The notes under the pieces are model-generated. The model was not told the DNA's origin and made no database searches. It saw only the letters and a program-made list of their open reading frames with translations. A program made the translations under genes and the position numbers. From Liolophura sinensis (Eukaryota; Mollusca; Polyplacophora; Chitonida; Chitonidae), in contig NC_088300.1 of assembly GCF_032854445.1 (NCBI RefSeq), positions 61,106,984 through 61,170,983 of the forward strand: a DNA stretch of 64,000 nucleotides. Reading direction: 5' to 3'. Positions 1 through 64,000 of this stretch are shown one piece after another; within the stretch, counting starts at the first letter, position 1, and every line of letters starts with the position of its first letter.

Positions 1-1121
1 GAATGAAGACTTGGAAATTAAACAACCATCTATCCCTGGCTTTGATAGACCTGCCATGCTACGTGACTGATTCCAATTTGACGATGTTGACCTATGCATA
101 TAAAAGCTTATGTCAAAATGTATTATGTCATAAGCATTTAGTGGTGTCCATTAACTAGATTCAGTTTAAGTGTCCGCAAGTTGACCATGACTGGCGACAA
201 TGGTCTTTTTTTCTTATGAATTGGTTGAGTGCGGCCAGAATAAAGAGACAGTATGTGAAATACACACTCAATCAATCACAATGCTCAATCAATCAAGCAA
301 CAGAATTTCCCTATAGTACCAATTATCTATGAAAGTTCAATTTTCTGTAGTACAATTTGTTGAGTCTGGTACTTTGTTGCTTGAAAAGGATGGTACCTGC
401 TAAATAGGTTAGCCCATGACTGACTCGGACAACACAACATTATATCTTAGCTTTGCCTCCATGCACTGTTGTGTAATCTTCAGTCAGTCATTTGAAAACA
501 TACACATATACTTTCCATTTTGGATAAGTCTGAACTTATAAATGGGGTCAGGTGAGTGCAGATTCCAGCACTTAGAAACAATTTGCAACACAATGAACAA
601 CATAAGTTGCCACAAAGCATCAAAATATCATCAGGTTGCAACAAAGCAACAGTGGGTGCTAAATTTAGAAGTAGACACCCCATCCCCCATATCCTGCAGT
701 AGATTTATACTCTGTCATTTATGTTCAAGGCAAGTTGGCCTTGCACAAATGCAAATGACATTTATTAATTCATGTTCTAGTACTGTACTCACTTGTGATG
801 TAATCATGCACTGCCTAATCTGGATATGTAATACTGGTACACAATTCATTAAATACTTGAGTCTGGAAATCCTTGGGTTCTCAGGAATAAATGAGGTAAA
901 AGTGACCTCAACTGAATGAACAGTTGTGGAGAATATAGAAGGACAGACAAACAGAGATTTCTTCCTTTATAATTAGACTATTATATAGGACAGCGTTTAT
1001 TGAAAATAATTCGTAAAAGTAAGTGTCGATCTGATGAAAGGTTGTGGATAAAATTGAAGGACAGATAGAACAAATATACATGTACTGAGACTCATGTTAC
1101 CGTAATGTTTCTTAATATTTA

Positions 1122-8133
<7,012 letters not shown>

Positions 8134-8706
8134 TTTGCAAAGCCCAACGCTGACAGTTCAGTAAGGTTCAGTTTTTCCGATTTCTTCCGCTGGCAGTTAA
8201 TATGTACAGCTTTCTGCACGTGAACCATCTGTGTCTAAAGTATCCTAAAAGTGTATGAAGGCAAAATCAATTTCGCTTTTGCTTTTACTATCACATGAGC
8301 CCGCCCCTTACCACAACCGAGTCAGAACAGCTGGGCAAGAACTTCCGGTGTAAACAGAAGCCATGCTACAGTACACACTTCTCAATTGGTCGAAAAATGT
8401 ACACGTCAAGCAGTTGCGCCAATCGTGATCATTGTTGCAACGTCAACAACATGCACTGACAGCATATATAAACAACGTGGCATACGTAAGCCAGTAGTGT
8501 TCAAAAAAGCTTGGTTAAATTTTAGAATTATTTGATATTTAGACGATAGAAGACGTGGCAAACTGAGTCTCTATTATTGTCTGAAGTGGATTTCTGTTTG
8601 TGTGTTGATTTCATTTTTGCTTTGAGCCCAATCTCCGACACACATCTCTCTGAACAGTTCGAGCCAGAGGCTCGACATTGACCATTGTCCATCTCTTTTA
8701 TCCAAA
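8134..8706. promoter_or_regulatory. Divergent promoter region, ADA2 (-) / TMEM263-like (+)
   Basis: Only 573 bp separate the two start codons, so both 5' UTRs and core promoters must overlap this interval. A GC-box-like 'cccgcccc' lies at 8300-8307 and a consensus TATATAAA at 8465-8472, oriented for the TMEM263-like gene. No comparably clear TATA box serves ADA2. Sites are read by eye; there is no expression evidence. Confidence 0.55.
8465..8472 (+). promoter_or_regulatory. TATA box upstream of the TMEM263-like gene
   Basis: TATATAAA about 240 bp before the start codon. A start of transcription near 8495 would give a 5' UTR of roughly 210 nt in the same exon. Confidence 0.5.
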
Positions 8707-11179
8707 ATGACTAGTTGGTATCAGAGTGTTAAATCATATATTGTTAAGGTAAGTTTTTTTTAAAAACCTTATGATACTTAAATATGTGTTTTAAGTGTAT
8801 TTTTGTAGATTAAAACGTGTTTGAAAACGGTATAAAATAGATGAAAAAGTTGTGTTAGGCCTATAATTCCAGTCTTTGTAAATCCATGGAGGTATAAATG
8901 TAAAGACAAGTAATATGTACAGATCATAGATGGTTAACTTTAAATTAGCTGATTCCTTTGATATGGTTAAATACTAATAGTTCATACTTTGAAATAAAAC
9001 AGAATCATGTCTTATTCAAGCATTCATTTAGTGATGTTGTTGCTGAGTGAAACAAACTTCAACCCACTTTGGTTAATAGCCGAATTGGCATTTGAAGAGT
9101 TTTGCGAGCTAACACAGGTTTGGAGGAGGCAAGGTTCATAAACTAAAACAACCAGGTGTTATTTAAACGGAGCGGTTATCTCGCCTTAAACTGTATGAGC
9201 ACTCACGATCCCTGAAAAATTCTTAGGTATGTGTCTTGATTCACAGCCACCTCCTCCACCTAAAGAGGAAATGTCAGAGGCAGACGATGTCAAAGAAAAT
9301 GACGCCCCAGAAATATCTGCTAACAAGAAAACAGATGAAGCACATGGTATGTATGGTTGAACAGGTGATATTTGACTTATGGTTTAGTGAATGTGCTGTA
9401 AATGCAAGGAAGATGAAGTTTGATTATGTTTAAATTATTGATTTATGTTCAACGTTGTGTTTAAAAGTTTATTAGACAATTGCTGGTTTCATATGTGGAA
9501 AAACCAGAGTGTCCAGAGTAAACCACCGACCTTAGTCATGAATCTGACAATCCTCTTTACTAATAATGCTGCAGCAGAAACAGCAAGAGCTGGATTTGAA
9601 CATGCAGGTTCATAGGTTAAGGAGAGGGGAGCTCCGTGGCCGAGCAGGGTAGCACACCAGAGCTGCGCAATGACCAATGAGCCTATCCCCAATGCAGTCG
9701 CTGTGAGTTCAAGTCCAGCTTATACCATACATGGGTTTCCCCTGGGTTACTCCCACTATAATGCTGCCCGCTGCCGTGTAAGTGAAATATTCTTGAGTAT
9801 GACATAAAAAACCAATCAAATAAATAAATAAATAGATCATAGATTATGGGCTTGACTGTCGCAATGAACCATCATTTCAACCATCTGCAGACAAAAATTA
9901 GTAAACATGGCTTTAACTCTGCTCTCCTCAGAAGAATGATAATCCAAAGTCATATTTTGCTCCTGTCTACATACAGACTAAAAGAGGGACAACTCAGCTA
10001 TTGGACAGAATTAGCCAGCTGTAAATTTTGATGAATGTTAAATGACATCAGTAACATTTGATCATGTTTACACCCTTGGAGATGAAGTTGGAGGGGATGT
10101 GGTGTGTGTTGTGCTTGGGTGTCTGTGTGTGAGGGGGATATATACTGGAATCACCCTGTTTGACTGTCAACTTGATTTTGTCCATGAATCTCCTAAAATA
10201 CTGCTAGAAGTCTTTGGATCTGATTTTCTCAGCACATCTCCTACAAACATGGTGTTGTGTTCAAATCCTGTCACTGCTACCTCGTTTGCAACCTTACATC
10301 TGGGTATTTGTCCAGTACCTGGTGAGGGGCCATGCCAAGGCTTGCCAGATTTCTTTTACCCCAAAATGTTTACTGAGGGGCCTTGAGGCAATAAATGGTT
10401 CATGTTGCTCAGATCTTTCATGTGGTCTTTCATGAAGGATGCTTGAGACCACGAACCTTCCATTAGTATGACATGTCACATGTGGGAGAGTTTGCCAGTA
10501 ACTTCAGACTCGCCAATGTGTTTGTGGTTTACTCAGGGCGCTCTAGTTTACACCACACACAATTTACCTGGGGCCTCTCTGGCTCAGTTGGTTAGAACGC
10601 TAGCGCAGCATAATGACCCACGAGCCTCTCACCATTATGGTTGCTGTGAGCTTAAGTCCAGCTCATGCTGGCTTCCTCTTCGGCCATAAGTGGGAAGGTC
10701 TACCAGCAACCTGCGGATGATCATGGGTTTTCCGCGGGCTTTACCCAGTTTCCTCACACTATAATGCTGGACACCATCGTATAAGTGAAATATTCTTGAG
10801 TAGGGCATAAAACACCAATCAAATAAAATAAATAAGTATAATTAACCGCCAGCATATAGATGAAAACTTCTTAAGTGCTGGTATGGCTTTAAGGCATTTT
10901 GAATGAAAACTTTGGCCCAATGGTGCTTGGTAATTCTTGAATCCAGTTTGATGTGAAAACAATGGTGTGATGGTATCCTGTTTTTTCCTTACTTCAGATC
11001 CAAGTCAACAGCCTGGAATACTGTGGCGTATGTCTAGTGGGGTGTATAACACAGCAAGCGGAGCTGTTGGGATGGGTGTTGGAGGGGTAAAGTGGGCAGC
11101 AGGAAAGGGTTATGATGTTGTGAGCAAGGTACCAGTCCCATCAGTGCCAAGGTTACGCAGGAAAGACAAAAATGAATAA
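8707..11179 (+). CDS. TMEM263: TMEM263-like small membrane protein
   Basis: Three coding exons, 8707-8748, 9247-9346 and 10998-11179, join in phase through GT-AG introns to 107 aa. The N-terminal half is polar and acidic with a run of five prolines (residues 15-19). The C-terminal half begins QQPGILWRMSSGVY and continues through glycine/alanine-rich segments (GAVGMGVGGVKWAAGKG), ending in a basic tail (RLRRKDKNE). In TMEM263 (C12orf23/UPF0444) a QQPG segment likewise precedes a TKGAVGATIGGVAW-type stretch and the protein ends in lysines and acids. Length is close to the vertebrate 116 aa. TMEM263 is a small membrane protein linked in vertebrates to skeletal growth; its molecular role is unresolved. 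A SINE lies in each of the two gaps between exons 2 and 3. The assignment rests on one conserved block, so paralogy within the family is open. Confidence 0.8.
9490..9620. repeat. Interspersed repeat sharing a 'gtggaggaaaccagagtg' block (copy 1)
   Basis: Contains 'ggaaaaaccagagtgtccag' followed by 'taaaccaccgacctt'. The same pair of blocks occurs at 40400-40465 and 51575-51665, so this is a dispersed family distinct from the main SINE. Abuts the SINE at 9627. Confidence 0.5.
9627..9835 (+). repeat. V-SINE-like element, near full length
   Basis: tRNA-like head ('gctccgtggccgagcaggg', box B 'gttcaagtcc'), core and 'aaataaataaataa' tail are all recognisable. It has an internal deletion relative to the copy at 10570. 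Lies in the TMEM263-like intron 2. Confidence 0.85.
10570..10836 (+). repeat. V-SINE-like element, full length
   Basis: One of the most complete copies. Box A 'tggctcagttgg' and box B-like 'gcttaagtcc' form a tRNA-like Pol III head. The core 'cagtttcctcacactataatgctgg' resembles the V-domain of V-SINEs, and the 3' end is 'gtgaaatattcttgagtagg' plus an AAATAAA tail. RUDI, a molluscan V-SINE, is the likely family; naming needs a library search. Confidence 0.9.
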
Positions 11180-11299
11180 CAAAAAATCACCTAAATCAAA
11201 TACAGTTTCCCATGAGAGTTGTGACTTATCATGAAATCAGTTTGCCAAAAATTTCATGAGATTTCTATCTTCAGAAATTACGAGACTGGTAACTTAAAC

Positions 11300-12015
11300 C
11301 CCTAGTGCCAGATTCCATTGTTGTAAATGTCACTCTAGTGCCAGATTGTTGTTATATCTGACACTCCCAGCGCCAGACAATTGTTGTAACTGACACTGTG
11401 GATGCGTTTTCTTCACTTCCTGGTGGCCACTGGATGGGGTTGTGATCTCTGGTGTGTCGATGTGTTGTCCACTGGAGAAGATTCGTGGCAGCAGTCTGGT
11501 GTTGGTGAAGTTGGTAGTGTGTTTTGTAGTGTCCTAACTCGGGCGACTTGATGTGATTTCTGGAACGTCGGAATGGTATACTGTGCCCTCCAGTGGCCAC
11601 TGAATCTGCAACCAGTGGCAGTCGGATTAAAATATGGATTACACTGTTTAGTTCCAGACAGGTGTTGCAACTGACACTTGTGATGGCAGACTGTTGTAAC
11701 TGACACACCTAGTGCCAGACCATGGTTGTATCTAACACACCTAGTGCCAACCATTGCTGTAACTGACACACCTAGTGGCAGACCGTTGTTGTAACTGACA
11801 CACCTAGTGGCAGACCATTGTTGTAACTGACACACCTAGTGGCAGACCGTTGTTGTAACTGACACTTTTGATGGCAGACTGTTGTTGTAACTGACACACC
11901 TAGTGGCAGACCATTGTTGTAACTGACACACCTAGTGGCAGACCGTTGTTGTAACTGACACTTTTGATGGCAGACTGTTGTTGTAACTGACACACCTAGT
12001 GCCAGACTGCTGTTG
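11300..12015. repeat. 32-bp minisatellite, in two blocks
   Basis: Units of 'cacacctagtggcagacc' followed by '(g/a)ttgttgtaactga' repeat every 32 bp from about 11640 to 12010. Diverged units also occur at 11300-11400, split off by unrelated sequence. The array starts about 120 bp after the TMEM263-like stop codon, so it probably lies in the 3' UTR. Confidence 0.92.
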
Positions 12016-14934
12016 GTATGGTGATTTTCATTCAACAAGAATATTTGTCTCATGAAAAATGGAAGCTAAATATGACTTTTTGGAAGAAGATTTATGTGTG
12101 GAAAATTTTGTAGGGATACTAATAACATATTTTTGTGTCTTTTTTTTTTTCATTTACTCATCAATTTCTTGTCAGTGCAGAAGATCTGTAGAAGTAGTAT
12201 TTTGCCAGAAAGTATTTTGTGCTACATGTACTAAGATATCATTCAATTAATGGAATTGTAAACTTTTAATGAATGACAGAAAGTCAGAAAAATTAAGTTC
12301 CACCATGTATTTTAAAATTTTACACATGTGTATGGTATGTTATACACTCTGAATGATTTTGAATGGACCATTTTTTGGTAGTAATACTTTTGTATCTCAA
12401 CTGAAATAGCAATAGTGATAGAAATGTCGGTGCCTAATGATATCTGAATTACTGGTAGTGCAATTTTATTGTTATTTTGTGAATGCTAACATTGATCAGA
12501 TCTCCAGGCAAGAGTATTTTCATTCTCAACCTACATGCCCTGGCCAAAGATGGTCACTAGGTCAGCTGTGGCATGCTACCTGAAACTGGATCTTTATTAA
12601 AGTTGTGTGATTGTCATATGGAAGAGTGCAGAGTACATTTAGATGTCTTTGCAAAAAGATGTTTGAAACTGGGAGGACATGTTAATAAAGTTAAAGTTAA
12701 TTAACCCCAGTTTTTGTGATAATTCTGTTTTAAAAAAAAAAAAAACGCCACAAAACTTGCTTACTGTAATTATGAGGATCATATGACAGTTGCTCTTGGT
12801 TATACTAGTTACAAGTGTTTGTTGTTGTTCCTAAAATGTATGACTGAATTCTACATTGTTGATGTCTGTGTACATACATGTATGTTTGTGAAAAGATGAA
12901 AAGCAAACTATAAAAAGTATATGCTTTGTTATATTTTAGTATGGTACCATAGACATATTGACATTAGTGTTGTACGGTTCATACTAACATTATTAGTAGG
13001 CTAATTTGTATTTACCAAAGGTTTAATTTTTCATTTATGCGCATGCAATGTTCTGTTTCAGTATTTCTGGAATAGTTTGGCTTATTTTATTTTAACATGC
13101 TACAAACAGATTCTGTCAGCTTTGACAGATCTGTAAATGTGTGACCGACAGAAAACTTTTTGTTTTGCGAGCTTTGTAGTGCAGACAGAAACAACCCTAC
13201 ATATCCACCATGTGTCATGCAGTTGCATATCAAAATGCGTAGTAGATTTTGAAATACATGTACTCCTTGTTTCATCCCCCCTACCGCCACCTATTTCCCA
13301 GAAAGGCATTTATGTATATGGACTTAATTTTTGACTGATGCAAAAATCTACAGCAATTGTCATCGTGCACCCTAGCCCCCCACCCCTCCCCCTCCCAAAA
13401 AGCCATTTATACATATAGATTAATTTTTTGAATGATGTAAACGTCTGCTGTCAGCTTGCAGTATTTTTTTGAATGTAAACTACTTATATTTATGGCAAAT
13501 TTCTTTTTGTTGGTACAGAAATGGTTATTGAACTTGCACTGTTTGGTGCATGTACCTGTTTATGCTTATACATGTAGGTTGTAAATACCTAAAAAAAATG
13601 TTGTTTTTATGTCATTTTGGTGTTTTATTTTTATGCTTTAGCAAAGCTGTCTAGTCAGTGGTTTATTGAATTTGTTGCTATAGCTGATAAGGTTTTTGTT
13701 TGAGCACAACTACTATGATTTTTCCTTGCCAACTTATTGAAGCACTATGTATCCAGCAATTTTGAAGTGAATCCTAAACATGTCAACGCATCCAAAGGTT
13801 TTAAAAAGGGCAAATAGAGGGTTGTTCAACCATCCACTTTATCCAACTTCAGTTCCGTCATTTAGTTAATTTACAGTTTTAGCTCTTTCTTCATACCAAG
13901 ATGAAAACGCAGAGACATTCCTGCATTCAGGTTGGCATGATGTCTTATTGTAGGATCTGACCTGAGACAAATTTCAAAATACAAAAAAATAGACCATTTA
14001 CATATGATGTGTAAAATAAGTTGTTGATACCCGAGCAGTAAATTGGTTATAATTTAGGAAGGCAATCCAGATCATTTTGGTAAATCGAACTGTAACTCTT
14101 GTTTTAAAAGGCAAAGGCTTTGGAGCTGATGTAGGCGTAATTTTTTAAAGTGAAGTGCCAGTTGGTTTTGCCTGTAACGACAGTGAAAACCATTCGGCTT
14201 GCATAGACCCTTACATAGTGTGGTCTGTACTTGAGAATCACGAGATCTTCTGCATTAAGACAGCTCAAATCTATGCACCTCACTAGGATATATGTCGTAC
14301 CTCAAGTTTTTCGTGTCATAGTTTGCCTGGAACTGTCGAGCACAAGTTTAAGTTTTGTACATTCTTGTTCATTTAATAGATAACATGTTGACTGGCATCA
14401 GTGTTTTACTGTGTTCAAGTGTAGGTTACAGATAAGTACAGTGTATAAGGAAGTTTACATTACTTGTATATATGTTTACAAAATATGTCAAATGCAGATA
14501 CAGTTCAGAACAGTCATGGGAAATTTGGTGATATAAAATACTAAAAGATATTAAAGAACATGTGCTGTATATTTGGGAATGTCTGACCATTTTGAGAATA
14601 CATCTACTTAAATTTTCCATAGGAAGTAGGACACACTCATTCTTGATGTGAATCATTCAGTTGGGGTATTCAGTGGTAAATGCAAGTCTCCAATCTTGAA
14701 ATCAATTTTTTTGTGGTCAGACAAATTGTGGTTTTTGCAAAGAATACAAGTCTACACAGATATATTCTTTCGAGCTTGTTAATGTACACCTATATAAACA
14801 TGATTTGTATAGAATGCAAAACACATTCTGGAATTTTGCAGAGAAAACAATTCTGTGTTAACATGTGGAATTCTCTAGTGAAAGTACTTCACATAAATAT
14901 ATCTCAGGTTGGAATTATTTTGTGGGTATAGGCC

Positions 14935-15240
14935 AGCATGAATATATTGTGGAATTGTGCAAGAAAACGGACCCTTTTAAGCATATTGTGGAATTCTGTG
15001 TGGAATGCATGCCTTTATAAGCATGTTATGGAATTCTATATGGAATGCATGCCTTTATAAACGTATTGTGGAATTCTGTAAGGAATGCAGGCCTGTATAA
15101 GCATGTGGTGGAATTCTGTATGGAATGCAGGGCTACTTACATGTAAGCATGTGGAGTTGTGTAGGGAATGCAGATTATATAGTTAAGCTTGGAATTCTGT
15201 AAGCATGCATACATATTGTTGATTTCTGTAGTGAATGCAA
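14935..15240. repeat. Imperfect tandem repeat, about 45 bp
   Basis: Five or more diverged units with 'tgtggaattctgtatggaatg' followed by 'catgcctttataagca'. No coding signal. Confidence 0.75.
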
Positions 15241-15931
15241 GTACAGTAATGACACACTGAAGTATACTTGTGGAGAAATGCTGATGCATTCATCTTGTTG
15301 ATGTTCTGTTAGACAAAGTATTGTCTTGAAAATGCTACTGTTTTATAAAATTGGGCTTCAACTACCACTTTTTCACACAGGAAACATTATCAAACTTGTT
15401 ACTCAGATCTGCGAGGAATCGTTGCCATTTCATATTGATTTCGTTGAATATGGGAGACCTGTTTTTCACAAAAGCTATGCAATGCATGTGCCAGGGTACG
15501 GTATTACCAGAGTTTTGTCAATACTTTCAGTGTTGATTTACATGTTGGTGACTTGCTCAAATTAGCCTTTAGCTTCGCTATTAGATGATCATATCTTTTT
15601 GATACTGATCACAAACATTGCTGCTGCTGCTGCTTCATTTTAGAAGAATTTATTGAACCCATGAAATGGTCTTGCTGTATCAGAAAGTTTTCATGTACAT
15701 GTGATGTTCCAAGTGCAGAGAAATTGTAGAGGCATTTATACGAGATGTATTATTTGACATGTACAAGATTTAGAATTATGGCTTATGTTTGTTTATCAGT
15801 ATTGAGTGTCTGCATTTCACACTTTACAGAACCAGAGTTTATCTTTAGCTTGTATGATCATGTTTTGAAACATACGATGTGCATGTATTATTGTTACAGT
15901 AACCGTGTATTATGGTGGGTTTGCTAAAAGT

Positions 15932-16005
15932 TTAGATTTGGCCTTACACAATTGGCTTTTCTCACAGGTTAGATTTGGCCTTACACAATTGGCTCTTCTC
16001 ACAGG
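15932..16005. repeat. 37-bp tandem duplication
   Basis: 'ttagatttggccttacacaa' plus 'ttggctyttctcacagg' is present twice in direct succession with one mismatch, indicating a recent duplication. Confidence 0.9.
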
Positions 16006-17548
16006 TTACATTTCTTTCATATGAAGACGATAATATTTAAGCTGGCCTTGCCTTAGTAATTATTATATTTTATTTGACTTTTTTTTATTGAAAGGTTGAA
16101 TTTAAGAAATGTTTCATCCAAAGAAATGAAAAAGTCTGACCATACACAATTGTTGTCAACACTGAGAAGGTCTGACGATATTAAACTAAATGAATGAGTT
16201 TATTTACAGAACATTCACAATATATTGATCTACCATGGATTTCTTGTTTGTCCATTTAGTAACTTATTGTTTACCATGATTGCCGTGAGTATGTACCTGT
16301 AACTCAGGCCTAACATTCTGATTTTTGTGAATGTCTTTGGGAATTGGTAAAGCAAAATTAACATGGTGCAATTTATCTGAATGTTTATTACATTTATTTG
16401 TTGATTTGTATTTTATAGAAGTAACTGATCTGGATGCTTGTTATTTTACGAGTACAAAAGCCTTATTTTATAAGTAAGGTCATTCATACCAGCACAGCTG
16501 TATGGTCATATTTGTAGGCATTGTTGTTCACACTAGTTCATCCATACCAGTGTATTGTCACCAATCTCTTCAACCCAGTACAGCTGTATTTTTCAGTTTT
16601 CTTGATACTAGTGTCCCACAAGATTAAACAACAGTGAAAATAAATGAACACCATATCAGTCTGTTACAGGGAACACACTTTATCCCAGTACTAGCTTTTT
16701 ACAAGCAATGTGTTCCTTTTGTTCACTAGCATATCAGCTTGTTACAAGCAATATGTGCCACTCCTGTGTTCGCCTGTTGCAAGCGGTATTATTATTCTAT
16801 TCATGACCACATCAGCCGGTTACAAGCAACACCGTTGGCTTCATCCCAGTATTAGTCTCAAATTGTCCCATGTTTTCCCCAGCTATTCAGTTTCTCCTTT
16901 AGTCAAACCTGTGCAGTTGGATATGCTTCAGTATTGCAATATTACTTTTGTTTAAAATGTATTGTTCAAAATGTATTCTGTCAATAAAATTGTTATTATA
17001 TCAACAGGTAGTATTGTGGCATGTTTATGATGTCTTTGTGCATATTTGCAAGTTCCACATACTGGTAACTTCCAGGAGATGCTTTACCCGTTGCTGTACT
17101 TGAACTTGCATTTTTACACTCAAGACAAAAAGATGTCATAAATTTATTGAGTGTCTGGAAGATACATTGAAGCTGTGGGTGCGAATCCAGCTATTACTGG
17201 TTTTGGTCACAGCTTTATGTCAGGAGCTTTCCAGTTACAATACAGGCCAAGGACGGTAGTTTACTGGTGCCACTTCAGTTTCTTTCACCCATGAAACCGA
17301 TTGCCGTCATATAAGTAAAATATTCCTATAAGTGCGGCTCTAGAAAAAACAAATCCACACTAAAAGCTGAATCCTCGCGGGGATTTTGTTATATTTAAAG
17401 AATGGTAAATGTAGAGAATGGGAACAGTACATCGCTTAAAATGTTATGGAATTGTTCAAGCAACCAACCTTACTGTGCAATCAGATGGAGAGAAGGATGA
17501 TTAGTAAAACGTCAAATAATTATTCGCCAAATTTACATGGCAAGGTAA

Positions 17549-17908
17549 TTAGCCGGTGAAAAATTCCATGACGTTATCAACTGATGCCTTAATATGCTCT
17601 TCCAAGAAGATACAAAATGGTGCACATGCAGTGGTCTCTAAGGTGATCATCTGTTTTGCCTCACCTAAAGCCCTCCCGTTGGTGTTGAATGCCGAGGAGA
17701 ATAGACAACTGCTATATTCTTGGGCACCAATTGCAGTAAAACAGTTACCAAACTCAATTAAAATTTTAATTATGTTTGGTTTAGGCAGCTCAAACTGTCC
17801 ACCATTCCCCTCCGGTTTGTGAGTTCTGACAACACTACACACGAGGTGTGAATTTCTGCACGTAAACAGAATGCTTTTATGCTGCAATCCTGTTGGTTTT
17901 GAATCTTA
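17549..17908 (-). CDS. Unidentified open reading frame, possible terminal exon
   Basis: An open frame of about 115 codons on the minus strand can begin after an acceptor-like 'caaaaccaacag' (around 17900) and ends at a stop at 17549-17551. It has no ATG near its start. The peptide contains HKPEGNGGQFELPKPN, then a mixed hydrophobic and polar stretch with FGNCFTAIGAQEYSSCLF and FLEEHIKASVDNVMEFF. I do not recognise a domain. No partner exon was found before the next gene's polyadenylation region at about 18926. It may be a chance frame or a decayed retrocopy. Confidence 0.25.
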
Positions 17909-17997
17909 ATGATTTGAAATCGATTCCACATACCATGAAGTAATGCAGTATACAAATTTTGACTTGAACATATTTAAAAATGTTTTAGTTCTTTAGT

Positions 17998-18129
17998 TAT
18001 TTATTTACTTATTTGATTGGTGTTTTACGCCATACTCATGAATATTTCACTTATACAACAGCGGCCAGCATTATGGTGGAAGGAAACCCATGACCATCCG
18101 AATGTTGCTGAAGGACCTTCCCACGTACG
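17998..18129 (-). repeat. V-SINE-like element, partial
   Basis: Tail and core only ('tgattggtgttttacgccat' to 'ccttcccacgtacg'); the tRNA-like head is absent. Confidence 0.85.
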
Positions 18130-18514
18130 TAGTTCTTTAGTGGTTTGTGTTAAGCGTCGTTTGGGAAATTGGCCTTGCATTATTGACCTGGAATGCCGAT
18201 TTAAATGACAGCTGGTATACAAATGTTTCGAGGCATAGATTCATAAACCACCTAAAATGAGCAGCCACAAAGTGCTTCGTGATTCACACTAGAGCAACAA
18301 TGTGAATTCCTGTACGCAGCATGTGGCAGATACCTGTCGATCACCACATCAAAGGTGCCAGTTCACCCCAAGCCTTGAACAAGGAATTTAATTGTGGAAT
18401 TCCAGATTATAATCATAAAGTCACACATATATCTTTTCCTCTGCACTATGAAGTACATGTATGTAATTTTCATAACAAATGTGCAAATGTTACTTTGCCC
18501 ATAAATAAAATTGT

Positions 18515-18761
18515 ATTTATTTATTTATTTGATTGATGTTTTACACTGTACTCAAGAATATTTCACTTATACAACGACGGCCAGCATCATGGTGGGAGGA
18601 AACTAGGCAGAGCCCAGGAGAAACCCACTATCATCCGCAGACCTTCCCACTTACAGCCCGAGAGGAAGCCAGCATGAGCTGGACTTGAACTCACAGTGGC
18701 CACATTGGTGAGAGGTTCCTGGGTTATTACGACGTGCTAGCACACTAACCAACGGAGCCAC
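18515..18761 (-). repeat. V-SINE-like element, full length
   Basis: Runs from the TTTATTTATTT tail through the core to the tRNA-like head ('gctagcacactaaccaacgg'), with box B recognisable as 'ggacttgaac'. Slightly diverged. Confidence 0.9.
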
Positions 18762-18925
18762 ATTTTTACTCCATGTCAGTCCTATCTAAGACTAATGACT
18801 CTTGGATAATTACAACATATAAACACATGATTACATAAAAGAATCTTCACAGAATCACAGTTCCAATTAATTTACACCAAACAAATTGTTCATTGTCAAA
18901 GAAAAATTAATTAATTAATTTCATC

Positions 18926-18931
18926 TTTATT
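18926..18931 (-). promoter_or_regulatory. Polyadenylation signal for the unknown three-exon gene
   Basis: AATAAA on the minus strand about 150 nt after the stop codon at 19083. Confidence 0.5.
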
Positions 18932-19082
18932 TTCGTATTTTTTTTTCACAATTCTACTTTCATGCATCATGACATACTTTCTTTCGCGACAGCTATATGT
19001 AGTCTTCATGCACATTCATCCTCAGAAGTCTATGCAAGGTCAACAGTCCGTATGGTTTGCACCTCACCCATGTATAACATCA

Positions 19083-22006
19083 TTAGTTTTGGGGCACACC
19101 TACATGTATGTCCCGTGTACAATGCAAGACAGCTGCTTCCTCTGGGCAAGGGTGAGTAAAGGTGTAATTACGGAATCTCATCTGGTCAAGAGGTGTGTAG
19201 TCACATTGCTGAAGAACCGCTATATCTGACGGGGTCCACCTACCCCCACCTGGTGCAGAACTCGGCCTCTCCCTCTTCATCTCAGCTGGCGACTGATAAG
19301 TTATAGGGGTCTGTAGGTTAACTCTGTACCGTGGCTGCTCCCAGGGCCATGGAGGTCGGGTTAGGGGGACGGATTCTGCGCTACCAGGATCCTCTGATAA
19401 CCATTCCGGGTGGACCACAAAACATGGCTTGGCTTGAAATGTATTCTGTGAAATGTAGCCAACAAGTTAAAAATATCAGAAAGCCTTAATTGGCAAGTTT
19501 ATACCTATAGTTTTAGCATCGTCACTTTCAAATGAAGAGCAAAGCTAGCGGGACCAGCTTAGCAGCCTCAATTTGGGCTCTCTATAGGTGGGAGTCATAA
19601 CATACACCCCAACAAATGCACTTGATTTTTTTTTTTTTTTTTTTGGATTGGTGTTTTACACCGTACTCAAGAATATATCACTTATACGACGGCGGCCAGC
19701 ATTATAGTGGGTGGAAACCCACGACCATCTGCAGGTGGCTGGCAGACCTTCCCACGTCCGGCCGGCGAGGAAGCGAGGATGAGCTGGACTTGAACTCACA
19801 GCGATCACATTGGTGAGAGACTCCTGGGTCATTACGCTACGCTAGCGCGCTAACCAACTGAGCCACGGAGGCCCCCACATGCATTTGTTTGAAGTGTATA
19901 AAAGAACGCCAGCAGCACTGTGGTGAGTATAACCTCTGAGGGGAATCTTCATGGGTGATGATAGGTATGTGGTTACCACGACAACTGCATAAATGGACAC
20001 ATGTGTCCAAAAAAAATGTGTGTGTGAAGATATCCATCAAAATGTAAAATTCTACGCAGACAAGAGTTGGAGATACAGCCCAGTCACGAAATCATATCTA
20101 TTTATATAGTATATACACGTATAATGAAAACGACGTCGCAACACATCATCATCTGTGTAAAATAAAATAAAATAAAAACTCTCTGTGGAAAACAATTGGA
20201 GATATAGCCCAGACACTTAATGCTGATGGAAAGATGGACAAAATCGCTATAACATAATACGCTCTGGCTCATGGTGAGGGTGTATAAAAAGCAAAAATAC
20301 TTACAGAGAAAACCCCATCCTGATGATGAAAGTCAAGGTGGGCAGGTCTGGAAGATCTGCGAAATAAAACACATGGTATGTCAAATGGAAATGTACAGAG
20401 ATTCTGTAAGAGGGGTTGGAATTTCGAGGTCACGTGACCACCCTTTCATGTCTAAAACAAAATGGACGCCCAATGTTAAAGCATTGGGCAAAAGATCACT
20501 TTTTGCTACTTCGCTAGCGACCAGTAAGGCCTAGTTGTGCAAAACAACATCCCGAAAGCTCTGCAGAAATATACAGACAGTCTGGAAAGCTTAAAATTAC
20601 ACAAATCTAACAGCTGACAGCGATTCAAAAATAGGCATTTTCCTAGCAAATGTGTAGGATAAAACATACATAGAAAAGGCCCCCAAGCATATACCAGATT
20701 AACTCCTGACACAACTTCTTGTAATAATTGACAATTTTCATTATTGTATACTTCCACTCTTAATGCACTACATGACAGGTCACATATACTTGGGACCTTA
20801 ATCCCAGCATAAACTAACAACCGTCCCATTGTCTGAATACAGTGTGACGGGGTGGAGCTTCGTATGATCATGAAGTTGCAATTGGGCAACACTATAACAT
20901 ACCAGGATGAATGTGATACAATAATATGATATAATAAAAAAGATGATATAAATGTCATATGCCCTCAGCGACAAGTGATACAGTATCAAGCATATCATAC
21001 ACTTTATTGAGGCGACGATGGCGACCACGTCATTTAAATGCAAATTCCAATTATGATGTCTGAGCTATCTCGGACTAATTACTTTATATAGTGAATATTA
21101 GTCCACGACAAAGAGCAAGTGCTCACATGCATGAACATGTACAAAATGTAGATCATATTTTTTTATCACAATTCAAAGAAAATTCTAGGTTTCAGGTTGA
21201 TCAATCCTTGATTCCTCAAGGCTCAGTGGCAAGGAATACAGCCTCACTCGCTGGATATTATTTCTGTATATATACGAAGTAACGAACACACCAACCTCCA
21301 CACACTGCGACGTGGCTTTAAGCCATAATTATTCATTCCACACAGTGTACATCCATACGTTTATCGTGACATTTCTCATCTCTGTTGGTGTGTGTGTTTA
21401 CCCGTGGCTGTGCTTCTTGTCAAGATGCGCCATGCACGTGCCGCCCGATAGCAACGCTGTTGTCATGTGATGGACAATGTACTAGTCAATAACTTTTTTT
21501 GCCCTCATTTTCAAAAGAGTTCTATAGCACAAATGACACAATTTTTCAGCAACAATACAAAGAAAAACTTCTCGTAAAGTCGTGAAGTAGTAAGTAACAC
21601 TTCACCTGCCAGAGGTTAATGGTTGCAAATATTTACACTGAACCTCATCTTCTCATCGTGTCACCCGTGACGTAGGCTTCGACCGCACAGCGACAAAGCC
21701 TGTGTGAAAGCACGGGAAGCATTTGCTGATGTTATTGTCATTGCTGTGCCGCATGAATTCACATAACATGTTAGATAATGCTCTTCATTGTGATAAATTC
21801 TGTATACAAGTGTTGTGTGCGTACATGACCTGATATGTCGTTAATATTTTCACAATATCGACGATCTTCTCGTCGAATTGTCAGACTCAAATAAAACGCC
21901 AGTAGACCAAGGCCTACATGTATAGTTTAAAATAGCTTATGTTATGCACTCACTCTTTGGCGTTTTCCGGGGACTCAGTGTCCACCATTTCTTTGCCCTC
22001 GGACAT
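19083..22006 (-). CDS. Unrecognised three-exon protein-coding gene (155 aa)
   Basis: Coding exons 21954-22006, 20305-20356 and 19083-19445. The ATG (22006) follows 'cttgcagc'. Exon 1 ends in phase 2 at GTGAGT; exon 2 starts after TTTCGCAG and ends in phase 0 at a consensus GTAAGT; exon 3 starts after TTTCACAG. The three fit into one 156-codon frame. The product starts MSEGKEMVDTESPENAKE, is rich in Pro, Trp, Arg and Tyr (for example PLTRPPWPWEQPRYRVN and RPSSAPGGGRWTPSD), and has no predicted signal peptide or membrane segment. The composition resembles small ciliary or axonemal microtubule-associated proteins, but that is only an impression; no domain was recognised. An AATAAA follows at 18926. 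The in-phase fit is the main support; no homology was established. Confidence 0.55.
19626..19875 (-). repeat. V-SINE-like element, full length
   Basis: Begins with a long T-run instead of the ATTT repeat and ends with an intact head, 'ctaaccaactgagccacgg' (box A on the minus strand). Lies in intron 2 of the unknown gene. Confidence 0.9.
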
Positions 22007-23354
22007 GCTGCAAGCTCGCTGTGTCGCTGTAAAGAATGTAATTTAACCTTTGAATTTTCGCCCAGTGACAGGCTGCATTGGTATGAGCTATAAGGTATTT
22101 GACCGGATATAGTTCTCCAGTTGTCAAGACTATAGGTTAGCCAGGCAACTGTCTATACAGGCGACACGTGAACAACACTCGCACCGAAACGGTAATCCTG
22201 CGTCTAGGCAAAGAGCAGCAATGAAAGCCGATTACCTGAACGATTAGTCAGGTAATCTGTTACCTGTAGCCTACAATGGGTTAAAGGCCATAAAACCGAT
22301 AAAGAGGGAACATTACACGCTGTACTTGACGCAAGAATCACAGCAATTGGGTGGTCGGGTGTCGCTCTGTTGCTAGAAAGTTTGCATATATATTGCAAAA
22401 AGTTAATGGGTTAGTGACGCTGTAGGCCTGTTCCTGCTCTAGTTCGGTATTAGTATTTCCCCAGTTTACAATTTTAAATGAGTTTGTCATTCAATACTTC
22501 CCTAGTATAGGTTAGAAGTAGCCCGTCGAGGCTATAGCTCGTCATTTGCCTATGTCGCACAGCAGGAACATTTCACTATAATGCTAATATAATCAGTGAT
22601 ATTTATATTGGCTCAGTTACAGGTCCAAGGTTCGTGACAATTTTATTAACCAACTATTGATGTTTATATGAATAAATAAAATATGATCATAAATTTTCGG
22701 TATCCCCGATATTTACCTTCCCCGATTGTCAGATGATCACGCGATTCCATGTCACACATGGGCATTCACCCACTTTGTCCTGAACCACACTGAGGCCCTT
22801 TTCTCGGCATTATGTCGATGACATCGATAATTACTTACTAATTATGTTTACAACTCTATTCTGTCCTAATGTTTGGTGTACACTGAATCCACAAGTTACC
22901 CGGGTTTTGAAGATGTCAAATCTTGCGCCGACAAACCATTTTATACCGACTTCCTTCGCATGTTTCATACACGAACATCGGGCAAGGTAGGCCCTACGTG
23001 CTGGCTGTTTGAAATACAAGTCCAGTGAGAAGAAAAGACACTGATCCGACTGGAGGTTTCGTGGAGGTTGTAATGGGTATATCCTCCCATAAATTTGAAA
23101 ATGGAATTATTTCTATTATTTGCTTGTAAATCCAGAGAGGGTTATTTTCCATAAAAAATGGAATTAAGCGGTATATGAAACGCAGAGCATAGTCTTGGTT
23201 AATTACCTTGAAGGTAGATTGCCTTTTCATTATACCCTATACTTGGTCCGTGTGTATACGGATTCAGATGTATAAATCGCCTATAGACTCACAGGTCTTC
23301 CTCTCAAGTTTAGTTCAAGCTTGCTTAACATATGTGGACAGGAGACTGTGTGCA

Positions 23355-23500
23355 AACACATATATACAGTTATAGATTAAAGGATTCCAAAAATGTCTTG
23401 TAGTGTTACAGTTACAGATTGAAGGATTCCAAATATGTCTTCTGGCGTTGCAGTTATAGATTGAAGGTTTCCAAAAATGTCTTGTGGCGTTAAACAACAA
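23355..23500. repeat. About 45-bp tandem repeat, three units
   Basis: Units of 'gttatagattgaagg' plus '(a/t)ttccaaaaatgtcttgtggc' occur three times with mismatches. Confidence 0.8.
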
Positions 23501-24239
23501 CAATGGAATGAAAAATGTCTTGCTCGAACTCAATATTGATATTTAGACCAAGAAATATACGTAAAAACAGTTCGGCACAAAACGACACTGCAGTCATTTA
23601 AATGGAATCCTTTGACTTACATCTGAGATGTATTCTGTACTTGGAACACACAAGTACTGTGGGCGCTTAACGCTCTAGCGCCATGACCCTAGAGCCTTTC
23701 ACCAATGCGTGGGTTACACAAACCCTTGAAAGGGAAAACGTTCATAACCTTATAAAAACGTATATTAGATCACACTAGACGTGAGTTCAATCTCATTCCC
23801 AGACAGCGGATTTTCGAGATTCCCCTGCTTCGATTGTTTTCGGGACCGTAATTGGTAGTGGCAATGATCAAGCGATCAACGGTGCTCGCTTATGTGAATT
23901 AAGCATGAGGTTTGCTGGAGACCACATGACTATCGACAATATGGCATAATTGTCTCGCCTGAAGAGAAAGTCCCTCTCTGTCGCTGGTAGAAGTGTAAGA
24001 TGAATTGATCTTCTCAAGTGAGAATACGGTGATGTATTGGATAAGCTACTTCACATGTGCTGATGCCATTGATTAAGGATTGTAGTAACGTAACAGAACA
24101 TGCTAATCGCAGAACCCGCTCTTGCTGCTGGTGAATCTGATACGTTTAAGACAATATAACTAACATAACTGAACAGAGATGATAAACGTCATCATGCAGA
24201 TGGAATGTTGAAATGGGTGTCCAAGTTAATGAGACACTC

Positions 24240-24323
24240 GCTCTCCACCGTTAAACTTGGTCGACGTCATATAAGTTATAAATTTCCAACTATGGCGTTA
24301 AACATCAGTCACATAAATAAGTG
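24240..24323 (+). repeat. Old SINE 3'-end remnant
   Basis: 'gtcatataagttataaattt' and 'tatggcgttaaacatcagtc' match the SINE 3' end with many substitutions. Confidence 0.5.
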
Positions 24324-24559
24324 AAATGTGTGAAAGGGGGTTTTTACATATTTAAATGCATGCATAAAGAACACCGGTCGTGTACAAACTTCCTGCCTAA
24401 AAGCCACATGCGAAGTAGGTGGATTCGAACCGGTGTTTCATTGGACATAGGCCTGACATATAGCAGCCCGCCATTTCTTAACCCGTCATCAAGTGATGAG
24501 TTAACAACACGACACAGTGGTTATTCGCCGTATCTTTTTTTTTTCAGAGGCATAACATC

Positions 24560-24565
24560 TTTATT
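24560..24565 (-). promoter_or_regulatory. PdxT polyadenylation signal
   Basis: AATAAA on the minus strand, 42 nt past the PdxT stop codon, giving a very short 3' UTR. Confidence 0.6.
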
Positions 24566-24606
24566 GTATGTATATGTTTCGTGTTTAATAAGTGACACTA
24601 AAAATG

Positions 24607-26631
24607 TCACCTCTTACTGGAAACTTTAAGGTTCAAGACTGTTTTTAGGAAATACAGATGCCACGTGGGGTCTTCGGTGAGTTCAGGATGGAAGGCCGTA
24701 GCCATTAGGTTATTCTGTCTCACGGCTACAGCTAAGTCTGACGTTTGACGAGAGGGACAGTCAAGGGTGGCGAGCACGCTCACTGCGGGGTCCATGATCT
24801 TAACAACAGCTGGGGCCCGAATGAAAACCCCCGAGAAAGTCTCTTGAGTGACACCGGTCTTGTTCCGTTGTCGTAAGTCCGGGACCTCAGCTAGCTTCAC
24901 GTCGGCCTCGAAGCTGTGTACCTGGCGTCCGAAGAAGTTACGGTCTACCACAATATCCAGACCTCCGATCTGCAATATACATGGAACGCTGGGATTTTAC
25001 TTCTTAATACCGAGTAAATGACGTGGCCTAATATATAAAAAGTACGGAAAACTGTCTTCTTAGCGCGTAAGAATGGCTGTTAACTATAGTTTTCTAAGGT
25101 CCCAGCAGTCAGCCCAGAAATTAACATGCCTGCTGTGGTGAGGTCAACGGTGACAACTGTCAAAACATCTTTGATAGGGAGAGCCCAATGTGGGGGAGCT
25201 AAACCGGATGTCCAGCGTTCCCAGTATGATCATCGATGGCGTCATTTCCCAATATTTCCCACAACTGACAGAGAATATGCACACAATAGAGCGGTTATAA
25301 AGAGATATGAAATATGCCTCAAAAATCAAGAAAAAAAATGCTCATTTTTTGGGCATATCATTCTTCATTTTCCTTAAGAAAATTATATTTTGTTATAGTT
25401 ATATTACTGTTTTCTGTACCCTTGTAATGGTGCGTTATTTATACATAATACGCAGTTTTCGAGTTACGCCATTACGACAACAGAATGACGTCTCCGTGCA
25501 AAAAGACGCCGCCACTTTACGGCACAGTAGGGCTACTTGCCTATCTTTTAACATGGCAGTGATCGTGTTTAGATCAAAGTATCGACAGAACATCATGTTT
25601 TGTGCAATATTGGGGGAACGCTAATTCACCCCTGAACACAATTCAGAAGATCAGTGTAATCCTTTCAATTACTTCTCTATATTCCCCATGTTAAAATTAA
25701 CAGATTGGCCCTACCATGCCGTAAAGTGACGACGTCATATCATAAAGGGGCGTCACTCTGTCGTCGTAACGTCATATCTCGAAACATGCATAATGGTTCA
25801 TTGATGGTCATATTTCTTTGTGAATAATACATAGTTGTTTCTTTCGTTACACGCTGATAGAAGGATCTGGTCACTTCGACCAAACAAACTTTGGCATAGA
25901 CGCATCACACCAAATAATGGGGCGACCAGACATTAAAGGGTCGAAATGACTGAGGGTCAGATTTTATTTAGTCGCCAGAACAGAGTCAAAGAAGCCATTA
26001 CATTTGGTTGAAGCAAATACAACTAATGAGGTCGCATTTTCTGTGGTCGCATTTTCTTTGGTCACTATAGGGTCATGTCAAACATTACAAATAAAATTGT
26101 GCTGGTTGTTTTGGACCCTAAGATATCTGGTCATATCTATAAATATATGTATCTATAATAGTGCACCGTAAGTTTATTATTACACTAGATGAAACAGCTG
26201 TTTTGTTTTCAGCAATATATTAAATTGGTAAATTAATCGCTTTTACAAATACACACTACCTGTGGCTGACCGCCATCTTTCTGATGCTCAGATCGTTCGG
26301 CAAGTAAGATCATCCCGGCGCAGGTTCCCCAGGTCACGTGATTTTCATTCCGTATCCAGGATCTCAGCCTGTCCTCCATTTTATTTCTTCTCAGGAACAT
26401 GCTAATGACAGTGCTTTCCCCGCCAGGAATGATCAGACCATCTATATCGTCTCTGATGTCGTCCACACTTCTTACATCTACTATTTCCAGATCTACTGGC
26501 TTTACTAGAAGAGCGTTTGCTTTTAATAATGCAGCTTTGTGTTCTGAAAATGCACCTTGGACCCCGAGGATACCGATCCTGCGCATGGCATCTGACGGGA
26601 TCGTCATTTGGGAATGTGGTGCTGCTGGCAT
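24607..26631 (-). CDS. PDXT: PLP synthase glutaminase subunit PdxT/SNO (spliced, eukaryotic)
   Basis: Two coding exons, 26260-26631 and 24607-24969, joined in phase 0 (GGQPQ|IGGLD), give 244 aa. I chose the ATG at 26631; later in-frame ATGs at 26607 and 26586 are possible. Role: a class I glutamine amidotransferase that hydrolyses glutamine and delivers ammonia through a tunnel to PdxS. Seen: RRIGILGVQGAFSEH at the start of the fold, PGGEST (69-74), the nucleophile elbow WGTCAGM with Cys104, DRNFFGRQVHSFE (133-145), and the triad partners His218 and Glu220 in FHPELTED. Bacterial PdxT is about 190-200 aa; the extra length is an N-terminal leader of about 15 residues and a basic C-terminal tail. 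An acceptor (polypyrimidine then CAG) at 26650 implies at least one upstream 5' UTR exon. Head-to-head with PdxS. The intron holds a foldback element. Confidence 0.96.
25451..25791. mobile_element. Foldback/MITE-like element in the PdxT intron
   Basis: The left arm from 25451 ('gcagttttcgagttacgcc ...cgccactttacggcac...tagggc') and the right arm ending at about 25791 are reverse complements over roughly 80-100 bp with some mismatches. They enclose about 150 bp. There is no coding capacity. Such long inverted arms suggest a non-autonomous DNA transposon. A target duplication was not resolved. Confidence 0.7.
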
Positions 26632-26649
26632 CGCGGAGTGAACACAGGT

Positions 26650-29600
26650 CTGCATGAGGAGGCAAAAATGGAAATGGTTATACTTAAACTTTAAAAAACT
26701 TTCAAGTATTTTTTGTGAGGTGAAAACAGACCAAGATTATGAGCGTTATATAGGTGCCGTTCAGTTACATGTGTTATTTCATAAAAAAAAATTTCAATAT
26801 TACAGAAATAGAGAATCATGCACAGCTATAGCGCCTTGTCCCATAAGTGATCGTAACCTATTAATCTAATGTAGGCCTAGGCCCTATACCACGGTTACAT
26901 TTTTCTTTACTTTGTATCTCCCTGTTAGAAATACATTCAACTTAGCCTACAATTGTTTACTCGAACGACATCAATAAGTAATTCCAACTTAACAAGTCTT
27001 AAGTCGTAAAACTTAAGTGGTAAGTCGAAAGTTTTACCAAGTAACTACGATTAAATGGCCATATATCATACGTTTTAACTTTAGAACTTTAGACTTGAGT
27101 TGCGACTTACTTTCTTTGATCACAGAATTGGGAGCTAGGGCCCCGAAAAACTCAGGTGCCCCTATCGAAGTATACAGGTAAAGAAGTATCGAGCTAAACG
27201 AAGTATAGCGGTAAATGTCAAGAAATGGCAATTTCGTAGGCAAGTGATATTGTGTGTTTATTATTGTTTATACGGTTTGCGTATTCGTAAAGGTACATAG
27301 ACTACCTCTAAGGACAAGTATGGGATATTTTCTTACGCCCACTCAGCGCTTCACAGAGTCACGAACACTGTCGAAACAAGATACGTGTATTCTGGGCTCA
27401 TGTTCTCGTGTTTCAGTTTCAGGATGTCTTATATATTCATCTAGGTCAATTCACATGGTGTTCATTTAATCCATTTACGAACAACCTGCCATTGATAAAT
27501 GCAGCCATTTCTCTTCATCGTTCTCCTTAGTCTTTACATGCAAGCATGCACCTTCTCAGAAGACGAAATGTCGCGTTTAAGCTATATCCCCTATGTGTGT
27601 CTCTGAGACAAGACGAAAAGTATCCCAGTATGTATGAGATTGACCCTATTCGTTGTGACGACGACTCGACAACATTTTTCGAGGCCATCTTGTTTCTCCA
27701 TGTATGTAATGGGTTTTTCTTGAAGAGTTGCGCCGTAAAAGTGTAGAAAGAGTCTCCAAGGTGACCACTAACACTATAGAACCCTGTAAACCAAAATAGT
27801 GCTCACTACTAATCGGCATTGAAACTTTGTCGGCAGTTGTCGGTTGTCGTTGTGGTTTATATGTGATATTTATTACCGGGGATTGTGGTTGCATCTCTTG
27901 TGAATCTAAATGACCGAGGAGTAAAATAAGTGTTGCATCTAAGGTTGTATTTTTGATAGTTGCTGATAAGATGTGTACTGTGTAAGCTACGATATGTTAG
28001 CTTACCAGGCTCAGAAATCTCCTCCGCTGTTCCTTGAGCGGAGATCACGTACACTTGGCTTCCACAAAGCTACAGCTACAGGCGAAACACAAAACGGTGA
28101 CTTAGCCAAGTGCTTCGGTTACCAGAGCGATAGTTTACTCCTGTTTTCTTCACACATTAAAGTGACCACTGTCTTAAAAGTAAAATATAAATGCGTTTGT
28201 CGTCAAATATCAAACAGTTAAATCATATCAAATCAAACCAAGAAATGGCCCTAACAAATTCACACTAAACATATTTCAAGTCCATTATATTGTCGGCGTT
28301 TTGGGTTATTTGTGTGTTCACATATGGAACACATTGTACTTTATTTATTCATTTACTTGATAAGGGCTTCATGCCGCACTCAAGAATATTTCACTTATAC
28401 GCGGCGGTTAGCGTTTTGGTGGGAGGAAACCGGACAGAACTTGGGGGAGATCCACGACGATTTTGTGTACTTTGTATATATCAAGAGTAGCTTAGACATT
28501 TGACCTTTGATAGTAAGCTGCCTACGTACAGCGGCTATTGACATCGTCAGGGCAGCATATTTTGATTAAAACATCCGATAAATCCTTGACATTTGCAGAC
28601 ATGCAGTGAATACAATGCATCCTGTGTGTTCTAACACTCATATCAAAACACGATAGCTGTTGACACATGTATGAGTAAAGCTGTTCAATGTATCTAGCAA
28701 GTCAAATTACCCATCGTGATCATGCCTGAGATCGATGCTTGATTGCCTCAAGTATGTCACAATAAAGCTGAATCATGAAGGGGGTTATACTTTATATCGT
28801 ACTTTTATCTGAATTTCCACTTCCATTTAACCTTGATCTGTACAATATAACGTTACCAACACATTTGGTGACCCAAATCTTTAGGACAGCTGTTGAATTA
28901 ATCCGGATTTGGACAAATCATAATATCACATTTGATGAGAACGGAAGGAAATATAAGTTTTACAACTTTTATTATTTATGACCACTGTGACTGTTTTTTG
29001 ATGTAAGAAGGAAGCAGTGCTTTACGTACTGATGGCCACGTTGGTGAAATTTCCACACTGTTTTGTTAGTATATGGTGAGGGCAATTTGAAGTTTCCGTG
29101 AAATGTTCTAATTTGGGTGCATCACATTGTCATGTATAACATGTCATGGACATGACAGATTAGAGTATATGTCACAGGAGTCTTTAAGAAGGAATGGCTA
29201 AATGATTGAATTACAAAATCACCAAGGAACATACACTTCTACTATATGTGGGAAATGTTATCAAATGGTGATTTGAAAGCCGTTAGCGGTTTTGATCAGT
29301 GTCAGAACTTACGAAAACACCATTTTAATAAGCATATAATATTGTTCACTACTGTTGCATGGTTCAGTATAAAGATTATCGAGGTTAAGCAAGTAAGTGA
29401 CTAAAGTAGCAGGCTTACAGTCCATTAAATCACACAAAGAGAAACATTATATACAATAATGTTTGTTGTCCTTACCTTCAGAAAAAAAACACCCGGCCAA
29501 GGTGTACACGGTAGTCATAAACTGAGGAATGGGCACCCAAATTGCTGTTCAGTCTCCTAGATGAAGATCTATAAATCCGACCGCATTGTTTTTGTATCAG

Positions 29601-29937
29601 ATTACAACTGGAGATGACCTCACGTCGACTGACACGTGACAGGTGGCTGTCATCCAAACAAGACTTACCAAATATGTACCGGGATGTAAGTAACAGGCCT
29701 TATTTACACAAGTCTGCTGTCCCTGCTCCCCGTCAGAGGTCTGTGCACATGGACTGACCATCGGACCTGTGGGTGGGATTATATTGTTATCTGTATGGGT
29801 CTATAACAACGGTTTGCAGTGGACATAACGCAGAGATAAATCTGTTTCCCGGGCCACCTGTCCTGGGTAAATACAAAGGACGACCCCCCTCTGGGCGTAT
29901 CATAAAATTGTCTTACGAAACAGTCCATTCAGGCTGC
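26650..29937. other. PdxT 5' side and PdxT-PdxS intergenic region
   Basis: No coding exon recognised. The PdxT 5' UTR exon(s) must lie here. Minus-strand donor-like sites occur at about 27113 (AAAGAAA|GTAAGT), 29475 (CTGAAG|GTAAGG) and 29669 (TTTG|GTAAGT); I cannot choose among them. One SINE fragment lies at 28341-28463. Confidence 0.4.
28341..28463 (-). repeat. V-SINE-like element, partial
   Basis: Tail and core only ('ctcaagaatatttcacttat' to 'gggagatccacgacg'), substantially diverged. Confidence 0.8.
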
Positions 29938-29945
29938 TATATAAA
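29938..29945 (+). promoter_or_regulatory. TATA box of PdxS
   Basis: TATATAAA lies 32 bp before an initiator-like TCAGATT (A at 29970). A predicted 41-nt leader exon follows, ending at a consensus donor, AAC|GTAAGT, at 30010/30011. Confidence 0.65.
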
Positions 29946-29969
29946 CCCTTGGTCCGCTGAGATTTCATC

Positions 29970-30010
29970 AGATTGAAAACTTGATTGATACACGTCCGCT
30001 GACAACCAAC
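29970..30010 (+). other. Predicted PdxS 5' UTR exon 1
   Basis: Bounded by an initiator-like start and GTAAGT. It would splice to the acceptor TTTGTTTCAG before 32957, where the start-codon exon begins with 31 nt of 5' UTR. There is no transcript evidence. Confidence 0.5.
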
Positions 30011-30479
30011 GTAAGTATCATTTGTCTTTCTTCAGTGACCGTATATATATTTATATATGTACATCGCCTATATACCCGTAGTTAACATACACATCAGTTC
30101 ATGCGTGCAAATGAAGAACTGAAACCACTTAAGGGCTTCAACTGTATTATCGTTTAATTGTGTTTGTGTATTAAAACATCAAAAAACAACATTAGAACCA
30201 AAAAGCATTTTTCTGCAGGATGTGTTAAAATTAGATGTATATGTAACATATAATTAAAGGGCGCGTCTATAACTGTTATTCAGCGGATTCCGATTGCATT
30301 ATACGAACACTTTAACTATATTCATTCACCATTGTACAGCGCTCACTTTTTGCCACAAATCACTGGTGGGCAATGCATATGTATATGTGATAAATACCGG
30401 CGTGGCGTGACACAAGAGTTAAAATATGCGTGATGTATGCACGTATATGTACTGATGTACACAACGAAGCATTACTGGC

Positions 30480-30605
30480 ATACTAAAACACCTGGTCAAT
30501 GAAGTCGCATGTTCGAATCCCGCTCCGGGTGATTCCGATGCGGCTTTATGTGAAGGCGTTTGTCACTTCCACCATCCAACATAAAATAACTAAACGAATC
30601 AAATC
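30480..30605 (+). repeat. Candidate tRNA-derived SINE of another family
   Basis: A perfect box B, GTTCGAATCC (30511-30520), is followed by 'cgctccgggtgattccgatg' and 'cggctttatgtgaagg'. Box A is degenerate, so it is not a tRNA gene. Lies in PdxS intron 1. Confidence 0.4.
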
Positions 30606-31831
30606 CTTGAAAATTCAGTTAAATATATCTGTTTTGATTTACTGTGAGCCTATTCAAAGAGACTAGCTATGTATATCCAAGCTTGTGCTTGTGGCGAAGT
30701 TTTATTTTTCGGGTGAAAATTGGAATGATTTGTTAATGTGAGTTATATATAGGTCATGGGCCGGGGCATGGATTTGCACAAAATATATCCCAGAATATTT
30801 GGACAATATGACTGGAATAAAATAAAGCATCAGCTGAGACAGGGTCGTCTGCTTAGGGGTCATGGATATATGCGGTTATTCAAAAAGCGTTGAAAATGGT
30901 AGCTTTCACCTGCCTAACACACCGTTAGCCTTGATTAGGGACTTGATCAAAGGCTGCTAATTACATTTGCCCCACTTTTGAGCAGATGTCTATAGTATAA
31001 AGACTATAGTCATTAATTATATAACAATTAGCGAAACACCTGTCTGCGAAGTGTGTCACGCGACCAGCTGACGGACCCACTGGCGGACCACCGGGAATAC
31101 ACATCAACATTCATACAATATTCCAGTGTTTCAAAAACGTGCATGATTTTCTTTAATTCTCTGAAATGCTTCACCACAGCAACATATCACGTATTGAATA
31201 TCTGACATGGACTGTATATGTGGGTCTATGGTTGATTTTGTCCGCCTAAATCTGTCAACCCGTGAGATTTCACGTATAGCTGTAGAATGTAGAAGATAAT
31301 ATGAGAATACGTGAAGCATATATATATATATATATATATACGTACACGCCTTTACAACTAAGGGATAGTTTCAGTTTTTACATTGTGATTGATCGTTTGA
31401 ACAGATGTTCAGAACCTCTCCTGAGGATGTATAAAATGGCCAATTGTAATGTGTGGACAGTTTCAGTCAAAACCCAGCTGAGGTACACAATTTTGATTAA
31501 CGATAGCTTTAACAACTATTATTATATCAGGGTTCACGATTTGGATACTGAGTAAATTTACACACCAAGAGCATTCATTGTGTGTTTCCGACATCACTGA
31601 AGACTGTCGACTGATAATCTTGATATGACTCTGTCATAATGCACATTGTACTTTCTTAGACTTCTTCAAACTGACGTGGAACACCCAAGCATTCTGCATG
31701 ATTGATGACTGGCAGGCCTATACAGGAATGTCTGTTAAGATACCAAGCCTTATGGATATAATTCATATTAAACTTTATATAGTTTCCGATACTATACTTG
31801 CTCTAATATAAATATAGGAGCTTAAGGCGCT

Positions 31832-31998
31832 TTGTCTGACTGGTGTTTTACGCCGTGTACTCAAGAATATTTCACTTACAAGACGGCGACCAGCATTATG
31901 ATTGGCGGAAACCGGGCAGAGCCCAGAGGAAGCCCACGACCATCCGCAGATTGCTGCCAGACCTTCTCACCTCGGATCGGAGAGGAAAACAGCATGAG
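31832..31998 (-). repeat. V-SINE-like element, partial
   Basis: Core and 3' region without the terminal tRNA head, in PdxS intron 1. Confidence 0.85.
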
Positions 31999-32187
31999 CA
32001 ATGGTTTTGTACAAGGAAATTTTGTCACAGATCTATTAGATCGCTTCATTGTCTGTATGCGATGTATAGGCATCTCCATGCAGCATACACTCGATCCTCC
32101 CCATTACACTTGTATCATTTTCCCAAGATGTAACCGGATACTTACTCCCCCGGGCTATGTTTGGTTTGTGTTGCTGAGAGGATCACG

Positions 32188-32189
<2 letters not shown>

Positions 32190-32255
<66 letters not shown>

Positions 32256-32256
32256 G
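32190..32256. repeat. (TA)n microsatellite
   Basis: About 33 uninterrupted TA dinucleotides. A shorter TA tract lies at 31319-31340. The Tyr-Ile frames through it are artefacts. Confidence 0.97.
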
Positions 32257-32987
32257 TGAAGCATATAATATATCAGAATGTGTAGTACAATAGATCTATG
32301 CCACATGCATTGTGTAGAATGTAAAATAATGTGAATATAAATGGATGTCTTTGAGCTAGAAAAAATATAGTAATTAATTATATTGCTTATGATATCCTTT
32401 TTGTCTCTTAAAAGGCAAATGTATGCATGTTTATGTAGATCGAAATGTAAAAAAGATGTCTACAGCAGGTACACAGTGTGGTTAACATTTAAGATGTCAC
32501 TATATGTACACAAATATGGTGTTCATGTGCAAATTTGTTTTAATTATACCGATAAAGTACCAGTAATGCACAGCTTGTGTATTTCTTGGTTTTACAGATC
32601 TTCATGTAACTGTACGAGAAGACGTTTCACGTTTGTAGAGAGTGTACAAGATGACGATTGATAAGACTTAATTAAATGTATAGGCACCGTCGAACCAAGG
32701 TTCAAAATGTAAGCCATATACAACAGTAATAGGAATTTTCTAGTTGACTTTGATATCCAGACTGTTGTAGGTCTTGCTCGTCGGATTAAGTATCAGATAA
32801 GAGGTGGGATATACAGGCTTAATATATATTAAACCCATATTTTAGTATATCTCCAGTTATGTGTATAAAACAGCCCAAAACTACAGATTAGATCTGTACA
32901 CGGTTTTGTTGAAGTTTAGAGGATGAAAGCTACTATACTTCTCACGTTTGTTTCAGATTCTACTTAGACCTTATATTATCCATCAAG

Positions 32988-35900
32988 ATGACAGAAAGCT
33001 CCGTAAATGGTATGAAGGACATTTATTCCAGCATGCATTTTGTTATATCCTACCCTTTCTAGTTAATGTATTAAATTACACAGCGCTGTAAACTAGTACG
33101 CCCCTCTACCACAGTTTGCTTAATTCAGAAAAAAAGTAATTAATGTCTTGTTGTGTACTTAACTCATCAAACTGATTAACTTTATTGAGAGACTAAAATA
33201 TGATCTTTACAAATTGTCCAGAGCGGATATACCTATTCGTTGTAAACAGTACCAATGTTTTTTGATATGTCATTTATTTAATTCTTTTAAGATATCAAAC
33301 AAAGCTGGAACAACATAAAAATCTTGAATCCAACACTTCCCCGAATTCAAGCCAGGTATGGAGGCCCTGTGCTGAATCACATGCTGTTATTTCTCTGCCA
33401 CGTGGATTCTGGCGGGAAATGTTCTTTGTTCAAATTGGTCGTCATTCTTTTTTTCTGTTTCAGTTATATTCAATACGTTCTAAAATTATTCATTCTCTAG
33501 ACCACATATTTTCATTATTACCTATTTTATTCTAACAGGTGTCAGCTATGACGTCACAAACTTGGCGCTGAAGGAACCAAAGCCGATCACCCATCAAACA
33601 GGTATATTACAGCATGTTCATTTGTACTTCCGCGTGTTTTCATGCTTTATAGATATTAACCATAGCCCATCAGAAGGCATATCTATACACAACAATGTGC
33701 CTACAGTAATATTGTGTATTAAATTTGCTTGTAATTTTTTCTTGAAAAATATAGAAGTATCCCACTATTTCCACACATTTCTTCAAGGCAGCATGCGCCG
33801 TTCATGAAAATACTTGAACTATATAAATAGTACGGATTCTTAAAATGTGATATTAAAAACCCTTCTTGCCTTATTATTCACTTTCATTTTTTGAAGCAAA
33901 AATAAAGATTACCAAAAGTATTTCCTTTTACTATTAAACCTTCTGCATGCACTCACTCCATGTATAACTGACCTACTTTGACTTCAGGTACGTTCAAAGT
34001 GAAGGCCGGTCTTGCGCAGATGGCTAAGGGAGGTATCATTATGGACGTAACGACGGCGGCGGAAGCACGCATAGCTGAGGAGGCTGGGGTGAGTGGGCAA
34101 CTTTCCCACTCCACATTTTTCCAATCAAAAATAGGATCTGAAACATTTGCTTCCACACTTGCGTTTGAATGCAATTCAAAAAAAGAGCTACATGCATTTG
34201 TCAAGGAATGTCAAAGTTCTGATAAGTTTGCAATAAATATGAAATTGGTTTTGCAATTTTTACAGTTGAATGAATGCATTAAAATGACACTTTATCTAGC
34301 ATGTATCCTCTTCTTTATTCAGGCATGTGCAGTAATGGCCTTAGAACGTGTTCCTGCTGATATTAGGCGCCAAGGGGGCGTGGCCAGAATGACAGATCCA
34401 AAGGTGAGCAACACTTTTATTTCTTTATACTGTCATTGTTTTCCTGCGAATTGTCAGTGTGGTGCTTTTTTGGCGACACGGGCTCTACTTTCAAAAACAT
34501 AATCTGTTGAATTTAACGAAACGTCTGTTGTCTGGGTGATACCAAAATGTATTCTGCTATTGCAGCAGATTACTCCGTTAAATACAGCACACGCAGGGGC
34601 GTAGCGCGGATCTTCAGGGGGAGGTTGGGGGGGGGGGGGGGGGCGAATTTGACATTTGACAAGAGCGGAACGACTATCACAGTCTATTAGGCGAGGGTCC
34701 ATTGGCCTCCTAGGCCCCGGAAGCTCCGGGATATTAGATTGCCGGAGAGTGGATCTGGGTGATTTCGAAGTGTTCCGAATGCAGATTTGGTCAATGTGTA
34801 CACATTCATTTTCACATTAAAAAAAAACAACCCAAAAAGCAACTCAAGTTCAGCTTAGGTGGGGTTGAAAACAGGCTGTCCCAGAATATACAGTATTTAT
34901 TGTCATGGGTTCCAGAGTTACAAATAGAACAATTAAAACTGCGTCATTTGTCTTGTCTAGGCGGAAATGGCTACTGCTGTCCGCACGGTACGATTCAAGA
35001 GAGGTAATTCTGTAAAACACGCCGTCTTCCACTGGGAACAATATGGAATGGTTCACATAACAGAACATGTGTAAATAGGCCTATATACTATTTAGTAAAT
35101 TGGTACGAAATTGAAATATTGGCCTACATAGGCTACAGCAAATATTTGTGGAATAAATGTTAATAGCTAGGTAAGAAATATAGGCTAAAATATTTTTTTC
35201 GTGGACTTGGGCGGAATATTTTTGCCTCACGGTGGGGGGGGGGGCGCACTTCCCCCCACCCCTCTCCCAGCATTCAATATTAACTTAACAGAATATTATG
35301 GCGAACATGACAGAATATTGTGCTATAATAACAGAATACATTCTAGCATCACTCAGACAACAACCTTTCAGTTAAAATTAACAGTGTAATTTTTGGAGGG
35401 TAGCTTAAATGGTCAAATTGTGTTCTGTTGTAACACTTGAGTAATACGTCATCAGTTTGTCCACAAAACGTCATCGCAGATCATTGAACAAAGGACTACA
35501 AAGTTTTGTCCTGAATTAGCTCATGCAAGAAAGGTTCTTCATTAAGAGGCTAAAATTCTCAGTCTGAATTGAATGAAAAGAAGGCCCTCTCTGATTAAGT
35601 TGTACATAACAGAAAAGTTGAGAAATGGTGATCTTTACGAAATCGTCTTGTTTTCATTTAAGAAAATCAAAGCAATCATGGAGGCAGTGACAATTCCTGT
35701 GATGGCCAAAACCCGGATCGGTCATTTTGCCGAGGCTCAGATTCTCGAATCTCTAGGTGTGGACATGGTGGACGAGTCGGAAGGTAATGGCAGTTGGCTC
35801 CCAGGACGATGACAAACAACTTTTGGAGAAAGCAGATTAGAATATAGAAATTACACAAAAGGTTAAGAAGATCATAAAGGGGAGATGGTTTAGGTGCAAT

Positions 35901-38309
35901 GTGAAATTAAATGTCTTCAACGTATACAGAGAACTGTGAGCTTAGCATGGCCAACACAAATTACGTTGAAATGAATGAGAAGGATGTCATGAAGTTTTAA
36001 AAAAACTAAAACAATCTCTTACAAAGCTACTGACTTGTACTTTTTTGAAAAATTAAACCTTCCGAAAAAGCATGCACTAGTATAAATACATAAATGCTTG
36101 AACAAATCCCAAAGCCTTATAATTTGCTTATAATTTTTTCTTTAAAAAGATAGAAGTATCCCACTGTTTCCACACATTTCTTCAAAACAGCATGCGCCAT
36201 TCATGAAAATACTTAGTACCAATTCTTAAAATGTGATATTAAAAATCCTTCTAGCCTCACTATTATTATAAGTCTAGCCTCACTATTATTCAGTCGATTT
36301 ATTTTTTTTTCGTACAGTTTTAACTCCAGCCGACGAAGAGAATCACATCGACAAGCATCAGTTTACAGTCCCATTTGTGTGTGGAGCCCGGGATTTGGGT
36401 GAGGCGTTAAGGAGGGTGTCTGAGGGAGCTGCCATGATCCGGACCAAGGGAGAGGCAGGCACGGGTTAGTACACACAAAGTTTACAATTCTGTTGTTTCT
36501 TTCTGATAAATTTCAGTACCTCATTGTGTACATGAATGTCGCTTTGAATTCTGTTTATTCATTTTATTTATGAATAAACAACTTTGAATTTGGAATGTAA
36601 GCGTTATACGCTCGAAATATAACGTTTACAGCGATCATTCGTAAACGGCACATTCTGATTATTCACTCAATCAGGTCGAGCCAAATTAGTTTGGCAATCA
36701 GAATCTGGAAACTTTGTACTTATAGCTTTGTTTTCAACATTTTGGGATTATGTCCCATGCCATTTTCGCCGGTAGGCTGTCTGGTCATATCTGATACACG
36801 TCTTCTGCATGAAGACCGTAGTACATTTAAATACATATATATGATTGACGGCATTTAGATGGCCCTACTACAAATATGCACCGTCGTGCATAATACATAA
36901 ACGAAAATAAAAAGTGAAAACAAGGTAAAACAACAAACAAACAGTAATTATTATTTGAGCCAATAACCCAATAAATAACTAGGTATTTTCCATGCCGCTG
37001 GTATGCCATTACCAAAAAATAAGATAATTTTAGATCGGTTTTGGATACCATCAATCTGGATGAAGGAATGTATCAATCAAGTGTATTTCCCTCAGTCTAT
37101 CAAGCTGTCACTGACTGACTGACTGACTGACTTTCTTTTTCCTCACACCAGGTGATGTAGCCGAGGCTGTCCGTCACGCCCGGACCATCAACAAGCAGAT
37201 CCGGATTGCACAATCCTTGGACAGCACGGAACTGTATGCTTATGCCAAAAACCTACAGGTTCCTATTGAGCTACTGAGAAAAACGGCGGAGTTGGGCAGA
37301 TTACCCGTCGTCAACTTCGCCGCTGGAGGCATAGGTGCGTCTGATTTAGCAGTCTGAAAGAGAAGTATATAAAGTAATATAAAGTATATCAACTATACAA
37401 CGATGTCCGCGCTCGCTGTGGTCAGATCTGTTTGCCATACACCATACAAAAACTTGTTGCTTACCAGTTCTAAGCTCGGGAGACTTATGCCGGTATTCTG
37501 TTTTTCAAGTAAGGTCTTGCCTTGGTATTTTCGGAAATCAAGTACTCTGTTCTTCAGTCAAATTTTTGCTTTCATATTTCTGGAAGTGAAGTACTCTGTT
37601 CTTCAGTTAAGATCTTGCTTTCGTATTTTCGGAAGTCAAGTACTCTGTTATCCAATTACCAACTGCTTTCGTATTTCTGGAAGTAAGGTATTCTGTTCTT
37701 CAATTAAGGTCTTGTTTTCGCATCTTCGAGAGTCAAGTGCTCTGTTTTTCAGTTAAGGTCATGCTTTCGTATTGTTAGAAATCAAGTCGGTTCCTCATTT
37801 GACTTCCAGCATTTGTGCTTTGAATAACGATTGATATTGGGATGTTGGTGTACTAAACGTTTTGGCATACAGCATTGGGGACAACACCGTCCCCAGTCGT
37901 ATTTATTGCCTTTGAGAAGAATATTCAGAAACGAAGTACTTATGTGTGAAGTTTTCGTCCTCTGCTATATCATCTTTGTGAATTTAAAACGCGTTCATTG
38001 ATATTTCTCTTTTGAACAGCAACACCAGCTGACGTGTCCCTATTGATGCAGCTTGGAGTCGATGGCGTCTTTGTGGGATCGGGAATTTTCAAAAGTTCCA
38101 ATCCACCAGAGAGAGCTTTGGCCATGGCACAGGCCGTGACCCATTACAAAGATCCCAAAAAGTTGTCAGACCTGAGCGAGGACCTTGGCGAGGCCATGTT
38201 TGGGGTTCCACACGACAAAAGGGTGTCACAGAACAAGCAGACTGGTGGCGACATGACTAAGATCTGGAACGCTACGCTCGGGGATGGTTCTAAAGCAACA
38301 ACGTCGTAA
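32988..38309 (+). CDS. PDXS: PLP synthase synthase subunit PdxS/SNZ (spliced, eukaryotic)
   Basis: Nine coding exons: 32988-33009, 33292-33355, 33546-33601, 33988-34088, 34323-34403, 35663-35783, 36318-36464, 37152-37334, 38020-38309. They fit one 355-codon frame (354 aa). Role: the (beta/alpha)8-barrel lyase that makes pyridoxal 5'-phosphate from ribose 5-phosphate, glyceraldehyde 3-phosphate and ammonia supplied by PdxT, as a dodecamer carrying PdxT subunits. Seen: Asp67 in GGIIMDV, the Schiff-base Lys124 in [11 protein letters not shown], Arg190 and Lys192 in [11 protein letters not shown], the phosphate-binding NFAAGGIATPAD and [12 protein letters not shown]. These match Bacillus Asp24, Lys81, Arg147 and Lys149 at a constant offset of 43. 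Bacterial and yeast homologues are about 295 aa; this one adds about 44 N-terminal residues, encoded by small exons, and a longer C-terminal tail. No frameshift or stop. Codons and splice sites look like those of neighbouring genes. Confidence 0.97.
33722..33870. repeat. Intronic duplicated segment, copy A
   Basis: About 145 bp ('gaagtatcccactatttcca' through 'gcatgcgccgttcatgaaaa' to 'aaaatgtgatattaaaaa') lying just before the exon at 33988. It is matched closely by 36123-36262. Confidence 0.9.
34497..34700. repeat. Interspersed repeat with G-run, inverted partner of 35215-35395
   Basis: Includes 'gcaggggcgtagcgcggatc', a G tract of about 16 bases and a segment whose reverse complement ('cagaatacattttggtatca', 'cccagacaac') recurs at 35330-35390. 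Confidence 0.65.
35215..35395. repeat. Interspersed repeat with G-run, second copy
   Basis: 'cagaatacattctagcatca' and 'ctcagacaacaac' match the reverse complement of the 34497-34700 element. It has its own G-run and C-rich block. Both copies are in the PdxS intron between the exons at 34323 and 35663. Confidence 0.65.
36123..36262. repeat. Intronic duplicated segment, copy B
   Basis: Matches 33722-33870 in the same orientation. Lies just upstream of the exon at 36318. Confidence 0.9.
37440..37790. repeat. About 49-bp tandem repeat in the last PdxS intron
   Basis: Six or so units of 'aagtactctgttcttcag' plus 'ttaaggtcttgctttcgtat' plus 'tttcggaagtc'. The apparent open frame at 37403-37756 is a product of this repeat. 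Confidence 0.9.
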
Positions 38310-38561
38310 TGCGCCGACCTCGACTTGGACTATTATGCGCTAATGAAAGGTTCCCACATGGTTAACATGGGACACTTCCATCAAATACTGCTGAACAAGC
38401 AATTCATTGCAGTGTAAAAGAGTTATGATTGGCGAATACCAAAGAGTTGTTTTGGAAACGTTCGTTATTTCACAGTATATTATGTACGATTTGGAATAGT
38501 GTCCAAACCTCTGTTTGTTCACATACATGGTAAGAATCTTAAGAATTCTTTAATATATTGT

Positions 38562-38567
38562 AATAAA
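38562..38567 (+). promoter_or_regulatory. Candidate PdxS polyadenylation signal
   Basis: AATAAA about 250 nt after the stop codon. A second AATAAA lies near 39027. Confidence 0.45.
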
Positions 38568-40399
38568 TGGGATTCATAATACTCTATCAGTATTTGAGGA
38601 AGGTTTTCAAGTATGTCTTCCTGCTTATATAACGTCAAACAATTTGGTTCCATGCACTCACATAAAAAACGGGTTAAAGCAAATGCATATACCCATTGCA
38701 CACACGTCTGGCGTGATACTTTCAGGAACTAAGAGGCGACATAGTTGTTGATAAATACGATCGTTACAAGATGGCTTTAATCTTTGAGAAACGATAGAAC
38801 TGTGTACTGAACAAGTTAATGAAAAGACACTATGCCATTTGAAAGTTTCGTTATATACAAACCCTGTATTTTGAATAAGCGTGAACAGGCTATTGTACAT
38901 CATACTTGTGTGCAGGCACAATAGTTTCATTATTCTTAATTTTGTTGTAAATTCCGATATATTACATGCCTAAATCGGGAAGTATAATGCCGATTATATA
39001 TATTGTATATACACATATTTAATATGAAATAAATGATATCGAACTATTTGCTTGTTACACTTTGAATTCTTTGTTTCTGAATAATGTTAGAAAAAGATCG
39101 TATAAAGTTCATGATAAATAACACTACGTGACATGATCAAGGTTAAGAGAATGAATTAACGAGTAAAATCACGGGAGTCTTAAACAAGAAAATGGTATGT
39201 ATGAATTGTCATGGACCATGCACTTTTCTTAAACGCCTTTTGTAATGTGATGCTGTCTGACAACACTATAGCTATCAATTCCCCACGCATCAATTTCGAG
39301 AAAGTTGATCCAACCCTCTCAAATATTGTTGTTTACTTTTAAATCCACCATACCATATGGACGAGCGTTCATAAAAGATCCGTTTTAAAAAGCTGTGTGA
39401 TGGATATCCTTTTTCCAGGTTTAATTCTTTATATGTGAATTATAAAACCTACATATTCAGTACATGTATAATACAAGTAAAATTTTGCCTCAGCAAATGA
39501 TACTATATATGATACTATATATGTATATATTATACAGCACAACTTCACTGAATTATAAAGACTAAGTGAACTGTGAAATTTATTCGAATGCATGTAAAGA
39601 TCATCTTCGCCAGCCAAGTGATCCGATGCTTTACTCAATTAAGGGGTCACAAATTGGCACGAAAAGATTAAGGTTAAGGAAAATTTAATTTGTAACTATA
39701 GATAAAAACAAAACTTTTGAACAAGGTACCAGACATTGGTTTGTAGATTGTGATAGCACTATATATAGGCGTTCGCTGATTATAAGAGACACGCAATTTT
39801 GTGTATATGAGTACTTCAAAGCCTATAAATATATACTGGTATATTTTTTTATTCAACGGCTATAAACTTCACCAAATGATCTGTACATGCAGAAGAACTA
39901 TATACCGATTTTTCTGGTCACGATCGTACACCCGATGTTTGGATAATGAAGAAAGCTTCTGAATTCACCAAACAAATAGGGGACCTTGCTGTTGGTATCT
40001 ATATACGTATTTTAAAAAGGGTTTTTGCGACATTTATGCTTATTTGAGAAACAAAATGGTGTTCAAAATAGTCGCATCTTGGGCAGCCAGGTAAAACGTC
40101 GACACATTCGCTTTCGGGTTGATTATTTTCAAATCAAAGATAGACAGAATTTCACCAAAACATGTGGAAACTGGTCAAAAACTCGAAATGGTATTAGCTG
40201 CATGTCAAACGCTTTTTGACTTTGAGCAAATCGGCATAAAAGTTTTGCAGAATTTCTTTCAGGCAGGAAAGTCAAGTTAATCCAAATTTACCCGATATAC
40301 AAATTAAATATACGAGATCCGCTAGTCTTCCCAGCTTTTAATAGATGTAAGAAATACAGATACCGCAGAAGAAAAGCTTGCAGACGTTTTCACATCTCT

Positions 40400-40465
40400 G
40401 TGGTGGTCAGTTATATGGGTGGAGGAAACCGGCGGCGTAAACCACCGACCTTTGGCACACAACAT
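40400..40465. repeat. Interspersed 'gtggaggaaacc' repeat (copy 2)
   Basis: 'gggtggaggaaaccggcggc' followed by 'gtaaaccaccgacctttgg', as at 9490 and 51575. Immediately precedes a SINE copy. Confidence 0.5.
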
Positions 40466-40469
40466 TGGT

Positions 40470-40591
40470 TGATTTATTTATTTGATTGGTGTTTTACGCC
40501 GTACTCATTTCACTCATGCAACAGCGGTCAGCATTATAGTGCCCGGAAACCGGGTAAAATCCTCTGGAAACCCACGATCATCCACACTGCT
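40470..40591 (-). repeat. V-SINE-like element, partial
   Basis: ATTT tail, 'gattggtgttttacgccgta' and core up to 'cccacgatcatccac'; no tRNA head. Confidence 0.85.
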
Positions 40592-42949
40592 GAAAGGCAC
40601 AGGTGTCCAATGAACGTTAGAGGTCACAAGGATCGTCGACCGCTTACTGCCACCATGGATGTAATCACTCAGTCCAAATGAACACCAAGAAGGAATGTAC
40701 AAATGCCCTGACCTTGGTTTGGTTTGAACCCGTACTTCGTGTGTCCTAGTGATGGAAAGACACACCTTATAACCCCTCGGCCATCAGCCATTCCCAGTTT
40801 GGAACTGGGACAACAGATCTAAAAACTACCCTTTATACAACACGTCAATGGTCAGGTTTCTATGTGAAGCAAACCCTGTGCCTCTCCAGACAAGTACCAT
40901 TTTCATATTTGGGGATCTTCATTGAGGTTTTAGTCTTGAGGAAATATTCTAGTGCACGGTGTAAACACCAACCAACCAAATAAATAAATCATTGGTAATT
41001 TTCTCCCGCCAATGCTTTTGAGCCAAGAACAAGAAACAGAAAGCAGGTATTCAAGTCTGTTCGGGATATTACAACATTTATTGTCCATAATGGCCCATGG
41101 TAAACATAAATAAATAAATTGCGTATTGACAGGTATTGGTCATTTATATATGTCTGGCTATTTGTTTCCAGGTACACGTTAAGCCATGACTCAGCTTGGA
41201 CGTTCTCAGACCTAACACACCGCGGGGACAATCACTGACGATAAACAGTATACATGTACCAACACGTGTACTTTTGTATAAACAAACAGGAATTTTGAAA
41301 GTATAGGCTTGCAAAATGGCAGATCTGGCCCTATATATGGGTTTAGTACTTGACACTTTGCTCTCGCATGTAAACATGAATTTTTATAATTTGGATTAAT
41401 GCAACTGTTGAAACGCTCAGACCAGTGTTACTGTTGCACGCGGACATCGATTTTGGTGAAGGATTGTAATACTCGCTGGGGGATACATTCTGCCAATCTC
41501 TAGAGGCAGACGTGTAAAACCTGTCGCAGTATTACATGTACAATACTGATGAGAGCTTTGTAAAGATTCGGTCCTCGTTTTGGAACTTTTTGAGACGCTC
41601 AGCTCACGAATACTTCATGATACCCTTGCAACACTGCCATTTCAACCTCAAGGTTTGCTGCCAAACGTTTCTATCAGTATTAACTGAAAGCTGGTTCAAC
41701 CTTATCTTTCATTCCCCGACCAATGTGTTGAAAAGGAAAGCTTAAAGCAATTTTTGTCGGACACCACGTCATGGCAAACGCATTTACAATATTAACCAAT
41801 TGCAGAAATCGACAAAAAGCTTAATTTTCATTGTCTGGGCAACGCAGATTTAGAACATCATATACTAACCCTACAAGATAGAGAATTCAAGGATACCATG
41901 GGAGTGTGTGTGTGTGTGTGTTTTTTTTTTATCTTGGAGTGTAGGTGATATTCTATTTACAAAGATGTGGGATAAAATTTAACCTCCAGCCACATTGGCG
42001 AATATCATGCTGATCAATAGGTGTTCTTTGATTTCATAAAGCACTTATTCTGTAAGGAAATAACTGGTAAAAATTTGGTGGCTTTTTTTTCTGAACTCCA
42101 GTCTGTAGACTGTACAGAGAGTTTGATAGTTTTAACTGCATCTGTTTCAATTAGAAAATCAAATTCATAAATCTGGAAAAGCAAGCCTATGTGTACATAT
42201 CTCACTCCATACAATATATGTGGCATGCTTAACGTAAACAAATCAAGTTTTGGTGCAAAACTTGATGGTCGTAAATTAACAAAATCTATGTATACTTATA
42301 ACATATCATATGTACATATCAACTGGGACCTCTGTTAGGGTCGATTCTGATGCAAGCAACTATGAATGTACCTACCCTATATATCCAACTAACATAAATT
42401 TATTGGTCTACAACAGTGCACAAAAAAAAAACAAAAACAGGGTTACAACTCAGTAATAAATTAACATGTCATTAATATACGCACATCATCAAATTCATAA
42501 TTTTTTGAGCATCATTTTGATTATTTTGACATTCGCCCATCGGCTCCCAGAACAATTTGCCGATTCACGTTAAACTCTCACATATCATACATCAAAACAC
42601 AGCCTTTTCCTTATTTTCTCTGACTAGACCAAAACCATCTTCACCCAGACAATAAACAATGATCATGAAATGTTAGACATACATGTAGTCTGTCACCTGA
42701 AGCCTTGCTGTTCTCAAGTGATGATAAGCATGGAAGAAGTGGTAGAGGTTTCAAAACGAAACGACTGTTCAGCATGGTAATTAAATGAGAGATAGTTCAT
42801 ATATGCAGATATGCTTGTAGCCTGCAACAAAATAATAAATGATGCACTTCGATAAGGTTAGGAATCATATTATATTATCTTACATGGAAATGTCTCTTTA
42901 CCAAACTTACAACAGTGAGAACAATACTCCTGGAAAACTAACTTGTAAA

Positions 42950-43120
42950 TAATGGGTTCTAAAGATAGGTGCTAACATACCTATTGCTCCATAGTCTTAA
43001 CCTGTATTTAATGGGTTCTAAAGACTGGTGCTGACATACCTTTTGCTCCTTTCTCTTAAAATTTATTTAATGGGTTCTAAAGATTGGTGCTGACATACCT
43101 TTTAATCCGTAGTCTTAACT
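42950..43120. repeat. About 59-bp tandem triplicate
   Basis: 'aatgggttctaaagattggt' plus 'gctgacatacctttt' plus 'gctcc...tcttaa' occurs three times in direct succession, with about 85-90% identity by eye. Confidence 0.9.
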
Positions 43121-45610
43121 TGAAAGCATCAGGATCAGATTTATAATACGCTTTTAAGCTGAATTTTTGTTTTGAAATAGTCTTAAAATCTTGTAATGTT
43201 TCAATTTTTGGTTTAATTTGAGATATACATACAATGTCTTATTTCTTCTATCTATTACTTTGATAAACTTTGTCCTATCCAACGTTCATATACTACAGCT
43301 TTCTGAAGTGTTCACAATATAACACAGGATCCCCTTGCATGAAGCCCTCTTAATGTTGAGCGATTCGTGCAAGTGGGCCTTTGTCTCCAAATGGCATGCA
43401 ACTATTCTGTATCTCTTCTTCATACTTCACTGATGATAAAAACAGCCTTTCTCATATAAACAGATTGACAGCAAGCTACAAATAGCACCACTCAATTGAT
43501 TGATCCAAATTTCAGCTTATGGGTACCTGACTGGTTGAATACCTGATCCAGCACTGATCCATGTTTAGGGCCGATGCCTGAATATGTACACAGGTAGATT
43601 GTGTTCCAGTTTAGCTTTAGTGTACTACATGTATGAACAGAAGGAAAATCTGACCAGTGAGGTCAAAAGTAAAAGTCATGTACTTCTCCTTCTGTTAAGA
43701 AACAAAATCTTCACTAAACGTACCTGTCTCCAGTATGTATGGGCAGTACTAGGAAAAGTATAGTGTGCATAAACACATTGGTACTGTTACAAAAGCTGTG
43801 GTACATGTACTCCTCTTTGATACATCTGGACAAACAGCAGAGCTTACAAATGCTGGTCACAGATGTAGAAGTATTTACAGTTAGTTTCATTTCTCTAGAT
43901 GTTATGACAAGAACAAGCAGTAATATATTTATGCCTCACTAGACAGTTTACTTTATAATATGCTACTGTTTTAATACATAAATATAACACAAATAATAAC
44001 AAACAGAAACAGACCCATAGTGCCACTTAACAAACACAAGTAGCATTTGCAACTTAATAGACATTACTGCATTTGCTGTGCATTTACATACTGACATAAC
44101 TTTACCCGTCTGAAAATCCAACAGTTACTGACAATATTTGTGTCACATGAACAATTCTAATATTTTGAAATGGGATGGGTACCAGAATCTCCACATGACA
44201 TGAACAGCCATGACAGGTTGCTTTAAATGTGCAAGTGACAGATTTTATTATGCTTATTACAGTTCATATATATTTCTGCTGAATTTTTTTTTACCAAAAG
44301 CAACAACAAAAAAAAAAGGAAAAAAATTTTACTTCTTAATTTTGATCTGTATCCCCCGACATCCTGGCTTAAGTATGTCATTGTTTTATTAAGAGTTATC
44401 GCCCTTGGTTCATGGTGGCATAAACGGTCACAAAGTTATCTTTCTCTTTTCTAAAGTTTCTCCTTCACATTTTATATATCTTCAAGAATAACTTGCATGA
44501 AACTGTCTACAAACATGACTGCCACAAACTGCGCAAGAAAACATGGTGTTTAAGCTGAAACACTGGGTGGGGGGAGTGGGGGGGAGGGGGTGGTGGTTTG
44601 GAAATGTTGTCAACTCACAGGATATTCACACAAAATATCTTAAAGCTTTAAAACTTTAAACATATCTGATTGCTTGACAAATTACTGAAACAACTTGCCT
44701 CATTATAACACAGACAAATTACTGCAACAACTTGCCTTATTATAACACAGGCATTAAAAGCATTTTAAAAATTTCATGCAATAAATATATCTGTGATAAA
44801 AATGTTTGGCCTGCCATATTTTCAATACTGAGAAAATGGCCAAATAATTATTGACAGACAATTTTTTTTACACTTTAAAAGGTTTAAAAATGGATAAAAC
44901 TGTAATGTTTGAATTACTTGCTGTCCACCTATTGCTGTAGTTTATGTCAAAAAATGTCCTTTTTTAAAAACATACAGACAAAATTTGAACATAGCTGTTC
45001 AGAGGAAATCAACAGCATTCCTCCCATTCACATTTGATCTGAAAAAAAAGGTCTTGCTGTGAAAATTTTGAGGTGCTGCTTTCAGATATAGAACAGACAA
45101 ATACAAAAGTTGTGAACAAAGTCTGCAGGATAAAAACCCATTTTCTGAAAACAGCCAGGTAACAGAGAGACGACGGCTTAAAGGAGAATGGAGGTAGGAG
45201 AAGGATTGATTCAACAAATAATCACCTGTTCAAAGCCATCAATAGGTTATTAACATTCTTATGCCAACTCGCATTAAAAGCTGCCAGAAGCTGCAAACAA
45301 AGCTATGAAGTTATTTACATGTGCCAATCTGTCACCTGTATTTCTTCACATTCATGTGTACATGAGCATGAGTCTCCGCAAATGTGTGAGCTCAACTCTC
45401 ACCTGTTCTGCATTATAGTACAGGTGAGCTGAGACAACAGGTAAGAGGGCCCTGTCAAGCCCAGTAAAGTGGGTAGACAAACACATACAGGTAGATACAG
45501 TACAGACTTGGCCGGGTCACATCTGGTCCTTCCCACTAAAAGGACAGCTGGACTGTGGGTCTCAGTTATAAGAGACAGTGTGGAGTCACCCTGTACACCC
45601 CGTTCTGGGA

Positions 45611-48600
45611 TCAGTCAGAATCTGAGTCCCCAGTGCCCCGGGCCTGCGGGGGAAGATTAATTCCTTCTGTTAACTCCAGCATGTGCTCCACGGGTACGGG
45701 CCGGCCATCCTCTCCAATACGGCTTGGCTGCACAAGACCTCCCCTGTGAAGATGACCAAATGTCCAGTATTTACCAGTGAATGGACCCTAGTATATATTT
45801 ATTTAAACTAAATTGCCTAAAACTTCACCCAAGGCTAAGTTGCCTGATTCTGAGAGCTCTTACAAATGTATTTACAAACGTGTTTTGATGTTTGTTTTGA
45901 TGATAGCCTACATGAAAAATTGAAAAGTCTCAGCACCAAAATATTTTTGGACATTTATTTGTCTCTAAAAATGCACTATTTGGGACAAATTTTAGGTCAT
46001 TTACAATATTTGATTTATTTGACTTCATGGCAGACTAAAGAATGTTTCAGTGAGTTTTGTGGATGTAAACCAGGGCAAACCACTAACTGTTCGCATGGGA
46101 TGGCCACTGACTGCTTCAATGGCCATGGAAATAAACGAAAACACAAAGCACTAAACTTTTGATGAGGCTAACACTAGAATGTGAGAGGGACGTCATACCT
46201 CTGGAGTTTGTCCATTAGACCTACTAATTTCATGGCCTCGTACTCTTTCTGCTCCTCCGTCATACCTTCACAGGGATTTGACTTCTCACCCTCGAGTTTA
46301 CCCGTTACAGGGTTGATCCTGAAGAATGTACAATATAAAAACATGTAGGCACACAAATTTAGACAAACACATGTGTATACACCAAAAGCCCAACACAACT
46401 GCAGAGTTGTTACAGCTAAACATGTGATGTGTTTAAAATGCTTATGTTCAGGTTTATTTATTTAATTGGAATTTTAATCTGTACTCAATCCTGCCAGTAC
46501 TATTGTGGGAGGAAACCAGACTCAAAACCCATGACCATCTGCAGGTTGTTGGCAGACCTTTCTACTGACGATGGTAGAGGCTTATCTCAGGGGTTAATCT
46601 GTAGGGTTAATATCTAATTTAACAGTACAAAATTGTTACTGCATCTATTTCTTTCTGGTAAGCTGATTTGAGGCTCATTTCCAAAATATATGTCTGTAAG
46701 AAAGAAGTTGATTGTTCTGATGTGGAGAGTAGGTATATTTATTTATTTATTTGATTGGTGTTTTACGCCGTACTCAAGAATATGAGTACTTCTACGACGG
46801 CGGCCAGCATTATGGTAGGAGGAAACCGGGCGGAGCCCAGGGGAAACCACGACCATCTGCAGGTTGCTGCAAGACCTTCCTACGTACGGCCAGAGAGGAA
46901 GCCAGCATGAGCTGGACTTGAACTCACAGCGACCGCATTGGTGAGAGGCTCCTGGGTCATTACCTTGTGCTAGCGCGCTAACCAACTGAGCCACGGAGGC
47001 CCCGAGAGTAGGTATAACAAAAAACGTGAAGTGTTAAATTCAAGTCAGTACCCGCAGCTTCTAGTTAGAAATCTGAGAAGGTTTCATTTGTTTTTTCTTT
47101 TTTGTCTACATAAATGTCTATATGCGACTCAGCTTCGACATGGTGCTCAAAGATTATCATTTCACTTACATTTTCGCAAAACACTTTCAACACTTTAATA
47201 TATACTTTCCTAGACAAGATTACAGAGAGACAGCTAAGGATGTCAATAGTATATAAGACTTGCAAGTTTTCATTTTTATACAAGTTTATTTCAGTTTTCA
47301 AGATCAGAACTTCTCTAATATCACCAGCTGATATGCCTCAACAATATTTTTGATATTTTATCGATATGAATAGTCCAATTTAATTTATCATACAAAATAC
47401 TCCAAGAAATTTATATTCACCGATTTTTTAGTTTCTCTCAATTTTTTTTTCTTTGCGATTTTTTTACAAACGTGAGTTTATAAAGAATGCTACATACTGT
47501 TCCTTAAGCTGTGAATATTCTTCTGTCTCAGAGTCTTCTGAATCACTGGAGTAGTTGCCGTCCCCTCGACCTCCCAGCATCAGTCCACGGTTGGCTAACA
47601 GCCCGGCAGCATTCCCATAGCCTGTATACTTCACCATTCTGTCCACTGTCAAGGGAGACAACTGACACTTTAAAGGGAGGTAATAAAAGACCTACAACCT
47701 TCGACATAGAAACTGTGGATTTACGTGATGTCATTGAACAATTTGTATACTGCCACATTGTATGTTTGCACGTGTACAATTTTACATACCTTACGGATAT
47801 TATACCGCCCACATACATTAATTTTATTTACCAACTGATTTCTATTTAACATCCAACTGAAGAATTTACTTCTGGCAACTGCTAAGTTGCCCTTAGGTAT
47901 GTGAATTTCTACAACATACACAGTCATGGTAATCAAAGGCTTAATTAGCTAAGTGCACTTCATAAAATCATGACTAATCTCATAAAATTCTGCACCAAAC
48001 AGAGTAAAGTACCTAGCTGCTGATCACAAGCCTACAGAGTTATCTTACTTACCACTTTCTTTACAAAGAATGAAGAGGAAATCAGCACAGAGGTCTTTAA
48101 CTTCGCTGACAGCTGAAGTTAACAATTTACACAGCCTGAAAAATAAATTGAATATTTAACATTACCCATTTGTAAGGCCCGTTAACCATTATGTGATAGT
48201 CTCAACAGACAGTCATTCATACATGAGAATTATATCTTCTGGAACAGTGACATACTTGACACCAGATTTAGGAACAATTTTCCCTTACCTGTGACATATG
48301 TCCAAATCAAAAAAAAAAAAAAAGTTGTAAACTTATGAAAGCCTATCTAGTTTCTTATGACAACAGTGATTACCTGTTTCTAAGTGAATCTCCCTCTTGT
48401 GGAAGATGTTTGACTTCATCACGCAATGGAGGCAGCACCTGCCAACAGAACATAGATGTCTTTTTAGTAGTTATTACTCAAATTCACCCCACACACAGCT
48501 CTTGATGCATTTCACCTAAATGTTTGATATGTAAAAATGAACTTCCACAAGCATGTAAAAGGTCACAATATGATTGTTTTTGTGCTAAAACAATGCTTTT

Positions 48601-51600
48601 CTGATAAGAAATCAATCAAACTCATCTCAAAAGTTACACTTTATTATCAAAGGCGGATGAATCAATCAGACTGAAGCCAAACGTGCCACTTTGAAAATGC
48701 TCAACTTTAGGTGAAAGACAGACAGATTTTCTTGACACACAGCCAGTATAAAAAAAAACAGATAAAAAGAAAAATACAGGGTAAGTTGGACATGAACACT
48801 TGAGGTCGATGCTTAGACCAGGTAGCGTTTAGCAAAGCTCCTAAATTCCAAATGGACCACCAGTAGTGTGCAGGATAAGAACAACTGTTATTTTACAAAG
48901 GGTATCTTTGAAACAATAACACTGTTCAATGCCTCAAGTTGCAGATCACAATAACTAGATTAAGTAGTTAATTTCTTCCACATGTTATTATGTCAAACTG
49001 AACTTACCTTTGTCCTACAGAACTTGCGAATACTTCTATTGCTGCGGCATGTCTCACAGAGACAGTGTAAGATAGGGATTAAACTCTCCTTTAGACTCTT
49101 TGTAGGCTGAAAATTACAACAGTTATCACAGTAAAGTACAGGTAGCAAATGCTGTCACAGTTCATGGATTGCAGGCTGACAATTTTCTTTATAACTTTAA
49201 GAGTGAGAGTGCAGACATGTCAAGATAAGCTGGGTTCTAATTCAAACTATTCTTAATAAAAACCCTAAAAACAGGCCTTGTAACATTTACATCACAGTGA
49301 AGGCCAGTCTAGTGATATCACTTACATCTGTTACAAACATTCTCATGAGTAAGGTCTGAAACACTATTTTCACCAGAAACACTGCTTGTGACCATGCAGC
49401 TGTCTCTCACCTTGTCCAGCCGTTTGTAAAGGAAGTCCAGAAGTGCCAGGATGGCCTCCATGTTTTTCCCGTCGTATTCCACATCTTTATTCTCCATTCC
49501 TCCCACAGCCCCTTCGTTGAGAGGCGTCAGCAACTCCTCGTAGCAATCTCGTGGCATATGGTTAACAGGTTCACTGTGTGACTACAACATTGAGTTGCAG
49601 AGGTTAAAACACTCTTATCTGCATCCGTCACATACACTTTCTAATGTGTCAAACACTACAAAATACTTATCCTGGATTTCTTGTCATGGTGATGGCAAGA
49701 ACAGGAAATTTTTTTTTCTTGAACAGTACAATGCATAGTACATGTGTGTTTGTACAGCACAAGAGTGTGGCTTTAGGCCATGTTGGGAACAATTCAGGCA
49801 TATTGTGGTGATGCGTGACAAGGCAATGACTTCATCAGGCATCAATGACAGCCTACTGATTTATTTACGTGTTTGATTAGTGTTTAAAACTGTACTCAAG
49901 AATTGTTTTCCTTTGACCTTTAACAATATAAATAATTTTGTTTTTGGAAATTACATCATCTCCAAGTGTAATAACCCAGACAAACTTCATTTACGAAAAA
50001 AAAATTTCAAGAAACTTGATTCACTGATAGTTTCACGAAAGTGGGCTGTTGACCAGCAGAGCTGAGTAACCATTACGACCTACCCTCTGTAGCTCCTCCC
50101 TCTTGTCTTTGGTGGCTGTCTGACAGATCAGCAGGTCATGGAGGACACTGACTAACCTCATGAAATGTGCCTCTTCTTCCTACAATACAGAAGTTATCAC
50201 ATCACAGACCCACTCAGTAGTGGAGTTGTAAGTTTGAACTCTGTTGTCATGAAAGGTAAAACAGTCCAACTGTATCATGTGATATGTGAAAAATGTTAGG
50301 CAAACTTTGTTGACATTAATTTACTGAACACAGTTCCAGAGGCACAAATGACACCTCCTTACTTTCGGAGCTTCTCAAATTCACAAACGTTCAGCTCTTC
50401 AATTCTTTCAATCTTTTGTCATCTCTAAATTACACTTTGTGAAATATTTGCCTAACATATTTTATAGGCCATTTGATACAGTGGAACCTTTTTCACTTTT
50501 AGCGATAAAAGAATTCAAACTCAAAACTCCTATTCACACAGACATGTAAGATGTTAGAATGTAGAAAGACAAAAGCAGCCACAGGTATGCAAACCACAGA
50601 GCAATCTCAATGAAAGTCAAATCTACATATCAGCTGCACCCTATGCCAACTTGTTTTTCTAAAACCAGATCTACATTGACACTCACTTTTGAAACGATGT
50701 TCCTCACTGCTACCATTAAGGTTTGACATTTATTTTCAAAGACGTGTGAGTGGACAAGACGTCATTTCAGATCTATACGCAGTAAATGAGGTGTCAGCAG
50801 GAAGAGACCACCAGATACTTTATTTCACCTGAAGTTTGGTATATTAAAAATGCACCATAAAGGCCTAATAGTGATACTTTTGTTGCCATCACTTTTTTCC
50901 TGATAAGAAACTGCTTATAAAATATCTTAAGTTGTCCTATAAGAAAGATAAATCAATCAGAATGAAGCAAAATGTGCCACTTGAAAAAGTTAAGCTTTAG
51001 GTGAAATACAAGTATACTGACAACTCTGAGATTCCACTTTAGAGAATCTAAGGATGTATGTATTTTATCCACAAGCAGCACTACTTGCTCTGCCTGATAT
51101 ACATGTATATACAGCAACAAAATAAAGGAGCCTTTTTACATGAGCAGTAATTACCATAAAAAAATGTGTCAGCATGGTTGTTGCTGAAGTGGATTTACCT
51201 CAAATACCATCACTTACATCGAATACTGATTTAAACCCTGTGACAAAGCTTAAAAGTCCAACCCCTCTATCAAAGTACCTCATCTAAGGCATTTTTATCC
51301 ACAGATACTGTCAAATTGAAGAGAATCTTGAGGATTTCGCAGCACAACTCCACCTCCTGGTCAGTCAATGGTGACCCTTTCTCCTCCGCATCTCTCAGAC
51401 TCAGATCGATCACTTCCACCAAGTATGTGATGCCGTGCATGTCGTGGCGGATTTTTGGTCTACAATGCCAAGAGAACATTGCTTACAAATATGGGTATCA
51501 TTGAAAAGTAAACAAGTACATATGTATTTGAATGTTGTTCAATGCCACACTTTCGCTTACACCATAGCCGTCCTTTTTAGAGGTGGAGGAAACCAGAGTG

Positions 51601-54600
51601 CCTGGCATAAACCACCAACGTCTGGCAAGTTACTGATGAACTTTCCCACGTGTGACACACAGATATGCACACTATAAAGGTGGAAGAGGTGGTCATCTTC
51701 AACAAACGTTAGACAGCTTAAATAGTTGTCATACGAGAGATATCGACGGCTTATTGTTCCCATGGCAAACAGTGAGAGTTAAGGAGTATACAACTTCCCC
51801 ATAAATAAACCCATACCTCTTGTTTTCTTGCGGCTGAAAGTTAAATGCCTTTAAATTTACCAACACACACACACACTCAATAGTATAACGTTCACCTACC
51901 TAGTATCTTGACATAAGGCTGTGAGCAGAAATAACATTTTCATGTCAAAGAACTGAAAAAGAAAGCAAACAAGAGCCATATTTATTTATTACAAATTAGC
52001 TCTTCATTTATAGGATCATGATCCCAAAATTGCCCCCGATTTAGGACAACTTGTTCATAAGGTGCATGCATGGTGAAGGTCGGAAGTATACTCTGGTTTC
52101 TGTCATCTGTCAATATTATCTTCATATATTAACTGAGTGCCAAATTCCGCAGCACGGCATTCATTAATACACTGACAAGTGTATTCATCAAGGGTAAGGG
52201 TATTTATCAGTTATTTGAATTTTTGTCAATGCTGTTCGAAAGATTACATTCGTTACAGCTTCACCGGTTGCTTTTAGTACATGGGAGAGAGGAAATCAAG
52301 GCATAAAGTCCGTAAAGAAAAATAGTGAATTATTCCAATGATTTAGAACAATGATTTCACTTAGTTTAAAAATGTTTTGAAAGAGACAACTACCTTGTTC
52401 AAAGGTTCTATGCTTTTACAATGTAACCTGGCCTTTAAAATTGAGCTAAATTATATCTGACAACACACACTAGATATAAAACCATTCATACAATACCTTT
52501 ATATCAAACTTGAGCTCTGGATCTTTGTATGTCTTAAGTCTTTGGACGATTCCTTCTACACAGCCATTTTTACTGAAAAACAAAATTATGTAAGCCTGTA
52601 ACAACTGAAAATTTCAAATTTTGAAAATTAATGAAGTAATAATTATGGCTTAATGTCACTTCAGCAGTACTGCAGCCATATCGTGGCGTAGACAAAATGC
52701 AATTAGCGTGCATGCACAAGCATAAGCACACAAACATAAGTCAAGACTTAACAGACATCTTGTACTGAAAACAAACAAACTTTTAGCATCAAACTTTTTG
52801 AAAAAAAAAAAAAAAAATTATAAACAGATTTTCATGCTAATTCCTCAACGTTTTCGCATGTGAAATTATCGCAACTTTTTAAATTTGATTTTTGGAGACA
52901 AAACTACATTGGTGGGGTTGGCAAATTACAGGACTTCACAAAAAGTATAAATCTGTCAGTCAACACAGGGTAATGCCTTCAGAATATACTTGAATAAACA
53001 CCTTGAAAACACTGCAAAAAGGATGAAGAATTACAGCAATCAAACAATTGTGATTGCCATTGGGAACTGATCAGCTTCAACTCATTCTACATTATATGCA
53101 GTTCTAATGGAGAATTGACAGGATTTTTATGTAAGATTTTACAGTTACAACATCTGCTACATACCTGCACATTTTCTGTGCTTTTGGACTGTTGAAGATG
53201 AGATTACACAGGCATTTTTGTGCCTCCACGATGACTGAAATCACAACCAACATAAGTTCATCAACTGGCATAAGCTCAATTCTGTGAGAGGATTCCAAGA
53301 GTAACACCTAAACACCTTCATGTACTTATGGAGTACTTCCCACTCATTTCAGAGTCATGAAGAGACAATCCCAATTTCGTCTTAGTTCAAAATGTGCAAC
53401 AAACTTGTTTACACCTTCCATATTGCTAGAATTTAACACAAGAAGAAAACTAGAAGGATACTGATGGATTTTAATGAACTTAACACAGTAATTGTTTAAT
53501 GCTACTGTGAACAATTACTTAGAAAAGGCCGAAAAACCTAGCTACAATTTATTTATTTATTTGATTGGCTTTTTACGCCGTACTCAACTTATACAACGGC
53601 AGTTAATATTATGGTGGGAGGAACCGACCATGACCATTCGCAGGTTGCTGAAACTTTTCCACGTACGGCCGGAGAGGAAGCCAGCATGAGACTTAGCTAC
53701 AAGGTCATATATGTAGCTATTATGAATGAATATGCCTACTGTCCCCAGTTCTGTCAGCTCTGTACTCAAGTTTGATTTATTTAATTATCTGATTGGTATT
53801 TTATGCTGTACTCAAGAATATTTCACTTGTACGATGACAGCCAACGACATCGTGGGAAGAAGTGCGGTATCCAAGTTTGAGCAATGAGAATACTATATAT
53901 GGAGTGAGACAGCAGACAGGTTTCCATTAATACAAATGTTGTTATGGTTGAAAAAAAAATACTGATAAAGAATTGAAGACAACACTTTATCAAAGAATAT
54001 TTTAATCTGAATTCCATGGGCTGAAGCTCTATAAATATATTGCAAGCAAAACAAAATCACTGAAAAATTATGAAATTGAAGTCAAGAAAACTTAAGATCT
54101 TTGACTGATGCTTGTTTGGCATTCAATAGGATCTTTCCAAGGACAGTAATTCAAAGATGAACACAGCGTTTATTTTGAGGTAAAAACAGTCTAGAAAAGC
54201 AATGGTATTTCAGCTTAATCCTCATGAAACTGTAAGGTAAGTTCTTGAGATACATATACACAGACAGCCAAATTACACAAGCCATGAAAATTTTTAAAGG
54301 ACACTGACAGCCATATCAGGTCAAATGCATTGAAAGGTCATATCATATGAAACTACTTTGAATGTGAAATGGTACACCTGTCTTGAAATGTTGCAAAGAC
54401 AAATATGTGTAACTTGATCCATGAAAGGTCAAAATGGCAAGGACAGCTAAAATGGAGCTACCAGAATGATGAAAAACAACAGTGGTATTCATCATGGTTC
54501 CTTCAAACCAATGTAAGGTTTGAAGTCCACTGATTGGTGCACTCTAAGTTACATGTCATTGATTTTGTATATATAGTTAAATTTAAATATATGTATCCCA

Positions 54601-57050
54601 ATAGTTATTTTGATAGAAACCATGAAAGTTTCTTGCTGGTGGCCACATGATCATTAATAGTTAGATATCAACCAGCATCATTACTGGTATATTTACTAAA
54701 CATCATGTCTTATGGAATTTCATGTCACGTTTTAGGACTTGTGAAATGTATCGTGTTCTGTAATCTTGATTAACATTCATACATTTCCTACAAAAATAAG
54801 AGAACAATATTAGTTGTCATGGTCGGGCCTCTGTGGCTCAATTGGTTAGCATGCTAGCGCAGCGTAATGACTGACGAGTCTCTCATCAATGTGGTTGCTG
54901 TGGGTTCAAGTCCAGCTCAGGTTCACTTCCTCTCCAGCTGTACCTGGGAAGGTCTTCCAGCAACCTGCGGAAGGTCGTGGGTTTCCCATGGGCTGTGCCC
55001 GGTTTCCTCTCCCCATAATGCTGGTCGCCGTCATATAAGTGAAATATTCTTGAGTAAGGCAAATAACACCAATTTAATAAATAAATAAATAAATAAATAA
55101 ATAGTTATCATGGCTGGTTGAGGAGGATACAAAGTATCTGTGCTGAGCGCAGAGCATGGAACTGATTTCAGAGACTGAGTGATGCTGCACCGAAGTATAA
55201 ATCCAATTTCACACGCTCCCTGGTGTTAGCAAACAAGGTTTTGCCATACTGAGAGGGTAGAACTGCCCACAAGAGTCTTGATCGGAAGAGAACTGACCAA
55301 TGACATAGAAGAGAAACTACTTTTAAAGATAAAAAAATTACTTTCTCAGCCTGTTAACTAAGGTGTACAAATGGCTGTAAAGATAAATCTGTCAGCTCTC
55401 AACAGTCATCAATAAAGTAGACTAGGTCAGTGCTGTAGGTTATTAACGATGTCAAGGCAAGTTTAAGTTTAAGAATAGTGGAGGGCGGGACCAAATCTGT
55501 GCTTCTGCACAAGCAAGAGATTTGCATGCCAACATTACTTTCAGAAATTCCCATCATAAGTAAGATGGAAAATATGGCCCAAAAATGCAAAAATCGGTGT
55601 TCGACATTTTTACTCCTTCCTGCATTACTATCATTAGCTTCAATAGTACCATCATTGTTTCCCAGTTATATTTTGCAAATCCTTTTAAAAACGAAACTAG
55701 GAACATTTAAATATCAAACCAACCTCATAAATTTCCCAGCTTTCCCCAGTGCTGATCATGTATGATTGAATGCACTGTTGTAGTTGTTGTTGTTGTAACT
55801 CACCTTCAGCATCACCATCCTGGTTATTACTGACAATGTCCTCATCTTCCTCCTCCTCGGACAGGTCCTTGAGCCCTGCGTGTAACATGAGCAATGACAG
55901 CGTCTCCTCTGTCAGAAGACATTCCAGCTGGTCTTTGTCCCGACTCAGGATGCGCAGCGTCTCCAGACACGGTCGGTAACACTTTGTGGACGCCGGTGAT
56001 TTGAGCCATGACAACAGGCCATCCACACATTTCTGCAAAACGGGTCATGGCAGGTTACACTAAAGTCCATTAACACCAACCTTCCCCTCTCCTCCACTCA
56101 AAAATGTACTTATTTATTTGATTGGTCTACAACCTCAACAATATTTCACTTATACATCAACAGCTGCCAGCACTACAGTGAGAGGAAACCAGGCAGAGCC
56201 TGGGGGGAACCCATGACCATCCACATGCTGGAGAGGAGGCCATCATGAGCTGGACTGCAGGTTAATGCAGTAGTCCATCAGGTTGTGTTCAGAGCACTGT
56301 ATGGCAACATTTTACAAGAAGTTATTGCACAAGGTGCGCAAATATGAAAAAGTTATGGCAGAGGGGAATTATGGAAGACAAGGAAATTAAAACAAAAAAG
56401 GGTGATAACATTTTTTCAAAGAAACTATCCAACAGTCAGGAAAATTGTCATATTTTCCTTTCATCATGACTTAGCAAAACCATTGACAAAAAAACCTTCG
56501 CTGAAATAGCAAAATATCCAATATGCAAGCTTATCAGTGGATCAACCAAGTTTATTTTGACATAGTTTTCCCCTTATAAACAACACCGAGAAATCAAAGT
56601 ACAAGTGACAGTGATTTTTTAAGCCTGATTAAAATGCATACAATTAGAGCTGTTTTCGGTAAATCTACATGTGAAGTAAACACTTCATATCTTATAATGC
56701 TTTCATGATTCACTGGCCAATTTCATTTGAAAATAAATTTAATGTTCATGAATATCTCTCTATGCATACAGGGATGTTTCACAGGGTCATTGTATACTCA
56801 AACAATAAATAATACAGAAATATTCAATTCTAATGCACAGTACTTCCGTACACTTCTAACTATAGACTTTCTTTAAAACTGTACATGTACAGTACATAAC
56901 TTCAACAGTCTTTTCAAGATTTATTGAACGAATCTGATTTATTGAAAGTGTTTTTTGCCAACAATGTAGTGGGCGTTTCTCTCAAAGGCTTTACTCTAAA
57001 AACAAGCATAATACTGTGTACGAAAATTGCAGTTGCAGTCAGTTATATAT

Positions 57051-57097
<47 letters not shown>

Positions 57098-57381
57098 GTT
57101 GCACTGAAGTAAGGAGAAAGTTGTTCAGTGATAGCTGCACTTAAAGTGTACATGTTGCAGAGGAATAAGCTGGTCAGAGAAAGAATCATATATGTTGTCA
57201 GAGGACAGAAGAAAATATAAACAGCAAGAGAGAAAGAAAAAATAAACAAAGGAAGGAAACAAAAAGTCAGTAGAAAATGGCGGGATAATAAAATTTTTTT
57301 TTAATTTTTGTATTGATACCATGATCAACATACCTGTCTTAAGTCCGAGTTGACATTTGGAAATTTAATAGTTTGAGCATT
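45611..57381 (-). CDS. RIC8A: RIC8/synembryn, G-alpha chaperone and exchange factor (first coding exon not found)
   Basis: Fourteen in-phase exons, transcript order: 57334-57381, 55804-56032, 53165-53234, 52497-52572, 51900-51952, 51279-51459, 50084-50179, 49411-49581, 49008-49106, 48374-48438, 48053-48135, 47498-47645, 46199-46318, 45611-45743 (523 codons plus stop). Role: a cytosolic armadillo/HEAT-repeat protein that folds nascent G-alpha subunits and acts as their guanine-nucleotide exchange factor. Seen: [44 protein letters not shown], the highly conserved [18 protein letters not shown], the acidic [12 protein letters not shown] that aligns with the CK2-phosphorylated segment of vertebrate Ric-8A, and INPVTGK...[16 protein letters not shown], ending in GDSDSD. 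Vertebrate Ric-8 is about 530 aa, so only about 30 N-terminal codons are missing. The A/B paralogue split is vertebrate, so the symbol means the single invertebrate RIC8. SINEs and minisatellites lie in several introns. Confidence 0.95.
46453..46571 (-). repeat. V-SINE-like element, partial and diverged
   Basis: 'ttatttatttaattggaatt' then 'tattgtgggaggaaaccaga'; truncated before the head. Same RIC8 intron and orientation as the copy at 46736. Confidence 0.75.
46736..47003 (-). repeat. V-SINE-like element, full length
   Basis: Well preserved from the tail to the tRNA-like head, ending 'ctaaccaactgagccacgg'. Box A (TGGCTCAGTTGG) and box B (GTTCAAGTCC) are both present on the minus strand. Confidence 0.93.
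49857..49904 (-). repeat. V-SINE-like 3'-end fragment
   Basis: About 48 bp of tail ('tttgattagtgtttaaaact', 'gtactcaagaat') in a RIC8 intron. Confidence 0.6.
51575..51665. repeat. Interspersed 'gtggaggaaacc' repeat (copy 3)
   Basis: 'aggtggaggaaaccagagtg' plus 'cataaaccaccaacgtctgg' in a RIC8 intron, as at 9490 and 40400. Confidence 0.5.
53548..53690 (-). repeat. V-SINE-like element, partial
   Basis: Tail and core through 'cggagaggaagccagcatga'; head missing. Confidence 0.85.
53775..53860 (-). repeat. V-SINE-like element, partial
   Basis: Tail and the start of the core only ('tgtactcaagaatatttcac'). Lies 85 bp from the copy at 53548-53690 in the same orientation. Confidence 0.75.
54825..55103 (+). 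repeat. V-SINE-like element, full length
   Basis: Head 'gggcctctgtggctcaattg', box B GTTCAAGTCC, V-like core 'ggtttcctctccccataatg' and an (AAAT)n tail of about seven units. The long clean tail suggests a relatively young insertion. Confidence 0.93.
56109..56255 (-). repeat. V-SINE-like element, diverged partial copy
   Basis: 'cttatttatttgattggtct', 'aggaaaccaggcagagcctg' and 'catcatgagctgg' are recognisable, with deletions between them. Confidence 0.75.
57043..57090. repeat. (TA)n microsatellite
   Basis: Interrupted TA repeat in RIC8 intron sequence. Confidence 0.95.
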
Positions 57382-58224
57382 CTGCAACACAAAAGAAAAC
57401 AAAATCATAAAGTCAGTCAATTAACTGTTCACTACAAAAGTCTTCAAGAACAATGATATGTGCAAATGTACATCTAATGGTACAAGGTGTGTGCTATATT
57501 TTCCTCAAGCAACCCAAAACTTACTTGTATCAAGATAAATGCATATCTGCCAGCAACTGTAATTTTCGCGTGCACACGCTAAGTTGAGTACACCATCAAT
57601 GTATTTTGTATGCTGATATCATCTATTACTGTCATCGCAATAAAGCCAAGGATGATGGGTGGGCTTATAGCAGTACTGATAGTAATGATGTGTGCTTACT
57701 GATAGGCACTACAGCCTTGCATCATGGGAATCCCTCCACATGGCAGGTGGAAGGAAGCAATATTGGGGAGTAAACCCAATTCCAGAAGTAGCTCGCTATA
57801 ATACTGGCAGCCAACACGAAAATGGGATAGAGCAGTGTACAGCTCCATTTCCCACTCCGCAGGCGAGGACAGTGTGAAATGGGATTAACACGTACTTCGG
57901 TAGTCAGTTTAAAACACACAGAATGGTACAGAGTTACACATAGCCTTGGCACAAGAGTAGGCTGTACATCCCTGAAGACTGGTACCTTTACAGAGATCAC
58001 ACTGCTGTAAACAGCCTGGAGAAAAAATAACCATCTACATCACCAAGACTGATCAATAAAAGCCTGCATAGAGGGCCAGAACAAAACACCTCCTATGTAT
58101 CAAACATATCATTATTTCTCACAGAACTTCACATTCTCCACAGGGGCAGCATATTTGTGATGTGATCAGACATTACAGTCTTTGCTACTTGTATGATTCA
58201 CCTGATACAAGTTTCTGAAATACA

Positions 58225-58520
58225 AACAAAAGACCCAGAGGGACATAAAACCCAAGGTCAAAAGGACCAGGACAAAAGACACAGGGGGATATAAAACCCA
58301 ATGTCAAAGGACCAAGGACAAAAGACACAGGGGACATGATCCAAAGACTAAAGACCCAAGATCAAAATGTCCAGGGACAGAAGACAAAGGAGACATAAGA
58401 TCCAAGAACTAAGGACACAAGGCTAAAGGACTAAAGACCCAGGGGGCATAGGACTTATGGAACATAAGACCCAAGGTCAAAAGGACCAATGACAAAAGAC
58501 AGGTGCCAGCATTATGGTGG
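58225..58520. repeat. About 54-bp purine-rich degenerate tandem repeat
   Basis: Variants of 'gacaaaagacacagggggac' plus 'ataaaacccaaggtcaaagg' repeat about five times upstream (5' side) of the RIC8 coding exons. The strong purine bias on the plus strand persists throughout. Confidence 0.85.
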
Positions 58521-58555
58521 GAGAAAACCTGGATGAGCTCAGGGGAAACCCACCC
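58503..58555 (-). repeat. V-SINE-like core fragment
   Basis: 'ccagcattatggtgggagaa' and 'caggggaaacccaccc' only, embedded at the end of the purine-rich repeat. Confidence 0.6.
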
Positions 58556-61500
58556 AAGGGATTTAAGATCCAAGAAAAAACACCACCACCATGATATAAG
58601 ACCCATGGACACACCATGTCCATATTGAACCCAAAGTGTAACAATTAAGTAACACAAGACCCGAGTGACTCAAGACAAATGTAAGACCCTATTCTATTGA
58701 AGGCACGAGTTGGACAAAACATCCATCTACACGGGAAATTCACATACAGCTGTATATGTGTACTCATAATGTTCTTTTCCCAGAATTGGGAGAAACAGGG
58801 TGTTTAACACCTTGGAAACTAAAATATAAAAATTTTACATAATAATCAGCCCTCTGTCACTGACAGAAACCCATCAATTATGGAATTAATTTATAAATAG
58901 CTACCCTGACATGTTATGTAACATGCCTATAGATCCACTAGATCTGAAGTCCTTTGGGTCCCTTGTCATGGGCCCATGTAATTACAGTGCAGTAAAATGT
59001 GATGAGACCACAAAGGCATGGCTGTACATCACAACATGCATCAGAAAGTCACAAATCTAGTCAGATGATATAAGCTAACTCGTACATGTACACATTTTAG
59101 TGTAATCCTATATTCAAGAATATTTTAGCTATAGGATGGAGATCACTTTCATAGGTCACACAAGAGTGCCAAAGAGATCTTTAGCAAGAACCTGATGCAC
59201 TTTTGCACAGGTGAGTGACTGTTGTACAACCACTAGCCCAAATTGTAGTACAATATTGAAATTTCCCTATACATATTTGTACATGTGCAAACACTGCATA
59301 TTCTTAGCTGTAAGCAACCAGTAAAACAGATCACAATATAGTACTAGGTCTGAGATCTATTTCATTCTTCCTAGTTAAGCTTTCAGACATACTAATGTGG
59401 ATTGTGCTGGGAACACGATGGCCAACCAATCTCAAAGGCCAATATAACAAATTCAAAATTCCATGTGTCTGATATTTTGTAGATCTCTGTGTAAAACGCT
59501 ACTAAGGTGGTGTACCAGCCAGAGCCCACTCTGCTATATTGCTGTTTCTGCCAGTATTATGGAAAAAGGGCTGATAGAGATGGAAGCTGACAATGAACAA
59601 GTGGCCCTGAATGGACTCATCACACTACCAGCTCACCTGCTGGCTTGTCATCAATACCACATCACCAGAATGGCGATCTGACCACCCACATTCAATACTC
59701 CTGTCACCTTAATAGCTTCAGCATCAGCCTAATCCCCAACACAGGTACTGTACATGTACATTCCTTAGGCATACCAAATTTATTTTGACACAAAAAAACA
59801 TCAAAAAACTGGGGGAAAAAAGTATAATTAAAAAGGACCTTTTTTTTTCTTTCTGATATTGAATTTTTAAAATATGATTTTCTGTTTTTTTCAAGATTTT
59901 TGATTAAGTAAGTATAGGAAATGAACTAGGGGGAACAGCTGCTGGGAGAGTGCACATTTTCGCATAAATTAGATGATTTATACACTAATGCTTCAACCTT
60001 CTCGGCAACCAATATTTTAAAACACTCTGAGAAAACTACTGAGTGTAGAGAAATAATTTGCAGAGTTTTATGAAGTTCGCATCTTTGGTGATACAAACAA
60101 ATTAATTTCAGCGTCATTTTCGTAATAATAGAATGCCTAAATTGCAATGAAAAAACTGATTTAGTGGTTGAAAAGATTTACAATATTTTTTATTCTTATA
60201 CCCACCTCTGATATTGAAAAGACATATATATATATACACACACATCAGTACAGGCAGCTAATTGCTTCGTTCATAAAGATACTTTCTTAAATTGAAAATT
60301 TGGCACAATGATTGTATTCAATTTAAATAAATTTACACATACTTGTAGGCCTACCTTTTAATATATAACACATTTATTTAAATCAAGGCCTCCCTGGATA
60401 AAGAGATCGTGTCTATCTTTCTATTTGTACACGTGAAGACCACACATACTCACAGTTTGTTATGTAAAATTCTGTTACTACACGGGGTGGGAAGGGATAA
60501 GAAGATAAGAGGGGGTTAGAGCAAGGGGTAAAAGGGGGTAAGGTGAGAATCACAATGTACTTTAAAACGCTGGAATTAACATAAATGTTTTAAGATGGAT
60601 GATTTTCAATTAACAGATAATTTCACTAGAATGTATATGTTACAGTATACAAAAATGATTATCTTTGGAATTTGGTGTTCTTGTAACTCAATGAGTTCAA
60701 TAAATGTCTTCATCAATGATTCATATAATTTGACATCAACTGACAAATGTGGAGTTTAACGAGCAGTGATGAGCAAGTTAGAGAGATCATGGACTCCTGG
60801 TTACAAAGATAGAAAGATACATGATAAAACCTTACCATATCTGCACCACAGGCGCGTCTGAAAGTCAGGCTGGCAAACAGCAAAGTGAACCTGTACACAT
60901 GGACTCCGTCAGTGTGTTTCAAATAAACTGAGGGAACACTCAGTGTCTTTCACTGCTATCAGCCGTAAAACAGGTGGTCCAGAAATAGGAAAAAGTGTAA
61001 TGGACTCCGCTATCTTACCGAAATCCAAATTGCCCGTATGAACTCTTCAGCAGTATGGCGCCCGGCAAACTGGTTAATTCCGGTCTGTTTTCCGACAGAC
61101 CATCATGCTTTATTCTTACACAGAGCAGTGCTTGTGCTATAAACAGACATGAAATTCCCAGAATAGAAAGTTGTTATTGACTCAATGTCTAAATGAAATA
61201 TCCTGCCCAACTGCCTGTGTGAATTAAGTAGAGACGATCTAGCAATAAGATAGACCACTGGTTCCCTTGTTTTTTTCCTCTCTTCCCTTGGCGTTACTGT
61301 GAGCACACGTAGCGTAGCCAAGCCATTCATTGATTAGAAAACCTGATATGTCTGTTGATCAGTTAAAGTCTGCACAACCAAACCATATATAAAATCAGAA
61401 TAATATTTTGGTTTCTTATCATCAATTTCACAAATGTTTGTGAACTTTTACACAAAAACAGCCTCTATACCCTACCCTCTGTACCCTCAATTTTTTCCAG

Positions 61501-63537
61501 CCATAACATAAACATTCTGGGCAATAAGTCAAGGGAAGTGATAAACCTCTTTCACATAAGAGCCTGGACAAGTCTAATGGAAATATGCTGCACATTAATA
61601 AGGTATAGATTATGATTGGCCTGAAGGAAAGATAACAACTCAATAGCAATAACAAAGCCTGGCTGACTGAAACATTGTTTATAATATTTTGTAATTGTTT
61701 CTATATTTGATGCAGTAAACAAACTTCAGGGTTAGCATGTGGAATTTGCGGATGACTTGATGCAAGATGAAACAAATTCAGCTCTCGGTCATGGACATGA
61801 GAAATCAGATATCAATTTGCTCATCTTTAAAACCGCTGTGGACTGTTCTAGAACCACCAGGAGTTTTTCACACTGGTCCTCTGTTTTATACATGATTTCA
61901 GGAATGAAATTATATCTATTTAGAACTAGTGTAGTATTTCAACTTTGATGTCTGTTTACATGAAGGAAGAAGCATATTAAGGAATGGTTGGGGAGAAAAT
62001 TGCTTTGTTTACACTGCTACATTCCGAACTTTTGTACAGACCTTTGATGCTATGTTTACTCTGATATAATCACACTCATGTTGACAAAACCCAGCAGACT
62101 GTTTGGTTCCCTTATACAACTAATTGCATAATAACATTAGATAGTTTTTCTCCCTAACAAACATGAAGCTACACAAAAAACAAGAACTCATTGATGTTAA
62201 TTTATTGGAGTGTTATTAAAATAGGCAAATGGTAAGGGCTATTTTGTGACAGCTGTGTCAAGATTATTTTTGCATTAAACTTTGAACTTTACTGAGAAAG
62301 GGGCATAGTGAGATTTATCTCTTTCAAAAATGTAGAAATACATTTTCTCCAGCAAAGGGTCTGGTGGATGGCTGGCATTTAACGGGTATGGTCGATGCTT
62401 AGAGCAAACTATTTTGTCCCAGGCCAATCAGCTGGTTATATCAGGACGACATTATTAGCTCCTGAACCATGGTGCTGTGCTAGCACGTTAAACACTTGGC
62501 CAAGCAGGACAAAGATCACATATATCATCTTCACCATTGGTCGAACATAAACAGTGGTATAGGATAAATAAGACAAACTTACAAATATCGCAACGGATTG
62601 ATTCATTTATGTTTACCAGCATGTCCAAGAATTTTTTACTCATATAAATGATGTCAGGTGGGGTCAGTGGTATAAACAACTGACCTTTGCCTGTTACCTG
62701 ACAAAATTCTTGTCTTTAGGCTAGAACAGCTATAGATAGATTTGAACACAAACCCTCATTGATCACAGGCCTACTAGCTATATCAATTCAGCACTATATC
62801 CATCTGTGGTAGTGGTGTTCTGATTGAACGCTCAAAATACAAGGTACATTGTACTGCTTTACACAAGTATCCGCAGGTGAAAGAAGTCAGTAACACTGTT
62901 TGTTAATGATAAACACATAAACAAAGAAATTCAGGGAAAAACAACCTTATTCATCTGGTTTCATTTAACACACAATTCTCACTAGCTTTGAGGCCACTCC
63001 CTCGTGGCCTACACTTGAATAGCTCCAATAAGAGAGGTATTTTGTGATGAGAATTAAAATGGTGACAGCTGCATAGTTTGATCTGCGCAATAGCTTCTTC
63101 AATGTCGGGGCTAATGGGAATCTGTGCCATTGTACAATCGTCAAACACACATCAGCAGACAACGCCTTTCAACAGGCATCTGGCTCCTTACACCCTCGAT
63201 GTAACACAGACTGGTGCTCTTTTGATTATACAGTTGTTCTTCCTGCTAGCCTGTTAATACCTGCCAGACTTGCTGCCTACCATAAATTGGTATTATAAAT
63301 TGGCGATAATGACATTAAGGGATTTATCTAATAATAATTTCTACAAAGCTCTAACCACTGTTTGCCAGTATGCTATCTTTTACATACCTTAATAAAAGTT
63401 TATTTAACCACATTACCCCGAATGTGACAACAAAAAGGCTGTGGCCGTTCATTGTCTGTTTCCATTCCTCTTCTGAAATAACTAAGGTTATATCACTAGT
63501 TGTCATTTCTTCTAAAATTTCTCTAATTTTGCAAGTG

Positions 63538-63690
63538 CTGAAGAAAACTACATGTATGAGGAAGATTCCAATGAAAGTAAAGTATACCTTCAGGATTATG
63601 TTAGAGCAAACTACGATAATAAGTCAAGCAAATTACACTCGGCAAAACTTTTCCATGTCTTCCAGAAAATTACTGACCACTTGCATGACT
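63538..63690 (+). CDS. Possible exon of an unidentified gene
   Basis: After a pyrimidine-rich tract and TTTTGCAAG, an open frame of about 50 codons reads AEENYMYEEDSNESKVYLQD and then VRANYDNKSSKLHSAKLF, ending at TGA. Charge pattern and codon choice look protein-like, but no partner exon or family was identified. Could be chance. Confidence 0.25.
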
Positions 63691-64000
63691 GACTGGCCTT
63701 TGTTATCAAATACTTAAAAAAAGAAAAGAAGCAAAATAAAATTTTCACTGAAGTAAACAGTGAAGATTATCTGAATATCTTGGAATCAACCTTTTCTTTG
63801 TATGTTTTAATGCAATATATTATATATATAATGTATGTGCTTATTAATTTAATGATTGTTTTATAAAGTACATGCAAAAAAACTCGCCATTTGATTTTGA
63901 TTTAAATGACATTAGCTTTAGTCAAATAAACCATACACTTGATAGGCTACATGTAGAGAGTGCTGCATTCTCCATGTACTGTCATATACACTACTACATG

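Follow-up and report, generated by a model that had tools for sequence, protein, structure and literature searches.

The 64,000-nucleotide stretch of chiton DNA analysed here (the window) contains an intact pair of animal-encoded genes for the two subunits of PLP synthase, PdxT on the minus strand and PdxS on the plus strand, placed head to head as divergent neighbours about 61.1 Mb along a chromosome-size scaffold of more than 61 Mb (Table 1). The genome was first published as that of Liolophura japonica (PMC11068029), a species name since corrected to L. sinensis (PMC12441733). The genes flanking the pair on either side are animal genes, one encoding an ADA2-type adenosine deaminase and the other Ric8. 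The divergent layout of PdxT and PdxS is a point that an earlier note on this DNA had left unstated. Across the 609-Mb genome (632 contigs) the Pfam family SOR_SNZ (PdxS) gave five exon matches and the family SNO (PdxT) gave two, all of them at this locus and nowhere else, and these are the sole copies of PdxS and PdxT found in the genome.

Table 1. Genes, exons and repeats of the PdxT/PdxS locus (positions within the window)
Feature	Position	Strand	Remarks
ADA2/ADGF-type adenosine deaminase	1.1-8.2 kb	-	N-terminal domain E 6.6e-23
PdxT coding exon 2	24607..24969	-	His218, Glu220, stop; acceptor TATATTGCAG
Foldback in PdxT intron	25449..25792 (arms 25449-25533/25708-25792)		85-nt arms, 74% complementary, 174 nt apart
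PdxT coding exon 1	26260..26631	-	ATG at 26631; PGGEST loop and catalytic Cys104; GT donor after 26260
PdxS possible noncoding first exon	29970..30010	+	TATATAAA box upstream, donor AAC/GTAAGT; consensus only, tentative
SINE-like repeat	31826..31975	+	between possible leader exon and PdxS coding exons; genome-wide
PdxS probable first coding exon	32988..33009	+	MTESSVN, phase 1; tentative
PdxS exon, N-terminal extension	33539..33601	+	firm
PdxS exon with Asp48	33988..34088	+	firm
PdxS exon	34323..34403	+	firm
Interspersed repeat in PdxS coding intron	34590..35010	+	40 scored copies genome-wide
PdxS exon with catalytic Lys105, RIGHF motif	35663..35783	+	firm
PdxS exon with catalytic Lys173, RTKGEAGTG	36318..36464	+	firm
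PdxS exon	37152..37334	+	firm
PdxS last exon	38020..38309	+	phosphate site, C-terminal tail, stop codon; firm
Ric8	46.2-56.0 kb	-	E 1.9e-15

The exons of both genes were joined by hand and by script. The PdxT gene consists of two coding exons separated by a single GT-AG intron in phase 0 and encodes 244 amino acids; the length and the triad Cys104/His218/Glu220 proposed earlier were confirmed by the exon joining and by alignments. The choice of its start codon is tentative, as another in-frame ATG lies 8 codons upstream. The PdxS gene has about eight coding exons on the plus strand, and the model comprises 335 amino acids, 327 of them firm, ending in a stop codon. Its seven firm exons span 33539-38309 and every junction is GT-AG and in frame. 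The first of these exons starts in phase 1, so that a short coding exon is required upstream. When donors and start contexts were scored over 26700-33530, the top-ranked start was the ATG at 32988 with the donor at 33009 (ATG/GTATGA), and about 30 bases ahead of this ATG there is a good acceptor, TTTGTTTCAG. This first coding exon, which leads to the 335 amino acids, is tentative and affects only the extension ahead of the conserved core; the noncoding exon further upstream, also tentative, would complete the PdxS leader.

Compared with the earlier note, which had given PdxS as 354 amino acids, the first exon behind that length could not be identified, and the residues formerly numbered Asp67, Lys124 and Lys192 become Asp48, Lys105 and Lys173 (the former numbers being these plus 19). 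The nine introns that had been placed in the coding regions are reduced to eight, seven in PdxS and one in PdxT; any further intron, making nine, would belong to the 5' UTR. The earlier claim that neither gene carries stops or frameshifts holds, none being present across the eight splice junctions.

The prevalence of PdxS and PdxT in bacteria and the GC content of the PdxS coding sequence (53%, against 38% for the window) would fit an assembly contaminated by a bacterium, a symbiont or food. This explanation is practically negligible given the position of the locus 61.1 Mb along a chromosome-size scaffold, the animal genes on both flanks, a genome-wide repeat inside a coding intron and the lack of any near-identical prokaryotic relative. 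The nuclear location in the animal that had been claimed is thus borne out by GT-AG introns holding genome-wide repeats, together with the flanks and the scaffold, and contamination is excluded in practice. The repeats themselves need some redistribution, since host SINEs and a foldback had been described inside the coding regions. The foldback does lie in the PdxT intron, and a second repeat family (34590-35010), of which about 40 relatives, 77-91% identical and spread over many contigs, were scored, lies in a PdxS intron. The SINE-like repeat, for which a genome-wide search returned 42 scored copies and 4167 candidates, is situated ahead of the coding exons, in the leader or in intergenic DNA, outside the firm coding introns. 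A duplicated intronic block (33722-33878/36121-36264) was also considered as a SINE and rejected, as no more than these two copies were found in the genome.

The two predicted proteins match the PdxS and PdxT families far beyond chance (PF01680, E 7e-108, and PF01174, E 7e-47, respectively). PdxS scores above the cut-offs of the NCBIfam equivalog models NF003215 (479.6 bits, cut-off 395) and TIGR00343 (460.9, cut-off 438.45), and PdxT above that of TIGR03800 (167.8 bits, cut-off 105.55); with the narrower model NF010050 PdxT falls below the cut-off (102.2 of 181). The core of PdxS is 71% identical to the protein of Thermus, 68% to Arabidopsis PDX1.1 and PDX1.3, 66% to yeast Snz1 and 60% to Plasmodium Pdx1 (PDB sequences). 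Asp48, Lys105 and Lys173 align with Asp23, Lys80 and Lys148 of Snz1, and the counterparts of the two lysines in Arabidopsis PDX1 are Lys98 and Lys166, the residues to which the ribose 5-phosphate imine and later intermediates are bound (PMC8313854). PdxT can be aligned over its whole length with PdxTs of solved structure, and the alignments show that it keeps the nucleophile Cys104 in a TCAG motif, the HPE motif with His218 and Glu220, and the PGGEST loop. Since the catalytic residues are kept in both proteins, there is no reason to expect a PDX1.2-type pseudoenzyme. The equivalog scores and these residues also bear out the earlier description of both proteins as full length.

The alignment offset between the chiton protein and yeast Snz1 is +25 at yeast residue 155 but +24 at residue 213, so chiton PdxS is without one residue present in Snz1 at that place. 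The yeast hexamer has been linked to an inserted Lys177 (PMC8313854), and as the chiton protein does not have this one-residue insertion a dodecamer would be expected. The two chiton subunits would presumably assemble into a complex, which in most organisms comprises 12+12 subunits.

Both subunits of PLP synthase are thus encoded in one genome by adjacent divergent genes, and their most likely function, judging from the predicted proteins, is the de novo synthesis of vitamin B6. That the animal can make PLP de novo, as the earlier note had proposed, is supported as what the gene pair would naturally suggest. In such a pathway PdxT would hydrolyse glutamine by means of the Cys104/His218/Glu220 triad and the ammonia would pass to PdxS, where Lys105 would bind ribose 5-phosphate as an imine. 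Lys173 would then take over the intermediate in a lysine relay which, with glyceraldehyde 3-phosphate, would yield PLP. Moreover the divergent layout of the genes would permit shared control.

PNPO is present in the same genome, and collinear exons of pyridoxal kinase were found twice, about 45 kb apart on one contig (C1), with TIGR00687 at a lax cut-off. The Pfam model PF08543 gave no pyridoxal kinase match in the genome, probably because the exons are short and fall under the threshold. These two enzymes would provide a salvage route alongside the synthase, so that the animal would own both de novo and salvage routes. Fungi and plants likewise have both. The other de novo route, which is DXP-dependent, was rejected since PdxJ was not found in the genome. 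Thi4 was looked for as well, and the six weak matches obtained, being confined to the N-terminal nucleotide-binding stretch, were not accepted as such. With a salvage route at hand the pair could be dispensable, and the genes might be expressed in some other role than B6 synthesis or be on the way to loss. We consider this improbable, as both subunits are intact with every catalytic residue that was checked, and neither a stop nor a frameshift has appeared over eight splice junctions.

The origin of the pair was approached through searches and trees of both proteins, as had been suggested, run on prokaryotic sets and a few eukaryotes. The prokaryotic genomes were scanned in a single run in which loci were picked by short peptide patterns derived from the query, and the 80 loci obtained are therefore not an even bacterial sample; in 67 of them a PdxT gene lies near PdxS. 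Within this set the identity to chiton PdxS is at most 73% (Chloroflexota), and that to chiton PdxT reaches no more than about 44% when the sequences are compared in pairs, or 47% in the trimmed alignment, which excludes a recent donor among the bacteria of this set. No relative was found among the viral contigs searched, and phage records gave 61-68% matches only.

The chiton protein forms a long branch without supported neighbours in the PdxS tree of 86 rows. A 45-row tree in which it is forced together with yeast, plant and Plasmodium is worse by 4.2 log units, a difference too small for rejection (p-AU 0.416). In the PdxT tree it joins Plasmodium Pdx2 with support of 92/91 against 70 prokaryotic sequences, a grouping made insecure by long branches and the few eukaryotes. 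These two proteins have in common the motif GGLD followed by RNF(F/Y)G, which occurs in none of the 67 prokaryotic PdxTs. The trees, in which few eukaryotic sequences were included, place neither protein inside a bacterial group with support, and the nearest rows by path are those of Chloroflexota for both.

The proximity of Chloroflexota could indicate that the pair entered an ancestor of the animals or of the molluscs from a bacterium (or from an alga or fungus) and gained its introns later, the function of the enzyme being the same. Such a transfer has been reported for Heterodera cyst nematodes, and most animals are without the genes (PMC6071262). Such an ancient transfer seems to us unlikely, though it deserves more weight than the loss of function considered above. 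No close donor exists among the prokaryotes compared, the PdxT motif and branch are held in common with Plasmodium Pdx2 and not with the 67 prokaryotic proteins, and a clade of eukaryotic PdxS is compatible with the data. An old eukaryotic origin of the pair is favoured by the sequence comparisons, within the limits set by long branches and a small eukaryote sample, and vertical descent from early eukaryotes, with loss in other animal lineages, would be the most likely history.

Taken together, the locus most probably encodes a working nuclear DXP-independent PLP synthase (PdxS/PdxT), probably retained vertically, beside a salvage route, a reading to which we assign a probability of roughly 0.8. 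It presumes that the genes are transcribed, that their products associate and are active, and that their descent is vertical. Whether true B6 prototrophy, with the ancestral eukaryotic PLP synthase kept throughout animal evolution, is a feature of chitons and possibly of other molluscs is in our judgement evenly balanced. If so, the B6 auxotrophy of animals would have arisen by loss, several times over, instead of being ancestral. The pair is relevant to the timing and number of losses of vitamin synthesis among animals, and with intact single-copy genes in a marine mollusc the statement that animals cannot make B6 becomes directly testable.

That statement is found in textbooks, even though isolated animal cases have already been described. 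In several marine invertebrates PdxS-like genes have been annotated automatically ('SNZERR-like'), and PdxS in a mollusc may already be visible in databases, undiscussed; no paper on a mollusc PdxS was found in the partial, open-licence literature searched, with queries that also covered cnidarians and sponges. Reviews continue to describe animals as incapable of making vitamin B6 (PMC7954711), or most of them as lacking the genes (PMC6071262). The sponge Suberites domuncula nevertheless has SNZ/SNO (Seack et al. 2001, as cited in PMC7954711), and the soybean cyst nematode Heterodera glycines is reported to have acquired its SNZ/SNO horizontally (Craig et al. 2008, as cited in PMC11817004 and PMC5664098), with further reports of pdxS from H. 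schachtii and H. trifolii (PMC11817004). The cyst nematodes are bilaterians, and the earlier view that no bilaterian case was established was therefore wrong.

The Heterodera genes resemble the chiton pair in being DXP-independent B6 genes of a bilaterian; they differ as a reported bacterial transfer in plant parasites, whereas the chiton pair is without a bacterial donor in the sets searched. The pair of Suberites domuncula is likewise animal-encoded and belongs to the same pathway, in a sponge and hence a non-bilaterian. YaaD/YaaE of B. subtilis, SNZ1/SNO1 of yeast, PDX1/PDX2 of Arabidopsis and Pdx1/Pdx2 of Plasmodium are similar to the chiton pair in that both subunits are full length with the same catalytic residues, the chiton PdxS core being 60-73% identical to those of known synthases and the chiton scores at equivalog level. 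Systems of this kind are well known, and the chiton pair differs in its intron-rich genes and in its bilaterian host, which is the notable part.

The block of about 150 bp that is found in two different PdxS introns, with one copy in each, is a local duplication. The two copies are 83% identical and a search of the genome found none beyond them, which rules out a dispersed repeat.

On the downstream side PdxS is neighboured by Ric8 (synembryn). The introns of the ADA2/ADGF-type adenosine deaminase gene hold 41-bp and 22-bp tandem arrays. The 272-aa open frame looks like a mariner/Tc1-type transposase remnant, a label given by eye only since the frame had no Pfam match at E 0.001. The 127-aa frame had no match in the Pfam search either and resembles a coding exon of an uncharacterised gene.

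Elsewhere in the chiton assembly, the exons of pyridoxal kinase occur as two nearly identical sets about 45 kb apart on one contig (C1). Either the gene was recently duplicated in tandem, or the assembly has left a haplotype unmerged.

Positions of the features in the window and, for pyridoxal kinase, in the whole genome assembly (G000)
Feature	Position	Strand	Remarks
Secreted adenosine deaminase (ADA2/ADGF type), exons	1119-8157	-	PF08451, PF00962 matches
Open frame, 272 aa	2391-3209	+	
Open frame, 127 aa	19083-19466	-	contains ...PSSAPGGGRWTPSDIAVLQQCDYTPLDQMRFRNYTFTHPCP...
Duplicated intronic block	33722-33878 and 36121-36264		
Tandem repeat	37469-37787		last PdxS intron; 49-bp units, about 6 copies
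Ric8, first and last exons	46174-56044	-	
Pyridoxal kinase, two exon sets	C1:49328772-49343701 and C1:49375410-49388529	-
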